Source: a virus. From it: a DNA stretch of 64,000 nucleotides. The DNA lies in IMG/VR virus record IMGVR_UViG_3300019850_000208, positions 1 to 64,000 of that record. One strand, written 5' to 3'. Below are positions 1-64,000 of this stretch, one piece after another. Both the position numbers and the translations under genes were made by a program. Each line of letters opens with the position of its first letter. Position 1 is the first letter of the stretch. The notes beneath the pieces are model-generated. The model ran no database searches, was not told where the DNA came from, and saw only the letters and a list, made by a program, of their open reading frames with translations.

Positions 1-1
1 A

Positions 2-340
2 TTATATAATCATGCTTTCTACAAAAATGGTGAATTGAATGGCGAATATAAAGAATGGAATAGTAGGGGCCAATTGACTATTCATAGTTTTTATAAAAAT
101 GGCAAATTGAATGGCGAATACAAAATCTGGTATGAAAATGGTCGATTACGTGAACGTGGCTTTTATAAAAACGGTAAAAAAGAAGGCGAATATAAAATAT
201 GGTATGAAAATGACCAATTGGCTGTTCATTGTTTTTATAAAAACGGTGAATTGAATGGTGAATACAAAAGATGGCATGAAAATGGTCAATTATTTATTCA
301 TAGTTTTTATAAAAACGGTAAGCGAGCGGCTCAATATTAA
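2..340 (+). CDS. MORN-type repeat protein (YwqK-like), 5' partial
   Basis: The reading frame is open to the left edge of the window, so the real start lies upstream and this is the C-terminal part. It is built from about four tandem 24-residue repeats of the form NGEYKxWxENGQLxxHxFYKNGK, the pattern of MORN_2/YwqK-type proteins that databases often label 'antitoxin component'. No catalytic residues are visible, and the repeats probably form a beta-hairpin stack for protein binding. The last codons lie 3 bp before the sulfotransferase gene, so the two are probably co-transcribed. A related repeat protein lies nearby on the opposite strand (1558-2040). The repeat identity is clear; the function is unknown. 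Confidence 0.75.
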   Translation, partial: LYNHAFYKNGELNGEYKEWNSRGQLTIHSFYKNGKLNGEYKIWYENGRLRERGFYKNGKKEGEYKIWYENDQLAVHCFYKNGELNGEYKRWHENGQLFIHSFYKNGKRAAQY

Positions 341-343
341 AAG

Positions 344-883
344 ATGAAAGTTCAAAAAAAAGACGCTTTATTTATTCATATTCCAAGAACAGGCGGGCAT
401 TCTATAAAAGAAGCTTTCGGTGACAGGGTTACATACCTTAACCATCATGAGCCTCTCAGGCGTGATTTGTATGTTAAATATGAAAAATATTTTAAATTTG
501 CGTTTGTACGAAACCCTTGGAGCAGAATTGCATCCGCTTATCATGGCTGGTATGAGAGATGCAAAACCAGCTCAGAGATATTTCCTTATAATAATTTTGA
601 TGAATATGTGGATATTATAGTTGCCGGAAAATCTATCATTGCCAAACCTCAATTGTGGTTTATTTTTGACAATAATATATTAGTGAACTTTATTGGCAGA
701 TACGAAAACTTTGAACAAGATTTTAAAAAGATAGTTGAGCTATTAAATGTAGAAGTACAACTTGGCCGGAGGCTTGGTTATTTTGGAGAATATAACTATA
801 GGAAGATGTATAATAGTAAGACCAAAAAATTGATCGGGGATTATTTTTTAGATGACATAACATTTTTTAAATATAATTTTTAA
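344..883 (+). CDS. Small sulfotransferase family protein
   Basis: 179 residues. The N-terminus has the 5'-phosphosulfate-binding loop of PAPS-dependent sulfotransferases (HIPRTGGHS, residues 12-20). A later FVRNPWSR segment matches the 3'-phosphate-binding motif. The family moves sulfate from PAPS to a hydroxyl or amino group, usually on a carbohydrate. The layout closely matches the gene at 21531-22067: the same HIPRTGG and FVRNPW motifs, the same length, and a similar NYRK(M/F)Y segment near the end. The two are clearly paralogs inside one phage. The gene follows the MORN-repeat gene by 3 bp. The substrate is unknown; a phage or host surface glycan is likely given the glycan locus further on. 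Confidence 0.8.
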   Translation: MKVQKKDALFIHIPRTGGHSIKEAFGDRVTYLNHHEPLRRDLYVKYEKYFKFAFVRNPWSRIASAYHGWYERCKTSSEIFPYNNFDEYVDIIVAGKSIIAKPQLWFIFDNNILVNFIGRYENFEQDFKKIVELLNVEVQLGRRLGYFGEYNYRKMYNSKTKKLIGDYFLDDITFFKYNF

Positions 884-902
884 GGATATTAGGGGTGTAA
901 TA

Positions 903-1208
903 ATGGCCATCAAAGAAAGAGATTTGCGCATTGGTGATGACTATTTAATATTCGGCCGTTACCCACCAAGTAATCCAGTGCATATATCATTGGAGCTCGC
1001 GGCATACGCTGGCAAAAGAAGACCCGGTTCACATCATCAGCTCCGTTATGGTTACTGGTTCAAGTCTAAAAAGGTGTTTTTGGAGGTACATAATGTTCCC
1101 AATTACCACAAGAAAACAGATGTTTTTCGACACCTTGGAATATTAAATAATATATATCCTCTCAACTACAAGGCAATTAAAAAGCGCTTTTTAAGAACAA
1201 TATTATGA
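903..1208 (+). CDS. Hypothetical protein, 101 aa
   Basis: Not recognised. It is a compact basic protein rich in His, Tyr and Lys, with no signal peptide or membrane segment. The ATG at 903 follows an AGGGGTG ribosome binding site at about 890-896. It sits 19 bp after the sulfotransferase gene in the same direction and ends a few bases into the oppositely oriented gene at 1203-1586, so the two genes converge with almost no room for a terminator. Confidence 0.6.
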   Translation: MAIKERDLRIGDDYLIFGRYPPSNPVHISLELAAYAGKRRPGSHHQLRYGYWFKSKKVFLEVHNVPNYHKKTDVFRHLGILNNIYPLNYKAIKKRFLRTIL

Positions 1209-1586
1209 TACTATCTTTTTGCCGAGGAGTGAATGCTTGGCGATGTCCCTTTTTGATGAATCGGTTTTAGCAAAATATATTTCACAATCATTTTTATTCT
1301 CCGTTTTAACATTATCCACAAAAAAAGAAATAACTTTAGCATTTAGCTCCTGGTTATAGTCCGAACTTAAAAATGTGCATCCATCACAATGATATATAAT
1401 ATTGTCTTCGGGATAAAATATCTCAAGTTTTTCATTGTAATTATAGGCATGAACAAAACTGTCCGCAACTGTATCATCTAATATCAATGTGAGTCCTGTA
1501 ATATTATATTCTTGCTTCAACGCACAGGAGCCGGCTCTAATAGTATATATGTCATTTTTATATTTTAGTGCTACCGGTCGAGTCAA
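1203..1586 (-). CDS. Hypothetical protein, 127 aa
   Basis: Not recognised. The only plausible full-length start is a TTG at 1586, which overlaps the end of the MORN-repeat gene by 29 bp, so it probably depends on translational coupling. It is a soluble, mixed alpha/beta-looking sequence with four Cys (one CDGC pair mid-protein) and no membrane segment. It is last in a leftward run that begins near 2806 and converges on the rightward gene ending at 1208. Confidence 0.5.
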   Translation of the reverse strand: MTRPVALKYKNDIYTIRAGSCALKQEYNITGLTLILDDTVADSFVHAYNYNEKLEIFYPEDNIIYHCDGCTFLSSDYNQELNAKVISFFVDNVKTENKNDCEIYFAKTDSSKRDIAKHSLLGKKIVS

Positions 1587-2040
1587 TTACAGCTCCTCTC
1601 TTATATTTAATCTTTTCGATGTTTCCATTTTCATAGTACCAAATGGCATCTCCATCAAGTATGCCATCGATATACATTTCTTCAAACATTATCTGGCCAT
1701 TTGAATAATATCTAGTCGCCTTGCCTTCTTGTTCTCCTTGATTGAAACATGTTTCGTTCTTCAGATTACCATTTCTGTGCCATGTTCTAAATGGACCATT
1801 TAATATACCATTGAGTGTAAAACATTCTTTTTTAAGCCGGCCGTTTGAATAATATTCACACCATTGACCCTGAATTTTGTCATGTTTGAATGTGCCTTTT
1901 GCTTTAATAGTTTTGCCATCTTTATAATATGTCTTGAACGAACTGTTATAGGGGTCGCCGTCCCAGACTGTAACATTATCATCCAGCACTTCATCTTTTA
2001 GTATTGTTCTAGCAAATTCAAACTTCTTCATCGTTTTCAT
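1558..2040 (-). CDS. MORN-type repeat protein (YwqK-like)
   Basis: About 160 residues from the preferred start at 2040 (a longer start at 2091 would overlap the upstream gene more). The body is made of repeats of the type GxWxxYYSNGxLKxE.. and GxxxxYYENGxIE, the MORN_2/YwqK pattern. It resembles the gene at the left edge in architecture but is more diverged. Such proteins are often annotated as antitoxins on weak grounds; no toxin is visible beside it. Its start lies inside the end of the 2018-2254 gene and its end overlaps the next gene, indicating an operon. The repeat class is certain, the role unknown. Confidence 0.7.
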   Translation of the reverse strand: MKTMKKFEFARTILKDEVLDDNVTVWDGDPYNSSFKTYYKDGKTIKAKGTFKHDKIQGQWCEYYSNGRLKKECFTLNGILNGPFRTWHRNGNLKNETCFNQGEQEGKATRYYSNGQIMFEEMYIDGILDGDAIWYYENGNIEKIKYKRGAVIDSTGSTKI

Positions 2041-2254
2041 GATATTTTCCATTCTCGAGAATGAATGATTGGCGATTGCCCCATCTGTCATAGTAGTTCA
2101 CTTTGCAGTTATAAACATCAATTGGCCAGTTTTTGAATTTTCTGATGAATTTTTGGGCTATTGTTGGAAGCTTTTTGACATTAGGTGAGATAAGATCTTC
2201 CGGTGATTTCCACACGTCCTTTGTTTTGAGAGCTTCCTCGAAGGTAACTGTCAT
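2018..2254 (-). CDS. Hypothetical protein, 78 aa
   Basis: Not recognised. It is a small soluble protein with basic and Trp/Tyr-rich stretches. Its ATG overlaps the stop of the preceding membrane-anchored gene by 4 bp (ATGA), and its end overlaps the next MORN-type gene. The tight overlaps support a real gene in a leftward operon. Confidence 0.5.
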   Translation of the reverse strand: MTVTFEEALKTKDVWKSPEDLISPNVKKLPTIAQKFIRKFKNWPIDVYNCKVNYYDRWGNRQSFILENGKYHENDEEV

Positions 2255-2595
2255 TTAGTTTTTCCATTTGACTCAAGAATAGCGAAAGTGTTATCTACTT
2301 CATCCAATTTATCTTTTACATCATTTAAGCTTTTGAGATTATCATAACTGATATATACATTATCCTTGCTGATATATATATCATAACCAAATTTGCTGTG
2401 CTTAATTGACCAGTAGCTACCACCGAGCCGATTTGCCTGCGCAATTATGTCATCACCATAAATAATCGGGCCATTGTTGGTCTCTTTTAGTATATGTTTT
2501 TTAAGGTTTTGAACCTGCGAGTATTCAACTGAAAACGCTAAAATGGCAATAACGGCGATAACTGTTACTATAGTGCTTATGCTTTTCCAACTCAT
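2251..2595 (-). CDS. Membrane-anchored hypothetical protein, 114 aa
   Basis: The N-terminus carries one hydrophobic helix at about residues 7-23. It is followed by a polar domain with a predicted amphipathic segment near the end (SLNDVKDKLDEVDN). This fits a single-pass inner-membrane protein with the C-terminal domain outside or in the periplasm; it could also be an uncleaved signal anchor. An ATTCTCC stretch just upstream on the forward strand gives a GGAGAAT ribosome binding site on the coding strand. The family is not recognised. Confidence 0.55.
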   Translation of the reverse strand: MSWKSISTIVTVIAVIAILAFSVEYSQVQNLKKHILKETNNGPIIYGDDIIAQANRLGGSYWSIKHSKFGYDIYISKDNVYISYDNLKSLNDVKDKLDEVDNTFAILESNGKTK

Positions 2596-2605
2596 TTTAT
2601 TCTCC

Positions 2606-2806
2606 TTACGGCGCTATGCCAATTTCCCATGAATAAGTGCTAGGCCCATCTTCGCCATTACAAAAATCTCTTATCCATTTGTCATATTCTTTCTTACTAC
2701 CCAAAAGAGCCCTGACCATTTGATCAATAACCCACATCTTATGATGGCCGCCATCAATTGAGCCATAATCAAAAGCCAGTTCTAATGCTTTCTTAATTTT
2801 ACTCAT
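2606..2806 (-). CDS. Small hypothetical phage protein, 66 aa
   Basis: Compact protein with a GSIDGGHHKMWVIDQM segment and a KWIRDF segment near the end. This is the style of short phage proteins that recur in large phages with no assigned role. A GGAGACT ribosome binding site precedes the ATG. It follows the radical SAM gene by 9 bp in the same leftward operon. No catalytic motif can be assigned. Confidence 0.6.
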   Translation of the reverse strand: MSKIKKALELAFDYGSIDGGHHKMWVIDQMVRALLGSKKEYDKWIRDFCNGEDGPSTYSWEIGIAP

Positions 2807-2815
2807 TTTAGTCTC

Positions 2816-3697
2816 CTAAAAAATTAGAGAAGCCGCATCATCCCATTCGGAATATAATTTACAGTTTCTTCTTAATATAATATATTTTAGATTTTCTTTA
2901 TCCCCTTTGTTCATACAATTGTTATCAATTACGGTTGAAATGCCATGAATGCTATATTTGTTTGCTCCAAATGGAAGTCTATTCAAAATCCTTGAAAAAC
3001 GAATTATGTACTGTTCGAGTTTGTGCCACCATTCTTGCGTCATTGCTGTTTTTTTAATCCACTCATTTTCCGGAGCATCCTCATCTGTAGCATAGAGTTT
3101 CCTAAACGTAACTTGATCGGCTCCTAGTTCTTTACAATCTTGAAATAACTTCTCGAATGATTTATAATGTCCAAATCCTTGTTTGTTGATATTCAGGCTA
3201 AGGCGTAAATTAAAATTATTCCTTTTTATCAAATTTGCTACATGTGGCAGATCAATCTTCAAGTTTTCCGGTGTGCCATTTATTTCATTATTTATATCGG
3301 AATTCAGAGACGAGCAGGAGAGTGAAATTGTTTTCACACCTATTTTACGAAGAAAATTTAGTTTTTGCTGAGTGAGTTTCACGCCGGAGGTTTGAAGTTC
3401 TATATTTTTGAATCTACTTGATAGCGATTTGTTAATTCTGTCAAAAAGTTCCAGATATGTTTTATTAATGTGTGGCTCAGAATTTGTACCAGTGAGCACC
3501 AAAGTATTTATACCTAAATCCTTCATATATTCTAGCCTATCTTCAAATTCATACTCAAGTATGGAAGCATGTTCATAGTCACCCTTTTTAAACACATTGT
3601 TAAGCATATTATCTGATTTGCTAAGCTTTGATACACAAAATTTACATTTATTCGGACATCCACCCGGAACATCTAAGCTGGCACTTTGTATCTGCAT
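2816..3697 (-). CDS. Radical SAM protein
   Basis: 293 residues. Near the N-terminus is the canonical [4Fe-4S] cluster motif CX3CX2C (C14, C18, C21, in GGCPNKCKFC). The family uses the cluster to cleave S-adenosylmethionine and start radical chemistry. Further on, the TLVLTGTNSEP stretch resembles the strand and loop that bind SAM in the TIM-barrel core, with a Q-rich and basic remainder. Several Cys near the C-terminus (including in an RRNCKLY segment) could hold an auxiliary cluster, but the spacing is not a clean SPASM motif. It is first in a leftward operon of short unknown genes. The substrate cannot be told from sequence; modification of a peptide, nucleotide or tRNA is possible. Confidence 0.85.
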   Translation of the reverse strand: MQIQSASLDVPGGCPNKCKFCVSKLSKSDNMLNNVFKKGDYEHASILEYEFEDRLEYMKDLGINTLVLTGTNSEPHINKTYLELFDRINKSLSSRFKNIELQTSGVKLTQQKLNFLRKIGVKTISLSCSSLNSDINNEINGTPENLKIDLPHVANLIKRNNFNLRLSLNINKQGFGHYKSFEKLFQDCKELGADQVTFRKLYATDEDAPENEWIKKTAMTQEWWHKLEQYIIRFSRILNRLPFGANKYSIHGISTVIDNNCMNKGDKENLKYIILRRNCKLYSEWDDAASLIF

Positions 3698-3874
3698 AAG
3701 TTATTCCTTTTTATTTTATTATATCATAATCGGCATTGTGTGTAAAGCTTATTTTGAATTTATTTTTAAGTTTATATCTTTTGAACTCCATTTTAGATGA
3801 AATATATTACCGTTTTTAATTTCCATGCTAACCCTAAGAGCTCCTTGTAATATATATGTTATTATATATAGATT

Positions 3875-3883
3875 AAAGATAAT
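3875..3883 (+). promoter_or_regulatory. AAAGATAAT element upstream of the M23 gene
   Basis: The 9-mer AAAGATAAT lies about 35 bp before the ATG at 3918. The same 9-mer recurs upstream of several other genes here (12053, 12428, 30713 forward; 45302 and 34474 reverse). In an AT-rich phage some matches are expected by chance, so this is only a candidate phage promoter or enhancer element. The rest of the divergent gap 3698-3917 shows no other clear motif. Confidence 0.25.
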
Positions 3884-3917
3884 TATAGTTTATAAAAACA
3901 TATATAGGTGTATAAAA

Positions 3918-4757
3918 ATGAAGAGTATAGAAATACGCGTTAGACTTTTAAGATTTTCATTGATTGTGCTTTTCTCATGTTCAATTTTCGTTTTTTCAAC
4001 GATAAAATATGCGGAGTATATTGCACGCGAGAAGAGCATCGTTATTATTCAGAACGCCAAAGAACAAGTGAACTCTTTTAAAATAGAACTTAAGAAATAT
4101 AAAGAGGAATATGACAATGTTGTTAAAATCCGCGACAATTATAGAGCCTCAATTAAAGAAATAGTTGATTTACTTTACAGCAAGGATTCTCATCTTGGCA
4201 TAGGCACTATGGAATTCAATGAAGTTAAAAACAGCGATGAGGTTACTCTGCTGACTATACGAAATACAGTCGCTACTATGAAAGATGATCAAAGGATGTT
4301 GGCGGAAGTAAAAAATTATTTAGAGGCAAGGAAAGAATTCGTTGAGAGCTTTCCATTTATATGGCCTGTGGCTGTACAAGGAGCACTTAACATATCATCT
4401 GGATTCGGTTTCAGAACTAATGTGTTTGATAAAAATAAGATAGAGTTTCATGAAGGCATAGATATAGTCGGCAATCTGAATGATCCAATTGTAGCGACAG
4501 CAGATGGTAAAATCAAAGCCGCGGGCTGGGGCAGTTTAAGCGGGTGGTATGTTGTGATTAGCCACAAAAATGGTTTTGAGACACATTACGGCCACATGAA
4601 TAAAATAACAGCAAAAGTAGGCCAGAAAGTAAAGCGCGGAGATGTCATAGGCTATATGGGAGAAACAGGAAAGACTACTGGCGTTCATTTACACTATGCC
4701 ATAGTTCATAACCATATCAGCGTAGACCCAATGAACTTTCTAGCTTTAAATTATTAA
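3918..4757 (+). CDS. Membrane-anchored M23 (LytM-type) peptidase
   Basis: 279 residues from the ATG at 3918, chosen because an AGGTG site sits just upstream and the protein then opens with a clean membrane anchor (about residues 11-28). A coiled-coil-like segment follows (about 40-75), then a C-terminal M23 domain. All metal ligands are visible: H178 and D182 (HEGIDIVG), then HLH at 257-259, with GHMNK between. The family cleaves peptide cross-links of peptidoglycan, typically Gly- or D-Ala-containing bonds. Its position before the transglycosylase-like membrane protein suggests a cell-wall role in entry or lysis. Regulation may come from the divergent gap 3698-3917. Confidence 0.88.
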   Translation: MKSIEIRVRLLRFSLIVLFSCSIFVFSTIKYAEYIAREKSIVIIQNAKEQVNSFKIELKKYKEEYDNVVKIRDNYRASIKEIVDLLYSKDSHLGIGTMEFNEVKNSDEVTLLTIRNTVATMKDDQRMLAEVKNYLEARKEFVESFPFIWPVAVQGALNISSGFGFRTNVFDKNKIEFHEGIDIVGNLNDPIVATADGKIKAAGWGSLSGWYVVISHKNGFETHYGHMNKITAKVGQKVKRGDVIGYMGETGKTTGVHLHYAIVHNHISVDPMNFLALNY

Positions 4758-4766
4758 GGAGATAAA

Positions 4767-5624
4767 ATGTCAGAATCAGATTTTAATAAAAAACCTTCCA
4801 ATGCCACTATTAGAAATATAATCGCCCAGGTGACAGCTGAGATTGATGCCAGATTAAAAGCAACAAATCTATATTTAAGATTGGGCATAATAGCATCCGT
4901 AGTATTGGCTGTTGTAGTAATAGGTATCGGATTCTATTTTATGAGAAATACCATCAATGATATGTACCAAACTTATATCAAAAATACAGAAAAAATAATT
5001 ATAGCTAAATCAGATATAGAGATAGCCAATTCTTGGGAAAGACTTCCTGTTCAGCAGCGCAAAGAAAGATTGAGAGAGAGATATTTTGAGATAGTTAGGT
5101 ATTATACAAATGCTGTTCCGGAGGATCAACGAATGTCCACGGAACAAATCATGGATACATTCAATAAAATTTGGGCATGCATCCAAAGGATACCATCAAT
5201 CAATTTTTTCCTTCCAGTGGCTTATATAAAGGTCGCTTCTAATTTTAATCCTGTTTATAATTCTGAATATAAAAGAGGGATTGCTGCTATGTACCGAAAA
5301 ACAGCAGAATCGGCCGCAAATTTGCCAATAGTTAAACATGACCCTATATTCCAGATAGATTACAAGGGTCTTAAAAGCTTAAATAACCCAATTGAAAGCG
5401 TTACCCTTTTGATAGCAAGAATAAATGATTTAATGACTACTTTTAATAATAGAGAAGATTGGGTGCTACTGGCATTATTTACCAATGAATATAATGTGAT
5501 AAAGAAATATTGGGATGGCGGAAAAGGAACTATTCCAGATAAAATTTATGAACAGGGCCAATTGGCCGACGCCCTTAAATTTTACCAGAACTTCAAGAAT
5601 TGGCAAATACCAGCTATAGAATGA
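4767..5624 (+). CDS. Membrane protein with a degenerate transglycosylase-like domain
   Basis: 285 residues. One membrane helix at about residues 38-58 follows a charged N-terminus. The C-terminal half has the shape of an SLT/lysozyme-like fold: VASNFNPVYNSEYKRGIAAMY around residues 156-176 parallels the family pattern ESxFNPxAxSxxGAxGLMQ. A later LLALFTNEYNVIKKY stretch parallels the AYNAG region. The usual catalytic Glu of the ES motif is replaced here by Ala157, so it may bind but not cleave. It lies 9 bp after the M23 gene with an AAGGAG ribosome binding site, so the two are probably co-expressed. The SLT relation is an inference from pattern, not a confident domain call. Confidence 0.5.
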   Translation: MSESDFNKKPSNATIRNIIAQVTAEIDARLKATNLYLRLGIIASVVLAVVVIGIGFYFMRNTINDMYQTYIKNTEKIIIAKSDIEIANSWERLPVQQRKERLRERYFEIVRYYTNAVPEDQRMSTEQIMDTFNKIWACIQRIPSINFFLPVAYIKVASNFNPVYNSEYKRGIAAMYRKTAESAANLPIVKHDPIFQIDYKGLKSLNNPIESVTLLIARINDLMTTFNNREDWVLLALFTNEYNVIKKYWDGGKGTIPDKIYEQGQLADALKFYQNFKNWQIPAIE

Positions 5625-6219
5625 TGTCTTTTCTTAGATGGCCCTTGTATACTGAGAATTGTATTTTATATCTTCTCAACCTATCAACAACTTCTTTAAA
5701 GTGGCTTGGCTCTATCACATAGACACTATATGATACCGTATTGTGTGGTGTATATATTACAGGCCATTCTGAAATATTCATTCCTGGTTTGATCCAATAT
5801 GCGGCAGGCCTTCTTTTTGGAATGCTTGATATTTTATCTACTAAAAATACATCACGTACGTACCATGATCTTGGAAATGGCTTAATGAACTGACACTTAA
5901 TGCCCATAAATATCAGCAAGTAGTATAATAATTCAGTATTGGTTTGCAATTCCTTTGTTTGAGGATTAATATAAGCAAAATCATATTTTTTAACTCTGCC
6001 GGAAGTTCTTATTTTATATAATATATAACCATTTTCTGACCATCCGCCGGTAGACAAAATATCTATCATCCTGGATGGATATTGCCCTGTTTTATAACCA
6101 CCTGACCCAAATATATCATAAGGAAGATTGAGCATCAGCGATGGCATACCGATTGACATAAGCCGCGCGCCATTCTCAAATAATATCTTGAGAAGAAGCT
6201 TTTTATGAATGCTTTTCAT
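5614..6219 (-). CDS. Hypothetical protein, 201 aa
   Basis: Not recognised. It is a basic protein with many aromatic and hydrophobic residues, no clear signal peptide and no continuous membrane helix. The middle has a FIKPFPRSWYVRDV stretch and an IPKRRPAAYWIKPG stretch, but neither matches a motif I know. It converges with the transglycosylase-like gene, sharing 11 bp at the ends, and is followed upstream by rtcB in the same leftward direction, 13 bp apart. Confidence 0.5.
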   Translation of the reverse strand: MKSIHKKLLLKILFENGARLMSIGMPSLMLNLPYDIFGSGGYKTGQYPSRMIDILSTGGWSENGYILYKIRTSGRVKKYDFAYINPQTKELQTNTELLYYLLIFMGIKCQFIKPFPRSWYVRDVFLVDKISSIPKRRPAAYWIKPGMNISEWPVIYTPHNTVSYSVYVIEPSHFKEVVDRLRRYKIQFSVYKGHLRKDIIL

Positions 6220-6232
6220 GATATTATCTTGA

Positions 6233-7504
6233 TTAAGATGCCTTAAAATTGTATAAAGGTTTTATAATAGTGATAACATCAATTGCTTCTCTCATATATT
6301 TTATTATCTCTTCTGGATTTTTATACGCTCCAGGAGCTTCATCTAATGTCGATTTAGAAACACATGAAGACCAAATCCCTTTCATATCGTTCTGAAATTT
6401 TTCTAAAGTTATATTGTCTTTGGCGAATCGCCTACTCATCTTTCTGCCAGCGCCGTGGGCCGCAGAATAGTTCCAATCTTTATTGCCCTTCCCGGTAGCA
6501 ATTACATTTCCAAATTGCATGCTCATTGGTATTATTATTTTTTCTCCTTTATGCGCTCTTATTGCGCCTTTTCGGATTATATTATCATCGGGATCAATAT
6601 AGTTATGGGTAGACTCTATTACTTCTACTTCGTTAAAATTTAATTTGTAAAAATTTGATACTACTTCATATCCCATTACTCTTCTAGAAAGCTTAGCATA
6701 TAGGTGAGCGATTTTTGTATCTGCAATATAGTTTTCGGCATCATCATTTTCAAGATACTCAAGTCCAGTTGTCTTTCCGTGTTTTGAAAGGTGCCTATGG
6801 AGTTTGCTTATTGCCGCTTCTATTTCCTTCCCTTTTTTAGTTGCTTTAATCTCTTTAATCTTATTTTTATATTCTACTTCATCTATTCCAAGAATAGAAT
6901 TGGAAGCGATATTTTGATGCCATTTGGCAATTTTTAATCCAAAATTTCTAGACCCTGAATGTATAGTAAACCAAAGATTATCATCCGAGTCTTCTCCGAG
7001 TTCCAGATAATGATTGCCTCCACCAAGTGAGCCGATTGATCTCATAACTCTATCAAAATTCTGATTTTGTCTAATACATATTTCTCTAACAGCATCTTCA
7101 AATTTGGACAACGTATCAATCTCGTTCGTGGCGATTGTATCAAATAATTTCTTAAGCTCGCTGTGTGTGGTTGTTCTAACATTTTTCCCAGCTGGGATCT
7201 TGTTTCTAATAAATTTATCTAATTCATCAAATTTTAATTTAAATTCGTGGCGCTTTCCTAATTTCCAGCTTGTTACTCCGCAGGCAATGTCGACGCCGAT
7301 TAAATTTGGGACCACTTTATCGGTTAGCTTAGCTGTATATCCTATTACACAACCAGCTCCTGCATGTACATCGCTCATAATTCTTACGTGGGCATCCTTC
7401 GCCATTGGTTGGCTGAGAAGTTGGATTATCTGTCCAACAGCAGTTTCTTCAATAGCATCATTGAAGACCTTAGCCCTGCCGTATTGTCCTCTTAATTCTA
7501 TCAT
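6233..7504 (-). CDS. rtcB: RtcB RNA 3'-phosphate/5'-hydroxyl ligase
   Basis: 423 residues, close to the bacterial RtcB length. All signature motifs are visible: DVHAGAGC (45-52), GVDIACGV (70-77), GSLGGGNH (158-165), HSGSRNFG (182-189) and the guanylylated histidine in HGAGR (H350). The family joins RNA ends bearing 2',3'-cyclic phosphate or 3'-phosphate to 5'-OH, using GTP and manganese. In phages the usual proposed role is repair of tRNA cut by host anticodon nucleases. It lies in a leftward run with 7531-7794 upstream and an unknown gene downstream. A possible sigma70-like promoter is described at 7816-7844. Confidence 0.95.
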   Translation of the reverse strand: MIELRGQYGRAKVFNDAIEETAVGQIIQLLSQPMAKDAHVRIMSDVHAGAGCVIGYTAKLTDKVVPNLIGVDIACGVTSWKLGKRHEFKLKFDELDKFIRNKIPAGKNVRTTTHSELKKLFDTIATNEIDTLSKFEDAVREICIRQNQNFDRVMRSIGSLGGGNHYLELGEDSDDNLWFTIHSGSRNFGLKIAKWHQNIASNSILGIDEVEYKNKIKEIKATKKGKEIEAAISKLHRHLSKHGKTTGLEYLENDDAENYIADTKIAHLYAKLSRRVMGYEVVSNFYKLNFNEVEVIESTHNYIDPDDNIIRKGAIRAHKGEKIIIPMSMQFGNVIATGKGNKDWNYSAAHGAGRKMSRRFAKDNITLEKFQNDMKGIWSSCVSKSTLDEAPGAYKNPEEIIKYMREAIDVITIIKPLYNFKAS

Positions 7505-7530
7505 AATATCCTCCTGTCATTAGTATTATA

Positions 7531-7794
7531 TTAGCGATGGTATTTGGTTTTTAAGATAGCTCTCACCACTTCATCATAATCTTTGGTGCCTCCAAGCGCG
7601 TTGAAGATTCGGCCGGATTTAGTCTTGATCTTAAAATTGCCTATTATCTCTCCTCTATCCATCTGTTTGATCGTCTTGAATCTTCCTAACTCACAAATAT
7701 CATTTTCGAGAATACCATATTTTTGAAGCGTATTAAATTCTGTAAGGATAATAGATCTTCCGAAACTATTAAGTTTAACCAAGTTATTCTCCAT
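7531..7794 (-). CDS. Hypothetical protein, 87 aa
   Basis: Not recognised. It is a small soluble protein with an N-terminal helix-like part and a basic C-terminus. It opens the short leftward operon with rtcB (26 bp further on). The start has a GGAGAATAAC context and lies just downstream of the -10 of a promoter-like sequence. Because it travels with rtcB it may relate to RNA handling, but this is only neighbourhood inference. Confidence 0.5.
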   Translation of the reverse strand: MENNLVKLNSFGRSIILTEFNTLQKYGILENDICELGRFKTIKQMDRGEIIGNFKIKTKSGRIFNALGGTKDYDEVVRAILKTKYHR

Positions 7795-7815
7795 AATATG
7801 CCTGAACTTATAACT

Positions 7816-7844
7816 ATGTTATCATAATTTGGTGCTTTTGTAAA
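7816..7844 (-). promoter_or_regulatory. Sigma70-like promoter upstream of the rtcB operon
   Basis: On the reverse strand TTTACA (7839-7844) and TAACAT (7816-7821) are separated by exactly 17 bp. They match the TTGACA and TATAAT consensus at 5 and 4 of 6 positions. The site is about 22 bp before the start of the 7531-7794 gene, a plausible distance for a host-type early promoter. Confidence 0.4.
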
Positions 7845-7848
7845 GGAA

Positions 7849-8265
7849 TTAAATTTCTTCACGCTTGCCGTTAGGATATATAAGATATATCAGTTTTTTA
7901 TTATTTTTAGCATATTCAACCGTGAACCAGGTTCCGTCACCAATTGCGATATTATGTTCCTTTGGGCATGCAATTAGGAGATCGCATGCATCAACAATAT
8001 CCTTATTGCTTTCCAAATATGGCTTTTTCTTGAATAATTTCTTGGCTTGTTTGCAGTATGCTCTCAATGAGTTATTATTCGGTGGGTGAATAAATATAGG
8101 AATATCAAATTTTGTGTTTATGATCACATGAGCATCGCAATCGGCTCCTATATAATCTCCATGGTGGAATTCTTCGATTGGCAATAATTCATCTATTGTT
8201 TTTGCGAACACTCTTTTCTGCTTAACAGTCATTCGGTTGCGTGTTCCTATAAATCCTAATATCAT
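7849..8265 (-). CDS. SLOG-fold (YspA/DprA-like) nucleotide-binding protein
   Basis: 138 residues. It opens with ILGFIGTRNR and continues to HHGDYIGADCDAH, the GxR and HGxxxGAD pattern of SLOG/Rossmann-fold proteins (YspA, DUF2493-type, DprA relatives). Then a PIFIHPP strand and an ACDLLIACP strand follow, as in that family. Members bind nucleotide-like ligands; some sense signalling nucleotides in defence or counter-defence, others are of unknown role. It sits between the divergent gap and the rtcB operon, likely driven by the TATATA element at 8299-8312. Fold assignment is good, biological role open. Confidence 0.7.
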   Translation of the reverse strand: MILGFIGTRNRMTVKQKRVFAKTIDELLPIEEFHHGDYIGADCDAHVIINTKFDIPIFIHPPNNNSLRAYCKQAKKLFKKKPYLESNKDIVDACDLLIACPKEHNIAIGDGTWFTVEYAKNNKKLIYLIYPNGKREEI

Positions 8266-8298
8266 TTTGTTTATTTATCCCGCTTCAATAGATAGTGG

Positions 8299-8312
8299 TA
8301 TATATGCTTTGT
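8299..8312 (-). promoter_or_regulatory. Candidate promoter, ACAAAGCATATATA, upstream of the SLOG gene
   Basis: The 14-mer reads ACAAAGCATATATA on the reverse strand, 34 bp before the start of the gene at 8265. The same 14-mer occurs at 32291-32304, again just upstream of a leftward gene. Neither downstream gene has an obvious ribosome binding site. The TATATA could be a -10. A hairpin with a T-run lies right upstream, which would isolate the promoter from transcripts coming from the right. Confidence 0.35.
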
Positions 8313-8315
8313 CGC

Positions 8316-8344
8316 AAAAAAATCGGGTCATATATGACCCGATT
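8316..8344 (-). terminator. Leftward hairpin terminator
   Basis: 8321-8344 is a perfect 24-bp palindrome (arms AATCGGGTCATA and TATGACCCGATT), and on the reverse strand it is followed by seven T residues at 8322-8316. That is a typical intrinsic terminator for transcripts running leftward. It sits in a divergent gap, so it would stop antisense read-through rather than the end of a gene. It could also be an operator. Confidence 0.5.
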
Positions 8345-8347
8345 GAA

Positions 8348-8382
8348 AAACTGGTTTTTAAGGAGGGTATTATAACCAGTTT
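8348..8382 (+). repeat. Inverted repeat enclosing a Shine-Dalgarno-like AAGGAGGG
   Basis: Perfect 9-bp arms AAACTGGTT (8348-8356) and AACCAGTTT (8374-8382) flank 17 bases containing AAGGAGGG at 8360-8367. The next ATG (8385) opens a reading frame of only nine codons and lies rather far from this site. The site may be an operator or part of an RNA hairpin that displays the binding sequence in its loop. Confidence 0.4.
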
Positions 8383-8441
8383 ATATGCTCGCCGCTAAAG
8401 ATAAATGTATATGAACATATATATGTCGCGAGTGAACTAAA

Positions 8442-8708
8442 ATGAGAACTCCAGTTTTTGGACAGTTCCTATTAGAGATGGCCAAGGTTGATAATGCTAC
8501 ACTTAATAGAGCCCTCACTATACAAAATAAAGAACGCAGTTTACGACTTAAAACAAGCTCCCGGTTTCTTGGCCAAATTCTATTGGAAGAATCAGATGTC
8601 TTTGAAAACAGAGTTGAATTGGAACAATGGCTTAAAAAATTCAACAAATATAAAGAACATATTGAGGGTATTCATGGAGATCTTAATATTATTAGCAAGC
8701 GTAAATAA
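8442..8708 (+). CDS. Small MshEN-like domain protein, 88 aa
   Basis: The sequence shows two copies of a short pattern: FGQFLLEMAKVDNATLNRAL near the start and FLGQILLEESDVFENRVEL later, spaced by about 40 residues. This resembles the paired LGEILVEKGLIxxExLxxAL pattern of the N-terminal MshEN/GspE_N domain, which binds c-di-GMP in some ATPases. The match is by eye and weak, and the phage protein is a free-standing domain with no ATPase. It precedes the nucleotidyltransferase gene by 9 bp in the same direction. It starts a rightward operon that runs to at least 12060. Confidence 0.45.
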   Translation: MRTPVFGQFLLEMAKVDNATLNRALTIQNKERSLRLKTSSRFLGQILLEESDVFENRVELEQWLKKFNKYKEHIEGIHGDLNIISKRK

Positions 8709-8717
8709 GGATTAGAA

Positions 8718-9560
8718 ATGCAATTAAATAATTTTATCAATGACATACAGGAAAGTGTACTCGATCCAATTCATAAGGATCTTTCAAAAGACATTTGGAT
8801 TGGCAAGAAGCTAAAGGCCAGCGTTAAAAAACGCATTTTAGACCATCTATTGGAATGGTTATCCCTCTATACAGATAAAAGACCAAAAAAGGTATATTTA
8901 GCCGGGAGCATGACTGGTTTTCAATATACGAAATATTCAGATGTAGATGTTAATGTTATTATAGATTTGCCAGATAACAAAGTAAAAGATCTCTCAAAAT
9001 TCCTACCAAATGGAAAAAATATTCCTGGGACTCAACACCCCGTTAATTACTATATAGCTAATACTTTTAAATTGGCAAAGTCTGGTTCTGTTTATGATAT
9101 AATGAAAAATGATTGGGTTCGCAAACCCGAAAAAGATGAAACAAACATTCACTATAAAACAGTTTTAGAAATTGCCATCTCATGGATGAGAAAAGTGGAT
9201 TTGGATATTAGTGAGCTTAAAAGAGATGTTTTGGAGTATAAATTATATAAAGATTATTTAGGCCAGACAGATTTAGAGGCGGATATTGATGAGATCAAGG
9301 ATTATCTGAATGTGAAAACAGGAGAAATAAAAGCGGATGTGGATGCCATACATATCACATATCATATGATAAAACAATTTCGTAAAGAACCATTTGACAA
9401 CCCAAACTTCAAATCTAATTTTCTAACTCAGGTTAGTGATGTTAACGCCAATTATACTATTAACAATCTGATTTATAAAACCCTTGAAAGATTTGGATAC
9501 TTAGATAAACTGCATAAATATGCCGCTTTAGATTTTGATGAAGCCTTAAAAATAGATTAG
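8718..9560 (+). CDS. Pol beta-superfamily nucleotidyltransferase
   Basis: 280 residues. YLAGSMTGF.. (about residues 60-68) followed by SDVDVNVII is the GS...DxD signature of the Pol beta-like fold. The GS binds the nucleotide triphosphate and the two Asp bind metal. The rest is mostly helical and lacks a recognisable CCA-adding or poly(A) domain. Phages of this kind often carry such a protein of unknown substrate; tRNA or antibiotic-type nucleotidylation are possible. It sits between the MshEN-like gene and a hypothetical gene, with AGGATTAGAAATG at its start. Confidence 0.75.
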   Translation: MQLNNFINDIQESVLDPIHKDLSKDIWIGKKLKASVKKRILDHLLEWLSLYTDKRPKKVYLAGSMTGFQYTKYSDVDVNVIIDLPDNKVKDLSKFLPNGKNIPGTQHPVNYYIANTFKLAKSGSVYDIMKNDWVRKPEKDETNIHYKTVLEIAISWMRKVDLDISELKRDVLEYKLYKDYLGQTDLEADIDEIKDYLNVKTGEIKADVDAIHITYHMIKQFRKEPFDNPNFKSNFLTQVSDVNANYTINNLIYKTLERFGYLDKLHKYAALDFDEALKID

Positions 9561-9574
9561 GAAAGGAACAAATT

Positions 9575-10048
9575 ATGCCAGAGTATATCGCTGTTATAGA
9601 TAGAGGCGGATTAGATACAGCTACAGAATGGCCCGGTGAAAAGGGTACAGCAAAGCAACTGCCAAATAAAACAGCGCTTAAAGGTGCGCTGATAATTAAT
9701 TCTTTTGAGACCGGCAAAGCTGCAGAAAAGGAAGACATCAATAATCCCCCGAGAAATGCAAAACGTGTCCAGGCAAGGCTCGTATCTGGAATAACTGCTG
9801 TGGGGGATAAAACCGCACAAGCTTTAAGAATGATGCAGTTAAGAGCAGGTATTCATTCTTCAAATGATTACATAATGATTAGAGCAAAAATGCCAGAAAG
9901 TGAATTTATAAAAACCAGAAAAAAAGATCCTTACAGCGGCGCTTTGGATATAATGATGAAGGCAACAACTATCCTTCATGGTAATAAAGAGGATTTTAAT
10001 AAATGGATGAGAAGAATGCAAAGCGAAAGGGAGTTGGCAAGAGAATGA
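9575..10048 (+). CDS. Hypothetical protein, 157 aa
   Basis: Not recognised. It is basic and Ala/Arg/Lys-rich, with an N-terminal half that looks extended and a helical, basic C-terminus ending in MRRMQSERELARE. It carries no signal or membrane segment. The next gene's ATG overlaps its TGA stop (ATGA), so the two are translationally coupled. It lies between the nucleotidyltransferase and the neck-like structural gene. It could be a virion or DNA-binding protein, but nothing proves it. Confidence 0.5.
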   Translation: MPEYIAVIDRGGLDTATEWPGEKGTAKQLPNKTALKGALIINSFETGKAAEKEDINNPPRNAKRVQARLVSGITAVGDKTAQALRMMQLRAGIHSSNDYIMIRAKMPESEFIKTRKKDPYSGALDIMMKATTILHGNKEDFNKWMRRMQSERELARE

Positions 10049-10272
10049 TATTCAGGAATGCATTAATTGAATACGCTTATCAAGTTCCACTTAAAACTTG
10101 GAATGCCAAGCAAAAAAATTTATGGTATGACTTAGTGAATAGAGGAGATTTTAAGCGAAATGATGCCTCAGCTTTCATGAAGTTTGCGAAGGCTTTCAAT
10201 AAACTTTATGAAAAAAATCACAAGTTTCCGTCAATGAAGGATATAATAAAAGCGATGGAGGAGACTAAATGA
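10045..10272 (+). CDS. Hypothetical protein, 75 aa
   Basis: Start chosen at the ATG at 10045, which overlaps the preceding stop by 4 bp; a longer upstream frame would overlap much more. It is a helical, basic protein with an FMKFAKAFNKLYEK segment. Its own stop overlaps the start of the neck-like gene (10269), so it is coupled on both sides. The family is not recognised. Confidence 0.55.
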   Translation: MIFRNALIEYAYQVPLKTWNAKQKNLWYDLVNRGDFKRNDASAFMKFAKAFNKLYEKNHKFPSMKDIIKAMEETK

Positions 10273-11126
10273 ATTTAGCACAACTCAGAGATTGGATTCG
10301 GAGACGTTTAGGAGCCCCTGTTGTTCGCGTGGAGCTCACTGATGGTCAGATTGATGACGCTTTTGGCACAGCAGTTGATAAATATTTATATTATCGTAGG
10401 CCACAGGAGGCCTACTATTATTTCAATACAACCGCAGGACAAAATGAATACGGCCCAGCTGATTTTACTACATATAGAGAATCTGTTATCAAATTCAGTG
10501 ATCTGCCGCTAACTGGAAATACAGATGGTGATATAAGACTTGTATATAATGAAGATAAAAATTATAAATGGAACCCAAACATATCTTCATGGGAAATGTA
10601 TAATCCCACTACTATACCTCTGGATGTCCTAACAAGCACAAGAGAGGTCGTATATCAGCCGGTTGAAAGTATCATCAACCAACTGGTCCAGTCACAATCT
10701 GATTTCTTCCTGGCATATTATTATCGTAGAAGTGGAGGAATGTTCATCGCAGATCTATGGATCGCTATGGCGGCCAAAGAAAGTTTTAATATGGTATTGG
10801 GACTTCAGCCAACATGGGAAATTGTAGGTAACAAATTATATCTGTTTCCAACCCCGCAGGGTTCTATTAGGGTTGGTATTCGCTATGCGGTAATGCCATC
10901 AGAGGAACAACTGGCAAGTCAGGAGTGGATCACAAAAGCGACTCTGGCCCTCAGTAAGCAAACCCTTGGAAGAGTTAGAAGTAAATATGGAAGTATACCA
11001 GGGCCAGCCGGCGTGGATATATCGTTAGACGGGCCCACTTTGCTCGAGGAGGGTAAGGCCGAATGGGAATGGCTGCTTAATGATGCAATGGTAAGGGGCG
11101 ACCCCTTGTCTTTTGATATAGGATAA
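10269..11126 (+). CDS. Neck/connector-like virion protein with an inserted GDxRLV module
   Basis: 285 residues. The N-terminus (LRDWIRRRLGAP.., LTDGQIDDAFGTAVDKY) has the look of tailed-phage head-completion or neck proteins. A 36-residue insert at about 77-112 carries DLPLTGNTDGDIRLV..YKWN..SSWE, the same module found repeatedly in tail proteins of this phage (45334-47208, 53245-54942, 55221-56255). After it the neck-like sequence resumes with long conserved-looking stretches (AMAAKESFNMVLG, GNKLYLFPTP). The insert would project from the particle, perhaps as a surface-binding or protective module. The structural assignment is by pattern only. Confidence 0.6.
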   Translation: MNLAQLRDWIRRRLGAPVVRVELTDGQIDDAFGTAVDKYLYYRRPQEAYYYFNTTAGQNEYGPADFTTYRESVIKFSDLPLTGNTDGDIRLVYNEDKNYKWNPNISSWEMYNPTTIPLDVLTSTREVVYQPVESIINQLVQSQSDFFLAYYYRRSGGMFIADLWIAMAAKESFNMVLGLQPTWEIVGNKLYLFPTPQGSIRVGIRYAVMPSEEQLASQEWITKATLALSKQTLGRVRSKYGSIPGPAGVDISLDGPTLLEEGKAEWEWLLNDAMVRGDPLSFDIG

Positions 11127-11129
11127 AAA

Positions 11130-11375
11130 ATGAAAATATTTTATTTAATTAATCCCGGGCCTTTGAAAGCTTTCAGGGCGTATGCGTTTATATATTTAGG
11201 TTCAGGCTCTAATGAACAGGGAAGCTATGTCGATGGTGAATACGTTGGAATAACAGAGAAAGAGAGAACAAAACATTTTATAAAAGCAAAGATACCTCGT
11301 TCAGACTTTGAGCGCCATTTCAAAACTGGAACAAAAGAAATCTTTGTACAAAAGTTATTTGAGGCATATGCGTGA
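11130..11375 (+). CDS. Small family protein A (81 aa)
   Basis: One of a run of short proteins at 11130-12060 and 12860-13381 with shared ends. It begins MKIFYLINPGP and ends FVQKLFEAYA. Its neighbours start MKYYIITNVG or MKISVITNPG and end IKKIFEASQ or IVQILFDAFG. It probably arose by tandem duplication. No signal or catalytic motif is visible and the function is unknown. It follows the neck-like gene by 3 bp and the next gene's GTG overlaps its stop. Confidence 0.55.
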   Translation: MKIFYLINPGPLKAFRAYAFIYLGSGSNEQGSYVDGEYVGITEKERTKHFIKAKIPRSDFERHFKTGTKEIFVQKLFEAYA

Positions 11376-11728
11376 AATATTATATTATTACAAACGTAGG
11401 CAATTATTATCCGAGAATTCATATGGTAGAAGAGTTTATGGCGAGACTGAAACCGGAAAGTTGGCAACTTCTTAAAAGATATCCAATTGTGACGCGAGTA
11501 ATACCGGCCGGCTCAATCGCGGAAAAATCGAGTATTTTTAGGGTTTTAATTAAAAAAGACGAATTGATCCTTAAGAATGAAGGGACAGCATTCGGTAAAA
11601 TAATAGATAAACATATCTATCTCTTGTTTGATAAGATAAACAAAGAAAATATTTTTGTATCCACAGAGGGTTTAAAAAAAGTCAATAAACAGGAGCATAT
11701 CAAAAAGATATTTGAGGCATCACAATGA
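11372..11728 (+). CDS. Small family protein B (118 aa)
   Basis: Starts with GTG at 11372, overlapping the previous TGA (GTGA). N-terminus MKYYIITNVGNYYPR and C-terminus HIKKIFEAS place it in the same family as its neighbours. The middle is basic with a KDELILKNEG.. stretch. It is fused to the next gene by an ATGA-type overlap at 11725. Unknown function. Confidence 0.55.
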   Translation: MKYYIITNVGNYYPRIHMVEEFMARLKPESWQLLKRYPIVTRVIPAGSIAEKSSIFRVLIKKDELILKNEGTAFGKIIDKHIYLLFDKINKENIFVSTEGLKKVNKQEHIKKIFEASQ

Positions 11729-12060
11729 AAATATCCGTTATAACTAATCCTGGCAGTAATTTTCCGAATCTCCACACCATGCCATCTTTTTTAAAAGATT
11801 TGCCTCCTATCGCCAAAGAGAAGCTCCGGCACGTCTCAAATAATAAAGTAAAAAGTAAATACATCAATAATTGGTTCACACCTTTTCAAATTATAGACCA
11901 GCTGAAACATCCAGATCCGTACTATTCTGGCGGCGATATTCCCGTTTCCGTTCTGTATAATCCTACAGACGAACAGGTGTATATTATAGACAGACCAAGA
12001 GTATTTGATAGCAAACAAGAATATTTGTTGGCACTTTTTGCTCATCTAGCACAAAGATAA
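11725..12060 (+). CDS. Small family protein C (111 aa)
   Basis: N-terminus MKISVITNPGSNFP and the hydrophobic C-terminal YLLALFAHLAQ match the family pattern seen in its neighbours. The middle contains a PDPYYSGGDIPVS loop. It is the last member of this first block. The end overlaps an AAAGATAAT element that may serve the next gene. Unknown function. Confidence 0.55.
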   Translation: MKISVITNPGSNFPNLHTMPSFLKDLPPIAKEKLRHVSNNKVKSKYINNWFTPFQIIDQLKHPDPYYSGGDIPVSVLYNPTDEQVYIIDRPRVFDSKQEYLLALFAHLAQR

Positions 12061-12061
12061 T
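12053..12061 (+). promoter_or_regulatory. AAAGATAAT element before the DUF6321-like gene
   Basis: The 9-mer AAAGATAAT straddles the stop codon of the preceding gene and lies about 37 bp before the ATG at 12098. It is one of several copies upstream of genes in this window. Low confidence, because overlap with coding sequence limits its meaning. Confidence 0.2.
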
Positions 12062-12097
12062 AATAGGATAAATGATATATTAACGAGGTAGATATCG

Positions 12098-12358
12098 ATG
12101 GATCTTTATAGCTTTTTGGAAAAATTAGAAACAGAGCTTGGACTGAATGAGCAGGTCCCAAGCAAGCATCCCGGTCTAAAAAAGGTATCAAAGAAGAAAA
12201 GGACTGAATTAGTCAAGAGAGCCAAAAAGGGCGAAGATATTGGCAAACCGGGTAAGCGCTTCAAAGAAGTAGCTGCAAAAGGCGCAGCCAGATATGGTTC
12301 CGCAGAGGCTGGTAAAAGAGTTGCTGCAGCAGCAATGTGGAAGCAAGCCGGAAAATAA
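12098..12358 (+). CDS. Basic DUF6321-like phage protein, 86 aa
   Basis: The C-terminal half reads KKGEDIGKPGKRFKEVA..GAARYGSAEAGKRVAAAAMWK, a conserved block found in many T4-like and jumbo phages and databased, to my memory, as DUF6321. It is very rich in Lys and Ala, with little acidic residue, which suggests binding to DNA or another acidic partner, perhaps inside the capsid. The N-terminus (DLYSFLEKLETEL) looks like a short helix. A strong terminator follows at 12400. Confidence 0.65.
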   Translation: MDLYSFLEKLETELGLNEQVPSKHPGLKKVSKKKRTELVKRAKKGEDIGKPGKRFKEVAAKGAARYGSAEAGKRVAAAAMWKQAGK

Positions 12359-12399
12359 ATAAACAACATCACATTATATATTTAACTATTTTGATGCTA

Positions 12400-12423
12400 C
12401 CCCTGCGTGCGCGGGGGTTTTTT
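12400..12423 (+). terminator. Intrinsic terminator after the DUF6321-like gene
   Basis: GC-rich stem (CCCCTGC... GCGGGGG, 12400-12417) with a small loop is followed by six T residues. It sits 42 bp after the stop at 12358 and closes the rightward unit that begins at 8442. The next gene has its own ribosome binding site after it. Confidence 0.85.
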
Positions 12424-12427
12424 GCGC

Positions 12428-12436
12428 AAAGATAAT
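12428..12436 (+). promoter_or_regulatory. AAAGATAAT element after the terminator
   Basis: AAAGATAAT lies directly after the terminator T-run and about 13 bp before the ATG at 12450, just before a GGAGG ribosome binding site. Being between a terminator and a gene start is the best single context in favour of this motif acting in transcription initiation. Confidence 0.35.
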
Positions 12437-12449
12437 ATATGGAGGCAAA

Positions 12450-12863
12450 ATGGCACCTTTAACTTTTTTAAAAAAGATTTGGAAATACTTGGATACAATC
12501 GTAATAATAATTCTCGCAATGTTAGCAGCATTTGGCATAATCTCTCTAAAGAAAAAATTCAAACAAAAACAAGATGAAAATGATGCGGTTAAACCTGATG
12601 AAATAAAACCTGGATATGATACAGTAAAGCCTGATACTTTTAATCCAAAACCCCACAATCCTTTTGACAATGATTACGAAGTTGTAACTCCGGATGGTGA
12701 TAAAATAGATACCCCTATTCCCGATGATAAAATAGATGAGATAATACAGCCACATGTTCATGTAGTGGATGTTGAGCCAAAACACGATAAGAAGTCCAAT
12801 AATCTACTGGATAAAATAAGAAAATATAAAACTCAAATAACGAATGCAAGACATCCTGTATGA
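12450..12863 (+). CDS. Single-pass membrane protein with a Pro/Asp-rich tail, 137 aa
   Basis: A hydrophobic helix at about residues 16-32 (IVIIILAMLAAFGIISL) follows a short basic N-terminus. After it comes a charged Lys-rich turn and then a long polar, Pro/Asp-rich stretch with repeated VKPD/IKPG-type units, likely disordered, and a basic C-terminus. No spanin or holin signature is clear. The ribosome binding site GGAGG is strong. The next gene overlaps by 4 bp, suggesting an operon with the small family proteins D and E. Confidence 0.6.
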   Translation: MAPLTFLKKIWKYLDTIVIIILAMLAAFGIISLKKKFKQKQDENDAVKPDEIKPGYDTVKPDTFNPKPHNPFDNDYEVVTPDGDKIDTPIPDDKIDEIIQPHVHVVDVEPKHDKKSNNLLDKIRKYKTQITNARHPV

Positions 12864-13099
12864 TATATCGTTTGAGTATGCACAGAGAAAACGGAGAATT
12901 AATAGGTTATGTTATAAGAGAGCTAGAGCGGAATATTGAAGATGCCGGCGCCAATAAGACCAGAATCAATTTTATAGAATTTGGTCCAGGTGAAGTATTG
13001 AGAATAAAAACCGAATTAACATCCCAACATTATTTAGATAACTTAAAGAAAACAAATAAAAAAGAAATAGTACAAATTTTATTTGATGCTTTTGGATGA
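12860..13099 (+). CDS. Small family protein D (79 aa)
   Basis: The C-terminus (KKEIVQILFDAFG) matches the ending of proteins A and B, while the N-terminus is more diverged. It overlaps the membrane gene by 4 bp and is followed by protein E after 3 bp. Function unknown. Confidence 0.5.
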   Translation: MIYRLSMHRENGELIGYVIRELERNIEDAGANKTRINFIEFGPGEVLRIKTELTSQHYLDNLKKTNKKEIVQILFDAFG

Positions 13100-13102
13100 T
13101 AA

Positions 13103-13381
13103 ATGAAAGAATTATATATATATAATAGTAGGCTTTATAATAGAGGGACATTACCGATGGTTTTATATTGCGTATATGACACTAAATGGGTTGGTAAAAA
13201 AGGCGGCTTCTTTGTCAATGAGGTTGGATATGCTCATGAATTTGTCATCGAGAATAACAAAATTGATTTTATAAGAGATGCTGAAATAAATTATGATGCT
13301 TTGCAAAATTCAGATGATTATGAACCAGTAAGTACAACTAAAGCTATACAACTTATTTTTGAATTCGAGGTCAAAAAATGA
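13103..13381 (+). CDS. Small family protein E (92 aa)
   Basis: N-terminus MKELYIYNSR and C-terminus AIQLIFEFE fit the same family outline, more loosely than A to D. Aromatic-rich middle with VGKKGGFFV. Its stop overlaps the start of the secreted-protein gene (ATGA at 13378). Function unknown. Confidence 0.45.
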   Translation: MKELYIYNSRLYNRGTLPMVLYCVYDTKWVGKKGGFFVNEVGYAHEFVIENNKIDFIRDAEINYDALQNSDDYEPVSTTKAIQLIFEFEVKK

Positions 13382-14055
13382 AAAAAATATTATTGATGAT
13401 ATTATTGATAATAATATGTGCGGCTTCGGTGTATGCTCAGGATGTTATTATCGATAAGACCACAATAGAAAATACCAAAAAAGATTTCGAAACCGGCCTA
13501 AGAATGCTGACTGATGCAGAAGTGGCCAAGGCCACTAAAGAAGATCTTATAAAAGATTTTTCGGATAGTCTTGTGAAGCTGTGGATACTTGAAAACTCAA
13601 CTGTTAAAAATGGCATGTTTGTTTTATATATAAATTATTCTGATCTATTTATAGATAAAGAAGGAAATGTTTATGTAAAGCCAAATTCAAAGGCCTATAT
13701 AAAAATAGGCAATGATAACTACAATCTTGAGGCGGATATAAAAATTGTTACAACCTACAAGGCCCATGTCCCAGAGCCAAAGAACAAATCTATATTTCAA
13801 ATAGAACCGAAGTTAGGAGCTGTCATTTTTACAGATTTGAAGAATATCGATTTTGATGTAGTTTTTTTAATTCAAGTTTTAAAAATCAAGAAGATAAATG
13901 TGGATCTCGGCTTCGGTTTTAGAAGTAGTGGAATTAGATTGGCGCATGGAGTTACAGATAATTTCGATATAGGTCTTTATGGTGGAATTGGGTATCCAAG
14001 GGGCACACTTGAATGGCGCCCCGTATTCGGCGTGATTGCGGCTTTCAAATTTTAA
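13378..14055 (+). CDS. Secreted protein with an outer-membrane-like C-terminus
   Basis: 225 residues. The first 20 are a classic signal peptide (MKK, a leucine/isoleucine core, then VYAQ before the mature start). The C-terminal third consists of short beta-strand-like stretches (FRSSGIRLAHG, IGLYGGIGYP, RPVFGVIAAFKF) and ends in Phe, the usual terminal residue recognised by the BAM machinery. This fits a small periplasmic protein with a beta-barrel-like or membrane-inserting C-terminus. A phage could use it to change the host surface or exclude other phages. The fold is inference. Confidence 0.55.
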   Translation: MKKILLMILLIIICAASVYAQDVIIDKTTIENTKKDFETGLRMLTDAEVAKATKEDLIKDFSDSLVKLWILENSTVKNGMFVLYINYSDLFIDKEGNVYVKPNSKAYIKIGNDNYNLEADIKIVTTYKAHVPEPKNKSIFQIEPKLGAVIFTDLKNIDFDVVFLIQVLKIKKINVDLGFGFRSSGIRLAHGVTDNFDIGLYGGIGYPRGTLEWRPVFGVIAAFKF

Positions 14056-14068
14056 TAGGAGTTATGAC

Positions 14069-14458
14069 ATGGATGAAGAATTTAACAAATTTTTAGAACT
14101 GACCGAGACGTATGGTCCTTCAATGCTTCAACCCGGAATAGAACAGGATTTAGAGAATCCTGAATTAGAAAGTTTATGGAAGAAATTGGATACATTAAGC
14201 AGTAGTGTTGGTGATGTGCGTAATAGTATGAGAAAATTTGTGAGTGGTGAATCTGATGAAGATAAAAAATTATATAGCCATATCACACAGGAATATTCTG
14301 AACTGGTTGATAAATTGTGGGCAGGCATAAAAACCCAAATGCAAAGTTTGCTACCCGGCGGAGCGGAAGAAGAAGAGGGTGAAGAAGAAGAGGGTGAAGA
14401 AGAACCAGAGAAGAAAATTTCCAAGACATTTGTGATCAAACAGTATCCAGAAGATTAA
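14069..14458 (+). CDS. Acidic-tailed hypothetical protein, about 129 aa
   Basis: Start chosen at the ATG at 14069, which follows an AGGAG at 14058-14062; a longer frame from 14036 would overlap the upstream gene. The N-terminal part is helical and polar. A GGAEEEEGEEEEGEEE-type acidic run precedes a short basic C-terminus. It lies between the secreted protein and a tail fibre gene. Not recognised; the acidic tail may bind the fibre or a chaperone. Confidence 0.55.
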   Translation: MDEEFNKFLELTETYGPSMLQPGIEQDLENPELESLWKKLDTLSSSVGDVRNSMRKFVSGESDEDKKLYSHITQEYSELVDKLWAGIKTQMQSLLPGGAEEEEGEEEEGEEEPEKKISKTFVIKQYPED

Positions 14459-14470
14459 TCGGAGCTAAAT

Positions 14471-15751
14471 ATGTCAAATACTCGTATCAATATAGAAAAC
14501 CAGACCAATGCAACGGAATTCGATGCCCAGGTAGAGGATGCTATAGTTGGATCTAATTTTATTGACAATAAGTTTGATCCTATATCAGGTCACAATCACA
14601 ATGGTGTAAATTCAAAATATATAGACTGGACAGATATTAATAATAAACCTGGTTCATTCACGCCGAGCATTCATGCTCATGGAACAGTCAGTTCTCCTGG
14701 ACTTCATACTCCAATGGGCCCGGATGATCACCATAGTTCTGTTGAATCCGGCTTGAGTATTATTCCAGATAATGTAACCGTATCTGGCGGAGCCGGCAGC
14801 TATCTGGAGCTCCCGGATGGAACTTATATAAGGTTGGGCGATACCACGCAGGGTGTCAGGATTGAATATGATAGTGGATTAAACAAATTAACTGTTAAAA
14901 ATTGGGGAACTAGCCCATCTGGATTTCATATATTAAATACTATTAATGATTTCACGATTGAGTCTCCTAATATTAATATAGGTTCAACTTCTTCCAATAT
15001 CTATTTTCAAACAGCTATTCTTAATGCAACAAACTGGGGCATATTAGGAAGTGGCGCCGCTGCATTTCTATCATTAAATGGAGTAACTATTGGCACCTCT
15101 GGAATTGCGAATGTAAGCTATTTTAATGGTGTTGAGATTACAGCCGGTGGAACTCACAGCAAACTTCAAGTCGGCAACGATAGCTTTCAAATACATCATT
15201 CCACGCATCAGCAAAATACTGATACTGGTACCACTGACTCTACTTTTACTATAAAAAGTGGAGGTAATCATTTCATCCTTTCATCTAATGATTATCAGGC
15301 ACCTTCCAATTCTGAAAGCGCGCTATACAATGATATTAGTTCAGAAAAAGCATTAGTTATAGCTGGCAACTCATCCAGTGGGTTCAAAACAGTGAGAATA
15401 AAGGATAACCTGATTGTAGAAGGTCAAACTTTGACCCAAGGAAATAAATCTGTTGCTACTTACGGCACTACTGCAGGCCTAACAATACAAGACTTTGCGA
15501 CCGGTTCTCCAGGATATATAGTATTAGGACATGCTGTAATTCAATGGGGGACCAATACTGTCAGCGGTACTTCATGGAGCACTATATCATTTGCGAAATC
15601 CTATAATGTCGCACCTTCTATTTCAGCTTCCTGCGCAGATTCATCAGGCGTAACATGGAAAACACGTAATATAACAACGAGTCAATTCGAAATACAGGCA
15701 ATTGGCTCTTCAAGCGCAAGCCTGTCGTGGATAGCGGTGGGCCAAGGATAA
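14471..15751 (+). CDS. Tail fibre protein
   Basis: 426 residues. N-terminus MSNTRINIENQTNATEFDAQVEDAI belongs to the N-terminal family described under 32976-34328 (compare SFETKVETAV there). The body is Gly/Ser/Thr/Asn-rich with beta-strand repeats. An ISGHNHNGVNSKYIDW segment near the start matches a fibre repeat seen in other phages, and HAHG, HHS stretches may bind metal. The C-terminus ends in SASLSWIAVGQG. It is a fibre encoded in the opposite direction to the main fibre cluster, so it may act at another site of the particle. Confidence 0.8.
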   Translation: MSNTRINIENQTNATEFDAQVEDAIVGSNFIDNKFDPISGHNHNGVNSKYIDWTDINNKPGSFTPSIHAHGTVSSPGLHTPMGPDDHHSSVESGLSIIPDNVTVSGGAGSYLELPDGTYIRLGDTTQGVRIEYDSGLNKLTVKNWGTSPSGFHILNTINDFTIESPNINIGSTSSNIYFQTAILNATNWGILGSGAAAFLSLNGVTIGTSGIANVSYFNGVEITAGGTHSKLQVGNDSFQIHHSTHQQNTDTGTTDSTFTIKSGGNHFILSSNDYQAPSNSESALYNDISSEKALVIAGNSSSGFKTVRIKDNLIVEGQTLTQGNKSVATYGTTAGLTIQDFATGSPGYIVLGHAVIQWGTNTVSGTSWSTISFAKSYNVAPSISASCADSSGVTWKTRNITTSQFEIQAIGSSSASLSWIAVGQG

Positions 15752-15763
15752 CAGGAGAATTCT

Positions 15764-16171
15764 ATGAAATTAAAAAAAGCTATAATTGAGCAATCCAAAC
15801 AAGAACTAAATGTGTATGCTACAAATATGAAAATGCCGGAACCAATGTATAATCCGACAGATCAGGTTGATAGCAATGCGGCAGAGACAACGATCAGATC
15901 CAAGCCAAGCGATCCGGATAATGAGCAATTGGTTGTTCAAATTGAAAGAGCATGCATGTTAGACAACTTTGAACAAGCAGAAAAATTATTGAGAGATAAT
16001 TATGACAAATTAACATTAGCAGATATTAATAGATTAGCTCAATTTTCTCAATTCATAAAGGGTGATGGCAGGACCATACGCTCCGTTGCGAATCAAAAAA
16101 GCAAACCAGTATATGAAAAGTTTGGGCCTCGTTTTATAAGGGCAATACAAAAAAAATTAGCACCGAGATAA
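15764..16171 (+). CDS. Hypothetical protein, 135 aa
   Basis: Not recognised. It begins with a basic helix, then a polar linker (residues about 25-55) with DQVDSNAAETTIRS, and ends in a helical basic domain (RFIRAIQKKL). No signal or membrane segment. It follows the fibre gene by 12 bp with an AGGAGAA ribosome binding site. A chaperone or minor structural role is possible but unsupported. Confidence 0.5.
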   Translation: MKLKKAIIEQSKQELNVYATNMKMPEPMYNPTDQVDSNAAETTIRSKPSDPDNEQLVVQIERACMLDNFEQAEKLLRDNYDKLTLADINRLAQFSQFIKGDGRTIRSVANQKSKPVYEKFGPRFIRAIQKKLAPR

Positions 16172-16250
16172 CCGATGCTAGATGCGCATTGTGCTTGTAT
16201 GAATCGGATAAAACTGGTTTCATTACATATTTAATTTGAAAAGAGATAAC

Positions 16251-16886
16251 ATGACATTTATAGTGTGCGCAACAGGTCCCTCTGTGGATAATTTAAATTG
16301 GGATCAATTAATAAAATATAAGACCATTGGCGTTAATCAATTTTTCAGAAAAAATATTCCTACCGATTATTATTACATATATGATAAGATGTGTATTATA
16401 CGCGAAGATCCCAACTTCACAACGGTAATAGATAAATGGCCCAACACTACATTTTATATTGATAAAAGAGTGCCGATGCCAGCCCATTTCAGAAAGAACG
16501 CAAATATTGTGAAAGTAACATCCAAATCAATTAGACGTGAAGAAATCAATAACATGAATTTGTGGGCCAATTCAATAGAAGATACTATTTATATGCACAA
16601 AAGCAGCGTGATTGGGGCGATTAATATAGCATATATATTAAAAGCCACTAAAATATACATAGCTGGAATGGATGGCTATGGCGGGTATTTTTATCCACAC
16701 TCAAAAAATAAATTTGAGAACAGATTACATGATTCATTAGTTCATTATCCACGGTATGGAAATGTCAGCTTGAGCCTGAAGGCAATTCAAAGCTTTCTAT
16801 CGGCGCAAAACGTGTTTTTGTATAATATGAATCCAGAAAGTTATTTCGTTAAAAATAATATTACAGAATTTGGGATGCCCGAGTGA
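16251..16886 (+). CDS. DUF115/GT42-like protein (sialyltransferase-related fold)
   Basis: Start at the ATG at 16251, 7 bp after an AAAAGAGA site. FIVCATGPSV near the start is the glycine-rich loop of the DUF115 and GT42 (Cst-II-like) proteins. Later IYIAGMDGYGG matches their conserved GxD segment, which binds the nucleotide sugar. GT42 enzymes use CMP-sialic acid; DUF115 proteins in flagellar loci are related. It opens the glycan locus, with NeuB at the other end. Its paralog lies at 23005-23703. The activity is inferred from fold and context. Confidence 0.65.
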   Translation: MTFIVCATGPSVDNLNWDQLIKYKTIGVNQFFRKNIPTDYYYIYDKMCIIREDPNFTTVIDKWPNTTFYIDKRVPMPAHFRKNANIVKVTSKSIRREEINNMNLWANSIEDTIYMHKSSVIGAINIAYILKATKIYIAGMDGYGGYFYPHSKNKFENRLHDSLVHYPRYGNVSLSLKAIQSFLSAQNVFLYNMNPESYFVKNNITEFGMPE

Positions 16887-17887
16887 ATATAATACATATG
16901 TCCAGGACGGCTGTGGCTGGAGTGGCCTACCGTTATGCTCAGTTCTTTAATAAATACTCTGATATAAAAGCCAGAAGCGCTATGGCAATACCCACCAATA
17001 TAAAATTTCCTGAAGATATAAAGGTCCCATTTAAATACAATCCCAAATTCCCTGGAGCGGCCAATAGAGCCATAATATTAGATTCGGAAGAATTTATAGA
17101 AGAAATTAGAAAGGCCGATATTGTGCATATGCATAATTCGCCGCCTTTGAATACAAATAGTGTGGCCTGGGATATAATTAAAAACAAGACAGTGGTTTTG
17201 CAGCTGCATAGCCCACCGAACATTTCTAACTATGCCTATGAGCTTGTGAGCAAAAAAGTTTCTATAAATAAGTTGCTTGTGATTGCGCAATATCAATACG
17301 TAGAATTAAAACCGATATATCCGGATATAATTCCCATCAGAAACATAGTGGATATAAATAATGAGTTGTTTCTGCCGATTATAAAAGCCAATACACCTCC
17401 AATAATAACATACGCTCCAAGTAATAAAATAATGAACAATAAGAAAGCCGGCTGGGTATATAAAAGCTTCAAGGAAGTCGAACCATTGCTGAATAAGCTT
17501 AATAAAGAAAATGTTTGTAGATATGTATCCCAAGGTTATAGACCTTTTGAGGAAAACTTAAAGATAAGGCAACCGGCGAATATTCATATTGATGAAGTTA
17601 GTAGTGGTTCTTTTCATTTGAGTTCGCTTGAAGCTCTTTCTCAGGGAAAAGCTACAATCGCCAATATTGCATCATGGATGGAAAACGTAATAAAAGAAGT
17701 TACTGGTTGCGATGAAATCCCTTGGGTAGTTAGTGATGCATCCAATTTAAGAAAAACTATTATTGAATTATGCAAAGACCAAGATAATTTATTAAATATA
17801 CAGAAAAAGTCCAGGGAATGGATGGAAATATATTGGAATCCTGAAGCGATATTAGAAAACTACATGGAGGTATATAAATCATTATGA
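16883..17887 (+). CDS. GT4-type glycosyltransferase
   Basis: 334 residues, GTG start overlapping the previous stop (GTGA). N-terminal Rossmann segment starts MNIIHMSRTAVAGVAYR. VHMHNSPP appears at about residues 79-86. The C-terminal half has FHLSSLEALSQGKATIA, the ExxxxxxxE-type region of GT-B retaining enzymes, though shortened. Family members move a sugar from a nucleotide donor to lipid, glycan or protein. It is followed by a GT2 gene whose ATG overlaps the stop. The acceptor is unknown. Confidence 0.75.
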   Translation: MNIIHMSRTAVAGVAYRYAQFFNKYSDIKARSAMAIPTNIKFPEDIKVPFKYNPKFPGAANRAIILDSEEFIEEIRKADIVHMHNSPPLNTNSVAWDIIKNKTVVLQLHSPPNISNYAYELVSKKVSINKLLVIAQYQYVELKPIYPDIIPIRNIVDINNELFLPIIKANTPPIITYAPSNKIMNNKKAGWVYKSFKEVEPLLNKLNKENVCRYVSQGYRPFEENLKIRQPANIHIDEVSSGSFHLSSLEALSQGKATIANIASWMENVIKEVTGCDEIPWVVSDASNLRKTIIELCKDQDNLLNIQKKSREWMEIYWNPEAILENYMEVYKSL

Positions 17888-18672
17888 TATCGATTTGTAT
17901 AACTTTAAAAAATAGAGCAGAATTATTAAATAGAAAATTACTTAATATATATAATTCTAATTTTGATAATAAAAAAATAGAAATTTGTATTTCAGACGGT
18001 AATTCTACTGATAATTTAATTGAAATAATTAAGAAGTGGTATGAAAAATTTTATCAAATAAAATATGTAACTAGTGATAGATCAAAATTACCCTTTAAAA
18101 TAAAAACAAATAATCCAACTTGTGATTGGAATTCTCTAGTATCCAATTTACCTAGTTTTAATAAAATAATATTAAGTGATCCAGAAGTATTGTTTTCTGA
18201 TTCAGACCAATTAAAATGGATTTATAGTAAGCTTGATAATGATATTTGCATATGGCACTCCTCATTCTTAATGAAAAAAGGGTATGAGTATCAAGATTTT
18301 AGTGATGAATATAAAAATAAAAATAATATAGAACAATATGCTAGAGGTACATCTGGTAGATGTATGGCTTTTCTAAAACCTACTTTTATAGAAAATAGAG
18401 GATTTGAGGAAAAATTTGCCATTGGCTTTGCTGGAGAAGATAATTATTTTATAGAAAGATTTAAAACACAAAAAAAAGAATTAAGATCACCTTATGCTAC
18501 CATACATTTATGGCATACTACTTATGTAACAGAAGAAAATTTAAAAATAAGAAATGAATATACCATGCCTCTGTTAAGAAAATTAAGAAAAACATATCCT
18601 ATTCCAAATGAAAATAATCCTGATTGGAAAAGGCCGGAAATGCTAAGTAATTTCAAAATATATAAGGAATAA
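17884..18672 (+). CDS. GT2-type glycosyltransferase
   Basis: 262 residues. Opening ISICITLKNRAELL.. and CISDGNSTDN are the nucleotide-binding part of GT-A family 2 enzymes. GFAGEDNYFIERF near residue 175 is the typical GxxxEDxxF acceptor-side motif. A SDPEVLFSDSDQ stretch may act as metal-binding loop in place of a clean DxD. The DNA is strongly AT-biased, as across 17884-21507, so this is where the low-GC island starts. ATG overlaps the previous stop. Confidence 0.75.
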   Translation: MISICITLKNRAELLNRKLLNIYNSNFDNKKIEICISDGNSTDNLIEIIKKWYEKFYQIKYVTSDRSKLPFKIKTNNPTCDWNSLVSNLPSFNKIILSDPEVLFSDSDQLKWIYSKLDNDICIWHSSFLMKKGYEYQDFSDEYKNKNNIEQYARGTSGRCMAFLKPTFIENRGFEEKFAIGFAGEDNYFIERFKTQKKELRSPYATIHLWHTTYVTEENLKIRNEYTMPLLRKLRKTYPIPNENNPDWKRPEMLSNFKIYKE

Positions 18673-18676
18673 AAAT

Positions 18677-18775
18677 GTGAAAACAAATTTAACTATTCAT
18701 TCAGTAATCAGAAATGGACCTTTTATTTATTATTCAATAAAGTCGGTTTATAATATTTTATCAAGAGGTTTTTAA
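18677..18775 (+). pseudogene. 32-aa remnant of a glycosyltransferase N-terminus
   Basis: A GTG-started frame of 32 codons reads KTNLTIHSVIRNGPFIYYSIKSV.., which looks like the first part of a GT2 enzyme (xTIHSVIRNG..xxYxIxSV) and then stops at 18775. The next gene starts at the following base. It is either the leftover of a deleted glycosyltransferase or a short leader that couples translation. The resemblance is by eye. Confidence 0.35.
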
Positions 18776-19774
18776 ATGGATAATAAAATCAATATAGACA
18801 AATTATTAATAAATAGATCAGATCTCACTTTGTCACTAGGATTAGCGGGTTTACCTATTGCACAAATGACTACTCATGTACCTTATTTTGAAAATATAAA
18901 AAAGAAAATATATTCAAAAAATTATGCTTATTATACAATATTAAATAAATCGCAACCCGAAAAACTTACAACTAAAAATGAATATAATATTAGTTTATTT
19001 AATAAAATTAAAAATGAAGGTGTTGATATAATTAATCCCATAACTGGTTTTCCATTACATACAAAAACAGAAATATACGGCGGTCACCATAGAGCCGTTT
19101 GTGCTTATTTAAATAATATAAAAGAAATTCCTATTGAATATAAGAATTTAGAATTATTTAATAATACAAATGCACAATCAATACAAAAAGCATATTTTGA
19201 AGCAACTAAGACAGAGGCAATAAGAAAAGGATGCTCATATAATCCTGTACCTGGTTTGAAACCTATTAGAAAAGGTATTGATAGAATAAAAATGATATAT
19301 GAAGATATAGTAGATTGTAGAGGAAAAGAATTAATTGATTTAGGATGTAATGATGGTTATTTTGGAATTTTTTTTGGACAACATGCTTTTAATATAACAT
19401 TTGTTGAAAGAAGTCCTGCTTATTCAAATATAGTAAAAAAGAAATTAGAAACATTAAATATGGGAGCAAAATTATATACATGCTCAATATTTGATTATTT
19501 AAAAAAATATGATAAAAAATTTGATGTAATTATTTACTTAGATGTTTTTTATCATACTGTTGTAGAAAAAGGGCTAGATTATTCTCTTAAAGAATTGGAG
19601 AAAATTATTAATATAGGAAAAAAAATATTTATTGCGCCTGGTAGATGGGATAAACTACAACTTACTGAGAAAGATTTATTTGAATGGGTTTTAAATAAAA
19701 ATAAACGATTAAGATATATAGGAAGAGACGATGATGGAAAAAATTATGAAAGAGAAATCTATTGTATTGAATAA
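18776..19774 (+). CDS. ParB-like domain fused to SAM-dependent methyltransferase
   Basis: 332 residues. GGHHRAVCAYLNNIKEIPIEY (102-122) is the ParB/sulfiredoxin-like signature GxHRxxAxxxxG..xIPV. The second half has ELIDLGCNDGYFGIFF (185-200), the SAM-binding glycine loop, then a VIIYLDVFYHTV segment matching motif IV. ParB-like domains at the N-terminus of phage or surface-polysaccharide enzymes are seen elsewhere, and may be CTP-binding or kinase-like. Pairing with a methyltransferase suggests modification of a phosphorylated or nucleotide-linked acceptor. It is inside the AT-rich island. Confidence 0.75.
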   Translation: MDNKINIDKLLINRSDLTLSLGLAGLPIAQMTTHVPYFENIKKKIYSKNYAYYTILNKSQPEKLTTKNEYNISLFNKIKNEGVDIINPITGFPLHTKTEIYGGHHRAVCAYLNNIKEIPIEYKNLELFNNTNAQSIQKAYFEATKTEAIRKGCSYNPVPGLKPIRKGIDRIKMIYEDIVDCRGKELIDLGCNDGYFGIFFGQHAFNITFVERSPAYSNIVKKKLETLNMGAKLYTCSIFDYLKKYDKKFDVIIYLDVFYHTVVEKGLDYSLKELEKIINIGKKIFIAPGRWDKLQLTEKDLFEWVLNKNKRLRYIGRDDDGKNYEREIYCIE

Positions 19775-20318
19775 CAACGATAAGAAAAAAAAGATAAAAG
19801 AAATAATAGATAAATTATCAGAGTATAATTCTATTTTGGATATAGGGTGTGGTGAAGGCAATATACTAAATCAAATAAAGTCTCCTATGAAGATAGGAAT
19901 AGATATATTTAGACCAATACTAGAAAAAAATAAATATAAAAAAAATATTGTTTTTATTAACTATGATTTGAAAAAAAGGTTAGGAAAATTATTTTTATCA
20001 AATTTTTTTGACTGTACTTTTGGATTTGATATTATAGAGCACTTTGATAAGAAAGATGCTATAAATCTTATAAAGGATTGTGAAGAAATCACAAGTAAAT
20101 TTATCTTATTTTTTATACCGGTAGGTAATCATCCTCAAACTAAAGATGATAGAGGATATGGAAATGATTATTATCAAACACATAGAAGTACATGGTATCC
20201 AAAAGAAATGATTGATTTAGATTATGAAGTAGATTTTTATCCAAACTGGCATAATCAAAAAGGAAAAGATAGTGGTGCTATGTTTTGTTATAAGGAAATT
20301 AAAAATGAGGTAAAATAA
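19731..20318 (+). CDS. SAM-dependent class I methyltransferase
   Basis: 195 residues. SILDIGCGEGN (about 34-44) is motif I and FGFDIIEHFDK (about 93-103) is motif IV, both typical of Methyltransf_11/23-type enzymes. It overlaps the previous gene by 44 bp; an alternative ATG at 19746 would shorten this. Its last 56 bases are part of a 61-bp tandem duplication, whose second copy now separates it from the radical SAM gene. Probably acts in the glycan pathway. Confidence 0.8.
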   Translation: MMEKIMKEKSIVLNNNDKKKKIKEIIDKLSEYNSILDIGCGEGNILNQIKSPMKIGIDIFRPILEKNKYKKNIVFINYDLKKRLGKLFLSNFFDCTFGFDIIEHFDKKDAINLIKDCEEITSKFILFFIPVGNHPQTKDDRGYGNDYYQTHRSTWYPKEMIDLDYEVDFYPNWHNQKGKDSGAMFCYKEIKNEVK

Positions 20319-20387
20319 AAAATGAAAAGATAGTGGTGCTATGTTTTGTTATAAGGAAATTAAAAATGAGGTAAAATAAAAAATGAA
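20263..20387 (+). repeat. 61-bp tandem duplication at a gene junction
   Basis: 20263-20323 and 20324-20384 are identical copies, with the match running on for three more bases. The unit covers the last 19 codons of the methyltransferase and the first codons of the downstream start. The first copy's ATG at 20322 now reads only MKR before a stop, while the second copy's ATG at 20383 opens the radical SAM gene. Confidence 0.95.
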
Positions 20388-21507
20388 TAATGATAATATT
20401 TGGTCTAATCCATATAATCCATTTCAAAAATTTAAGATACTTGCTTGGTATGATCGAATGAAAAGTATTCAAAAAGGGGAATATCAAGCACCTGTTAATA
20501 TTGCTCTTGATATTTGTCAAGGTACAAAAGATCATAAGTTATGTGGTGGATTTAATTGTAATTTTTGTATGAGTAATCTTGAGGATGTAGGTAAAATATC
20601 TTATATTCCAGAAAAGATTTTATTAGAAATTCCTAAATTTTATTCTGAATGGGGTGTAAAATCAATTTGTTTAGCCGGTAATAATTCAGATCCATTAATG
20701 TATAAACATTCTACTTTAATTAAATTTCTTGAATTATGTAAGAAATGGAATGTTGAAGTTGGATTTGTTTCTAATGGAGCATTTTACACACAGAAATTAC
20801 TTGAAGTGGTAGCAGAAACTTGTAAGTGGAGTGGGTGGAGTGTTAATGCTAGTACTGCAAAAACTCATTCAATATTGACAGGGATGCCAGAAAAAACTTT
20901 TCATAAAATTATTTCTAATATAGAAAAGATGCATGATTACATAGAAAAGAAAAATCTTAACCATGATATTGGGTATAAGTATTTAATAACAAATGAAAAT
21001 TATAATGAAATTTTTGTTGGAGTAAAATTGGCTAGTTCAATCGGAGTGAGGCATTTTCAGATAAGGCCATGCGAATTACCTGAGTGGCGTAGAAAAAAAA
21101 TAAATGTAAAAGTAGTAGAAAGACAAATTAAGAAAGCATTAAAACTTGAAAGGCCTGGTGAGTTTGAAGTATTTGGTATTAGAGAAAAATTTAAAGTTGA
21201 TTTTTCCAAGAAACCACCAAAGAGATGTATTGCAAGTCCACTAGGTTCAACTTGGAAAGCTGATGGTGATATTGTAATTTGTCCGGATAGGAGATGGTCG
21301 GCACATCAACCAGATATGACATTAGGTAATTTTATTAAAGATGGACTTCCAGCTATTATAAAAAAATGGAATGGTATTGAGCATAAAAAAATGATAGCCG
21401 CGGCGAATAAACATATTAATGAATGTATTAGGTGTACATCCTATAGTTGGCATGAAATTTATGAGGAATGTGTAGCTAAGGATTCACTTGATATTACATT
21501 AATATAG
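20383..21507 (+). CDS. Radical SAM/SPASM-type protein with an unusual cluster spacing
   Basis: 374 residues. The cluster motif is CX4CX2C (C54, C59, C62 in CGGFNCNFC) rather than the common CX3CX2C, with a further Cys at 45. An AGNNSDP loop follows as in the family. The C-terminus has a Cys near CIASPLG, CPDRRW and CIRCTSYSWHEIYEEC, which looks like a SPASM or twitch domain for auxiliary clusters. It resembles phage and bacterial radical SAM proteins linked to surface modification. It is the last gene of the AT-rich island, with a plausible role in making an unusual sugar or side chain. Confidence 0.8.
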   Translation: MNNDNIWSNPYNPFQKFKILAWYDRMKSIQKGEYQAPVNIALDICQGTKDHKLCGGFNCNFCMSNLEDVGKISYIPEKILLEIPKFYSEWGVKSICLAGNNSDPLMYKHSTLIKFLELCKKWNVEVGFVSNGAFYTQKLLEVVAETCKWSGWSVNASTAKTHSILTGMPEKTFHKIISNIEKMHDYIEKKNLNHDIGYKYLITNENYNEIFVGVKLASSIGVRHFQIRPCELPEWRRKKINVKVVERQIKKALKLERPGEFEVFGIREKFKVDFSKKPPKRCIASPLGSTWKADGDIVICPDRRWSAHQPDMTLGNFIKDGLPAIIKKWNGIEHKKMIAAANKHINECIRCTSYSWHEIYEECVAKDSLDITLI

Positions 21508-21530
21508 GGAAGGAAATGGAGGCATGATAA

Positions 21531-22067
21531 ATGGCAAAAAAAATATTATTCACACATATCCCTAGAACCGGCGGGACAACAATTAAAAGATTGCTTAAAG
21601 GAAAGATAACTTTTCTTAAGGATCATACTGGCTTTGATGAAATACCGCTACAACAGTATAATAATTATTTCAAAGTGGCTTTTGTAAGAAACCCGTGGGA
21701 AAGATATCTGTCTATGTATATTGAGAATAGTATTGGCCACATTTTCAGAGCGGAACCATTTGAATGGATCTCTTTTGATAACTATATATATGATTTGTCT
21801 AATACTTTTATGAAAAAAAGGCAACTAGAATTTATATCTTTTGATGGCCAAATAGTGGCAGATTTCATTGGAAGATATGAGAACTATGAGAAAGATTTTT
21901 ATAAGCTATGTGAAATAGCAGGCATAAAAAACGTAGAGCTCAACTTGAAATTGCGTTATAATGGCGATTATAATTACAGGAAGTTCTACAATAATGACAC
22001 TAGGGAATTTGTAGCAAAATATGCTAAGCGAGATATAGAATATTTTAACTATAAATTTGGGGAATAG
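21531..22067 (+). CDS. Small sulfotransferase family protein (second copy)
   Basis: 178 residues, starting after a TGGAGG site. HIPRTGGTT (residues 9-17) and FVRNPWER are the PAPS-binding motifs. It is the paralog of 344-883 with the same length and layout. It lies directly before APS kinase and an HxGH nucleotidyltransferase, so three consecutive genes could activate sulfate and transfer it. The acceptor is likely a sugar made in the same locus. GC content here returns to the level of the rest of the phage. Confidence 0.85.
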   Translation: MAKKILFTHIPRTGGTTIKRLLKGKITFLKDHTGFDEIPLQQYNNYFKVAFVRNPWERYLSMYIENSIGHIFRAEPFEWISFDNYIYDLSNTFMKKRQLEFISFDGQIVADFIGRYENYEKDFYKLCEIAGIKNVELNLKLRYNGDYNYRKFYNNDTREFVAKYAKRDIEYFNYKFGE

Positions 22068-22068
22068 T

Positions 22069-22605
22069 ATGGCCCATGTTCTATGGTTTACCGGATTGTC
22101 AGGTTCAGGCAAAAGCACTCTTGCAAATAGAATAAAAAAACACTTTCCAAAATATGTACTGCTAGATGGTGATGTCTTGAGGAAAGGTTTGTGTAATGAT
22201 TTGGGTTTTTCCATAGAAGACCGTGAAGAAAATATGCGGCGTCTGATTGAATTGTGCAAAATATTTATTGCTAATGACATAAGTGTAATAACGGCTTTTA
22301 TTTCTCCATTTAATGATGCTAGGAAGCTTGCCAAAAAAGAAATAGAAAAACTTGGCGGAAAATGTTATATTATATGGTGTAAATGTCCTCTTGCCGCATG
22401 CCAGAAGAGAGATCCAAAAGGATTATATCTCAAGGTTGCAAAAGGAGAGATAGAGAACTTTACAGGCGTAACCAGCCCTTATGAACCGCCATCTGCTCCA
22501 TATATGAAAGCAGACATAACTATTAATACCGCAGAATTAGATATAGATGTTTCTACTAATGAAATAATTAGGTTTTTGATAGGAGAACAAGATGTACTTT
22601 ACTAA
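22069..22605 (+). CDS. cysC: Adenylylsulfate (APS) kinase
   Basis: 178 residues from the ATG at 22069, right after the sulfotransferase stop; an alternative TTG 12 bp earlier is less likely. Walker A is GLSGSGKST (9-17), followed by LLDGDVLRKGL. The family's CxRDPKGLYxKA segment is present (CPLAAC..RDPKGLYLK), then GEIENFTGVTSPYEPP. The enzyme phosphorylates APS at the 3' hydroxyl to give PAPS, the donor of the sulfotransferase. Overlaps the next gene by 14 bp. Residue spacing matches bacterial CysC throughout. Confidence 0.95.
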   Translation: MAHVLWFTGLSGSGKSTLANRIKKHFPKYVLLDGDVLRKGLCNDLGFSIEDREENMRRLIELCKIFIANDISVITAFISPFNDARKLAKKEIEKLGGKCYIIWCKCPLAACQKRDPKGLYLKVAKGEIENFTGVTSPYEPPSAPYMKADITINTAELDIDVSTNEIIRFLIGEQDVLY

Positions 22606-23008
22606 TGCTGAGCCACAAGAACCACATGTGGCTTTTATAGGCCGATGGGCTCCACTGCACAAGGGACATACATATATAATGATGGAGATGATGAAAAAGA
22701 GGCATCTTCCTTTATTAATATTGGTTAGAAATACTACTTTTGATGAAATAAATGCCAATATCCGAGCCGAGTTGGTTAAGATGTGGATGATAGCTGAAGG
22801 TATAAAAGGAACAATAATGATAATCCCCGATATAGAGGGAATATATTATGGCCGCGGCGTAGGTTATAATATAGAGGAAATAAAGCCATCAGAAAATATA
22901 ACGGCCATCTCAGCAACAGAAATAAGAAAAAGAATGGCAAATAATGATAATTCATGGAAAGAGCTTGTTGCTAATGGAACAGCTGAATTTTTGGAATCAA
23001 CATTATGA
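22592..23008 (+). CDS. HxGH nucleotidyltransferase, possible ATP sulfurylase substitute
   Basis: 138 residues. FIGRWAPLHKGHTYI (about 16-30) is the HxGH motif of the cytidylyltransferase-like superfamily, and AISATEIRKRM near the C-terminus is the ISxTxIR motif that binds the triphosphate. The same pair is found in NadM/NMNAT, PPAT and, in modified form, ATP sulfurylase. Because the gene overlaps APS kinase and follows the sulfotransferase, the best guess is that it makes APS from ATP and sulfate. Role as an NMN adenylyltransferase cannot be excluded. Strong AGGAG site. The mechanism class is sure, the substrate inferred. Confidence 0.6.
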   Translation: MYFTNAEPQEPHVAFIGRWAPLHKGHTYIMMEMMKKRHLPLLILVRNTTFDEINANIRAELVKMWMIAEGIKGTIMIIPDIEGIYYGRGVGYNIEEIKPSENITAISATEIRKRMANNDNSWKELVANGTAEFLESTL

Positions 23009-23703
23009 GTAGATTTTATATACTTGCGACCGGGCCGTCTATTAATAAGATAAAAGAAAAGGAATGGGAATTTCTTAAAAAGCAGAATACCATGGGAATT
23101 TCGTGGTTTGCCAAATACGGTTCTTTCCAGCCAAAATATTATTATTTTCACGAGAGCAATCAACGAAAAACAATGCACAAAATACTGGCTGATTTCAAAC
23201 AGACTTTTTTCATAACTACAAAAAATCATAAATTGCCGTCAGATGCCATACGGGAAAAGAGATATCAATATATTACTCACACTCCATTCAAGGAAGCATT
23301 TAAAGGCAAGATATGGTATAATGACGAACCTGAGCCTCCAGCATCTTTTGCAAAAGTGTGGGCAAAGGATTTCAGTCAACAACTTTTGGGTTTCAGAGGA
23401 ACTTTAATTGCCGCAATGAATGCTGCTTCAATTTTGGGTGCCGATGAGCTTTTTTTATGTGGCGTGGATTTAAGAGATAACAGGCATTTTTACCAAAATG
23501 AGGAAAGCAATTTATTTAATGATGGCCTTAAAAATAAAGGCATAAAATTAAAAACACATTCTTCAGCGGTATCCTTTGACAATATCAGAACAGTATTAGA
23601 CTGTTTGAGATGGTTAAGTAAGTATCTTACTATTTACGTGACCAATAAAAAAAGCTTACTGTACAAAAAGAAAATACTAAAATATAGGCCCATAATATGC
23701 TAG
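23005..23703 (+). CDS. DUF115/GT42-like protein (second copy)
   Basis: 232 residues. ILATGPSINKI at the start and LGADELFLCGVDLRDNRHFY later are the DUF115/GT42 glycine loop and GxD motifs seen in the paralog at 16251-16886. The ATG overlaps the previous stop by 4 bp, and the next gene's start overlaps its end. It may be a sialyltransferase or another nucleotide-sugar enzyme using the NeuB product. A conserved His in the HFY segment follows the GVD motif, as in that family. Confidence 0.65.
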   Translation: MSRFYILATGPSINKIKEKEWEFLKKQNTMGISWFAKYGSFQPKYYYFHESNQRKTMHKILADFKQTFFITTKNHKLPSDAIREKRYQYITHTPFKEAFKGKIWYNDEPEPPASFAKVWAKDFSQQLLGFRGTLIAAMNAASILGADELFLCGVDLRDNRHFYQNEESNLFNDGLKNKGIKLKTHSSAVSFDNIRTVLDCLRWLSKYLTIYVTNKKSLLYKKKILKYRPIIC

Positions 23704-24587
23704 ATGTTTTACTGCTGACACATAACAATCTTAAAACATTAAATAAATGTCTTGATGCTCTGAGCGATCATACAGACGCTAAATATAGAATATTTATATT
23801 CGATAATGGCTCTACAGATAAAAAGTTTCTTGAATATCTAGATAGTATAACCGACCGGAAAATACATATATCAAAAAATGAAAGTAATATAGGAATAGGG
23901 CCCGGGAGAAGAATTTTATCCAATCTTGCGGATGGAAATTACTTGATGTTTTTAGATTCGGATATGATAGTGACATCTAAATGGGACTATTATATGAAAA
24001 GAGTAATGGATAAACAGGATGCTGATGCGGTTTCTGCGCGATTTAGGAAAGGAACAAGTGATTATATTCAGGCCAATGGCGGATATTATTACGTTAAAAA
24101 AAAGAAATATATTTATATAGAACATTATGATGAAGGCAAAGAAGCAGGATCTCCGGCAGTAATAAGAAAATGTACATGGCTCCCAGGCGGCGTTATGATG
24201 ATATCTAAAGAAGTCAATGATAAAGTTAAATACCTTTCTTTCGGGTATAAAATTGGTTTTGAGGATATAGATTTTTCATTCCAAATGCGAAACGCCGGGT
24301 TTAGACTCTATAGTTGTCCATTTACTGATTTTCGTCATTTGCATCTCGAGAAAGAATCCGGTTATGCTCAGGTGCGTAAAGACAAAGTCGAGTTGCTTTT
24401 GTCTATCGCTCTTTTTACGGAGCGCTGGCTATTAAATCCAATTCGTAGCTGGACAGTAGATAATTTTTTGTTCAAGAAAAGATTAACGGATGCCGAAATA
24501 GACAAATTAATTCGGTGGGTGATCCAGAATCGAGATAACCGAGAGCTTATAGAAACAAGAATAATGCGCATAAGAGGCGCTAGATGA
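23697..24587 (+). CDS. GT2-type glycosyltransferase
   Basis: 296 residues. DVLLLTHNN and IFIFDNGSTDKK at the start, FLDSDMIV (the DxD motif) and IGFEDIDFSFQMRNAGF are the family-2 GT-A features. The remaining C-terminal part is helical and may bind the acceptor. It overlaps its neighbours by 7 and 4 bp, so the group 23005-26361 is one transcription unit. Confidence 0.82.
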   Translation: MLDVLLLTHNNLKTLNKCLDALSDHTDAKYRIFIFDNGSTDKKFLEYLDSITDRKIHISKNESNIGIGPGRRILSNLADGNYLMFLDSDMIVTSKWDYYMKRVMDKQDADAVSARFRKGTSDYIQANGGYYYVKKKKYIYIEHYDEGKEAGSPAVIRKCTWLPGGVMMISKEVNDKVKYLSFGYKIGFEDIDFSFQMRNAGFRLYSCPFTDFRHLHLEKESGYAQVRKDKVELLLSIALFTERWLLNPIRSWTVDNFLFKKRLTDAEIDKLIRWVIQNRDNRELIETRIMRIRGAR

Positions 24588-25264
24588 CCATTGATGAATA
24601 CTTTGACAGAATATTTGTTATTAATCTAGATCATCGGAAGGATAAATGGCAGTTGGTGACCAAGAATTTGGATAACATGAATATTACAAATTATGAAAGG
24701 TTTTCTGCCATCAAACCAGATTATAATGATATATCTCCCGAATACAAAGCATGGTTTAGCTCCAAAAATCATTCCGATGGTCCTGACGAAACTTATACAG
24801 TGGGTGCCATGGGATGCAAGATGAGTCATTTGAGGGTTATCAATATTGCGAAAAACCGAGGATATGATAAAGTTCTAATACTGGAGGATGATGTAGAATT
24901 TAGGCAGGATGCTCAAAAATTGTTTGATATGGCAGTGGCCCAATTAGAAGGCCTGCCACCCTGGGATATGTTGTATTTTACCGGAAATCATGGAAGACGC
25001 TATGATAAAGTTTCCAACAATATTATTAGAATCCACGGAAGTCATTCTACAGTTGGATATGCTGTGCACTCGCGTGTATTCAAAACGATTGTAGAGAATG
25101 GACCAAAATATTACAAACACATAGATGTGTTTTATAAGGATAAGATTCATCCATTCTATAATTGCTATTGCATAACTCCGCACATCGTATGGAACATGGA
25201 TGGATATAGCGATATTGAGCAAGGATTTCGTGAGTATAGGGTTTTGAAAAGAAGGTATATATAA
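24584..25264 (+). CDS. GT25-type LPS glycosyltransferase
   Basis: 226 residues. FDRIFVINLDHRKDKW near the start, MGCKMSHLRVI and VLILEDDVEF (the DxD-like motif) are typical of the LPS/Lex2B-type GT25 family, which adds galactose or glucose to lipooligosaccharide. It is unusual for a phage to carry one; acting on host LPS is one option. ATGA and TAATGA-type overlaps join it to both neighbours. Confidence 0.85.
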   Translation: MTIDEYFDRIFVINLDHRKDKWQLVTKNLDNMNITNYERFSAIKPDYNDISPEYKAWFSSKNHSDGPDETYTVGAMGCKMSHLRVINIAKNRGYDKVLILEDDVEFRQDAQKLFDMAVAQLEGLPPWDMLYFTGNHGRRYDKVSNNIIRIHGSHSTVGYAVHSRVFKTIVENGPKYYKHIDVFYKDKIHPFYNCYCITPHIVWNMDGYSDIEQGFREYRVLKRRYI

Positions 25265-26361
25265 TGAGAGTTGCTATAATTATATTGACACACAATCGTG
25301 CCGATAAATTGAAAAAACTGTTGCAGACAATCAGCAATAGTACAAAAGAAGCCCACTCTATCTATATCCTTGATAATGGCAGCACGTTGGAATATAATAC
25401 ATTTAATGAGATTGATGATAAATATGATTTAAATTTTTTTAGAAGTACGGATAATTGGTATCCAAGCAAAGCCAGAAATTATCTCTTTAGCAAACTTGAA
25501 AATGAAGAGTTTGTAGTCACATTGGATGACGATATGATGGTGACTGATGGATGGTTAACTGAATTATTGAAATTAGTTCAAACAAGTGATAAGTGCGCAG
25601 GTGTATCACCACGAATCCTTCAAGAGAATAAAAATAAGATACATAGCCAGGGTGGATTTTATACGATATCTGATAATTATTTTATAATATTTCAGGAGTA
25701 TTATAGAATGCAAACGCCTCAGAGAAATGAGAATTCAGTTCTCAAGTGCGATTGGCTTGCTTCCGGCTGCTCACTCTATCCCAGAAAAATAATTGACGAA
25801 TTTAGATATGATGAAAACATGCCATGCATGGAAGATCCTTTGCATTCATATGAAATTAAAAAGGCTGGTTATGATTTGTATAGCACATCCAAATCTGTAG
25901 TTATCCATTCGGCCGGCAAGACTGCCAATGTCGCAATGCGCTCTAATGATAATCTTATAAAAGGTATATGCTACTTTCATCAAAAGACCGGTCTCAATCC
26001 AATAAAAAGTTGGTCAATGCACACCAGGCTCATGCGCGGTAAAACTATAACACACGAAACAATAGATCTTTGGTTGCATTACAATAAGGTTAAATTATCC
26101 ATGGTCAATGGGAATTTACATGATATAAAGACCAAAATGAACAATGCGAATAGACACATCAAGCCTATAAATAGCACACCAGCCAATTTCAATAGGAAAG
26201 TTAAGTCAAAACCAGCCATAGAGGTTGATATGAAACATCTGCCACTATCTCAAAGAAGAAATCCAAAGGCGGCTTATAAGCCTGGTTCGAATTCTATAAA
26301 TGATAGACCCAGAAAAAAGCCATTTCCAGCAAGATATGAATATCTAAAGAGAAATCAATGA
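25264..26361 (+). CDS. GT2-type glycosyltransferase with C-terminal extension
   Basis: 365 residues. AIIILTHNRADKL and ILDNGSTLEY at the start, then VTLDDDMMV is the DxD motif. A CMEDPLHSYEIKKAGYDLY segment matches the usual ED acceptor motif. About 100 residues after the catalytic domain are polar and Asn/Lys/Pro-rich with no known fold. It follows the GT25 gene by overlap and precedes another GT2-like gene by overlap. Confidence 0.8.
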   Translation: MRVAIIILTHNRADKLKKLLQTISNSTKEAHSIYILDNGSTLEYNTFNEIDDKYDLNFFRSTDNWYPSKARNYLFSKLENEEFVVTLDDDMMVTDGWLTELLKLVQTSDKCAGVSPRILQENKNKIHSQGGFYTISDNYFIIFQEYYRMQTPQRNENSVLKCDWLASGCSLYPRKIIDEFRYDENMPCMEDPLHSYEIKKAGYDLYSTSKSVVIHSAGKTANVAMRSNDNLIKGICYFHQKTGLNPIKSWSMHTRLMRGKTITHETIDLWLHYNKVKLSMVNGNLHDIKTKMNNANRHIKPINSTPANFNRKVKSKPAIEVDMKHLPLSQRRNPKAAYKPGSNSINDRPRKKPFPARYEYLKRNQ

Positions 26362-27167
26362 AAATAAGTATTATTATACCATATCGCGATCGTAGGAGAT
26401 CTATATATTTTCTTATTAAGGAGTTCCAGAAGCAGCAAGGTTTTCTCCAGGGCAATATGGAAATTATTATTGTAAATCTCGGAAGCTCCAAGGTATTGGA
26501 CAAGCACAAGGCACCAAATTTGCACGAAATTAATATAGATTATGATGGCATTTTCTCACGTGGCTATTGCTGTAATGTTGGAGCGAAGAAGGCAAAATAT
26601 GATATTATATGGTTTGTTGATGCGGATTGCGTGCCTCATGTCAGATTGTTAGAATATATTAATTCCAATTTTGACATGAACAATCCTAATTTTGCTATTA
26701 ATGTGCCGGTCATGTTTCTAAATGAGCAGGCTACGGAAAGTATCATAAATAGTGATTACTCCTGGGAGGATTACATTAAATATAAAAATGATCCTCATCT
26801 CTGGCTCAAACCCCGTATAGATGGAACAAGTCAGGTGTGCATGTTTAAAAGAAACTTCATTGAATTGGGCGGCTATGACGAGACGTTTATAGGTCATGGT
26901 GCTGAGGACTTGTTAATACACGATCAAATTGCCAAATTGCTTCCTAATTATTGGGGTCAATGGCCAAAGACAATAGAGGTAAAATGGTCGATAGAAAGAG
27001 ATTTAATTCTTACACATCTATATCATGGAAAGAGAAATTATCATACTCCCTATATGTCCAATTACAGAAAGAACTGGAATATGTACAAAGCTAAAATTAG
27101 TAGCAATATTATGCGCAATAACAGTGGAAGAGAATGGGGATTAATCGAAAAACCACCAATTAAATAA
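26358..27167 (+). CDS. GT2/GT27-type glycosyltransferase
   Basis: 269 residues. ISIIIPYRDRR at the start and WFVDADCVPH (the DxD motif) are the donor-binding part. GGYDETFIGHGAEDLLI is the GGxDExFxGxGxED motif of galactosyltransferase-type C-terminal domains. This fits transfer of Gal or GalNAc. It is the last glycosyltransferase before the 71-bp gap and neuB. Confidence 0.82.
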   Translation: MKISIIIPYRDRRRSIYFLIKEFQKQQGFLQGNMEIIIVNLGSSKVLDKHKAPNLHEINIDYDGIFSRGYCCNVGAKKAKYDIIWFVDADCVPHVRLLEYINSNFDMNNPNFAINVPVMFLNEQATESIINSDYSWEDYIKYKNDPHLWLKPRIDGTSQVCMFKRNFIELGGYDETFIGHGAEDLLIHDQIAKLLPNYWGQWPKTIEVKWSIERDLILTHLYHGKRNYHTPYMSNYRKNWNMYKAKISSNIMRNNSGREWGLIEKPPIK

Positions 27168-27238
27168 TTTTTTTGTTATAAAAAACGCTACCAATATAAG
27201 CGCCCGCTTGTAGATATTAATATATGAGGGGTGCTAAT

Positions 27239-28072
27239 ATGGTAACAGAAATCATTGCTGAAATAGGATGTAATCATCAGGGCAACTTTGAGACTGCGAA
27301 AGAAATGATCAAGGCTGCCTATTTTTGTAAAGTCTCAATGGTCAAATCTCAAAAACGTACGGTTAAAGAATATTTAACTCCGGAACAATACGAAAGGCCT
27401 TATGATAATCCGCATTCATTCGGAGCGACATATGGCCAGCATCGCGAAGCACTCGAGTTTAGTGCGGATCAGCACAAGAAGTTAATGAGATATGCTAAAC
27501 ATATGGGCATAACTTATTTTGTGAGTGTATGGGATGTCACAGCTGCAAAAGAGATGAATGAAATAGGTATTCCGATAATAAAGATCCCGTCTGCCTGTCT
27601 CACAGATGATGATCTCCTGGAAGAAGTTAAAAGTTTTGGTAAGCCCATATATATGAGTACAGGCATGTCTACTATCAAAGAAATAGATCATGCTGTAGAA
27701 ATTCTTTATGGAACAGATCTTACATTATTCCATTGTACGAGTTGTTATCCATGTCGGTTCGAAGATGTATACTTAAAGAATATTACATTTCTTCGCGAAA
27801 GGTACTCCCTACCAGTGGGACTATCAGGTCATCACTTGGGAATCGCTATAGATTTAGCCGCGGCTATGATTGGCGCTACAAAAATAGAAAGGCATTTTAC
27901 ATTGGACCGCACAATGAAGGGAACAGATCATGCGGCAAGCCTGGAACCGCAAGGCCTGCAAAAACTGGTGAGAGATTTAAAAGCTGTGCAAATTTCATTG
28001 AAGTTTTGGTCTAGGGATAAGATAGTGCCGTGCGAAAAACCAAGTTGGGAAAAGTTGAGAATGGTAAAGTAA
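27239..28072 (+). CDS. neuB: N-acetylneuraminate-type synthase (NeuB), catalytic domain only
   Basis: 277 residues from the ATG at 27239, chosen because a GAGGGG site precedes it. EIGCNHQGNF, the KSQKRT loop, IKIPSACLTDDDLL, GMSTIKEI and GLSGHHLGIA match NeuB/PseI/NeuB-like enzymes. They condense phosphoenolpyruvate with ManNAc or a related sugar. The usual C-terminal antifreeze-like SAF domain (about 60 residues) is absent. Such short forms occur, and may still be active. Its product could feed the DUF115/GT42-like proteins, though a CMP-sialate synthetase is not seen here. It closes the glycan locus. Confidence 0.9.
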   Translation: MVTEIIAEIGCNHQGNFETAKEMIKAAYFCKVSMVKSQKRTVKEYLTPEQYERPYDNPHSFGATYGQHREALEFSADQHKKLMRYAKHMGITYFVSVWDVTAAKEMNEIGIPIIKIPSACLTDDDLLEEVKSFGKPIYMSTGMSTIKEIDHAVEILYGTDLTLFHCTSCYPCRFEDVYLKNITFLRERYSLPVGLSGHHLGIAIDLAAAMIGATKIERHFTLDRTMKGTDHAASLEPQGLQKLVRDLKAVQISLKFWSRDKIVPCEKPSWEKLRMVK

Positions 28073-28094
28073 AAAAGCCTGTTATTGCTGAGCA

Positions 28095-28430
28095 CTATAA
28101 CTTTTCTATCTTCTGACCGATAATCTTTTCAACTGCACGCTTACCAAATCTCGACCACAAATGATATACAAAAGTTGATGCGCCTGAATACTTTACTGCC
28201 TGCCAGAAAATGTTCCAAAAATTATGAGCTATTTGAGCATCTCTAAATACCACTGTTACACCGGCAAAAATACCAAGAATTAATGGAATAAACGGCATAA
28301 TGTGATAATCTATTTTATCATTTGAGAATTTTGTGCCATTATGCAGTCGTTCTTTAATGAACTGAGATATTAATATTATGCCTATTATAATACCTATATC
28401 AAATTGATTTCCAATAAATGAAAGATCCAT
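28095..28430 (-). CDS. Holin-like multi-pass membrane protein, 111 aa
   Basis: Three hydrophobic stretches at about residues 11-25, 45-63 and 75-96 with a charged basic C-terminus. The size and layout fit a holin or another phage membrane protein. It follows a strong AGGAGG site and belongs to the leftward unit that contains the M15 peptidase and another holin-like gene. Its role as holin is inferred. Confidence 0.55.
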   Translation of the reverse strand: MDLSFIGNQFDIGIIIGIILISQFIKERLHNGTKFSNDKIDYHIMPFIPLILGIFAGVTVVFRDAQIAHNFWNIFWQAVKYSGASTFVYHLWSRFGKRAVEKIIGQKIEKL

Positions 28431-28439
28431 TTTACCTCC

Positions 28440-28601
28440 TCAATGCCGCTTCTTTTTAAATGTTGACTTCTTGACGTCTTGCAATTCCATAATCTGTATT
28501 ATGATATTTAAAGCCTCGACGACATCATCGAGGCTTTTTTTCATTTCATTCTGATTGCGTAAAAGCCTTGTTAAAGCTTTGGTTAAAGTGTCCTTGTTCA
28601 T
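28440..28601 (-). CDS. Small coiled-coil protein, 53 aa
   Basis: Short gene of 53 codons, 5 bp after the preceding gene and 9 bp before the holin-like gene. It reads as an amphipathic helix (NKDTLTKALTRLLRN.., SLDDVVEALNIIIQIM), with a very basic C-terminal tail. The tight fit between neighbours supports it. Its middle contains the rightward terminator stem described at 28511-28541. Confidence 0.6.
   Translation of the reverse strand: MNKDTLTKALTRLLRNQNEMKKSLDDVVEALNIIIQIMELQDVKKSTFKKKRH
28511..28541 (+). terminator. Rightward terminator embedded in an opposing gene
   Basis: Stem AAGCCTCGA (28511-28519) pairs with TCGAGGCTT (28528-28536), with an 8-base loop, and seven T residues end at 28541. 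It would stop the glycan-locus transcript, whose last gene ends at 28072, after about 450 bases of antisense RNA. It has no T-run on the reverse strand, so it should not block the leftward unit. Confidence 0.75.
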
Positions 28602-28606
28602 TTTAC

Positions 28607-28987
28607 TTACAGTTCTTTAATGTGTTTAGCTAGAATTGCAAGGATAATATCGCCAAATACTATACCAAGTTGATTAACTGTTGACTCAAATTTAGGCCCA
28701 ACGATCAACTTGACCTTTGTAATTATTGCTTCCAATGCATCATGTGCTTCTTCCATGGTAAGTTTACCATCGGCACATTTAGCTTTTAAATCAGCCACCA
28801 TATCATCGCTAAGTGTACTAACAACAGAGTCTACAGCATCATGCACAATTTGAAAAACGTGTTGAATCTGATCATTCTTAACTTTTTCTTTGAGCCACGA
28901 GAATAGTTTCGCCAGAGCCATAATAACTAAAGTTGAAATGCCTAAAACCACCGGCACAGCTATGACAGCCAAAATCGTACTTATCAT
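28607..28987 (-). CDS. LLH-type holin-like membrane protein, 126 aa
   Basis: One hydrophobic helix at residues 3-27 (ILAVIAVPVVLGISTLVIMALAKLF in short pieces) is followed by a long helical amphipathic stretch. This is the shape of the LLH family (phage_holin_6-like). The second half is soluble and could be cytoplasmic. It follows the M15 gene with a GGAGATAAAT site. Together with 28095-28430 it may form a two-part holin system. Confidence 0.6.
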   Translation of the reverse strand: MISTILAVIAVPVVLGISTLVIMALAKLFSWLKEKVKNDQIQHVFQIVHDAVDSVVSTLSDDMVADLKAKCADGKLTMEEAHDALEAIITKVKLIVGPKFESTVNQLGIVFGDIILAILAKHIKEL

Positions 28988-28989
28988 AT

Positions 28990-29613
28990 TTATCTCCTTT
29001 GTTTAAAATTGTCACCCAATGTATCTTGGAATTCATCGAGTGTTACATAAGATTTCCCGATGAATTTTTTATTACTTTTTACGTATACCATTACCGGTCT
29101 TCTTGATGGTATAATTGATTTTGCAATAAATAATCTAGCTGGATTCGAGATGTGCATGTAGTTGCCTCTCCTATCACTATACTCAGAGGTATAAATAATA
29201 ACTTGATTGTAGTCGTGACTTGCTTTAAAATTATCCAAAATCCAATAGTATGTATCCCATACGTCTGCTTTTAACATAATAAAATCGGCCGCACCTTTAC
29301 CTCGCGGATTTGGTGATCCCACAGGGGCCAGCCAGCCGGCCTCGGTTTTGATCAAATTCGGAACAAGAAAGTGATCTGAGGTTTTAGAAGCAGGATACCC
29401 TGCCTTTATTAAAGCATGATATATTTCTCTATCTCTTATCCCAGAAGTGATTTTCATTGGACCAAATTTATCACGTATAGGCTGAAGTAAGTTTTTACAT
29501 AACAGCTTGAGCATTTCAATTTGAAAGTCTGTAGGTGTGATGCGTTTTTTTGTAGTCGCCGAATATGTAAATTCATCTAAGCTGAAATTTTTTGATAGTT
29601 GTTTATTTGACAT
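28990..29613 (-). CDS. M15-type peptidase (endolysin)
   Basis: 207 residues. The zinc ligands of the D-Ala-D-Ala carboxypeptidase fold are visible: H81 (in SDHF), D110 (in GAADF) and H154 (in YMHIS), with ITSGIRD before them. The N-terminal FSLDEFTYSAT segment is typical of the Peptidase_M15_3 type in phages. About 45 extra residues at the C-terminus include a basic stretch. Most likely it cuts peptidoglycan peptides during lysis. The TTAATATG at the start couples it to the upstream gene. Confidence 0.85.
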   Translation of the reverse strand: MSNKQLSKNFSLDEFTYSATTKKRITPTDFQIEMLKLLCKNLLQPIRDKFGPMKITSGIRDREIYHALIKAGYPASKTSDHFLVPNLIKTEAGWLAPVGSPNPRGKGAADFIMLKADVWDTYYWILDNFKASHDYNQVIIYTSEYSDRRGNYMHISNPARLFIAKSIIPSRRPVMVYVKSNKKFIGKSYVTLDEFQDTLGDNFKQRR

Positions 29614-29614
29614 A

Positions 29615-30094
29615 TTAACCCTCCAATTTTTTGCTGAGCTTCTTTCTTATCGCATTAAGCTTCTTGATATCTTTCTGATTTAAATAAGATCTAAATTCTT
29701 CGATGTGCCGAGTGATTTCTTGATCTGTAGTTTCAATAGCTGAATATGTGGTATCCACTAATGATACGATATCATCTATAATTTTTACCTTGTCAAGATA
29801 ACCATCAAATAGATGTTTAAATGATTCTGTTTCTTTTTCTTTTTGGGCTCGCTTCTGATTATCAATTTGAGTATAGAATTCCCTAACAGATTCACCAGTA
29901 ATTTTTGCGTTTTTTTGGCCAGATATTACTAAATAGTTATATACCACTAACTTAATTTTTTCTATGCCTGGCAATTGCGACCAACCTATTTTATTGCTTA
30001 TAAGTCTATCATATGTGGCCTTTATCTCCGTAATCAGAAAGTCCGTGTTTTCTATTTTAATAGTATAATCATTTATCAATTTAGCTTCAACCAT
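29615..30094 (-). CDS. Hypothetical helical protein, about 159 aa
   Basis: Start set at 30094 (the ATG inside TAATATG) rather than 30142, which would overlap the upstream gene by 47 bp. Predicted as mostly helical with a KRAQKEKETESFKHL coiled part and an LKKLNAIRKKLSKKLEG-like basic C-terminus. It belongs to the lysis-region unit between a coiled-coil membrane protein and the peptidase. Function unknown. Confidence 0.5.
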   Translation of the reverse strand: MVEAKLINDYTIKIENTDFLITEIKATYDRLISNKIGWSQLPGIEKIKLVVYNYLVISGQKNAKITGESVREFYTQIDNQKRAQKEKETESFKHLFDGYLDKVKIIDDIVSLVDTTYSAIETTDQEITRHIEEFRSYLNQKDIKKLNAIRKKLSKKLEG

Positions 30095-30095
30095 A

Positions 30096-30668
30096 TTAGC
30101 CGCCCAATATTTTGCTGAGTATAAAGATGACAATTCCACCACTACTAAGCAGTCCCATGATTATAGCCACCCATATGCCAGCTCTGCTCTTGATTTTTTC
30201 CTGTTTTATTCCTTTATTGCCTTTAATAGATTCCAACTTCTCTTGTGAGTCAGTTTCTAATTGTTGTTGTATTAAATTAATTAGCCGTTGATTGCTCATA
30301 GCGGATTGTTCATTCATTTTTTGTACTAGGTTAGATTCCACACTGGATATTTTTTCCTTGATAATATTTTGGCTTTTATTGTGGAAATTCTCAACTATCA
30401 GCTTCATATTTTTTATCTCATGAAACATGCTATTATGTCTTTGTTGTTCTTCTCTGTACTCAGCTGAGATGCCCTCCAATCTATCTTCTATATCTTCAAG
30501 CCGCTTTAGCTTTTCTATAATTAATTTCTGGTGTGATAAAATATTGATGATGCCTGTTTTAAGGCTATTGATTAGTTTAATATTGCAGCTAAGACTTTTA
30601 TGTATAAGCTTGGTAATATAAGTCAGCAACTGTTTTAAATTGTTTTCAGCATTATTATCAAGAACCAT
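30096..30668 (-). CDS. Coiled-coil protein with C-terminal membrane anchor, 190 aa
   Basis: Long helical coiled-coil stretch (roughly residues 40-150, Glu/Lys/Leu-rich), then a C-terminal membrane helix at about 167-186 (IWVAIIMGLLSSGGIVIFIL) with a short GG tail. This resembles tail-anchored proteins. It has an AGGAG site. It opens the leftward lysis unit, next to the palindromic gap 30690-30720. A role in membrane attachment of the lysis complex is possible but unproven. Confidence 0.55.
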   Translation of the reverse strand: MVLDNNAENNLKQLLTYITKLIHKSLSCNIKLINSLKTGIINILSHQKLIIEKLKRLEDIEDRLEGISAEYREEQQRHNSMFHEIKNMKLIVENFHNKSQNIIKEKISSVESNLVQKMNEQSAMSNQRLINLIQQQLETDSQEKLESIKGNKGIKQEKIKSRAGIWVAIIMGLLSSGGIVIFILSKILGG

Positions 30669-30689
30669 TTCGCAACTCCTACATTTTCT

Positions 30690-30720
30690 TTATCTTTGTT
30701 GTAGCGTTATACAAAGATAA
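30690..30720. promoter_or_regulatory. Inverted repeat in the divergent gap (candidate operator)
   Basis: Perfect 10-bp inverted repeat TTATCTTTGT / ACAAAGATAA separated by 11 bases, exactly in the gap between the leftward lysis unit and the rightward tail-collar fibre. Each arm also holds the AAAGATAA motif on one strand. A divergent operator or paired promoters would explain the layout. Evidence is sequence symmetry only. Confidence 0.45.
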
Positions 30721-30747
30721 TTATTAAGACATGAAAGAGGGATTATT

Positions 30748-32013
30748 ATGGGTACAAGAATTAACTTAGATTACCAGGTTGATAATTCACAATTTGATGA
30801 TAAAATTAAAAATAACATCAAGGCCCCGGGCGGCGGCACTTCAAGCTTGGAAGTTGTCAACGCCGATGGTGATACCATGACAGGAGAGCTAAAAGGGCCG
30901 CAGTTTACATTAAACAGTATTTATAGTGCAGATACGGCTACTATATATGGCAGCTATGCGGGCCCCGATTCTACAATGTATATTAGATTTGGGAATGATG
31001 TTAGTGATAAATTAGAAATAGAGTATTGGAATGGTTCCAGTGCAGATACCATCATCTCCATAAGAGGCGATAAAGACTTTACGCAAAATGCGAAGGACTA
31101 TACGCTTAATGCGTCGCATGATGTCACATTTGATGTTAATAATGATTTGTTACTGGATGTGGATACTTCTATTACATTAGATTCACCAACAATTGATTTT
31201 AATTCATCCGGAACGCTAACGGCCGATATAGATAGTAATATAATTTTAGATTCTCCTTCGATTGATATTAAGAATGGTAGTAATGTTATCCAACTGCACA
31301 CTGCTGATGCTGAGATAAATACCTCAGGCAGCATAACACTGGACACCAGTTCAATTAACTTGATTCAAGGAAATAATAGAATTAGAGTGATCGCCGGAAA
31401 ATGGCAATTCACCAATAACAACAGTGATTGGTTCGATTTTCAGACAACACTTCCAATCGGGACAGTTCTTATGTATAATGGCACCGGAATTGCTGATGCC
31501 GATATACGCACAGAGGATATAGGTGAGCGTGGTGGAGACACTATTGGAAAGATGCCCGGCTGGAGGGTTTGCAATGGCAATGCCAGCACTCCTAATCTTT
31601 TCAATAGGTTTATTCGGTCTGAAAATGCAAGTGGGAATATAGGTGGTTCGGATGATGCAATAGTGGTAAGTCATCACCATACAATAAATCATACACATTC
31701 TACCAGTTATGCAACAAGTAGCCATGTGCATGGCTCTTCAAATATGTATGCTGATGTACATTTTGATGCAGCAAATTATATTAGATGGATAGCCAGGGGT
31801 TCTTTTACTTCAACGAGTCATTATGCTTGTGATATTTGGCATGCAGGTGGAGATGCAACTGCTAGTGGTGTTGCTATTAGTGGTAATACCAATGGCCCTA
31901 ACAGTTATAGTCAACCAGCTTATGCTGGTGATTCTGGCGATATAGGAAGTAGTGGAACCGGAGCAAATAAGCCAGCATATTATAGTTTGATATTTATTGT
32001 TAGGATGAGTTAA
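30748..32013 (+). CDS. Tail-collar-domain fibre protein
   Basis: 421 residues. N-terminus MGTRINLDYQVDNSQFDDKIKNNIK has the attachment-like pattern seen in other fibres here. The middle is a Gly/Asp-rich beta region with LDVDTSITLDSP-type repeats. The C-terminal domain is a phage tail collar: LPIGTVLMYNGTG.., VCNGNASTPNLFNRF, HHTINHTH, and ends with ANKPAYYSLIFIVRMS. The same block occurs at 48716-49246 and 52548-53126. It is the only one encoded rightward, opposite to its relatives. A strong AAGAGGG site precedes the ATG. Confidence 0.85.
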   Translation: MGTRINLDYQVDNSQFDDKIKNNIKAPGGGTSSLEVVNADGDTMTGELKGPQFTLNSIYSADTATIYGSYAGPDSTMYIRFGNDVSDKLEIEYWNGSSADTIISIRGDKDFTQNAKDYTLNASHDVTFDVNNDLLLDVDTSITLDSPTIDFNSSGTLTADIDSNIILDSPSIDIKNGSNVIQLHTADAEINTSGSITLDTSSINLIQGNNRIRVIAGKWQFTNNNSDWFDFQTTLPIGTVLMYNGTGIADADIRTEDIGERGGDTIGKMPGWRVCNGNASTPNLFNRFIRSENASGNIGGSDDAIVVSHHHTINHTHSTSYATSSHVHGSSNMYADVHFDAANYIRWIARGSFTSTSHYACDIWHAGGDATASGVAISGNTNGPNSYSQPAYAGDSGDIGSSGTGANKPAYYSLIFIVRMS

Positions 32014-32275
32014 TTATATGTTTGCCGGCTATGTGATTAATTGTCCTTGCGGCAATTTGCAATGATTCCAGAATGAATTTTTTGTTATAAAAGTACCATC
32101 TTTCTAGATATGTGCGAAAATCCTCATAAGAATCTTTTAATATATCATTAAAATTTTCCCTAGATTTATACATATGTAGGCGCAAGAACACTTTTTCCAC
32201 CTGTTCATTAAAAGTAATGTAATCGCCTTTCTCATGGGCTTTAATCATCAATTTTACATGCTCATATTGAAGCAT
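32000..32275 (-). CDS. Hypothetical protein, 91 aa
   Basis: Not recognised. It is helical, with basic and aromatic residues (YLERWYFYNKKF). It converges with the preceding fibre gene, sharing 14 bp. It has no clear ribosome binding site but lies directly after the ACAAAGCATATATA element at 32291-32304. Confidence 0.5.
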   Translation of the reverse strand: MLQYEHVKLMIKAHEKGDYITFNEQVEKVFLRLHMYKSRENFNDILKDSYEDFRTYLERWYFYNKKFILESLQIAARTINHIAGKHIINSS

Positions 32276-32290
32276 TATCGGTCACCAGTA

Positions 32291-32304
32291 TATATATGCT
32301 TTGT
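32291..32304 (-). promoter_or_regulatory. Candidate promoter, ACAAAGCATATATA, second copy
   Basis: Identical 14-mer to 8299-8312, 16 bp upstream of the gene that starts at 32275. If TATATA is a -10, transcription would begin near the start codon, giving an almost leaderless transcript. The downstream gene lacks a ribosome binding site, which is in line with that. Confidence 0.35.
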
Positions 32305-32321
32305 GAAATATATAATTTTGC

Positions 32322-32510
32322 TTAATCAGCTCCATTAATCGGATTTTTAATTCTCATTCTTTTATACAACTCTGCTTTCTCAGCTAAATATCTGAAACAT
32401 AACCTATCTATTTTTGAAATGTCACCATTTATCAATAAACCTCGTATATAATTCTCATCAAGATCATCGATAAGTTCTCTGAATTTATGGACAAAGTTTT
32501 CTTCAGTCAT
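32322..32510 (-). CDS. Hypothetical protein, 62 aa
   Basis: Small acidic then basic protein, with helical parts (FRELIDDLDENYIRGLL, YLAEKAELYKRMRIK). No known motif. It starts with ATG near an AAGGTAAG site. It lies between a broken gene and the 32000-32275 gene on the same strand. Confidence 0.45.
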   Translation of the reverse strand: MTEENFVHKFRELIDDLDENYIRGLLINGDISKIDRLCFRYLAEKAELYKRMRIKNPINGAD

Positions 32511-32571
32511 TACAACTTACCTTTAAATCCAAAATTCTTAAATGACTTAGTTTATTGCTTTGTTATATTTA

Positions 32572-32866
32572 TTAAGCCTCATACCAAATTGTTACCCAAC
32601 CACGATTATAAGAAGTTGAATCCAAATTCGTTGTATCAAAAGTTCCTGAAGATCTACGTCTACAATAAATTTTTGTAGGCGTAATTATGTAGCTGAAATA
32701 GCTCTGCCTATGGATATTTTCATGGTTTCGGCTCTGTAATCGTGTCATTGATTCATTATCAACGCGAAAGTTTTCACTACCCATGCAAACCCACTTTCAG
32801 GGACAATATATGCTGGTAAATCTGTGTATAATCTTTTAAATGTATAACAGGCGTTTTATATTGCAT
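32572..32866 (-). pseudogene. Frameshifted remnant of a fibre-region gene
   Basis: An ATG at 32866 with a GAGGT site opens MQYKTPVIHLKDYTQ.. but stops after 29 codons. Sequence that looks coding continues in other frames: YTDLPAYIVPESGFAWV in a second frame and then SENFRVDNES.. to the end GWVTIWYEA at 32572 in a third. Two frame changes would join them into one protein of about 95 residues. The neighbouring 300-plus bases 32511-32975 hold only this and one possible small peptide. Disruption is inferred from by-eye translation. Confidence 0.4.
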
Positions 32867-32877
32867 TGTTCAAAACC

Positions 32878-32958
32878 TCAATAACCCATAGTATACAAAT
32901 ACGCAACATGGCCGCTTGCTAATAATCCTATTATAAAGTGCAAATAAATTATTATCAT
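32878..32958 (-). CDS. Possible 26-aa membrane peptide
   Basis: Frame of 26 codons reading MIIIYLHFIIGLLASGHVAY.. in the gap after the fibre gene at 32976. It has an AGAAG site and is hydrophobic throughout, so it could insert in a membrane. Its stop lies 11 bp before the start of the broken gene. It could equally be chance in an AT-rich sequence. Confidence 0.3.
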   Translation of the reverse strand: MIIIYLHFIIGLLASGHVAYLYTMGY

Positions 32959-32975
32959 TTTATTCTTCTATATGA

Positions 32976-34328
32976 TTATGATGTAGCTACTGCTGTCACT
33001 ATAACAGCAAAATTGTGTGATGAAGTATGATCATTAAACACTTGTACTGTAACAGAATTAGTACCTAATGTTATACTGTTAATATGAGGTGTATCGGCGG
33101 AACTTCCACCTCCTCCACCTCCGCCAATGCTGCATTGGAAATACCCAAAACCTGCATCTGTACAACATGCATAAGCAACTAATACGCCCGTCGGGTTAAA
33201 TGAAAATCCTGACACAACAACATCATAATATGAATCAGCTGCGATTGAAGCTGTATTTTGTTTTGTTTCTACTTGCATGGCTATCACCTCATTTCCATTT
33301 TTATCTAAAATCTTATCATTGAAAGTTTTATCACCATAAACGGTCTGTGTTGTTTTGTTTAATTTAACATAGCTCGTACCATCAGGCAAATCATCTAAAG
33401 TTTTACCACTGAAATATTTATTAGTTGAGCCTTCAGACAAGTCATCAGTCGTTTTTCCATTGAAATATTTATTAGTTGAGCCTTCAGACAAGTCATCAGT
33501 TGTTTTTCCATTGAAATATTTATTAGTTGAACCTTCAGACAAGTCATCAGTTGTTTTCCCACTGAAATATTTATTAGTTGATCCTTCAGGTATATCATCC
33601 GAATCTACTCCAGATAATGATCCGCCAATGTCGACATTGCCTATAAAATCTACACTTTGATCAGAATGCAACTTCATCACTTCTAATTTTGTATTTCCAT
33701 CGTAATAATCAAAAATAAAATCTCTGTAGGATCCAGTCCCTCTTTTCTGCATCCGTATTCCATATTGAGATTCAGTCGGATACCCATTGTTGTATAGGTC
33801 TATAAATTCTTGATTTGGCTCATTGCCTCTCACTAGTGATAATGTCGCTTCATAGGGATTGAACCAGGTTTCACTTGGAGCCCATATTTGCAATATGGTA
33901 TAATCGGCCGCATATCGTCTCATTATAAAGAATCCAGTTCCACCTTTATATAATGCTAGCTCTGAATCTCCGGAAATTGAATCATCAAACTGTATGCCGC
34001 CGGTTACTCTTATATCCGAATCCACCGCAAGCTTAAAATTGGTAACCCACTGATCATTAGTCTCATCCCACTTCAAAAAAGCATCGGTTGAGGATCCTCT
34101 TTCGGCGGTAATAAAAGCATCTGATGCCGGTGCACCTGTAGTGCTGCTGTTAAAAATAATTTGATTGCCATCTACCTCCAGTGTCGGCACTGTTAATGTA
34201 CCGCTCATTATATCACCGGTTTTTTGAACAAGATCATCCGATGAGGTGCCTGTGGTTACAGCGGTTTCAACTTTGGTCTCAAAAGAAACTGTATTTATCT
34301 GTTCTGCATTAAGTAATGTTCTTGCCAT
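32976..34328 (-). CDS. Tail fibre with tandem STNKYF repeats
   Basis: About 450 residues from the preferred ATG at 34328. N-terminus ARTLLNAEQINTVSFETKVETAVTTG has the shared fibre N-terminal pattern. AFITAERGSSTDAFLKWDE resembles the SGIEVERG..WDE region of cyanophage fibres. Then come four 17-residue units of TTDDLSEGSTNKYFNGK, found in T4-like fibres. The C-terminal part includes a seven-glycine run (residues about 405-415) and looks like a compact tip domain. It opens a leftward unit and lies upstream of the 32572-32958 remnants. Confidence 0.82.
   Translation of the reverse strand: MARTLLNAEQINTVSFETKVETAVTTGTSSDDLVQKTGDIMSGTLTVPTLEVDGNQIIFNSSTTGAPASDAFITAERGSSTDAFLKWDETNDQWVTNFKLAVDSDIRVTGGIQFDDSISGDSELALYKGGTGFFIMRRYAADYTILQIWAPSETWFNPYEATLSLVRGNEPNQEFIDLYNNGYPTESQYGIRMQKRGTGSYRDFIFDYYDGNTKLEVMKLHSDQSVDFIGNVDIGGSLSGVDSDDIPEGSTNKYFSGKTTDDLSEGSTNKYFNGKTTDDLSEGSTNKYFNGKTTDDLSEGSTNKYFSGKTLDDLPDGTSYVKLNKTTQTVYGDKTFNDKILDKNGNEVIAMQVETKQNTASIAADSYYDVVVSGFSFNPTGVLVAYACCTDAGFGYFQCSIGGGGGGGSSADTPHINSITLGTNSVTVQVFNDHTSSHNFAVIVTAVATS
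33405..33596 (-). repeat. 51-bp tandem repeats in the fibre gene
   Basis: Four copies with period 51 bp (the GAAATATTTATTAGTTG core begins at 33411, 33462, 33513 and 33564). They encode four TTDDLSEGSTNKYFNGK-like units. Such near-identical copies can expand or contract by recombination. They are coding and have no spacers, so they are not a CRISPR array. Confidence 0.95.
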
Positions 34329-34473
34329 TTTACACATCTCCTGAATAGTTTCATTAAATTCTTAGCAAGGAAGCACACAGGTTTTTAGCTTGTGAAAAGA
34401 ATTGCTATATTTCCATGAGCAATCACAAAAGCGTAATTTTTATAATTTCTGTATTTAGCTGCCTGGCTTATAT

Positions 34474-34482
34474 ATTATCTTT
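34474..34482 (-). promoter_or_regulatory. AAAGATAAT element in the gap before the fibre gene
   Basis: AAAGATAAT on the reverse strand lies about 146 bp upstream of the fibre start at 34328, in the gap 34338-34514 that also holds the start of the endonuclease gene. The distance is longer than for the other copies, so the link is weaker. Confidence 0.2.
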
Positions 34483-34514
34483 CAAGAAAAGAGATATAAA
34501 ACATATATAGAAGT

Positions 34515-36527
34515 ATGGTAAATTTAATTTTTGTAATAATTAAAAATGAAAATATAAAGGTGTCTTCCGCGGAAGAGATATGCTATTCTCGTAATAAAAA
34601 GGAATACAAGACTTTGCTAATAAACGACAACTATAAATTGACCTCTCGCGACAAAGTGGTATATATTTGTAATAAATGCAATAAAGAAACCACTGAAAAA
34701 TTTAGCAAAAAACATCTTGAAAAGAATTTAATTTGTGCTTCGTGTGCCAGACAAGCAACTAATTTGAATAAGTATGGCGGCAAGTATCCTATTGCCACTA
34801 AAGCAATCAGATACAAAATCGCAAAAACCAATCTGAAAAAGTACGGCGTTGAAAATCCATTTCAAGCAAAAGAAGTTAAAGACAAAATCAAAAAAACTAA
34901 TTTGAAAAAGTATGGAGTTCCATACTCCACTCAGAATCCAGAAGTGCAGCGCAAATCAACGCAAACTAATCTTAAGAAGTATGGAACAAAATACAGCTGT
35001 CAAGCTGAAAAGATCAAAAGAAAAATTAGAGCAACCAATTTAAAAAAATACGGCGCAGAATCTGTTTTATCTGTTGCCAAAATTAGACATAAAATAGAAG
35101 CCACCAATCTGAAAAAATACGGTGCGAAATACGCTCTTCAAGCCGAGAAAGTAAAACAAAAAGCAAAAGAAACTATTAAACAAAAATATGGCGTTGAATA
35201 TATATCTCAGGCCCCTGCAATTCAAGAAAAAATTAAACAAACTAACTTAAAGAAATACGGTGTAGAAAATCCGGCTGCTTCTCAGAAAATTCAAGAGAAA
35301 ATTAAACAAACTAACTTAAAGAAATATGGTGTAGATAATCCTTCAAAATCAGAAGCAGTAAAAGCAAAAAGATCGCTCACAATGCTACGTCGTTTTGGTA
35401 ATACCAATCCGTTCAAGGTCCAAAGTATTATAGACAAAATAACAACTACCAAAAAAAACAAATTTTTGGATGAAATATTCAGTGGTAACAGAGTTGTAGA
35501 AGCGACGCCTTTATTTACGCCCAAGGAATATACAGGCGTAACAACAATGCTTTCTTGGCGTTGTGATAAATGCAACACAGTTTTCAACGACAATTTGGAT
35601 TATGGAAGTGCTCCAAGATGCCCCGTTTGTTACCCTATTTTAAGTAACACCTCTTCCATTGAAAAAGAAGTTAGAGATTACCTTTCATCACTGAATATCA
35701 TTCATATTACGAACGATAGAAATTTAATTCACCCAAAAGAATTAGATATTTTCGTTCCTCAATATAGAATTGCTATTGAGATAGACGGCCTATATTGGCA
35801 TTCCGATCAATTTAAGCCCAAAAATTATCACTTGCAGAAAACACAATTGTGTGAAGCAAAAGGCATTCAGCTTATTCATATATTTGAAGATGAATGGATT
35901 TATAAGCAAAGTATTGTTAAATCGCGTCTCAAATATTTGTTTGGATTGTGTGATCAAACAATTGGCGCCAGATTGACTAATATCCAAAGTATAGAAACTG
36001 CTACCAAAAACATATTTTTAGATACTTATCATATGCAAGGAGCTGATAGATCCAGTATTAAAATAGGCGCTTTTTATAAAGACCGTTTAATGGGGATTAT
36101 GACATTTGTTAAGCCGCGACTATCATTGGGCCAGAAAAAAAGTTTTGCCAATAGGTATGAGCTTTCCAGATATGCTAGTATTGCCAATATATCGCTGCCC
36201 GGTCTGGCATCTAAAATGCTTAAATATTTCATAGTTAACTATAAGCCTCTTGAAATATACACTTATGCCGATCGGCGATGGAGTCAGGGAAAAATATACA
36301 AGCAATTGGGGTTCCAGTTTGTGGGTTTCACGCAGCCTAATTATTGGTACAGTCTTGGTCAAGAAAGAAAACACAGATTTAAGTATAGAAAAAGCGCGTT
36401 GAAAAATTTCAAGAATTATCACCCAAGCAAGACCGAATTTCAAATTATGGATGAGGCCGGCTATTATAGAATATATGATTGTGGCAACTCAAAGTTTGAT
36501 ATGCAATTAAAAAAGCCTCGAGTTTGA
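34515..36527 (+). CDS. Vsr-like/PD-(D/E)XK homing-type endonuclease with ten 23-residue repeats
   Basis: 670 residues. A first zinc-finger-like CNKC..CASC (52-77), then ten tandem 23-residue repeats of the type TNLKKYGVENPxQxxxVKxKIK (residues 82-311), then a second zinc ribbon CDKC..CPVC (350-371). A nuclease domain follows (about 380-470: KELDIFVPQYRIAIEIDGLYWHSD). Next is a domain (about 480-640) with the pattern LTNI..FLDTYHMQG and YTYADRRWSQG.. seen in phage homing endonucleases. The repeats likely read DNA bases. The gene interrupts a leftward fibre cluster on the opposite strand, as expected for a selfish insert, and has its own terminator. High confidence in class, not in specificity. 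Confidence 0.8.
   Translation: MVNLIFVIIKNENIKVSSAEEICYSRNKKEYKTLLINDNYKLTSRDKVVYICNKCNKETTEKFSKKHLEKNLICASCARQATNLNKYGGKYPIATKAIRYKIAKTNLKKYGVENPFQAKEVKDKIKKTNLKKYGVPYSTQNPEVQRKSTQTNLKKYGTKYSCQAEKIKRKIRATNLKKYGAESVLSVAKIRHKIEATNLKKYGAKYALQAEKVKQKAKETIKQKYGVEYISQAPAIQEKIKQTNLKKYGVENPAASQKIQEKIKQTNLKKYGVDNPSKSEAVKAKRSLTMLRRFGNTNPFKVQSIIDKITTTKKNKFLDEIFSGNRVVEATPLFTPKEYTGVTTMLSWRCDKCNTVFNDNLDYGSAPRCPVCYPILSNTSSIEKEVRDYLSSLNIIHITNDRNLIHPKELDIFVPQYRIAIEIDGLYWHSDQFKPKNYHLQKTQLCEAKGIQLIHIFEDEWIYKQSIVKSRLKYLFGLCDQTIGARLTNIQSIETATKNIFLDTYHMQGADRSSIKIGAFYKDRLMGIMTFVKPRLSLGQKKSFANRYELSRYASIANISLPGLASKMLKYFIVNYKPLEIYTYADRRWSQGKIYKQLGFQFVGFTQPNYWYSLGQERKHRFKYRKSALKNFKNYHPSKTEFQIMDEAGYYRIYDCGNSKFDMQLKKPRV
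34758..35447 (+). repeat. Ten tandem 69-bp coding repeats in the endonuclease
   Basis: Ten units of 23 codons each, with core TNLKKYG followed by variable residues, then K[IV]xxK. The DNA copies are related but not identical. At the protein level the repeat length is constant, suggesting one repeat per helix pair in a DNA-binding array. Confidence 0.9.
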
Positions 36528-36541
36528 CCCCGAGGCTTTTT
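36509..36541. terminator. Bidirectional terminator between the endonuclease and the giant fibre
   Basis: Stem AAGCCTCG (36513-36520) pairs with CGAGGCTT (36531-36538), with a 10-base loop, six A residues before and five T residues after. It works for both the rightward endonuclease gene, whose stop codon lies inside the loop, and the leftward giant fibre. The stem shares the AGCCTCG/CGAGGCT core with the terminator at 28511-28541. Confidence 0.85.
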
Positions 36542-36545
36542 ATTA

Positions 36546-39500
36546 TTATGCAGAAGTTTTAACAAGTTCTACAATGACATCATCAGATGTGTCCAAATCT
36601 ACGGCAGAACTTCCTGTTCCATCAAACTCAATCCTTTTTTCAGTAGATACATAACCATAACTCCACTCAGTATCAAGTAATCTTAGGCCATTGAGATATA
36701 CGGCAACATATAGTTCAGATGTTCTAAGCTCAGTTGCTGTTTTGGAACTAGTTGGAAGCTGATTTGTTAATGAAGCATCCGTTAATGTAATATAATCACC
36801 CGAGGCTTCTGAAGCATCAGGAGTTTGTTCTTCGTATCCTATTTCAACCGCTGTCTGAAATGCTTCATTAATCGCGCCTATTATAGAAGTAGCTGTAAAT
36901 CCTGCAGTAAGTCCAGTTGTACCAGATTCAGAAATTGGAATTGCTGAGCTTAAGTATTGATCATCAAAAGTTATATCTCCACTTGAAGTGGTAAATGCAA
37001 TATCTCCTGCCGCATCTACATCAATACCACCTGAGGAGTTAATATCAATTGCATCAATACTAGATTGGCCACTTGCAAGTGTAAGTTTTCCTGCTGTGCC
37101 ACCTGCAGTTTGAATAGTTAAGTTACTATCACTTGTTTGCCATGTAGCGTCGCCGCCTATTGAATTAATGTTAACAGCGCCGTAGGGTGCCATATGGATA
37201 TAAGCTCCGCTATCTTCATCTATAGTTAAACCATTTGTAACATTCATGTCTATTGCATTACCGGAGCCGGAGACTTCAACCGATAGAATATCATTTCCAG
37301 CGGCATCTGCAAATGCATGTTGATAACCGGAAGTAATCTGCCACTCAACGGAGCCATTGTCCATTGTAACAATTCTATTGCCTGTTTCAGCATCATATAT
37401 TTCATCTAATGTTTCGGTGACGGCAGCCTGCCCATAAGCTTGATTTATAGCTCCTATAACTGATGTAGAAATTCCATCATCGAAGCTTGAATTTGACACG
37501 TCGCTAAACGCGATAGCAGATGTTCTACTATCATCAAATTTAAGTTCGCCCGAACCAGCTATTGTATCAGATTCTATGGTTTTTGTATTTGAATTTAAAT
37601 TATTAGCTTTATCGAATGAGCACTCTATTAAAGTTGTTGAGCCGCCATTAGAATTATCTAATGCGTAACTGCCGCTTGTGCTTAGTGATCTAAAACCTAT
37701 CAATGTGGTATTATCAGCGCCCGTGTCAATTTGCACGGCATTATCAGCCGAAGCGGTCGCATAACAACCATTAAGTGTTACTTGAGTTCCTGTAATTTTA
37801 TATGCATAGCCAGGATAGCTACCGCTTCTATTAACTGTACTCTCAGAACCACATCCATCAAGTGTTATGTTATTTGAGGTAACTATGTCATAGGAAATAC
37901 CACAAGCCTCAGATGCGCATCCGGATAAAGATGAATAAGTCATATTGGTTAGCGCAAAACCTGCTTGAGTGTTGGTGATACCATAACAATCTCTAAAGTT
38001 ACAAGAGGTGCCGCCCCAAACATTAAAACCATGACCTGCGCATTTCAAAGTTTTTACATTTATAAACGTGGATAAAATTGGTGTATTAATTGAAATACCG
38101 TCGCCAGCACACTCTTCAAGTAATATATTTTCCATATATATATGAGGAATGTTTGTGTTGCCAGCTCGTGTGAGGAAAATACCACCGCCACCCACCTGAC
38201 CTTGACCCGGACCTATAATTCTCAAATCAATGAACTTTATATTGCCTAGGTCTGTACCTTCAAAATGTCTATAAGTGGTGTTATCGCTTTTTATTCTGGT
38301 TGCTCTACCCTTAAATCCCTGAATTGTAATATTGCTGTAAAGTATAACAGCTGAACCGGCAGATGCTATTTCGGGTGTAAGATCAAAATTATCAACATCT
38401 ACATATAAAGTTCCACCACTATAATTACTATTTAGATAATCTAGTGCGCTCTGAAAAGTTGTAAATTGCGATAGAAAAGCCGTACCACTCATGTCCTTGA
38501 AAGCGGCTTCGCCTGTAACTGTAAGATTGCCTGTTACATCTACAGTATCGCCGGCACCGAGAGCTTTTATGCTTAGAATGTCTGAACCAAGAGAATCTGC
38601 AACATTGAATTCATAATTATCAGTCATCTGCCATTCAACGGAGCCATTGTCCATTGTAACAATTCTGTTGCCTGTTTCGGAATCATAGGCTTCATCTAAA
38701 GTGCTGGAAGCGGCGAGCACATCACTTTTAACTTCATTAAGCGCGGCTACAACAGAAGTGGCGGTAAATCCTGCAGTAAGTCCGGTTGTACCAGATTCAG
38801 AAATTGGAATTGCTGAACTTAGATATTGATCATCAAAGGTTACATCACCATTAGCGCTTGTTAAAGCAATATTATTATCTGCATCTATATCAACACCACC
38901 TGCGGCCGCGTTAATATCAACTGCATTGAGATTTGTGGCACCACCACTGATAGTAAGAATGCCAGGAGTACCACCACTTGTCTGAAATGTTGCTGGTTGA
39001 TCATCAGAGTTGATTTCAATAGCACCGCCGCTTGCTATATGAACATAGGCACCACTATCATCATCTAATGTGATACCATTACCAGCATCAATATCGATGC
39101 CACCACTGGTGGTTTCAATTCTAACAGCAGCCGCATTGGTTGAGTTACCGGCGACAAGTCTAACTGCGTTAGCTGTGTCGCCACCAATGTTACCAGACAT
39201 GTCGGCATAATCGCCTTGCATGCTCAATGAGGCTGAGCTAGCATTAATTGTCATAGATTGGCCAGAAGCTGAATAGAACTGGACAAGACCACTAGATTGA
39301 ATCCTTAGAAATGCTCCAGAATCATCATCTACCGTAAATCCATTTGTTGTATCAATATCGACAGATGCTGAATTTATGTCGAATAGATCGCCATTTGCCA
39401 CTATTTGATCACCTGCAACCAATGGTCTGATGCTGAATAAATCATTGCCGAGGGAATCTGCGAAATTGTGTTCATAGTTGTCTGTTATCTGCCATTCAAC

Positions 39501-42500
39501 GGAGCCTGTATCCATTGTAACAATTCTGTTGCCTGTTTCGGAATCATACGCACTATCTAAAGTTGTCGATGCTTCACTGGCTTTAAGTATGTCATATGTG
39601 CCTGTGAGATCCTGGAATCTCCACCGATCAGCGGACTCATCCCAGAATAGGGATACATTAGATTGAGAACCACGCTCAATTTCAATGCCTGAGTCTTCAG
39701 TAGGGGAACCACCTGTGTAATTGCTATTTAATACTATTAAGTTATCGGCGAGTTCTATAGTTTCTGTATTTACTATTGTTTGAGTTCCAGTAACTGTGAG
39801 GTCACCATCTATTAGGACTTGACCGGTTCCACTTGTATCTAATGTAATGTCATTATCTGATGCAGCTGTTAATGTTATACCGCCAGAACTAGATTGAACA
39901 ACAACTTCTTTGGCGACATCAATAGTTGCGCCACCTTGTTGAGCTCTGACCCAAATAGCATCATTGTTTGTGTTAGTTGTGTTATTTAGATATATTTGAC
40001 CCGATGTTGCAGAAATGGTTGCGGTACCAGAACCAGATGTTCCAAGAGTTAAAGCACTATTAGAAGCTGTGGTAAGACTTACTGCCCCAGTATTAGTTAT
40101 GGTGAAATTAGCACCGCTATTTTCATCAATTGTGATACCATTATTAGCATTGATATCTACTCGATCTGCATCTACTGTAAATATGCCGTATGTCGCCGCG
40201 GTCGCAAGTACTCTAACTCCACCAGAGGCAGATTGCAGCACTACAGAGTCAATTTGAGTGGCATTCGTGCTTTGTAGCCAAACTTTTTTAGTATCAGCTG
40301 TACTGGATAACTTGACACTGCCGCTAAAGCCCGTTATATCTATATTTTGGCCAATTCCACTTGTCATAGTAATATAGCCACTAGCATCAAAAAGCAACTT
40401 AGAACCACTATCATCATTAAATGTTATACCATCCGCGCTGTCTATATCGATACCACCAGTACTTGCTTCGATCTTGACCGCATCCGCAGCTGCCGATGTG
40501 GTATTTTTAATATAAGATCTGCCATTTACCGAAGAGATGGTTGCATCACCAGTGCCTTGAGTGGTCAACGTTACATTTTGATCTGTAGCACCCTGCAAAT
40601 CAATTTGGCCCGCTGCATTCATTGCCATAGATGCACCTGAATTCTCGGCAATATTAATACCAGAATCTACATCTATATCAATACCACCAGCCGTATCAAG
40701 TTTCCAGGAGTCGGTAGCTGTATTGCCAGTAAGTACGATGTCAACAGCATACGCATCCATATGGATTTCATCGCCAGTTACGAGAGCTTTAACCGAAAAG
40801 ACATCTGCTCCAAGTGAATCGGCTACATTAAATTCATAGTTATCAGTTAGTTGCCATTCGACTGAGCCACTGTCTACAGTGATTATTTTATTGCCTGTTT
40901 CACCATCATATGCTTCATCTAATGTTGAAGCAGCGCCGGCTGTCTTGAGCTCATTAATAGCACCAACAATAGAAGTAGAGGTAAAACCTAGAGCTAATCC
41001 AGTTGTACCAGATTCAGAAATTGGAATTGCTGAGCTCAAATATTGATCATCGAAAGTTATATCACCGTTAGCTGAAGTAATAGAAGTATCTGTATCAGAA
41101 TCTATATCAATACCACCACCTGTATTCGTGGCAGCTATAACAATAGCTGTTGCTGAGGTATTATTTGTGCTTAATTCGACTTTACCACCAGATACACTAA
41201 ATATTTTGGCGGTTCCAGTTGTGGTTTCAAGATTAACATTACCAGCGCCAGGAACCTGAACTTGAAAGTCTTGGCCAGAAGCAGGTTCAAAGAAGATTTT
41301 GCCAGATGTCTGTAGTTGAAAATTACCGCCGCTATTATCGTTTAATGTAAATCCAGCATCAACATCTAAGTCTATACCACCAAGAGTGTCTATTTTTACT
41401 GAGCTTGCGCTTAGATCATCAGTATAAAGATCGAAGATACCGACATCAATATCCATTGTATCATCAGCATTAACATCTATACCACCATTGACGGCATCTA
41501 ATAGTATAGCATCTGCATCAGGGCTTCTAGAATCAATATCAATATTGCCGCCAGCTGCAGTAGATAATCGCTGAATATCAACATTTAGCTGAGATTGCAG
41601 TAGTACATTAGAAGGTGAAACTGCATTGATGTTGCCACCAGAATGCATTTGGAAATATGAGCCGCTATCATCATCAATTCTGAAACCTGCGGTGGTGTTT
41701 ATATCAACTTCATTGTTAGAAACGTTGATATTAAGAACATCGACATTCATTTGGATTTCATCGCCGGAGGCCAGGGCCTTGACGCTTAATATATCATTGC
41801 CGAGGGAATCTGCAAAATTGTGTTCATAATTATCAGTCATCTGCCATTCAACGGAGCCATTGTCCATTGTGATTATCCTATTGCCTGTTTCGGAATCATA
41901 GGCTTCATCTAAAGTGCTGGAAGCGGCGAGTACATCGCTTTTAACTTCATTAAGCGCGGCTACAACAGAAGTGGCGGTAAATCCTAGAGCTAATCCAGTT
42001 GTACCAGATTCAGAAATTGGAATTGCTGAACTTAAATATTGATCATCAAAAGTGATATCTCCACCTGAAGTGGTGAATGCTATATTATTGGCCGCATCTA
42101 CATCAATTCCACCTGAGGAATTTATATCCATAGCATAATTGTCTGACGCAGCGGTTGCTCTTAATATTAGGTGACCTGGAGTTGTACCAGCTGTCTGAAT
42201 AGTTAGAGTGTTATTAGTAGAGCTTAAATCTATAGCACCTGTATTGCCTATATGTAGATAAGAACCACCATTTTCATCGAGTGTAATTCCTTGGCTAGCA
42301 TCAATATCGATACCACCAGTCGATGCATTTATTTTAATAGCATCCGTTGCAGTCGAATTATTGTTAATAATCCATACCCCACCATTGATAGCTTTAAGTT
42401 GAATTGTTCCGGAACCTGTTGATTCCAATGTGACTGTGTGGTCGTTTCCTCCAATTACCGCGACAGCGCCAGTGTTAGCGATAGCTATTTGTGCCCCACT

Positions 42501-45251
42501 ATCATCATTTACTGTGAATCCATTAGTGGTATCAATATCCACCGTACTGCCTGATGCCGATACTTCAACCGAGAGAATATCATTACCGACAGAATCAGCA
42601 AAAGCGTGTTGATAACCAGAAGTGATTTGCCATTCAACGGAGCCTGTATCCATTGTGATGATTCTATTGCCTGTTTCGGAATCATACGCACTATCTAAAG
42701 TTGTCGATGCTTCACTTGCTTTAAGTATGTCATATGTGCCTGTGAGGTCCTGGAATCTCCACCGATCAGTAGATTCATCCCAGAATAGGGATACATTAGA
42801 TTGAGAACCACGCTCAACTTCAATGCCCGAGTCTTCAGAAGGAGAACCGCCTGTGTAATTGCTGTTTAATACTATTATATTATCGGCAAGTTCTATAGTT
42901 TCTGTGTTTACTATTGTTTGAGTACCTGTTACTCTGAAGTCGCCATCTATTACAACTTCACCTGTGCCGCTGGTATCTAAGGTTATATCTTCGTCAGCCT
43001 GAGCGGTTAGAGTAATAGCACCTCCAGAACCAGCAGCCGTAATACCTATAGGACCGGCAGTTGTATCTATTCCAATGCCAGTAGTAGCATCAAGTTTTAT
43101 ACCGCCTTGTTGCGCATCAAGTGTTACTGCATTTGCAGTTGCATTACCTGTGCTTTGCAAATAAGCCGTACCGGTTGCAGATAATACCTTTACATTGCCA
43201 GTTCCCTGAGCAGAAAGTGTTACACTTTGATCTGTAGCACCTTGCAAATCCATCTGGCCTGATGTATTCATTGCTATAGATGCGCCAGAATTCTCAGCGA
43301 TATTTATGCCCGCATCTACATCTATATCAACACCGCCAAGTGTATCAATCTTAAATGAACTTGCACCTGTGTCTTGTGGCGAAAATGTAACAGTTCCACC
43401 CTGCACATTGAAATCATATGAATTACTATAATCTATATCAATACCGCCATTAACTGCGTTTAATCGTATGGCGTCTGATGCTGCAAGATCTGCTTGTATT
43501 ATAACATCATTATTTGAGTCTAGAAGAATTGTACTTGTTCCGAGAGTTTGTACATGGAAATCTTGGTTAGAGGTTGGCTCAAAGAAAATCGTTCCAGAAG
43601 ATTGCATCTGAAAACTGGCACCGGAATCATCATCTAAAGTGAAGCCACCATCAGTATCTATATCAATACCACCAAGGGTGTCTAACTTGAAAGAATCAGC
43701 TGCAACATTGCTAATTGTCCAAGTTGATTTATCGGCAACCACATTTACTTCATCGCCCGTTGCGACTGCTTTTACTTCCAGTATTGGGTTACCTGTTCCA
43801 GGTCCTGACACCATCCAGGTTCTGTTATCGCTTAAATCCCAATCAACATCCGTAGTATCAACTGTAATGGTTGAACCATTATTATATGCGGCATCTAATG
43901 AGCCACTGCCTAATGAACCGTTAATTGTATCAATGTCGCCCTGCAGTTCTTCAAAAGCCGCCTGGACATCAGTAGAAGATAAATTGCCGATTGCCTCAAC
44001 ACCGATTAGAGTAGCACCACTGCTACTGGTTGTGGTATCACTCAAATCGCTGACCATGCCCTCTACGGCACTTTGGACTGTGTTGCTCGTATTCCAGCCG
44101 GATGTGGCTAATGGTGTAAATCCTATTAAATCAGCACCAGAACTGGAGTCTGTAACTGAGCCAATTTGTGTTTTTGTATAGTATCTATCATCATGATTAT
44201 GAGTACCGGTTACACCAACAACATCAGTGAAACCATAACCTGTTGCGCTTGCTAGTAGTGGTTTAGAATATTCATTGAATACCTCTATAAATAAGAAGTC
44301 TATTGCTGTTGCTTGTGTAAAAGTATATGCATCACCGTCTTGTTGATGATAGTAAAGTTTATATTCTCTCTTCTGCGCGTTAACACCATTAAGAGCTTCA
44401 GTTGCTGCCGATGTGAGTTCCATAGATGTGTCTGTTCGACCAGTTGTATCAGCAATATAACCAACAGTATTTCCTGTTGCAGGATTAACAAGAGCATCGC
44501 CAGCTTCGAAATCAGTGTTTAAAATTGTGCCGGTACTGGATACGCTCGTACCACCCTGCGATACCGTTACAGTGCCTTTTGTCTTTGTTCTTGCAAAGTT
44601 TTTATCTGTTCCGCTATATGCTGCATTAGCGGTTAAAGTCAGGGAAGTATCATTAGTAATTGTTTGGACAGTACCTATAACTTCTTCAGTATCAACCCTA
44701 ACCAAAACACTGCCAGCCTCCAGTTGGGTTGTAAATAGAGTTCCACCGGTTCCCGATGAGCCGGTTACTGTCGCGCTTCCGGTATTAAACGTTATTGTGC
44801 CAGTAAGAGAAAAGAAATTTTCATGAGAGAAGTAAGCTGTTACTTGGCCATTCTCACCATCATCTATTGGGTCATATGATGAATGCAATCTCATAAGACA
44901 GGTGTAATTTTGGCTTCCAAGGCCCCATTCAGCACTACTGTCGCCACTTGTCAATATACCTTCAGATGAACCATCTCTCGTATGAGCTAATGTTGTAGCA
45001 GCAGATTCAACCTCGGTAGTGACATTATCGCTATTAACGCCGCTAGTAGTCGTGAAATTTTCTATTTTGTCGAAATAGCCATCGAGTTTTGATTCTAAAA
45101 CAGTTTGTTTCGCACCACTGGTCAAGTCGCCGCCTATGAGAGAATTAGTAAGGGCTAACTTGGAGTATGTTATACCAGCAGATGGCGACACCTTTGAGTT
45201 ATTAACTAAGCCATCGCGGACCTGCTCACGCTTTACTTGTGTTGCTGCCAT
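36546..45251 (-). CDS. Giant repetitive tail fibre/tailspike, 2901 aa
   Basis: The largest gene of the window. N-terminus AATQVKREQVRDGLVNNSKV.. is followed by a domain with HNHDDRYYTKTQIG-type segments. A very long array of units follows: GGIDIDxxxG, DDSGAxxxIxxxG, SGTVEWQITDNYEHNFADSLGND. Two copies of an SGIEVERGSQSNVSLFWDE block also occur. Residues about 2253-2557 form a right-handed beta-helix-like stretch (NITIQGFKG.., INTPILSTFINVKTL.., ITSNNITLDGCG), typical of tailspikes. The C-terminal region (YVAVYLNGLRLLDTEW) is a compact end domain. It probably binds a host surface glycan; an enzymatic pocket is not visible. The gene starts after GGAGG near 45257. Confidence 0.85.
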   Translation of the reverse strand: MAATQVKREQVRDGLVNNSKVSPSAGITYSKLALTNSLIGGDLTSGAKQTVLESKLDGYFDKIENFTTTSGVNSDNVTTEVESAATTLAHTRDGSSEGILTSGDSSAEWGLGSQNYTCLMRLHSSYDPIDDGENGQVTAYFSHENFFSLTGTITFNTGSATVTGSSGTGGTLFTTQLEAGSVLVRVDTEEVIGTVQTITNDTSLTLTANAAYSGTDKNFARTKTKGTVTVSQGGTSVSSTGTILNTDFEAGDALVNPATGNTVGYIADTTGRTDTSMELTSAATEALNGVNAQKREYKLYYHQQDGDAYTFTQATAIDFLFIEVFNEYSKPLLASATGYGFTDVVGVTGTHNHDDRYYTKTQIGSVTDSSSGADLIGFTPLATSGWNTSNTVQSAVEGMVSDLSDTTTSSSGATLIGVEAIGNLSSTDVQAAFEELQGDIDTINGSLGSGSLDAAYNNGSTITVDTTDVDWDLSDNRTWMVSGPGTGNPILEVKAVATGDEVNVVADKSTWTISNVAADSFKLDTLGGIDIDTDGGFTLDDDSGASFQMQSSGTIFFEPTSNQDFHVQTLGTSTILLDSNNDVIIQADLAASDAIRLNAVNGGIDIDYSNSYDFNVQGGTVTFSPQDTGASSFKIDTLGGVDIDVDAGINIAENSGASIAMNTSGQMDLQGATDQSVTLSAQGTGNVKVLSATGTAYLQSTGNATANAVTLDAQQGGIKLDATTGIGIDTTAGPIGITAAGSGGAITLTAQADEDITLDTSGTGEVVIDGDFRVTGTQTIVNTETIELADNIIVLNSNYTGGSPSEDSGIEVERGSQSNVSLFWDESTDRWRFQDLTGTYDILKASEASTTLDSAYDSETGNRIITMDTGSVEWQITSGYQHAFADSVGNDILSVEVSASGSTVDIDTTNGFTVNDDSGAQIAIANTGAVAVIGGNDHTVTLESTGSGTIQLKAINGGVWIINNNSTATDAIKINASTGGIDIDASQGITLDENGGSYLHIGNTGAIDLSSTNNTLTIQTAGTTPGHLILRATAASDNYAMDINSSGGIDVDAANNIAFTTSGGDITFDDQYLSSAIPISESGTTGLALGFTATSVVAALNEVKSDVLAASSTLDEAYDSETGNRIITMDNGSVEWQMTDNYEHNFADSLGNDILSVKALASGDEIQMNVDVLNINVSNNEVDINTTAGFRIDDDSGSYFQMHSGGNINAVSPSNVLLQSQLNVDIQRLSTAAGGNIDIDSRSPDADAILLDAVNGGIDVNADDTMDIDVGIFDLYTDDLSASSVKIDTLGGIDLDVDAGFTLNDNSGGNFQLQTSGKIFFEPASGQDFQVQVPGAGNVNLETTTGTAKIFSVSGGKVELSTNNTSATAIVIAATNTGGGIDIDSDTDTSITSANGDITFDDQYLSSAIPISESGTTGLALGFTSTSIVGAINELKTAGAASTLDEAYDGETGNKIITVDSGSVEWQLTDNYEFNVADSLGADVFSVKALVTGDEIHMDAYAVDIVLTGNTATDSWKLDTAGGIDIDVDSGINIAENSGASMAMNAAGQIDLQGATDQNVTLTTQGTGDATISSVNGRSYIKNTTSAAADAVKIEASTGGIDIDSADGITFNDDSGSKLLFDASGYITMTSGIGQNIDITGFSGSVKLSSTADTKKVWLQSTNATQIDSVVLQSASGGVRVLATAATYGIFTVDADRVDINANNGITIDENSGANFTITNTGAVSLTTASNSALTLGTSGSGTATISATSGQIYLNNTTNTNNDAIWVRAQQGGATIDVAKEVVVQSSSGGITLTAASDNDITLDTSGTGQVLIDGDLTVTGTQTIVNTETIELADNLIVLNSNYTGGSPTEDSGIEIERGSQSNVSLFWDESADRWRFQDLTGTYDILKASEASTTLDSAYDSETGNRIVTMDTGSVEWQITDNYEHNFADSLGNDLFSIRPLVAGDQIVANGDLFDINSASVDIDTTNGFTVDDDSGAFLRIQSSGLVQFYSASGQSMTINASSASLSMQGDYADMSGNIGGDTANAVRLVAGNSTNAAAVRIETTSGGIDIDAGNGITLDDDSGAYVHIASGGAIEINSDDQPATFQTSGGTPGILTISGGATNLNAVDINAAAGGVDIDADNNIALTSANGDVTFDDQYLSSAIPISESGTTGLTAGFTATSVVAALNEVKSDVLAASSTLDEAYDSETGNRIVTMDNGSVEWQMTDNYEFNVADSLGSDILSIKALGAGDTVDVTGNLTVTGEAAFKDMSGTAFLSQFTTFQSALDYLNSNYSGGTLYVDVDNFDLTPEIASAGSAVILYSNITIQGFKGRATRIKSDNTTYRHFEGTDLGNIKFIDLRIIGPGQGQVGGGGIFLTRAGNTNIPHIYMENILLEECAGDGISINTPILSTFINVKTLKCAGHGFNVWGGTSCNFRDCYGITNTQAGFALTNMTYSSLSGCASEACGISYDIVTSNNITLDGCGSESTVNRSGSYPGYAYKITGTQVTLNGCYATASADNAVQIDTGADNTTLIGFRSLSTSGSYALDNSNGGSTTLIECSFDKANNLNSNTKTIESDTIAGSGELKFDDSRTSAIAFSDVSNSSFDDGISTSVIGAINQAYGQAAVTETLDEIYDAETGNRIVTMDNGSVEWQITSGYQHAFADAAGNDILSVEVSGSGNAIDMNVTNGLTIDEDSGAYIHMAPYGAVNINSIGGDATWQTSDSNLTIQTAGGTAGKLTLASGQSSIDAIDINSSGGIDVDAAGDIAFTTSSGDITFDDQYLSSAIPISESGTTGLTAGFTATSIIGAINEAFQTAVEIGYEEQTPDASEASGDYITLTDASLTNQLPTSSKTATELRTSELYVAVYLNGLRLLDTEWSYGYVSTEKRIEFDGTGSSAVDLDTSDDVIVELVKTSA
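39490..39785 (-). repeat. Near-identical 296-bp block, copy 1, in the giant fibre
   Basis: The bases 39490-39785 and 42628-42923 are almost the same, 3138 bp (1046 codons) apart and in the same frame. They encode the LNSNYTGGSPTEDSGIEIER.. and SGTVEWQIT units. Recombination between the two would remove or duplicate about 1046 codons without shifting the frame. Confidence 0.9.
42628..42923 (-). repeat. Near-identical 296-bp block, copy 2, in the giant fibre
   Basis: Partner of 39490-39785. Differences are mostly single bases in third codon positions. See that entry for the consequence. Confidence 0.9.
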
Positions 45252-45301
45252 TGTTTTTCCTCCATGTCATTAAGAAAAAAAGTGGGATTAAATACTTTTA
45301 C

Positions 45302-45310
45302 ATTATCTTT
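45302..45310 (-). promoter_or_regulatory. AAAGATAAT element before the giant fibre gene
   Basis: AAAGATAAT on the reverse strand lies about 50 bp upstream of the giant fibre start at 45251, between it and the gene ending at 45334. It is the best reverse-strand example of this element, because it sits in a non-coding gap. Confidence 0.3.
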
Positions 45311-45333
45311 GCTTTCTTGATGTGTTAAGTTAC

Positions 45334-47208
45334 TTACAACTTAATTATTTTTATTTTTATTTTTTCATTTTCCTGCAAATCGTATCCCCCGAATCCTGTA
45401 CCGGAGAATTTTATTAACTTTTTTGTATTACCGGAATCATAAAAATAGCGCCATTCATCATCATATTTTTCAACGCCATCTATTACTATATCAACCAATA
45501 TATTGCTGCCTCGCAAAGTTGCCGGACTTATTAAAGTGTCAGCCTGTTCGGTCGGTAATATACTAGAATTGCTTTCTATTTCGTCATTTGTAGCCTCCGT
45601 GATATCTACTACATTTTCTTCATAAGAATGTTCTGGTTGATAGCTTCCAGTAGTAGGGTTGCCTATTACTGTGATATAATCGCCCAATTCACCAGCTTGG
45701 ACAAGAGTAATGGAAGTTGAAGAGGTTTCAGCATAATCTTCGGTTACTCTTTGCAGAAGACCATTATAGAACACCAATATTTCATCATTTCCAACTTCAT
45801 ATGAATTAGTTAGATTAATAACTGTTTGGCCATTTGTTAAATTAAAATTTTCCTGCCATTTAACATCTGTTACTGGCTGCCACTCGCTTACGCTTTCTTT
45901 CCATCTATAAAGAACATTTTCGCTTAACACCAATCTAATGTCGCCATTAGTATTAGATGATAATGGTAAATCTATGAAGTTGGGAACTGGTAATTCCCAT
46001 CTTTCAACACCGGCAGAAATTAGTAACCAAACAGATCCGGTTGATTTCCATCTAAATACGTCGCTGGTATTTAATACCAGCCTGACATCGCCATCGGAAT
46101 TGCCGGATGCAGGTAATGCGCTTTCGGTGGCAACTGGTGCTTTCCAATAAGCTTCTGTTAAATCCGGCAAGTCAGTGAGGTTATTATAACTAATTTTTGG
46201 GCCCTGACCATTTGTACCATCGTGAATATGCCCTAAATCTTTATCAAAGAAGACATTCACTTCTGCGCTTGTGTAATAGCGAACATCTAAAGTACCATTT
46301 AGTAATTCCGATTCGGTATAGTATCTATCATCGAGAACATTATTACCAACACTGGCAGATGGATCAAGTTGCGTCTTTGTATAATATCTATCATCATGAA
46401 AGTGTGTGCCAGGAGATACCATCACCCAGCTAGATGTCGAAGAATTCCATCTGTAAATTCTATTACCATATGTAGTATCGGCAATGTTCTTTACATATCT
46501 AACATCACCATCAAGATTTCCGCTGGCCGGCAAGTCCCCATATGTCGGAACAGGAGAGTGCCAGTATCCTATTCCGCCTCCCCCACCAGAAATAGCTTCC
46601 CACTGAGATAAACCAGAATTCCACCTATAAAGTGTATTATTATCTAATACTAGTCTGATATCGCCATTATTATTGCCGGTAGATGGCAGATCACCTATGG
46701 AATTAACTGGATCAAGCCAATTACTTGAATTCACCTCTGATAATTTGGAGCCAATATATTTATATCCAGTTACTTTAAATGGGATTGTGTATGAGTGTGA
46801 ATTCTGAATGAAAAGATAGCCTGGATTGTATTGCCAGAACCAATCCATAGAATCTGAACTGGAAATTTCTACATCATTATTATCATACAGCCTAACGGTA
46901 TATCCCTGTCCAAACTTTGGGGGGACCCATCCAGTTAGATTATCCGAGCTATAATAAGCATACCAGCCCTTGTGATTTGAAACTGCGAAATCTTCTGTTA
47001 ATGTTAGTAGGGTGTATTTTTGAACTATGCCATTAGTTTCGGCCACGCTTGGATTAGAATTAATTTCATCAACCCAAACATCATTGGCATAAACAGTGAA
47101 AGCTGATGAGCGTATTTCTTCGTATACTTGTTTTGAAATAGATGTCAATGTTTTATCATTCAAAAATTTGAATGAAAAATCTATTTTTGTATTATCAGAT
47201 AAAGCCAA
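45334..47208 (-). CDS. Tail fibre with four GDxRLV modules
   Basis: 624 residues. After an N-terminal domain (about 1-165) come four modules of the type DLPxTGNxxGDIRLV...YRWNxxxSxWE, two HDDRYYTKTQL-type segments and a C-terminal beta-rich part (EYKYFYDSGN-like end). A five-glycine stretch follows the first module. The module also occurs in the neck-like protein and two other fibres. It has a clear leftward start and is likely a side fibre or collar whisker. Confidence 0.8.
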   Translation of the reverse strand: MALSDNTKIDFSFKFLNDKTLTSISKQVYEEIRSSAFTVYANDVWVDEINSNPSVAETNGIVQKYTLLTLTEDFAVSNHKGWYAYYSSDNLTGWVPPKFGQGYTVRLYDNNDVEISSSDSMDWFWQYNPGYLFIQNSHSYTIPFKVTGYKYIGSKLSEVNSSNWLDPVNSIGDLPSTGNNNGDIRLVLDNNTLYRWNSGLSQWEAISGGGGGIGYWHSPVPTYGDLPASGNLDGDVRYVKNIADTTYGNRIYRWNSSTSSWVMVSPGTHFHDDRYYTKTQLDPSASVGNNVLDDRYYTESELLNGTLDVRYYTSAEVNVFFDKDLGHIHDGTNGQGPKISYNNLTDLPDLTEAYWKAPVATESALPASGNSDGDVRLVLNTSDVFRWKSTGSVWLLISAGVERWELPVPNFIDLPLSSNTNGDIRLVLSENVLYRWKESVSEWQPVTDVKWQENFNLTNGQTVINLTNSYEVGNDEILVFYNGLLQRVTEDYAETSSTSITLVQAGELGDYITVIGNPTTGSYQPEHSYEENVVDITEATNDEIESNSSILPTEQADTLISPATLRGSNILVDIVIDGVEKYDDEWRYFYDSGNTKKLIKFSGTGFGGYDLQENEKIKIKIIKL

Positions 47209-47226
47209 GTATAACGCCTCACTATT

Positions 47227-48258
47227 TTACCAATTAGCTACCGATAACGAGTTTAATTCACTCAGAGTAATATTGTTGGTATATGTTATTTTCATTATTA
47301 TCATATATCCAGAATTATTAGTTGAAAATCCACCGAATGTAAAATAAAAATCATTCCCAGAACTTTGCGATGCTACATGACATCCATCGCCATCCGAACC
47401 AGTAAAAGTGGCAGAGTTGTATGCCAAATCCCCTCTTAGCCATCCTGTTTGTGTTGGAAGTTTAAACTCAACTTTAATATTTGAATATGGCCAGGATGAA
47501 ACGTTCCACGGATCAAATGTAATTATTATATTTGTATGCGGGTTGCCTGCATCTCGTAAAGCTCTTAGATAATATTGTTCTCCGGTAAATCCACTTGAAT
47601 AGTCCGCAGATTGGGCCGGATTATAGCCACTTGTATAATTTGTATCAGGATAGATTAAAACATTTGGCCACACCTGCAATTTCCCATTTGTTAATGTGCT
47701 GTTCGAATTCCATTGACCTGTAATAGCTCCCGGAACACTGTCATAACTTGCGCTTGGCAGCCTATAATATTCATCTCTAAAATATTCATTAGTGTCATCC
47801 GCCTCATTGCCATAGGTGAGAACCATATTATTATCAGAAGAACTATAGGACGTTGTGCCGCTTCCAATAGGATCAGTTCCATATGCACTTAATCTCGCAT
47901 TAGGAGACCATACACCGCTGGTAACCACTGTAATAGTATCTGAATAAGAAAAAGGATCGGTCTGATCTGGAGGAGTTGGTACACCAGAAGCTTCATTATC
48001 GGAATGACTTAATGTTTTATTGACGGCTGCAAATTGACTTGCATTTATATGAATTAAATTGTTTATAAAAGTATTTCTGTATACATTATTTGCGGCAAGA
48101 CTTATGTTAAATACATCATTAATAGAATAGAATCTTATGCCACTTAAATATTTTGAGCTATTAAGCATATTTTCGGAAATAGCTAAGCCAGTGACACCAG
48201 GCCGAGTAGGACTATCATCATAGAATATGTCTAGTTTATTGGTGCTTGACGTAGCCAA
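47227..48258 (-). CDS. Structural protein, probable fibre or baseplate part, 343 aa
   Basis: Not matched to a named family. It is Ser/Asn/Thr-rich with beta-strand-like stretches, few charged runs and no membrane segment. It opens ATSSTNKLDIFYDDSPTRPGVTGLAIS. The ending is close to the fibre gene at 45334 and its own start is 1 bp from the zinc-ribbon gene at 48259, so it belongs to the tail cluster. A structural role is inferred from composition and position. Confidence 0.6.
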   Translation of the reverse strand: MATSSTNKLDIFYDDSPTRPGVTGLAISENMLNSSKYLSGIRFYSINDVFNISLAANNVYRNTFINNLIHINASQFAAVNKTLSHSDNEASGVPTPPDQTDPFSYSDTITVVTSGVWSPNARLSAYGTDPIGSGTTSYSSSDNNMVLTYGNEADDTNEYFRDEYYRLPSASYDSVPGAITGQWNSNSTLTNGKLQVWPNVLIYPDTNYTSGYNPAQSADYSSGFTGEQYYLRALRDAGNPHTNIIITFDPWNVSSWPYSNIKVEFKLPTQTGWLRGDLAYNSATFTGSDGDGCHVASQSSGNDFYFTFGGFSTNNSGYMIIMKITYTNNITLSELNSLSVANW

Positions 48259-48444
48259 TTATTCATCCCTTTTATATTCATTATTGTGATCTAAGATAAA
48301 TTCTTCATTACTACAAAAATCTACTGGTATCATTTTCGAGCCACAGTTAGGACAGTAAATTTCTTGTTTGCCGAACTCCTCTGGGGATACATACACTTGC
48401 ATTCTGTGTTCGCACACCAGACATTCAAATTCACAAGATGGCAT
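48259..48444 (-). CDS. Zinc-ribbon protein (FmdB-like), 61 aa
   Basis: Two pairs of Cys (CLVC, CPNC) spaced as in a zinc ribbon, and a KQEIYCPNCGSKM segment as in FmdB-type regulators. Such small zinc proteins are common between phage tail genes, with unknown function. It is encoded in the leftward tail unit directly before the structural gene. Confidence 0.7.
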   Translation of the reverse strand: MPSCEFECLVCEHRMQVYVSPEEFGKQEIYCPNCGSKMIPVDFCSNEEFILDHNNEYKRDE

Positions 48445-48511
48445 TTAATAGTTTCCTTAACTTATTTTATTAATAAAATCAAACTGTTGTTCTTGTTTAG
48501 CTTTTTATTTT

Positions 48512-48706
48512 TTATACACTTTGTAAATTCGCCTGTTCTGCTATTCTTCTTTGTAATATTTCTTCGTGTTCATTACCTATTTCTGTTTGTGTAGGTTTTT
48601 TATCATACAAAACAACTTCAGTTTCAATGTTTCCTAAATCGTCTACAATCTCAAAAGTATACTCATAAGTAGGTAATACTCTATCAATTACTGAACCTTT
48701 TGTCAT
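48512..48706 (-). CDS. Hypothetical protein, 64 aa
   Basis: Small protein with an acidic mid part and a helical end (EHEEILQRRIAEQ). It follows the tail-collar gene by 9 bp and is preceded by AGGAGATAAC. It may be a chaperone or assembly partner of the collar fibre. Confidence 0.5.
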   Translation of the reverse strand: MTKGSVIDRVLPTYEYTFEIVDDLGNIETEVVLYDKKPTQTEIGNEHEEILQRRIAEQANLQSV

Positions 48707-48715
48707 AGTTATCTC

Positions 48716-49246
48716 CTATGCCATTTTCTTAATAAATATTAAACTATAATATGCTGGTTTGTTTTCGTGTGCTGAACCACCACCTGAATAGTTAGTTGGA
48801 CATTGATTAGTGCCGCTTCGTATATCATTTGTAATTCCACCACCTGTATAACCTTTATAAGCAACGGTCCCTCCAGTTTCTCCACCCGTTTTTATTTCAT
48901 GACTATGTATTGGCATTTCACTAATTGTCAATGTGTGGGTATCTTCACCACCTGTATTTCCACTTGCATTTTCAGACCGAATAAACCTATTGAGAAGGTT
49001 TGGAGCGCCATTGCCATTACAAACTTTCCATCCAGCAAGCGTTGCTGTATCGCCTGTTCTATCACCAATGTCTTCAGTTCTTGTAGCCACATCGGCTATA
49101 CCAGTTCCATCATACATTAAAATCACGCCCACCGGCAAAGCGGCCTGTACATCATTTGCTGCAGCGCCAGATGTTACGGCAGTTTCCACTTTAGTTTCAA
49201 AACTGCTTGTCTCTATATCAGTGCCTTTTATTTTTGTTACTGGCAT
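48716..49246 (-). CDS. Short tail-collar fibre protein, 176 aa
   Basis: N-terminus PVTKIKGTDIETSSFETKVETAVTSGAA has the shared pattern. It is followed directly by a collar domain (VILMYDGTGIAD.., VCNGNGAPNLLNRF, then HSHEIKTG) and the ending ENKPAYYSLIFIKKMA. The body repeats seen in longer fibres are missing. It is a shorter relative of 30748-32013 and 52548-53126. Probably binds a receptor or fits onto a longer fibre. Confidence 0.85.
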   Translation of the reverse strand: MPVTKIKGTDIETSSFETKVETAVTSGAAANDVQAALPVGVILMYDGTGIADVATRTEDIGDRTGDTATLAGWKVCNGNGAPNLLNRFIRSENASGNTGGEDTHTLTISEMPIHSHEIKTGGETGGTVAYKGYTGGGITNDIRSGTNQCPTNYSGGGSAHENKPAYYSLIFIKKMA

Positions 49247-49255
49247 TTATTCCTC

Positions 49256-49744
49256 CTATGAATAATTCCACACTACCGCTTCCACACCGGTTCTATCTGA
49301 AGCGGAATTTATCTCCGTTTCTAATTGATTTGAATAATCACGAATGTTCTGACGTTCCAACAACAATGCTTGGTATTCATTATCAGAAAGACTTGTGCTG
49401 GAGCCGGTGCTATCATCTGCTAATTGATCTCTGTGTCTTAACACTTTCCAATCAGTTGCTTTGAGTTCATAATATGCAGACTGTTTAATGTATGCAATTC
49501 TATCGTCTTTAAGTTCCGCTAAAGGATAATAATCTTCTATATTTATTTCAACAATTTCTCCATCTATGTATTTATATAGAAAATGATTATAAAAATCGGT
49601 TAGAATAAGATTATAATGCCGTTCAATTGTGCCTTCTGGGGTGATGCATATATCATTCTGTTGAGGTGTTTCGAAAGCATCTGAAAATGCATGGATTATG
49701 ATATTGTTGTCATCTAATCTTACATAATGTTTATAGTTATTCAT
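49256..49744 (-). CDS. Tail-fibre-assembly-like protein, 162 aa
   Basis: ATDWKVLRHRDQL in the middle and LSDNEYQALLLERQNIRDYS near the end follow the pattern of small tail-fibre assembly chaperones (DUF4376-like: tDWxVxRxxDQ, LxxxRQxLRD). It sits directly upstream of the short collar fibre. Likely it helps fold or attach that fibre. Family call is by eye. Confidence 0.6.
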   Translation of the reverse strand: MNNYKHYVRLDDNNIIIHAFSDAFETPQQNDICITPEGTIERHYNLILTDFYNHFLYKYIDGEIVEINIEDYYPLAELKDDRIAYIKQSAYYELKATDWKVLRHRDQLADDSTGSSTSLSDNEYQALLLERQNIRDYSNQLETEINSASDRTGVEAVVWNYS

Positions 49745-50010
49745 TTTTTCCTCATTTCTTCTAATCTTTTGTTACGCTCTTTTGCTAATTCCAAAGGAAT
49801 ATCCTTAACAAGATTTTTCTTTTCTCCAAATGATATTTTTTGTGGATTCTTATCTGTTCTATCAAGTATTATTCTATCTCGTACCCGTCTCACTTTTTCT
49901 CTTGCAGCATTTTCTAACCAATCAATAAATGAATAGCAATCTGTTTCTATTACCCGTTGGTCTTCATCATCTATTTGAATTGTTTTTATTTCGTCTGATA
50001 TTGTTATCAT
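49741..50010 (-). CDS. Hypothetical protein, 89 aa
   Basis: Helical and strongly charged, with DWLENAAREKVRRVRDRIIL and a basic C-terminus. It overlaps the next gene by 4 bp (ATGA). It follows the fibre at 50020 by 9 bp. It could be another chaperone or a fibre-linked protein. Confidence 0.5.
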   Translation of the reverse strand: MITISDEIKTIQIDDEDQRVIETDCYSFIDWLENAAREKVRRVRDRIILDRTDKNPQKISFGEKKNLVKDIPLELAKERNKRLEEMRKK

Positions 50011-50019
50011 TATAATCTC

Positions 50020-51162
50020 CTATGCAAACTTATGTATGTTGAAATAATCATAAACAACATGTGCATATGTATTGACTGCTCCACCCTGATTATGATAAGC
50101 CCTTATATCTACATAATCATTTTTTGCTAAATAAATATCAGTGGCTAATTTAGTATCTACATAAAATGTACCTGCTGCATAAACCATATTTCTGTAACCA
50201 AAAACTACCTCAACTTCATTCCTAAAAAGGGCTATACGCCAATATTCACCGGCATCCCATGCTACACTGTTAGAAAGTAAACCAGCATCTGCATGGTAAT
50301 ATCCGCCTTCTTTTGCCGTAAATCTGTAATTTGTAATATTATCATATTCATTATTAAGATCGTATTCTTTATCATCATATTTTACAATTGTCCATGTATC
50401 ATTAGGAATCGACTGTACATCATCTTTTGTAATTCTACATGCACTCTGCTTTGGGAAATCTATAATACCATTATCGTGTATTCTTTGTGCTTCGACACCG
50501 GCTACTTTTGCAACAATTTCATCTTTGTCTGAAGTTTCTTCAACTTCGATATAAGTATCACCATCTGCATCACCTAATTTTTTACCAACTCCTAATATAG
50601 TATCTGATAATGTCGTAGTTCCACTAACCTCTAAAGTACTCAAAAACCACGCATCCCCAATTTGAGTAGGAGTAGATTTAATTTTACAAATTGATATAAT
50701 AAGTTCATTAGCATACTCACTACTAAGACCACTATCATATAAACTACTATTATCATCATTTATAAGTGGTGCTACAGCAAAATCACTATCTGGGTCATTA
50801 AGAGTTTGACCATTTGCTTCTACCCAGCCTGAAGGTAATTCTGGTTCATCATAAACAGCATAACTTTCATTTCCATCTGGAAAAGCATTATAATCCAAAG
50901 TTAAATCATTTGCAGAAACATTTAGTACTACTGCAAATATTTTATCAGTAGAATTATAAACAATATCACCAACTGATATAGTAGAAAAAGCTTCCGAGGA
51001 ATCCTTTAAATGATTTTCAGTATATGAATCTGCTGTACTAGATATTAGAGCAGTCTGAGTAATTGCATATCTGCTTTTCATCCAATACATAATTGTTCCA
51101 ATAGGTGAATCATCAAAATAAAGTCTACCACCTATAGGCTGTGATAAATGTTTTGTACTCAA
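50020..51162 (-). CDS. Tail fibre protein, 380 aa
   Basis: N-terminal stretch STKHLSQPIGGRLYFDDSPIGTIMYW resembles fibre attachment segments. PSGWVEANGQTLNDPDS is the end of a collar-like motif (xGWxxxNGxxL). The C-terminus (YWRIALFRNEVEV.., YVDIRAYHNQGG) resembles a C1q/TNF-like jelly-roll tip. The gene is more AT-rich than the giant fibre. It sits between small genes, as is usual for phage fibres. Confidence 0.7.
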   Translation of the reverse strand: MSTKHLSQPIGGRLYFDDSPIGTIMYWMKSRYAITQTALISSTADSYTENHLKDSSEAFSTISVGDIVYNSTDKIFAVVLNVSANDLTLDYNAFPDGNESYAVYDEPELPSGWVEANGQTLNDPDSDFAVAPLINDDNSSLYDSGLSSEYANELIISICKIKSTPTQIGDAWFLSTLEVSGTTTLSDTILGVGKKLGDADGDTYIEVEETSDKDEIVAKVAGVEAQRIHDNGIIDFPKQSACRITKDDVQSIPNDTWTIVKYDDKEYDLNNEYDNITNYRFTAKEGGYYHADAGLLSNSVAWDAGEYWRIALFRNEVEVVFGYRNMVYAAGTFYVDTKLATDIYLAKNDYVDIRAYHNQGGAVNTYAHVVYDYFNIHKFA

Positions 51163-51177
51163 TTTAAATTCTCCTTA

Positions 51178-52260
51178 TTATAATTCTGCATCAAACGCTA
51201 TATAAGATGTAATATTATTGTCAGAAGTTAGTTGATAAAGTTGACCTGCAGTCAACGATGAAGAAGCTGTCACACTAAGATCAATACAATGAGAACTACT
51301 TTGATCAACTGACATATTAGTAACTGATGTATTAGCTGTTCCATCGAAAACTATTAAATTACCTGAATAACTAAGAGACGGAGCTGTACGCATTATCACA
51401 GGAAACTGTACATAAATATAAGCACCTCCATTACCATTCCCAACTCCTTGTCCATACCTTATATAAGCTGATTCAGCATTTTTTCTATGATAATATCTCA
51501 TACTCCTTACTAACTCACTTTCATAATCATTAGGTATAAATGGAGTAGCGATTTTTCCAAGTTCAAATTTAACTCCAGCTAGGAAAATATTATTATCTGT
51601 ACTATCACATGCATTGACTTGATTAAAAGTCGCTATATAATTTCCTGTTTGCCATGCATCAGGAGTAGTTTGATACGTTGAACCACTTGCAAATGTCCAG
51701 TTTATATATAAACCAGCTCCATTAGCATAGTCCCATGTACCATCTGAATAATCAAATGGAATTACTATAATTTTATATTCCCAAGTATCAGTAACATTAA
51801 CAGTATATTCAGCAACATAGCTTCTATCAGAAATAGAATTTCGAAAACCAACACAATAAGTTCCTATTTTAGTTGCTTTAACCCAAAAAGATAGAACGCC
51901 ATAATTTCCTACATACTTCTTAAAATTATAACCTTCTATTGCTTGGTATAATTGACAATAATTACCTGCATCAATATCTGAATCAGCAGTAGTACAATCT
52001 ATTTTAAGAGAATAACTAATATCACTATTTGGTATATCTGTGTCACGAGTAATGTCATGAACCATAGTACCATTTTTAGTATAGCGAAACCTATCAGCAT
52101 TATATGTAGCATGAGGTATTGAAGCAAAACTAGTTCCTCTTTGCCAAAATCTTAGACCCCCATTAATAATATCATTGTGACCTACTAAGTTTTTACTACG
52201 TAAATAATCTTTCACATAAAGTGAATGGTCAAATATTTTAATTCCTTTAAATAATTTCAT
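51178..52260 (-). CDS. Tail fibre with carbohydrate-binding-like domain, 360 aa
   Basis: NDIINGGLRFWQRGTSFASI near residue 30-50, followed by TYNADRFRY, is the signature of a common phage tail protein with a beta-sandwich that binds carbohydrate. Later LSFWVKATKIGTY.. and the tail YHRKNAESAYIRYG fit the same family. It may be the receptor-binding tip. The gene has a distinct AT-rich flavour compared to 36546-45251, as has 50020-51162. Confidence 0.75.
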   Translation of the reverse strand: MKLFKGIKIFDHSLYVKDYLRSKNLVGHNDIINGGLRFWQRGTSFASIPHATYNADRFRYTKNGTMVHDITRDTDIPNSDISYSLKIDCTTADSDIDAGNYCQLYQAIEGYNFKKYVGNYGVLSFWVKATKIGTYCVGFRNSISDRSYVAEYTVNVTDTWEYKIIVIPFDYSDGTWDYANGAGLYINWTFASGSTYQTTPDAWQTGNYIATFNQVNACDSTDNNIFLAGVKFELGKIATPFIPNDYESELVRSMRYYHRKNAESAYIRYGQGVGNGNGGAYIYVQFPVIMRTAPSLSYSGNLIVFDGTANTSVTNMSVDQSSSHCIDLSVTASSSLTAGQLYQLTSDNNITSYIAFDAEL

Positions 52261-52279
52261 TTAATTTTCAATCCTTAAT

Positions 52280-52537
52280 TTATGTTATATTACCAGTTTT
52301 GAAATTAATGTTATGCGGTTGTACATAATCAAAATTGTATTTCTTTCCCATTTTCTCCCACCATATTTCGCTCAATCTGTTCATCTTTACATATTTATTT
52401 AATATTTCATATAGCAATTCTTTATTCTTAATTGGTACTGTTTTCATGAGCAATTTATCAAGTAACTCCTCAATTCCCATCTTTTTATCAATGATATTTT
52501 GAATTGTTTTTCTTTCTCTCTCGGTAACTGTTATCAT
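52280..52537 (-). CDS. Hypothetical protein, 85 aa
   Basis: Helical, with TERERKTIQNIIDKKMGIEELLDKLL and an aromatic C-terminus. It is placed between the two fibre genes and could be a fibre chaperone. Preceded by GGAGTCTAAAATG on the coding strand. Confidence 0.5.
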   Translation of the reverse strand: MITVTERERKTIQNIIDKKMGIEELLDKLLMKTVPIKNKELLYEILNKYVKMNRLSEIWWEKMGKKYNFDYVQPHNINFKTGNIT

Positions 52538-52547
52538 TTTAGACTCC

Positions 52548-53126
52548 TTAACTCATTTTTATTATCGGTATTAAACTATAAAATGCTGGTTTATTCGCTC
52601 CTGTTCCTGAACTTCCAGCATTATCTATTGTTACTGTGTGATTATGAGCTTGATTATTATTTCCTACCCTACTATTTATTGCTTCACATGTAGCTGCAGA
52701 TGCAGCAGCATAACCAAGTAATGAACCGTTGCCAGTCTCAAGGTTAACATTATGGTCATGATTTGCACTTTGATTTCCAACAGAATTTGTGTGAGTATGG
52801 CTTACCACTATTGCATCATCACTGCCACCAGTATTACCAGAGGCAGATTCCATCCTTAGAAATCTATTAAGCATATTTGGTGTACCTGCGTTGCCATTGC
52901 AAGCCTTCCAGCCCGGCAAAGATATCGTATCTCCGGTCCTGTCTCCAATGTCTTCAGTTCTTGAGGCGGCATCTGCAATGCCAGAGCCATTATACATTAG
53001 AATTACACCCACCGGCAAAGCGGGTTGTACATCATTCGCTGCAGCGCCAGATGTTACGGCAGTATCCACTTTAGTTTCAAAACTGCTTGTCTCTATATCG
53101 TGGCCTTTGACTTGTGTTGCTGACAT
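52548..53126 (-). CDS. Short tail-collar fibre protein, 192 aa
   Basis: N-terminus SATQVKGHDIETSSFETKVDTAVTSGAAANDVQ is almost the same as in 48716-49246. The collar domain (VILMYNGSGIAD.., KACNGNAGTPNMLNRFLR) and the ending ANKPAFYSLIPIIKMS follow. Two HTHTN/HNH-type stretches could bind iron or zinc at the tip. It is one of three collar fibres in the phage. Upstream lies a fibre at 53245-54942. Confidence 0.85.
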   Translation of the reverse strand: MSATQVKGHDIETSSFETKVDTAVTSGAAANDVQPALPVGVILMYNGSGIADAASRTEDIGDRTGDTISLPGWKACNGNAGTPNMLNRFLRMESASGNTGGSDDAIVVSHTHTNSVGNQSANHDHNVNLETGNGSLLGYAAASAATCEAINSRVGNNNQAHNHTVTIDNAGSSGTGANKPAFYSLIPIIKMS

Positions 53127-53244
53127 ATAATAATCACCCCTTGTTTAAAAACATCTTTGAATATTGTCATCTTTCTTCTGCTGTTTTATATCCCCTTTTA
53201 TTTCAGCATTCATTATAGCTTCTATAAGTTCTATTATTTTATTC

Positions 53245-54942
53245 TTAATACTTTATAATAAAATTAACCCCTACATTATTAGGCCTTGTTTCATTTGACG
53301 TTCTCGGAGTTCCATTTGCTCCGTCGGTTATAATGTTCCTTGCTTCTATATGCTCAAATGTACCCGAAACCTCAGTATAACTATATGCATCTCCGTCCGT
53401 TGTACCAGGATCACCTATTATAAAGGTAGCTCTATCGCTTTTCAATTCATGCCAATGCCCCTGAAAACTATCATCTTCTGCGGTTCCTAATACTGTTGTA
53501 TGATTTTGTGTAAATTTCGTAGAAGTTCCAACGCCTCTTGGGAATGCCCCTCTCATATCGGGTACATTAAAAGTTGTTGAGCCGTCTCCTGTCCCATAAG
53601 TTGTTCCTATGACAGCAAACAAAGCAGCATAAGTTGTCCTGCTAACTGCTGCACCATTACAAAGAAGCCATCCTGTTGGAGCTGTTGCTGCCCCATACAT
53701 TGTGATTGCACCTATTATAATAAGGTCATATACAGCATCTGCACTGGGAGCATGAGTAGTATCACCATCAGTTATATTCTGTGTAATAAAACTACTATAA
53801 TCATTTTTAGTAGCTTCGCCAACATTGATATCAATTTCGGTGGTGGATTTGGCTACCCCAAGCCATACTCTATATTCATCAGAGGATATTAAATCCGTAT
53901 CCTGAATTATAGCTCCACTGTCGCCAAGAAATACTGGATCTCCAGCCGTCAATCCAGTAAAGCCATCCAAAAGGCCAGATCCCTGAACCGTAACATTATG
54001 TGATGAACTCGCCGCGGCAGTTGAAATTCCTATAACTTCTATTTTAGAACTATAGCGCTTATCGGCGGCTACAGCCTGATCTATGGTGCTGTTTTTGGCG
54101 CAAACTTTATAGGCGCCGATGCTTTCTCCAGCGGTATATGTTTTACTAGAAGTTCCTGATGAACCAGATGCTGTATAATCCCTGGCTTTGCGTATAACTA
54201 CAATGTCACCATTGACCAGGCCATTATTAAAAGCTATTTGGCCATCTGCAGTTTCCTGATAGTCATTACCTGATCCTTCCAGCATCAAAAGACCATTTTT
54301 GAATACATCCACTTCTTGATTGCCATGAGTAAATGAAAATGTAGTGTTGAACACAGTTTGACTGGCTGTTGCCGTAAAACTCTCTACCTCACCATAAAAA
54401 TTATTATTTGGATTGCCTATTATGAATGATACATCATCGCCTGCGACGACTGTGTATTCGAATGTTACTGTGTGCTCATCAGTTTCAGTATAATCATAGC
54501 CTGCGCCATTTTTCATCAAAAGACCATTTTTATACACGCGTAGGTTATCCGTGCCGGGCACATAATCATGACTCAAAGTAAAGGTGGTTTGTCCAGGTCC
54601 TGAGGAAACAACATAATCTTCGCGAATTGTGTTTACAACATTTCCAGAAAATGATACAGCATTCCATTCAGATGCTGAAGAATCCCACTGGTAAAACTCT
54701 TCTCGATTATTGACAAATCTTATATCATTATCAGAATTCCCGGTTGCAGGCAAATCACTATAAGCATCAACACTGCCCTTAAGACTGCCCAATGAATCGC
54801 TAATCCAACCGGTAACGCTATTGATTTTAGATTGAGCTATATCTGCGCCGGAATTTACATCAGCATTCTTTATAGTTCCGTCTTTTATGTCTACAGATTC
54901 AACTGAATCATCTCTAATTTGAGAACCTTTGATTCCAGGCAT
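53245..54942 (-). CDS. Tail fibre with collar domain, 565 aa
   Basis: N-terminus PGIKGSQIRDDSVESVDIKDGTIKNADV resembles fibre attachment repeats. One GDxRxV-type module (DLPATGNSDNDIRFV) follows. Two YNGL-like beta modules carry FKNGLLMLEGSGNDY and YKNGLLMKNGAGYDY. The C-terminus is a tail collar (LCNGAAVSRTTYAALFAVIG, FNVPDMRGAFPRG) of a different subtype from the short fibres. Residues just before the end (NETRPNNVGVNFIIKY) are typical of such fibres. It has a good start 13 bp from 54942. Confidence 0.85.
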   Translation of the reverse strand: MPGIKGSQIRDDSVESVDIKDGTIKNADVNSGADIAQSKINSVTGWISDSLGSLKGSVDAYSDLPATGNSDNDIRFVNNREEFYQWDSSASEWNAVSFSGNVVNTIREDYVVSSGPGQTTFTLSHDYVPGTDNLRVYKNGLLMKNGAGYDYTETDEHTVTFEYTVVAGDDVSFIIGNPNNNFYGEVESFTATASQTVFNTTFSFTHGNQEVDVFKNGLLMLEGSGNDYQETADGQIAFNNGLVNGDIVVIRKARDYTASGSSGTSSKTYTAGESIGAYKVCAKNSTIDQAVAADKRYSSKIEVIGISTAAASSSHNVTVQGSGLLDGFTGLTAGDPVFLGDSGAIIQDTDLISSDEYRVWLGVAKSTTEIDINVGEATKNDYSSFITQNITDGDTTHAPSADAVYDLIIIGAITMYGAATAPTGWLLCNGAAVSRTTYAALFAVIGTTYGTGDGSTTFNVPDMRGAFPRGVGTSTKFTQNHTTVLGTAEDDSFQGHWHELKSDRATFIIGDPGTTDGDAYSYTEVSGTFEHIEARNIITDGANGTPRTSNETRPNNVGVNFIIKY

Positions 54943-54943
54943 A

Positions 54944-55210
54944 TTATTTTCCTATTATTGCTTTAATAACTGGTTCAAGATGCATTTCATATTCAAAACA
55001 CAGCTTTACGAAAAGCCGTCTGTTTTTATCTGGTGTATGCAATATCTTAAAAGACCTCAGGTTTCTTGTGATTGGGTTATCTGTTTTGATTATACCAGAT
55101 ACCATAGCTAGGTCATTTTTAAAAAATACATAACCTATAATATTTACCACATCATTAGAGTGTAACTTTTGCAAATGTTCTACTTTCATTTCAATGTTTT
55201 TAGTATTCAC
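54944..55210 (-). CDS. Hypothetical protein, 88 aa
   Basis: Mixed alpha/beta protein with a KHLQKLHSNDVVNIIGYVFFKNDLAMV-like middle. No known motif. It lies between two fibres with almost no gap and may be an assembly or tail-associated protein. Confidence 0.5.
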   Translation of the reverse strand: MNTKNIEMKVEHLQKLHSNDVVNIIGYVFFKNDLAMVSGIIKTDNPITRNLRSFKILHTPDKNRRLFVKLCFEYEMHLEPVIKAIIGK

Positions 55211-55220
55211 TCTTTGTTCC

Positions 55221-56255
55221 TCAGTATTGATGTCTAACTTCTATATTGGGATTGTCACCAGGTACAATCCAGCCACTATTAAACACTATATGAAATGTAC
55301 CATATTGATTGAATGGCACATTATTATACATGCCTATAAATGTGGCTATTATATATCCATTACCACTGGTCCATGGAACGCCAGACTGATTCCCGGCTCT
55401 TTCGCCTTCATTAAAATTGCTAATAAGATCCAAAGTATCTATTAAAATATTATTCTTATATAAGTATAATGCCCCTTTATCTGCTGGCCCAAAATCTATA
55501 TTCCCAGAATTGACTGGTAATGAGTTTATAATGCCATTATGAGCGTCTCCTGGACTATAATCTACGAAATATGTTCCAGAACCACTATAGTCGGACAAGA
55601 ATCCGTTATAGACAGGCGATATTGGAATATCTCCAGATAGTGGATCATGTCCTGGTGGCAGCAATTTAGCGGCTAAGCTGGCGTGTATATCAATCCAGTC
55701 ACTTTGACTTTGATCCCATCTAAAGACGTCATTTGTATCTTTTGTCAGTCTAACGTGTCCATCTATATTGCCAGTTAATGGCAAATCTCCTTCAGAGCTT
55801 ACAGGCGCCAACCACCATGAACCACCGCCCCCGCCGCCAGATATTGTTTGCCATACCGAATATTCACCATTCCAACGGTATATGGTATTAAGTTCTAATA
55901 CAAGTCTTGCTTCTCCATTCAGATTGCCAGTTAATGGCAGATCGCCATATGCCTCTACCGGCTCCCCCCAGTAATTTCCTATAACTGGAAGCCAATCGCC
56001 AATAAATACTGGGTTGCCAAATTGATCGAATCCAGCTTCCTCAACCCAAATCCATACTTTTTTATTGTCTAATGTCAGTCGTGCATCGCCATGCTTATTT
56101 CCTGATAAAGGCAGCTCGTCAAATGCGGATACTGGTTGTAGCCAATATGTTTGATCTTTGCGGTAGTAGCGATCATCGTGCACTTTCGGCGGATGAACAT
56201 TGCTAACGGCTGTAAATCGTCCATATTCGTCGACTATTACATAACGTACTGACAT
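55221..56255 (-). CDS. Tail fibre with three GDxRLV modules, 344 aa
   Basis: Three copies of the module: LPLSGNKHGDARLT, DLPLTGNLNGEARLV and DLPLTGNIDGHVRLT, each with a Y/F-R/W-W-N-type continuation. The N-terminus has a HDDRYYRKDQ segment. After a glycine-rich stretch the C-terminal part is beta-rich. It relates to 45334-47208 by module but is shorter. Its start follows GAAGGAAT. Confidence 0.8.
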   Translation of the reverse strand: MSVRYVIVDEYGRFTAVSNVHPPKVHDDRYYRKDQTYWLQPVSAFDELPLSGNKHGDARLTLDNKKVWIWVEEAGFDQFGNPVFIGDWLPVIGNYWGEPVEAYGDLPLTGNLNGEARLVLELNTIYRWNGEYSVWQTISGGGGGGSWWLAPVSSEGDLPLTGNIDGHVRLTKDTNDVFRWDQSQSDWIDIHASLAAKLLPPGHDPLSGDIPISPVYNGFLSDYSGSGTYFVDYSPGDAHNGIINSLPVNSGNIDFGPADKGALYLYKNNILIDTLDLISNFNEGERAGNQSGVPWTSGNGYIIATFIGMYNNVPFNQYGTFHIVFNSGWIVPGDNPNIEVRHQY

Positions 56256-56265
56256 TTATTCCTTC

Positions 56266-56541
56266 TTAATGTATTATATCAAAAGCATGTTTAATAACAA
56301 ATTTTTTGTTTTTACCAGTTTTGAGATGGTTTGCGTGAATCTCAAACTCCTGATCCTGGCCTGCGACAGTCGGGCGGTTAATGTCGCTAATTGTTTTAAC
56401 AATCCATGAATTCCACCATTTATTGGCGGAAGATGATGACAATAGCTTTAGTAGTTTAACAACAGAAATATTATACCTATCATAGCCCCACTGAACAGCA
56501 GCTACTCTCACATCACCTACTCGTGGTTTGTTAAGTTTCAT
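56266..56541 (-). CDS. Hypothetical protein, 91 aa
   Basis: Basic protein with a KLLKLLSSSSANKWWNSWIVKT stretch. No known motif. It overlaps the next gene's coding end by 4 bp and follows a fibre gene. Likely part of the tail cluster. Confidence 0.45.
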   Translation of the reverse strand: MKLNKPRVGDVRVAAVQWGYDRYNISVVKLLKLLSSSSANKWWNSWIVKTISDINRPTVAGQDQEFEIHANHLKTGKNKKFVIKHAFDIIH

Positions 56542-56888
56542 AGCTGCATATCTCCGAATAATTTCATTATAAATTGCTGCTTCTTTATAAGTTCAAGTGC
56601 CAATTCTACCCATAAGCCTGCCAACTTGCTGCTGCCGCCTATATGCCAATCTCTTATGTTCTCTGTTTCCAAACCCTCATCTCCAAGGTAGTTTTTGCCG
56701 GTTTTATAATTATAGATAGTGGCCACCATATCGCCGGGAAATTTTAGATCCCATTCGGCATCTGTCTTAAAACCGTCGCTGAAGTGTGGCTCTCCAAATG
56801 TGCCTACCAGCTTTTTATAACTTATGTCTATTTCATCTTTAAGACCTGTCCTAGCAATATTAGTAGTTTTGCCCCAAAATTTTTTCAT
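56538..56888 (-). CDS. Conserved phage hypothetical protein, 116 aa
   Basis: FGEPHFSDGFKTDAEW.., VATIYNYKTGKNYLG and RDWHIGGSS are segments I recognise from many phage hypothetical proteins, with no assigned role. It couples by ATGA overlaps to both neighbours. A structural or regulatory job cannot be told. Confidence 0.6.
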   Translation of the reverse strand: MKKFWGKTTNIARTGLKDEIDISYKKLVGTFGEPHFSDGFKTDAEWDLKFPGDMVATIYNYKTGKNYLGDEGLETENIRDWHIGGSSKLAGLWVELALELIKKQQFIMKLFGDMQL

Positions 56889-57451
56889 TCTGGATGTCTT
56901 CCTCTTTTTAGTTTCGTGCGCCGCATGCCAAGATATGCGCCAATAAATCTTAATACTTTTGATCTTCCAATATCGGCCGGACTCTCTTGGCCTTCAGTTT
57001 TATTTGGTATTAAATCGATTCCAACCTTTTTATATGCTCTACTCACTAGCTCACTGCAGATTTTAGCCTCTTTTTCAACAAAAGGATTTCTCCATTTATC
57101 CGGCAATAACGCCATAAGTGGAAACAAAAATAACATTATATAATTATAAGATTCTCCTACATGATTCATAACTTCCGAGCATATTTTTTCGGCCTTATCA
57201 TCGGATAAATTTGGATATCTAAGAATATCAATTCTATAAAACCTTTGAGCTGTTTGTTTTAATGTTCTCACTCTAACACCCTTGCCGAATTTATTAGTAG
57301 CATCCACAATGCCTCCGCCGCCGATATAGACTGCGGCATGAGAATAAATGCTTTTTGTGAATTTTTCAATCAGTTTTCCCAAAATCGTATTATTGCACGT
57401 GACTAAGATATCCGCGCGTTTAAGATCTCTAACTAAATCGTATCTGTTCAT
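56885..57451 (-). CDS. YiiX/YebB-like permuted papain-fold hydrolase
   Basis: 188 residues. YSHAAVYIGGGGIVDA (H38) and, near the other end, ICSELVSRAY (C132) have the His-then-Cys order of the permuted NlpC/P60 (YiiX, LRAT-like) hydrolases. The N-terminal ADILVTC also fits. In this family the fold cleaves amide or ester bonds, in lipids or cell wall. In a tail cluster it could open the cell envelope during injection, or act on a host lipid after infection. Confidence 0.75.
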   Translation of the reverse strand: MNRYDLVRDLKRADILVTCNNTILGKLIEKFTKSIYSHAAVYIGGGGIVDATNKFGKGVRVRTLKQTAQRFYRIDILRYPNLSDDKAEKICSEVMNHVGESYNYIMLFLFPLMALLPDKWRNPFVEKEAKICSELVSRAYKKVGIDLIPNKTEGQESPADIGRSKVLRFIGAYLGMRRTKLKRGRHPE

Positions 57452-57485
57452 GATTTTGTTCTCCCCCTTTATTGATACTATTACA

Positions 57486-59816
57486 TCAGTCTGTAGAGTG
57501 TCCTCCTTCGCACCATCTCGTATAGTAAGGAGTTAAATTGATTACTGAGATGTTGCCTCCATTTGAGTCCAGAGAGCCATCTCTTTCAATTCCTATCCAA
57601 AGCATGTCGCCAGTGCCGCCACTTCTTCTGGAAATCATGTCGCGTATATTAATTTGGATATTTACTGTAACTTGGGTCTCTGATAATGGGACATCGACTA
57701 TTTTTGTGATAGAAACTTCTGATGGAGCCGTTGCCGGGGCGGCAGAAGTGCTAGTATACACACCATCTCCGTCAGCTGTTTTTGCTATCTTGGCCACCCA
57801 TCTTACAGTTCCGCCCGCAGACGATGATATAAATCGTAAGCTTAAATTAATAGGACAGCTTGTATCTAAATCAAATGGCAGATTGGTTACAAATCCGACT
57901 TTGTCTAGTGCACCTTTAGAGAATGAATTTTCAATTCGTCCTACGCTCAAGTCATCAGACACATAAAGTTCTTGATTATCTGGACTGTTTTGACCAGCCG
58001 CCTCTGTGAGACCCCAATCCCAGGCTAATCTACCTACAGGCCTGGCATTTCCAAAATACTCTATCCAACCATCCCCATTTACTTTTGCTCTATTTGTATG
58101 TATTTTAATATATTGAATTGTGGCGCCGGTAGTAATAGCAGATACAACTCTGAATCTTAACCAGTATGTGCTGTTTCCAGTGCCAAGAGGGTTGTTTTTT
58201 TGCCAATTGTGATTTGATTCATAATTACTGAATCTTATATTCGATAGACCAGTAGTTTCAAAACTATGACCATCGGAAGGAAAATATGCCGGCTCTGCCT
58301 GAGTGACCATTTCATTGATGTTTGCCCAACTGCTTCCATTCCAGTATTCCCATATAGCGTATCCACCTCCATTGACTAAAGCGCTGGACACATCAGTATA
58401 AATTCCAAAAAATTTGGAGTAATCGGATGTTGTTGAATTGATTAAATCCCATGTAATATAGATTGCGTCATCAACATCGGTTCCCATTGTAAATGTTGAA
58501 CCGCTCGGGCTGGCAGCTATAATAGTCATATCAGTGAATGCGGCATTGTCGTAATTATATATCCTCATGCCTCTGACTGTCGGGAATCCTTCCCCTAGAC
58601 ATGTATCATATCCCTTTTCAGCTATCCCTACATTTAATGTCTTCGCAAAGTGATGTCCTGGATTGTCCTCTTGAAGACTAACAAAATCGACAGTTATGTT
58701 GCTCCAGTCGACTACACTAATTTTTCTCACATCAAGAGTGCTGCTTGTTAATGCGACAATTCCAGTACTGTCTTCTTGAAAGATATCATAAGTTGAAATA
58801 TTACCAGAAAATACATTGTCACCTTTAATTTCTCCATTTGTTCTCGCTCTAATTGTGTAAGTGGCAGTTTTCACACCAATATCGGCGCATGAAATGCTAC
58901 CTCCATTTTCAGCAAATAATCCGTTAGTTGTATTACTCATTATAATGGATTGACCAGATTGAATTACCACATTGGCTCCATCTGCGTGAAAAACAGATGT
59001 AATATTAGAAGTCATTGATGCTACAACATGCACAGTGGCCATAGCACCAGCTGTAACATATACCAAATTGGAAATTACATTTGCACCGGTGGTTGAACCC
59101 TCCAGTTCTGAACAGTTTACAGCCGCATATGCGTTGCTGACTATTATACCATTCTGGCAATTCTTAATTTTAATATCAACTATGTTAGCATATCCAGGAG
59201 TATTCATCAGAAACCCGGCCGCACCTGTTGCTCCTTCTAATGTAAAGTATCTCAAAGAAGAAGCATTAATTCCATTAATAAGATCTTGATTCGTATTAAG
59301 AGCTTTTATTGTATTGGCTATTGTTCCTCCAGAGCCTCTTAAACTAACATATGATTTTAAATTTACAGGATTGTCCTCTGTATATATTCCAGGGGATACT
59401 ATGATAGTATATGGATTTATAGAACTCGCATCGGTAATGGTTGATAAAGCATGTTTAATTGTGGCGTAAGGCCTGCTTACTGTGCCATTGCCGGTAATAT
59501 CGCTGCCCTCTATGGTAACATATACTATTTTTGGGAGGCTCGCTGCTAATGTTATATTGACCCATGTGGCGCCATCCCACACATACATATTACTCTCATT
59601 AGTATTCCAAAATATTTGGCCTTCTTGTGGCCCGGTTGGAGGCAATAAGTCTTTGGGCAGAATTATTTGACTGTTTGAGAAATCCATAGTGCCTGAAAAA
59701 TCAAATTCTGCATTTTCTAAATATTCAAGGGATATACCGTCGGTAGGATTTTCTGGTGGGGGCATATTGATGATACGACTTGCCCCCTGCAAATCTATAT
59801 TTCCTCGCCATTTCAT
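57486..59816 (-). CDS. Beta-helix tailspike/fibre, 776 aa
   Basis: N-terminus KWRGNIDLQGASRIINMPPPENPTDG.. is a classical phage fibre opening, with YVWDGATWVNI after it. From about residue 110 the pattern VTIEGSDITGNGTVSRPYATIKHAL and VSPGIYTEDNPVNLKSYVSLRGSGG marks a right-handed pectin-lyase-like beta-helix. This fold is common in depolymerases and tailspikes. The C-terminal half has a beta-sandwich (residues about 420-600) and a final module. It follows a leftward gap with no clear promoter. Confidence 0.82.
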   Translation of the reverse strand: MKWRGNIDLQGASRIINMPPPENPTDGISLEYLENAEFDFSGTMDFSNSQIILPKDLLPPTGPQEGQIFWNTNESNMYVWDGATWVNITLAASLPKIVYVTIEGSDITGNGTVSRPYATIKHALSTITDASSINPYTIIVSPGIYTEDNPVNLKSYVSLRGSGGTIANTIKALNTNQDLINGINASSLRYFTLEGATGAAGFLMNTPGYANIVDIKIKNCQNGIIVSNAYAAVNCSELEGSTTGANVISNLVYVTAGAMATVHVVASMTSNITSVFHADGANVVIQSGQSIIMSNTTNGLFAENGGSISCADIGVKTATYTIRARTNGEIKGDNVFSGNISTYDIFQEDSTGIVALTSSTLDVRKISVVDWSNITVDFVSLQEDNPGHHFAKTLNVGIAEKGYDTCLGEGFPTVRGMRIYNYDNAAFTDMTIIAASPSGSTFTMGTDVDDAIYITWDLINSTTSDYSKFFGIYTDVSSALVNGGGYAIWEYWNGSSWANINEMVTQAEPAYFPSDGHSFETTGLSNIRFSNYESNHNWQKNNPLGTGNSTYWLRFRVVSAITTGATIQYIKIHTNRAKVNGDGWIEYFGNARPVGRLAWDWGLTEAAGQNSPDNQELYVSDDLSVGRIENSFSKGALDKVGFVTNLPFDLDTSCPINLSLRFISSSAGGTVRWVAKIAKTADGDGVYTSTSAAPATAPSEVSITKIVDVPLSETQVTVNIQINIRDMISRRSGGTGDMLWIGIERDGSLDSNGGNISVINLTPYYTRWCEGGHSTD

Positions 59817-59966
59817 AGGGCTTTCTCCTGATCGTTAGTAGGAAGGCATTATTCGATCATATATTACGGCCGAAAGCCGCATTGCCTTGAAAATATCTTG
59901 TCGTTAAATATTAAAAAGATATTGTTTTTTGCCAAGATAAAGTTAGTATATAGAAGGAGCGAATGA

Positions 59967-60470
59967 GTGTCGACTTCAGGAGCTTTTGGATTTCGAGAGA
60001 ATGGAAAAGAATATTTCAACTATGTGAATTTTGATGCTAATCCAGGCGCATTCATTCCAAACATTAAGTTTTTGGTTTATGCTTTTGGATGGCCAAAGTT
60101 CAAACAAGAGATGCAAAAGGTTAAGTGCTATAGGTCGATTTGTTTTGTCGGTGCCATTATTGACTATATAGGTCAAGGTTCCGATCGAAAATTAAAACTG
60201 CATCTGCCTGAATTTTGGCGTCAATTAAGGCTTATAAAGCAGCGCAAACTCGGAGAATATTCGCCGCAATCAGACTATTGTAAATCATTGCCTGGGTCCT
60301 TGAAGAAAATGAAGCGTGAAATGGATTTGCAATATATCTATGCAATAAACAAGAATTCAATACGTTATAATGACGTTGTTTATGCTAGACAGGACAAGAC
60401 AGTCCCACTTGCTCCCGATGAAGAAATGAAAAAAACATGGATATTGGGAAGATTACTGGAGTTGGGTTAA
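59967..60470 (+). CDS. Hypothetical protein, 167 aa
   Basis: GTG start at 59967, following GAAGGAGC at 59953-59960; a nearby ATG would give a very short frame. The opening STSGAFGFRENGKEYFNYVNFDANPG resembles a phage hypothetical family with a GxYGFRKNGxDKxxYNHFDxYP start. The function is unknown. It is encoded on the opposite strand from its neighbours, in a gap of the leftward tail cluster. The 150-bp gap before it has no clear hairpin. Confidence 0.55.
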   Translation: MSTSGAFGFRENGKEYFNYVNFDANPGAFIPNIKFLVYAFGWPKFKQEMQKVKCYRSICFVGAIIDYIGQGSDRKLKLHLPEFWRQLRLIKQRKLGEYSPQSDYCKSLPGSLKKMKREMDLQYIYAINKNSIRYNDVVYARQDKTVPLAPDEEMKKTWILGRLLELG

Positions 60471-60498
60471 ATATCCGGCCAGCATTTGGTTACGAAAG

Positions 60499-60675
60499 TT
60501 ATTTTTTCTTGAATATTTTTTTTACAAAAGCAAATGCCTTTTTTATTCCTGCGATAATCTTATTGCCGAGTGTTACAAATTGCTGTGGATTAAGTTTTCC
60601 TGTTGCGAACAATACAGAAATAACACCGACAACAATGGCAATACCTATAATTTTCCAAATTAACCATGCAATCAT
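60499..60675 (-). CDS. Small membrane protein, 58 aa
   Basis: A 58-codon gene with a strong AGGAGAG site. Residues 3-22 are hydrophobic (IAWLIWKIIGIAIVVGVISV). The rest is an amphipathic helix ending in a Lys-rich tail (VKKIFKKK). It follows the 60689-61003 gene by 13 bp on the same strand. It could be a small holin or pore or a tail-tape partner; nothing more can be said. Confidence 0.6.
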   Translation of the reverse strand: MIAWLIWKIIGIAIVVGVISVLFATGKLNPQQFVTLGNKIIAGIKKAFAFVKKIFKKK

Positions 60676-60688
60676 AGTTTCTCTCCTT

Positions 60689-61003
60689 TTAAGCTACTAC
60701 AACAATTTTTCCATCAAACATTGAGCCACCAACTTGTCTAGCCCACACTCTTGCTGTTGCTCTGTCTAAATTACCGGAGTCAAAGAACACTCTTATTCTT
60801 TCAGGAAATATTTCATCAAAATCATTTGCGGCGTTTTCTTCATATAATCCAACCAAGGCATTAGTTGTGTGTAATACCAAGCTAACCTCATACACGAAAT
60901 CAATGTAGTAGAGACTGCCATTATCATGGATCCAATCGGAAGCTGTGAATGATAGTGTAGCTTTATTACCGCCTGTTAGTCTTTTTGTAAATGCTATATT
61001 CAT
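60689..61003 (-). CDS. Hypothetical tail-region protein, 104 aa
   Basis: Beta-rich and not charged, with NKATLSFTASDWIHDNG, and a FDEIFPERIRVFFDSGNLDRATARVW stretch. It overlaps the next gene by 4 bp (ATGA). Likely a minor structural protein; no named match. Confidence 0.5.
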   Translation of the reverse strand: MNIAFTKRLTGGNKATLSFTASDWIHDNGSLYYIDFVYEVSLVLHTTNALVGLYEENAANDFDEIFPERIRVFFDSGNLDRATARVWARQVGGSMFDGKIVVVA

Positions 61004-61401
61004 GGCGTCGCATACTCATTTTTCGAAGTTAGTGTTATTTTAACTGTAATATCTTCTGAACTCATATTTTTAATATATATTTTCCTAAATTTGAAATTAC
61101 TTAGCGCTAAATTAATTTCATTAGGAAATAATGGTATCTTATCATATTTATTCGGATTATGGAACTGTACATAAATTGGTTCCAGCCGATCAACAGATGA
61201 ATCTGTTCTTATATTGACATTTTCCCACATTATATTAGTATCAGCATACAAATTAGTAAATACATCATATAAAGATTGCGGGTGCACCGTGAATTCGTAG
61301 CTGTGATATACATTCCCAAATTCCACGCCCCTGACAACTGCGAATGGAACCTCTTTTTTGATAAATAAAACACCAGCATTATCATCAACCCATAAAATCA
61401 T
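61000..61401 (-). CDS. Hypothetical tail-region protein, 133 aa
   Basis: Beta-strand-rich protein with a KIYIKNMSSEDITVKITLTS end that resembles a structural repeat. Coupled to neighbours by TAATG and ATGA. Likely structural, no family recognised. Confidence 0.5.
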   Translation of the reverse strand: MILWVDDNAGVLFIKKEVPFAVVRGVEFGNVYHSYEFTVHPQSLYDVFTNLYADTNIMWENVNIRTDSSVDRLEPIYVQFHNPNKYDKIPLFPNEINLALSNFKFRKIYIKNMSSEDITVKITLTSKNEYATP

Positions 61402-62180
61402 TATACAATCCTTCTGCCTCCGTTAGCAAGATCATATTGTCTCCATAGTGTTGTTTTATCCTCTTTATATATATTAATTATATTTCCATCTTTTGTTACA
61501 TCATTTGCCAATAGTCTTTCTATTATCTGTACCCACTCCCCCATTGTACCTATCTGTAGGTGTCCAGACTTAAGAGCATTCCAAACAGAGTTTGCTACCT
61601 CATCATAATCAATAGCAGAATCTACTATTTGCTGGAATAAAGCGCCAAAGGAGCCGGAGTTATCATGTTCATCAACTTGTTCGTCATAGACCTGATCGGC
61701 AATTTCCTCTTTGCTGGCGGTTTTATTCTGTAAATAGCCCATAGTGCCAGGCGCATTATGGGTTGGCCCGGCCGCATCCCATACCTGTGTGCCCACAGAC
61801 GTAATGGCAATAGCGATGGCATCAATAGATCTTTGGATAATAACATTAACTGTATAATCTCCCAATGTCGGAACAGCTAAAGGCTCTGGCGGGTCTTCAT
61901 TAGAATATAAATTTCCTTGCAGCAGAAGCTCATGATCGGCTTCATAGGGACGAATTCTCCATCCACTTTTAAGAAAGTATTTAGAGCCGGAATATTTTCC
62001 TTCACCAATAGCATCGCCGCCAGTAGTTCGCCACGGAAATTCATATTTACGTAATTCCGAATCTGCCAGCCAGTCTTCTTTCATATCAGAGTAAAGATCT
62101 ACTTTGACATCTAAAGACGTGATCCCACTCTTTACTATAATAAGTTTATTCACCGGATCTATTGTTATTTTCGCTGCCAT
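61401..62180 (-). CDS. Structural protein of the tail region, 259 aa
   Basis: N-terminus AAKITIDPVNKLIIVKSGITSLDVKVDLYSDMKEDW.. has the DLYSxxKEDW pattern I know from phage minor structural proteins. EKYSGSKYFLKSGWRIRPYEADHELLLQG-type text follows. The C-terminus is helical, with a TLWRQYDLANGGRR ending. Overlaps the gene before it by 35 bp. A tail or baseplate role is inferred. Confidence 0.6.
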   Translation of the reverse strand: MAAKITIDPVNKLIIVKSGITSLDVKVDLYSDMKEDWLADSELRKYEFPWRTTGGDAIGEGKYSGSKYFLKSGWRIRPYEADHELLLQGNLYSNEDPPEPLAVPTLGDYTVNVIIQRSIDAIAIAITSVGTQVWDAAGPTHNAPGTMGYLQNKTASKEEIADQVYDEQVDEHDNSGSFGALFQQIVDSAIDYDEVANSVWNALKSGHLQIGTMGEWVQIIERLLANDVTKDGNIINIYKEDKTTLWRQYDLANGGRRIV

Positions 62181-62463
62181 TATTCTTCAGCTCCGTTGCT
62201 GGTAATGGTGATACATTTCTTTTCAGTTTTGCTTCCCATTGTTCCCATACACTAAAGTATCGTTCAACCACTACTAATGGTTGAGTAAGAGATACATCCC
62301 ATGATTTCGCGAATTCGCGCCAACCTCGGAACTCCTCCTGGTGTTCCATACACCTCTTGAGACCTCTGGGAGCACCTTTAGAACTAGTGCCATCATTAAT
62401 CTCGGTCTGAAATCTAAAACACCAATAGCGTACATCTCTCCTGGAAAGATCTGATAACACCAT
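62146..62463 (-). CDS. Hypothetical protein, 105 aa
   Basis: Not recognised. It is Arg/Trp/Glu-rich with a YFSVWEQWEAKLKRN helix and an Asn-rich end. It overlaps the next gene by 35 bp and follows the partial gene by 15 bp. A GGAGATAATA site precedes it. Confidence 0.5.
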   Translation of the reverse strand: MVLSDLSRRDVRYWCFRFQTEINDGTSSKGAPRGLKRCMEHQEEFRGWREFAKSWDVSLTQPLVVVERYFSVWEQWEAKLKRNVSPLPATELKNNGSENNNRSGE

Positions 62464-62478
62464 ATTATTATCTCCTTA

Positions 62479-63999
62479 TTATGCTGGGTTAGCATAGTTA
62501 CGTTCATCAGGCGCATTAACCGGGAATGTTAACCCAGTTGCTCTTGTGATCGTAAATTCTGCCTCAACCCACTCAGAACTACCTAAACCCATTGCGATGA
62601 CTACAACATCGGCATCGGTACCAGACGATCTGCCACCCTGCACATTTGTATCATAATCAAAGCTGAATGTAATGTTTTGCTGTGATACCTGGCCAGTAAT
62701 GTCAAGACTATCACCATCATCTACAATAATGGCATTAGTTGTATCATACTGATTACCATTAGCATTTTTAAAGAACATTGTGTAAACTGTATTAGCATTA
62801 GTTTCATTAACAAGATTAGATGAGAATACTAGAGTGCCAGCAGAAACAAATGGAAATGTTCTTTTTGTGCTTGTTGCAGGTACAGATTCAGTATCTAAGC
62901 CACCACCATCAGCTGTGATGTCAAAAAACTCAATTCTGTTCTGGTCGTTGACGTTAAAATCATCAACATAGACGCCAGGTTGAGTTTGTAGTGTGTCACC
63001 TAAGAAGCCTAATAATAATACAGCAACATTGCCATTGACAGTACCAAAGTTATCGCCATTGTCATTAGAGTTTATATTTGAATTTTTTCTGAGCTGCCTC
63101 TCAGCCCATTCGTAAATCTGTTCAGCTGTGGGGTTGGTGCCTGTACCGGTATTCGCATCAATTATTCTATTGAATGCATACCAATTAGTACCAATCTGTC
63201 GCTCGCCAGGATATCTCTCCCAATTAGCTGTTGGAGTTGTTGGCTCTTCACTGTTAGAATCTGTAAGAGATCTCCACCATCTACCGCCGTTTGTGACTAC
63301 ATCATCTGTGTCATAGGAACCAGCCGCCCAGCTTGTAAAACCGGAGCCATTAAGGAAATCAAGCGACATAGTCGTATAAGGTGTTGTAGTATCAATATCG
63401 TTGTCGGTATGAGTTACCTTAATGTCTGTAGCATTGGCAAGAGGCAATCTATACACAGCATAATCAAGAGCTGATAAATCCTGATCAACAAGAAGATTAG
63501 TTTCTGAATATAACTTAGCCTCTTCGCGAAGATATACTTTTAGGAAACCAGTGTAATCATTTGTGCCATCATAGATTCGAATTGCCTCATTGAGCTCGCC
63601 TGTTTTATCAAAATTAACAACGGATTGATCGAAACCAGTGATTTGCTGATAGTATGCTTGATCACTATTCGGATCATTCATATCACCCAATGATATAATG
63701 CCAGCATATTCGTCATCATTCAAGATCTCATGCCAGCCACCATCACGGATTAAATTTCTAGTTTGCTGATCGGCCCAGTCCCAGTTATTGATAACATCCA
63801 TTTTTGCCTCAGTAATTGCCTTGAGCGGAAACTTAAATTTGTTATAACTCGGATTAGATTGCCAGACTTCTTTCAAGAATGAATATATCGCTTGAAGGGT
63901 AACGCCTGAGGTTTTACCCGGGCTATTATCATCTAAGTTACCTGCTCCAAGTAGCTGAATTGTTTTTGCATTAGCATCAACAACAATCTCTGTAGCTAA
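62479..63999 (-). CDS. Structural protein, N-terminus outside the window
   Basis: The frame stays open to the right edge, with no stop in the last 124 bases, so the start lies beyond 64000 and the TTG at 63876 is not needed. About 506 residues are visible. IVVDANAKTIQLLGAGNL at the edge and IRDGGWHEIL, WRSLTDSNSEEPTTPTANWERYPG later are typical of large-phage virion structural proteins. WWRSL..WER is a fibre-like motif. The C-terminus ends in NAPDERNYANPA. Probably a tail or baseplate component. Confidence 0.7.
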   Translation of the reverse strand, partial: LATEIVVDANAKTIQLLGAGNLDDNSPGKTSGVTLQAIYSFLKEVWQSNPSYNKFKFPLKAITEAKMDVINNWDWADQQTRNLIRDGGWHEILNDDEYAGIISLGDMNDPNSDQAYYQQITGFDQSVVNFDKTGELNEAIRIYDGTNDYTGFLKVYLREEAKLYSETNLLVDQDLSALDYAVYRLPLANATDIKVTHTDNDIDTTTPYTTMSLDFLNGSGFTSWAAGSYDTDDVVTNGGRWWRSLTDSNSEEPTTPTANWERYPGERQIGTNWYAFNRIIDANTGTGTNPTAEQIYEWAERQLRKNSNINSNDNGDNFGTVNGNVAVLLLGFLGDTLQTQPGVYVDDFNVNDQNRIEFFDITADGGGLDTESVPATSTKRTFPFVSAGTLVFSSNLVNETNANTVYTMFFKNANGNQYDTTNAIIVDDGDSLDITGQVSQQNITFSFDYDTNVQGGRSSGTDADVVVIAMGLGSSEWVEAEFTITRATGLTFPVNAPDERNYANPA

Positions 64000-64000
64000 A

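Follow-up and report, generated by a model that had tools for sequence, protein, structure and literature searches.

The 64,000-base window analyzed here (the whole stretch studied, positions 1-64,000 of the 108,574-base IMG/VR record IMGVR_UViG_3300019850_000208, from a tailed phage) contains 15 co-directional ORFs on the + strand at 16236-28072. The best explanation of this locus, to which we give a probability of roughly 55%, is a phage-encoded operon for a sulfated glycan with a KDN-type nonulosonate. The sequence-only reading had proposed a sulfated glycan bearing a nonulosonic-type acid, and this remains the best reading in view of the gene families, the GT42-like assignment and an APS kinase that scores above its model cut-offs. 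The first ORF starts with TTG at 16236 or ATG at 16251. Gaps between neighbouring ORFs range from -44 to +103. Overlaps or spacers of no more than 23 bases make up 11 of the 14 junctions, in agreement with the earlier description of genes running in one direction and overlapping or lying a few bases apart. The operon is flanked by head-tail and tail-fibre genes on one side and by lysis genes on the other. It is preceded by a tail-fibre-like gene (14471-15751) with a weak Gp53-like C-terminus, and fibre genes are numerous across the record. The last gene is followed by a convergent gene at 28095. A strong stem-loop was observed at 28510-28537, past the operon end. Promoter and terminator scans returned matches at chance level only, and phage records searched by megablast gave no match to the locus.

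Gene families were assigned by Pfam, PHROGs, and NCBIfam, and the complete inventory of the sequence-only reading was recovered. Two DUF115/GT42-like proteins, putative nonulosonate transferases A (16236-16886) and B (23005-23703), are accompanied by a GT4-like glycosyltransferase (16883-17887) with weak matches (Glyco_transf_4 E 0.046; BshA model E 3.1e-6, residues 239-333), a GT25 glycosyltransferase (24584-25264; PF01755 E 8.8e-15), and four GT2 glycosyltransferases, all exceeding the Pfam cut-off. The latter are located at 17884-18672 (PF00535 E 1.7e-8), 23697-24587 (PF00535 E 1.1e-16), 25264-26361 (PF00535 E 3.9e-16), and 26358-27167 (PF10111 E 1.9e-23), the last with weak GT7/chondroitin-transferase similarity. 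The composition of the operon is mosaic: an AT-rich block of four genes (17884-21507; GC 24-30%) is opened by the first GT2 gene (GC 24%, GC3 0.14), continues with two SAM methyltransferases, one carrying an additional N-terminal part (18776-19774; GC 24%; PF13489 E 1.5e-6 over 182-260) and one at 19731-20318 (GC 24%; PF13649 E 3.9e-6), and is closed by a radical SAM protein (20383-21507; PF04055 E 7.6e-8; W_rSAM_matur and viperin models under cut-off).

A sulfation-related set follows the block. It includes a carbohydrate-type sulfotransferase (21531-22067; Sulfotransfer_2 38.3 bits, cut-off 22; phrog_3347 galactose-3-O-sulfotransferase E 1.6e-16) and an APS kinase, CysC (22057-22605), matched over its full length (TIGR00455 173 bits, cut-off 138.7; NF003013 173 bits, cut-off 163; human PAPSS1 APS-kinase domain E 1.3e-34). 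The third member, a small HIGH-superfamily nucleotidyltransferase (22592-23008), is NMNAT-like: its family profile matched NMNAT at E 1.5e-8. An ATP sulfurylase role is not supported, since the PF01747 score was below the Pfam cut-off (23.4 vs 24.3 bits) and the profile prefers NMNAT; the predicted model was of poor quality (pTM 0.51), and its fold search gave nothing at E 0.001 or better. Viral loci with this family recurrently pair it with a CysC-like gene, which lies upstream in 66 of 73. A second sulfotransferase of the same family as the one at 21531 is encoded outside the operon (344-883, + strand; Sulfotransfer_2 41.5 bits, cut-off 22) and possibly acts in the same pathway.

Pfam was weak or blank on the two DUF115/GT42-like proteins (MptE-like E 0.0038 for the 16236 protein); iterated profiles, predicted fold, and PDB profile matches confirmed the assignment. 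With an iterated HMM, the 16236 protein retrieved the 23005 protein at E 8e-7, within a family of more than 120 members. The family profile (A6, in which the 16236 protein is row 2) matched the CstII sialyltransferase at E 1.5e-14. Fold evidence covers the 23005 protein only: its AlphaFold2 model (pLDDT 74.8) had CstII as the best Foldseek match (E 7.2e-5), and fold comparison (VIA) gave Z scores of 13.4 with Maf 5mu5 (172 residues), 10.8 with MptE, and 10.4 with CstII. A His column common to both proteins lies near the expected place of CstII H188, in a low-confidence region of the model. Membership of the GT42/Maf superfamily, suggested earlier from sequence, is thus well supported by the family profile and the predicted fold of the 23005 protein.

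Where the glycan would be placed can be read in two ways. One tentative reading, held at less than even odds, is that it is added to the surface of the infected host cell, leading to a superinfection block or altered recognition. Host-surface modification is the published interpretation of P-SSM2-type LPS/capsule clusters of cyanophages (PMC7824862; PMC9602691), and this precedent, together with the many glycosyltransferases and the sulfation genes, suits polysaccharide modification. However, a polysaccharide polymerase, a flippase, and a lipid-carrier initiating transferase were not recognised among the 15 ORFs; the operon is situated within a run of virion genes, adjoining a tail-fibre-like gene and ahead of the lysis genes; and late expression, if it occurs, would leave little time to change the host. 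Decoration of the phage's own tail fibres or baseplate, in which the GT42/Maf-like enzymes would act as protein O-glycosyltransferases, is possible too, again at less than even odds: the nearest solved fold is a Maf flagellin glycosyltransferase, and the operon comes after a tail-fibre-like gene in a record rich in fibre genes. On the other hand, CstII, which acts on oligosaccharides, is the better match by sequence, the acceptor is not fixed by a shared fold, and a target is only weakly indicated by neighbouring genes. The more specific proposal of virion O-glycosylation, in which Maf/GT42-type enzymes would attach a sulfated KDN-type glycan to the tail fibres and so alter adsorption or shield the particle, we regard as unlikely.

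The last gene of the operon (27224-28072) encodes a NeuB-family synthase of 282 aa, predicted to be a KDN-type nonulosonate(-9-phosphate) synthase. The NeuB TIM-barrel was matched above cut-off (PF03102 E 8.8e-74), and the alignment stops before the SAF domain, which is absent. All PEP- and metal-binding residues are kept at the aligned positions; we take these to be E25, K53, K129, S132, S154, H215, H236, and D247 in Neisseria NeuB numbering. At the position of Neisseria E134, each of the six SAF-type synthases compared has an acidic residue (E or D), whereas the window synthase has Cys and the SAF-less clade mostly C, M, S or L. In bacterial loci of this clade a cytidylyltransferase-HAD fusion was frequent (66/79), whereas a HAD partner was present in only 2/81 viral loci. 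The two fused HAD domains tested had KDN-9-phosphatase as the best NCBIfam model (NF058599; 172.6 and 138.6 bits, under the cut-off of 180). The window protein is not a standard sialic-acid synthase, judging by these features. Its product is most likely a KDN-type acid rather than Neu5Ac, because the enzyme has neither the SAF domain nor the acidic residue and its bacterial clade is linked to KDN-9-phosphatase-like HAD domains; the missing NeuC is consistent with such a product. The earlier proposal of sialic-acid-type synthesis thus holds for a NeuB-family enzyme and a nonulosonic-type acid, but two features that ManNAc-using NeuB has are missing from this one. An eight-carbon acid instead of a nine-carbon one is possible, since both HAD domains exceeded the KdsC-subfamily cut-off, and the cytidylyltransferase of a sister phage looks KdsB-like.

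That the enzyme is an ordinary synthase of Neu5Ac, legionaminic acid or pseudaminic acid, with the host providing the amino-sugar precursor and CMP-activation, appears improbable. This would agree with the conserved PEP- and metal-site residues and with NeuB_NnaB (TIGR03569) and PseI (TIGR03586) as the best named NCBIfam models, but both scored below cut-off (229.9 vs 399.65 and 175.4 vs 340.25 bits, respectively). The loss of SAF and of the acidic residue, a record without a NeuC-like gene, and the KDN-9-phosphatase-like domains adjoining bacterial clade members also argue against it, as do the SAF-type synthases that Bacteroides genomes with a clade member encode separately, one of which is beside NeuC. 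A SAF-containing KDN locus was also sought in B. faecis; the synthase found there is NeuC-linked.

It had been noted that a CMP-sialate synthetase was not seen, and extending the search for neuA, neuC, and nucleotide-sugar genes to the 108,574-base record detected no CTP_transf_3, Epimerase_2 (NeuC) or NAD-epimerase (PF01370); a KDN-9-phosphatase was not found there either. The earlier inference that the host supplies the CMP-synthetase, or that the pathway ends at another sugar, agrees with this absence, but host supply is not forced: two sister-phage contigs, which stop near the fibre region, carry CTP_transf_3, so the missing gene may be in sequence of this phage that was not assembled.

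The SAF-less synthase recurs across IMG/VR, in no fewer than 275 stretches; a cytidylyltransferase usually lies nearby, and often a GT42-like gene as well. These relatives were found with a three-phage alignment; single-sequence scans with the synthase or the APS kinase retrieved none. CTP_transf_3 was located within five genes in 60 of 81 viral and 74 of 79 bacterial loci of the clade, and a GT42-like gene in 47 of the 81 viral loci; both were enriched among near relative to distant genes in viral loci (p 8e-11 and p 1.4e-7, respectively). One 170-kb viral contig (L093) has the synthase, a cytidylyltransferase, two GT42-like genes, a CysC-like gene, and a nucleotidyltransferase within about 6 kb. 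In the tree, the window synthase groups with bacterial members of the subfamily (SH-aLRT 97), outside the main viral branch. The earlier statement that few phages are known with such a set is correct for annotated records, where two phage records and one bacterial contig matched the synthase, but not for environmental viruses. A literature search on phage nonulosonate or sulfation clusters found nothing relevant, which is not evidence of absence.

In the pathway proposed for the sulfated, KDN-type glycan, the synthase would condense PEP with a phosphorylated or free hexose to give an acidic 3-deoxy-2-ulosonic acid, most likely KDN-type, which a cytidylyltransferase from the host or from the unassembled part of the phage genome would activate with CMP. 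Transfer of the acid onto a glycan, or directly onto protein Ser/Thr, would then fall to one or both of the GT42/Maf-like transferases. The remaining chain would be built by the five GT2/GT25 enzymes and the GT4-like enzyme, the APS kinase would feed PAPS to the sulfotransferase for sulfation, and the two methyltransferases may methylate the product. The target would be a virion protein, as the adjoining tail-fibre-like gene suggests, or the host surface. Substrate, product, step order, and target are inferred, as is expression of the operon. Decayed or silent cargo is highly improbable: the mosaic composition and the lack of a cytidylyltransferase in the record would fit it, but none of the 15 frames is broken, the genes are tightly coupled, and the checked catalytic residues of the synthase are conserved.

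With these results a KDN-type acid replaces sialic acid as the likely product, and the locus becomes a variant of an already known sort, common in viromes, as many environmental phages carry the same core enzymes. If the proposal is true, a large number of uncultivated phages encode an acidic-sugar synthase of their own, from a subfamily linked to sialyltransferase-like enzymes, which would offer compact single-domain synthases and GT42-type transferases for study and a testable route to phage glycosylation of virion or host surface.

The predicted pathway resembles that for KDN in B. thetaiotaomicron (BT1713-1715), which proceeds from Man-6-P and PEP through a phosphatase to CMP transfer (PMC6200933). 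The PEP-condensing synthase and the CMP-activated, N-acetyl-free nine-carbon acid of that pathway are predicted for the phage too, and the phosphatase-type partner is also present in bacterial relatives of the window synthase, whereas the phage record has no phosphatase or cytidylyltransferase; the likeness drawn here is one of pathway steps rather than of sequence to BT1714, the characterised KDN-9-P synthase. The DUF115-like pair shares fold and family profile with the Maf flagellin glycosyltransferases and CstII (GT42) but consists of short, single-domain forms (216 and 232 aa). SAF-less NeuB loci of environmental viruses, Marine virus AG-345-L05, and huge phage LR756508 share the synthase subfamily and GT25; they have GT42- or GT29-type sialyltransferase-like genes, and sulfotransferases in some cases. 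Most of them have a nearby cytidylyltransferase, unlike the window operon, and the window synthase falls in a mainly bacterial branch rather than in the main viral one. A baseplate protein of the window phage had no cyanophage match. With the capsular/LPS clusters of cyanophages and jumbo phages (P-SSM2 type, PMC7824862; S-SCSM1, PMC9602691) the operon shares a large phage background, a compact cluster with numerous glycosyltransferases from several families, HIGH-superfamily nucleotidyltransferases, and methyltransferases. The NAD-epimerase/dehydratases of P-SSM2-type clusters are absent from the record, while the nonulosonate synthase, the pair of GT42-like transferases, and the sulfation set are additions of the window operon.

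The glycan operon comprises 15 ORFs running in one direction on the + strand (16236-28072), with overlaps of a few bases at most junctions, and every gene family that the sequence-only reading had listed was recovered among them. It is flanked by a head-tail adaptor and a tail-fibre-like gene on one side and by holin/endolysin genes on the other; it is therefore phage cargo and not contaminating host DNA. The operon is a mosaic, since four of its genes form an AT-rich block (17884-21507; GC 24-30%, GC3 0.10-0.17, versus a record GC of 36.6%), likely a separate acquisition. Elsewhere in the record, a second radical SAM gene (2816-3697, - strand) and, by eye, an RtcB-type RNA ligase-like gene (6233-7504) were observed.

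The linear virus record is 108,574 bases long, and its first 64 kb make up the window; beyond it lie baseplate and tail-fibre-type genes, with a few other genes at the end. The record is incomplete: two sister contigs from IMG/VR (82 and 131 kb, near-identical to each other, with ~45-75% protein identity to its baseplate block) run on beyond its end. Both stop near the fibre region, as if this were variable or hard to assemble. Three fibre-type genes (30748-32013, 48716-49246, 52548-53126) have, by eye, a similar stretch (VGVILMYxGTGIADxxxRTEDIG). The 670-aa product of 34515-36527, which lies between fibre genes, resembles DUF7487 in three stretches and, weakly, a Vsr/endonuclease in another part. 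Sister contig G002 encodes an Opp/Yej-like transporter, very unusual for a phage, made up of two ABC permeases of the peptide type plus a double ABC ATPase that bears oligo_HPY (L014:8868-9896, 11169-12272, 12633-14210).

The synthase (27224-28072) has a NeuB barrel in which the residues for PEP and metal are intact; it lacks a SAF domain and an acidic residue at the Neisseria E134 position, two elements with a role in ManNAc contact. A scan with an alignment of three phage synthase proteins detected at least 275 viral stretches (IMG/VR) and at least 545 bacterial or archaeal ones. Closer analysis covered the 80 best of either group, in which almost every synthase is only ~270-320 aa long and thus SAF-less. 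In a tree built by a quick method with a midpoint root, the window synthase was placed among bacterial members and three other viral ones (75 rows, SH-aLRT 97%), which suggests acquisition separate from the main viral branch (73 viral rows).

In these best-80 sets, a cytidylyltransferase was detected within five genes of the synthase in 74/79 bacterial and 60/81 viral loci, and was fused to a HAD domain in 66/79 bacterial loci. For the HAD domains of two proteins scanned, the top NCBIfam model was the KDN-9-phosphatase of B. thetaiotaomicron, at scores (172.6 and 138.6) below the cut-off of 180; a KdsC subfamily model was above its own cut-off in both. The KDN route joins Man-6-P and PEP, followed by dephosphorylation and CMP transfer (PMC6200933). 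Judged from sequence, the most likely product is a KDN-type acid, because both ManNAc-contacting elements are lost, NeuC was not found in the record and bacterial relatives have a KDN-9-phosphatase-like partner. The proposed sialic-acid-type synthesis thus stands as regards a NeuB-family synthase, but sialic acid itself is the less likely product. An eight-carbon Kdo-like acid is possible, since the sister-phage cytidylyltransferase resembles KdsB.

About 16 loci on other contigs have a small HAD-like ORF (~95-105 aa) with a VDIDET motif, separated by a few genes from a viral SAF-less NeuB (e.g., L093:9376-9678, L066:9699-9995, L041:604-891). In huge phage LR756508, a GT29 sialyltransferase (L022:11247-11879; PF00777 E 1.6e-26) directly precedes a SAF-less NeuB, with three further look-alike ORFs, by eye, past it (13978, 14642, 15319).

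As the sequence-only reading had noted for the window, no CMP-sialate synthetase was seen: CTP_transf_3, NeuC and NAD-epimerase were not found in the whole 108,574-base record. A CTP_transf_3 gene above cut-off is present on each of the sister contigs, and a GT42-like gene on one of them; the activation step may therefore be encoded in an unassembled part of the phage or be supplied by the host, so that host supply is an option but not forced.

The two DUF115/GT42-like proteins (16236-16886 and 23005-23703) gave almost no Pfam signal but match one another at about E 1e-6. Iterated profiles placed both in one family of >120 proteins from synthase-bearing loci, some of which match CST-I sialyltransferase and MptE-like models; a 21-member family profile matched CstII (E 1.5e-14) and MptE (E 3.5e-5). 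For an AlphaFold2 model of 23005-23703 (pLDDT 74.8, pTM 0.78), CstII was the sole Foldseek match below E 0.001, and VIA-align gave Maf 5mu5 (Z 13.4; 3.1 A, 172 residues), MptE (10.8) and CstII (10.4). GT42-like genes lay within five genes of the synthase in 47/81 viral loci of the best-80 set, a count that may include some drift, the set having been built by iterated profiles from the same loci; they and the cytidylyltransferase were both enriched there versus distant genes. Sialyltransferase-like enzymes take CMP-sugar donors, so the predicted GT42-like identity would fit a CMP-activated acid as donor.

The sulfotransferase (21531-22067) and APS kinase (22057-22605) are solid assignments by sequence. 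The small nucleotidyltransferase (22592-23008) is of the HIGH/NMNAT type. Among 73 viral loci with such a gene (L202-L274), an APS-kinase-like gene was directly or closely upstream in 66, and sulfotransferase-like and DUF2061-like clusters, each identified by Pfam on one member, were nearby in 22 and 23; its neighbourhood thus assigns the small nucleotidyltransferase to a sulfation-type module.

Virion and host surface appear nearly equal as candidate targets of the glycan. We lean slightly toward protein or virion decoration because the operon has a tail-fibre neighbourhood, the predicted fold is Maf-like and no polymerase or flippase was recognised; decoration of the host surface, nearly as probable, is the favoured reading of similar clusters in publications.

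The suggestion that few phages have such a set holds for annotated phage records, where the synthase matched only two phages and one bacterial contig, but not for IMG/VR, with hundreds of synthase-bearing stretches. One 170-kb viral contig (L093/L213) carries the synthase, a cytidylyltransferase, two GT42-like genes, a CysC-like gene and the nucleotidyltransferase in ~6 kb. Published examples of large phage glycan clusters come from cyanophages and jumbo phages (PMC7824862, PMC9602691). The window locus is therefore a variation on an already known type of phage glycan locus.

Follow-up and report, generated by a model that had tools for sequence, protein, structure and literature searches.

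A small HxGH nucleotidyltransferase encoded beside APS kinase and sulfotransferase genes in a tailed phage as a candidate minimal ATP sulfurylase

Three consecutive phage genes probably form a self-contained sulfation cassette, in which a small HxGH nucleotidyltransferase would act as a non-orthologous ATP sulfurylase, a role it would also play in many other phages, some Bacteroidota, Marinimicrobia, Nitrospirota and DPANN archaea. The genes lie in a stretch of 64,000 nucleotides (the window), positions 1 to 64,000 of the IMG/VR virus record IMGVR_UViG_3300019850_000208. This record of 108,574 bases is that of a tailed phage, as read from the tail-fibre matches in the window. In the proposed pathway, the HxGH protein would be a stripped-down adenylyltransferase of the NadM-like kind that takes the place of Sat or CysDN and converts sulfate and ATP into APS and pyrophosphate. 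The APS kinase (CysC) would then phosphorylate the 3´-OH of APS to give PAPS, and the sulfotransferase would transfer the sulfuryl group to an acceptor, both steps being predicted from family membership. The acceptor is most likely a glycan, judging from the glycosyltransferases and NeuB-type synthase encoded nearby. Genomic evidence, namely gene context and complementarity with the known ATP sulfurylases, gives good support to the proposed synthesis of APS by the HxGH protein.

The three open reading frames overlap or nearly touch, as the preliminary description had it: the sulfotransferase (21531..22067, + strand), the APS kinase (22069..22605, +) and the HxGH nucleotidyltransferase (22592..23008, +). 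One base separates the sulfotransferase stop (22067) from the APS kinase ATG (22069), the APS kinase and HxGH genes share 14 bases, and the end of the HxGH gene overlaps the next ORF (23005-23703) by 4 bases; this tight packing suggests a co-translated unit. The ATG at 22069 was preferred as the kinase start, the mechanical ORF list having a TTG at 22057. The three-gene run sits within a glycan-synthesis island. Downstream are glycosyltransferases of the GT2, GT25, GT2 and GT2 types (23697..27167, +; PF00535, PF01755 and PF10111), presumed to make the acceptor, and a NeuB-family sialic-acid-type synthase (27224..28072, +; PF03102, 248.4 bits). A radical SAM protein is encoded upstream in the same gene run (20383..21507, +; PF04055, 33.1 bits against a cut-off of 29.5), and two methyltransferases are also found among the surrounding genes. 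The NeuB-family synthase has only 282 amino acids, and its matches to TIGR03569 (329 positions) do not extend into the C-terminal part of that model. The radical SAM protein shows weak similarity, far below the cut-offs, to tungsten-cofactor maturases and prokaryotic viperins.

Judged by their sequences, the sulfotransferase and the APS kinase are secure family members, and both initial assignments were confirmed. The sulfotransferase, predicted to be PAPS-dependent, scored 38.3 bits with Pfam Sulfotransfer_2 (PF03567, cut-off 22) and matched PHROG 3347 ‘Galactose-3-O-sulfotransferase’ at 1.6e-16. Both of the usual PAPS-binding stretches are present, HIPRTGGTTIK and FVRNPWERYLSMY (VRNPWER..S.Y). 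The kinase, described beforehand as having an intact Walker A and family motifs, reached 172.7 bits with the apsK equivalog TIGR00455 (cut-off 138.7) and 160.7 bits with PF01583, and it matched the PAPS synthetase 1 kinase domain in the PDB at 1.8e-34. It contains GLSGSGKST, DGDVLRKGL, DREEN.RR, FISPF and KGLYLKVAKGEIENFTG; the Walker A, DGD..R, DREEN.RR, FISP and KGLY/FTG lid elements of alignment A6 are all in place, as is every column invariant among eight aligned CysC sequences.

The third protein, of 138 residues, had been called an HxGH/ISATEIR nucleotidyltransferase, and this holds: both motifs (GRWAPLHKGH and ISATEIR) are in the sequence, their residues are invariant, and the AF2 model has the Rossmann-like HIGH-superfamily fold. 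Twelve residues are invariant across the family alignment, among them G17, R18, H23, G25 and H26 in the nucleotide-binding signature FIGRWAPLHKGH (residues 15-26; 22634..22669, +; alignments A1/A3), D80, R88, G91 and Y92 in the family-specific stretch IMIIPDIEGIYYGRGVGY (residues 75-92; 22814..22867, +), and R46. The model obtained with a 78-sequence alignment (pLDDT 91.3) was used instead of one from a 12-sequence alignment (pLDDT 61). NadD, PPAT and ATP sulfurylase (1jhd) were among its Foldseek matches; the matches in the PDB were weak, none at E 1e-3 or better (best E 2.6e-3). No curated family claimed the protein above its cut-off. It scored 23.4 bits with the ATP sulfurylase family PF01747 (cut-off 24.3), which matched only 8 of 80 HxGH members, weakly, and 12.5 bits with TIGR00339 (sopT; cut-off 322.95). 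The archaeal NadM models gave 38.3 bits (NF002243, cut-off 127) and 27.8 bits (TIGR01527, cut-off 181.2).

Archaeal NMN adenylyltransferase was nevertheless the closest HMM in all 80 members, always weakly. By sequence, the nearest solved relatives are NMN adenylyltransferases and not ATP sulfurylases, the best PDB match of the 80-relative profile being archaeal NadM (1f9a, 8e-14), a point that weighs against APS synthesis. NMN adenylyltransferases that restore NAD are known in phages. It could thus be proposed that the HxGH protein is a NadM/NadR-like NMN adenylyltransferase working in phage NAD metabolism, with an incidental place beside cysC. This reading is highly improbable, since the window protein falls so far under the NadM cut-offs, the NadM WV.H...NNP segment is deleted, NAD-synthesis families are absent from the top HxGH neighbours in the Pfam tallies, and the family is linked or fused to APS kinase and linked to CysH, CysQ and sulfotransferases. 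The missing NadM segment and the sulfur-metabolism context were the grounds for rejecting NMN adenylyltransferase activity as the principal reading.

The relationship with archaeal NadM (TIGR01527, NF002243), the nearest sequence relative, is nonetheless informative. GRFQPxHxGH, NPFT, GYEV and ISxTxIR are common to both. Compared with six genuine NadM proteins, however, the HxGH members shown keep the nucleotide-side motifs and lack 27 NadM residues with a conserved Trp and NN (W-V-x-H ... S/T-N-N-P), a segment which we take to be part of the NMN pocket. Its place is occupied by the conserved NYGRGVGY (GRGxGY), within the IMIIPDIEGIYYGRGVGY stretch, and VRDIxPD stands at the position of NadM GIGSAQxSH; the invariant R46 and the GRGxGY stretch belong to the HxGH family. 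In the tree, a branch 4.26 long, supported at 100/100, separates the NadM rows from the HxGH family. Firm clustering with NMN adenylyltransferases, named beforehand, together with a lack of activity on sulfate, as fatal to the APS-making idea, was therefore not what HMM and fold searches revealed: archaeal NadM is nearest, but all scores are sub-cut-off, the separating branch is long and the NadM segment is missing. The loss of the 27 residues would fit a change of acceptor in which a small anion took the place of a bulky nucleotide.

The candidate enzyme also differs from the two known ATP sulfurylase types. Sat/Met3 (PF01747, TIGR00339) and PAPS synthetase share with it the proposed reaction, the HIGH-superfamily nucleotidyltransferase fold and APS kinase fusion in either order. 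However, the 138 residues of the HxGH protein leave no room for the N-terminal PUA-like domain, and Sat QxRNPxH contrasts with GR[WF]xPxH. QxRN(PxHxxH) is the sulfate/ATP-site motif of Sat; both QxRNPxHxxH and the N-terminal PUA-like domain are absent from the HxGH protein. CysDN shares the proposed reaction and the partner gene cysC, but its folds, a PP-loop CysD and a GTPase CysN, are unrelated. No description of an HxGH partner of cysC or of a NadM-like ATP sulfurylase was found in the open-access literature, and this apparently undescribed family seems to stand in for the classical ATP sulfurylase in numerous viruses and in certain bacteria and archaea.

HxGH relatives were found in at least 584 viral stretches, 80 of which were kept, and at no fewer than 57 cellular loci in Bacteroidota, Marinimicrobia (Fidelibacterota), Nitrospirota, Woesearchaeota and other DPANN archaea, and a few other groups. 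The link with APS kinase is pervasive. In all but five of the 79 non-redundant relatives (74), the HxGH gene is either fused to an APS-kinase-like gene or has one no more than 3 kb away on its own strand. Fusions account for 14 of the 79, nine as CysC-HxGH and five as HxGH-CysC; counted over the well-supported tree branches, the CysC-HxGH order calls for six changes or more, and this fusion arose several times independently. Kinase and HxGH distance matrices are correlated (r 0.53; permutation sd 0.03, maximum 0.11), which partly reflects shared descent. In the closest cassette (L181), CysC and HxGH are followed by two transferase-like genes and two sulfotransferases.

The survey of cysC neighbours that had been proposed as a check showed the same pairing recurring massively, with fusions in both orders. 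Among 63 non-redundant viral cysC loci, an HxGH gene was found within 4 kb in 23, CysD or CysN in 3, Sat in 0 and none of these in 37; the 37% HxGH share is biased upward because the sample was drawn with HxGH-linked kinases. At the viral loci tested, neither CysD nor CysN adjoins HxGH, and neither is present in the window run. The 37 loci with no sulfurylase-like gene within 4 kb indicate that reliance on host APS is common. They would also suit a scheme in which host Sat or CysDN supplies APS, the phage contributes no more than CysC and the sulfotransferase, and HxGH acts as an accessory or regulatory subunit devoid of ATP-sulfurylase activity. There is very little to recommend this scheme in view of the invariance of both HxGH catalytic motifs, the CysC/HxGH fusions in two orders and the apparent lack of a known ATP sulfurylase in most cellular carriers (see below).

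Gene neighbourhoods point in the same direction as the kinase linkage, towards sulfur metabolism. Pfam tallies, used in place of a regular-expression screen for sulfotransferases that proved too narrow, rank sulfotransferases first both in viruses (11 Sulfotransfer_3 and 4 Sulfotransfer_2 among 140 ORFs at 42 loci) and in cells (7 among 89 ORFs at 30 loci); Inositol_P and DUF2061 also recur. Three Flavobacteriales loci (L111, L121 and L131) have cysC, then HxGH, one other gene, cysQ, a flippase-like gene and sulfotransferase-like genes, and the L121 CysQ scored 260.3 bits with TIGR01331 (cut-off 228.8). Furthermore, HxGH directly follows CysH in three Nitrospiraceae/Nitrospirales genomes (L108:9030-10402, L109:9071-10429 and L110:1757-3082), and a sulfite/nitrite-type reductase precedes the CysH-HxGH pair in the two complete Nitrospiraceae loci. 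The L109 CysH scores as a thioredoxin-dependent APS reductase (271.9 bits, cut-off 235.3) and the reductase of that locus carries NIR_SIR domains; no CysC is found in that run.

The partner kinases are not uniform. The classic DPKGLY lid occurs in only 25 of 75, and the 50 without it include short forms, two of which scored 68.7 and 75.6 bits when examined against the apsK cut-off of 138.7. The missing lid and the low scores of the short kinases mean that some kinase-HxGH pairs could act on another nucleotide, and the short partners are candidate APS kinases. The CysC homologue Cj1415 of Campylobacter 3´-phosphorylates CDP-phosphoramidate. By analogy, the HxGH protein could activate some other small acid or phosphate, using CTP for instance, and its CysC-like partner could 3´-phosphorylate the product; besides the absent lids and the weak short kinases, a TagD/RfaE-like gene between cysC and HxGH in L113 and L118 may be read in this sense. 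This is unlikely. The apsK cut-off is exceeded by the kinase of the window and by those partner kinases tested from Flavobacteriales and DPANN, APS reductase/sulfite reductase and CysQ occur as neighbours, sulfotransferases lead the neighbour families, and no other ATP sulfurylase was found in most carriers. The TagD/RfaE-like gene is a second HIGH-type nucleotidyltransferase, found in marine Bacteroidota (L113:9538-9936 and L118:9536-9934).

The proposed synthesis of APS by the HxGH protein also draws support from its complementarity with Sat and CysD. In 50 cellular HxGH genomes, Sat (PF01747) was found in 6, CysD in 2 and neither in 42. Ribosomal S7 was recovered in 34 of these 50 genomes (68%), and with this figure taken as the detection rate, p for 8 or fewer finds among the 50 is about 4e-14. 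Controls came from 198 genomes sharing a phylum with one of the carriers; an APS kinase over the cut-off was present in 67, and exclusion of the carrier left 66. Sat or CysD was present in all 66 (CysD over the cut-off in 43, clear but sub-cut-off in nine more not otherwise covered, and Sat in 14), and the HxGH gene in 0 of these 66 genomes. The difference between carriers and controls gives a Fisher p of 7e-24, the carriers being small or partial genomes from several phyla and the controls coming from a single phylum. The idea that every HxGH genome is devoid of another sulfurylase proved wrong: 8 of the 50, including all three Nitrospiraceae, have Sat or CysD, so HxGH is not the only option of those genomes. 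The three Nitrospiraceae keep, elsewhere in the genome, a long Sat of about 588 aa, which matches a Sat-CysC fusion in size.

HxGH proteins are likely to constitute a third class of ATP sulfurylase, about 110-150 residues in length, that evolved independently from a NadM-like adenylyltransferase through loss of the nucleotide-acceptor pocket. This class would be widespread in viruses and in uncultured bacteria and archaea, and many phages would thereby encode the whole pathway from sulfate to sulfated product. If this is true, sulfate activation, a universal entry step of sulfur metabolism, gains a third enzymatic solution, annotation pipelines overlook one type of ATP sulfurylase, and organisms scored as APS kinase-positive and ATP sulfurylase-negative are in fact complete. 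Moreover, many phage cysC genes would serve the sulfation of glycans or other products, and not cysteine supply as usually read. APS kinase carried by phages has already been described among auxiliary metabolic genes, with 62 phage cysC genes explained as assimilatory sulfate reduction (PMC10914622); the text of PMC10914622 mentions neither sulfotransferase nor sulfate adenylyltransferase.

Several other arrangements were observed. The PHROG 10255 ‘kinase’ of Stenotrophomonas-type phages is likewise a kinase-HxGH fusion of the same broad superfamily, but it has a very long branch (3.77) and no sulfotransferase annotated nearby, and it may act on something else. These fusions (L021:5593-6330 and L022:5584-6315, in phages filed under Clavibacter and Stenotrophomonas) were considered too distant to be counted as HxGH family members. 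The L021 fusion has a gene annotated as cysteine dioxygenase in its vicinity, a few genes away. A small HAD-family hydrolase is encoded between CysC and HxGH at four loci (L036:9615-9983, L041:9615-9983, L093:3036-3401 and L100:9571-9957) and forms a fusion with CysC in L030:8977-9942. The hydrolase may serve as a pyrophosphatase or PAP phosphatase and so drive the pathway forward. Small membrane proteins of the DUF2061 type, accounting for 7 of the 140 viral neighbour ORFs tallied with Pfam, adjoin CysC in L063:7661-7906, L064:8517-8762, L093:4269-4484, L100:10326-10553 and L044:3082-3312, and this domain forms the N-terminus of CysC in L036 and L041. Finally, elsewhere in the window, a 670-aa ORF (34515-36527, +) has strong homing/HNH endonuclease PHROG matches (phrog_3339, 465 bits), and a single ORF of 2901 residues (36546-45251, −) adjoins the tail-fibre genes.
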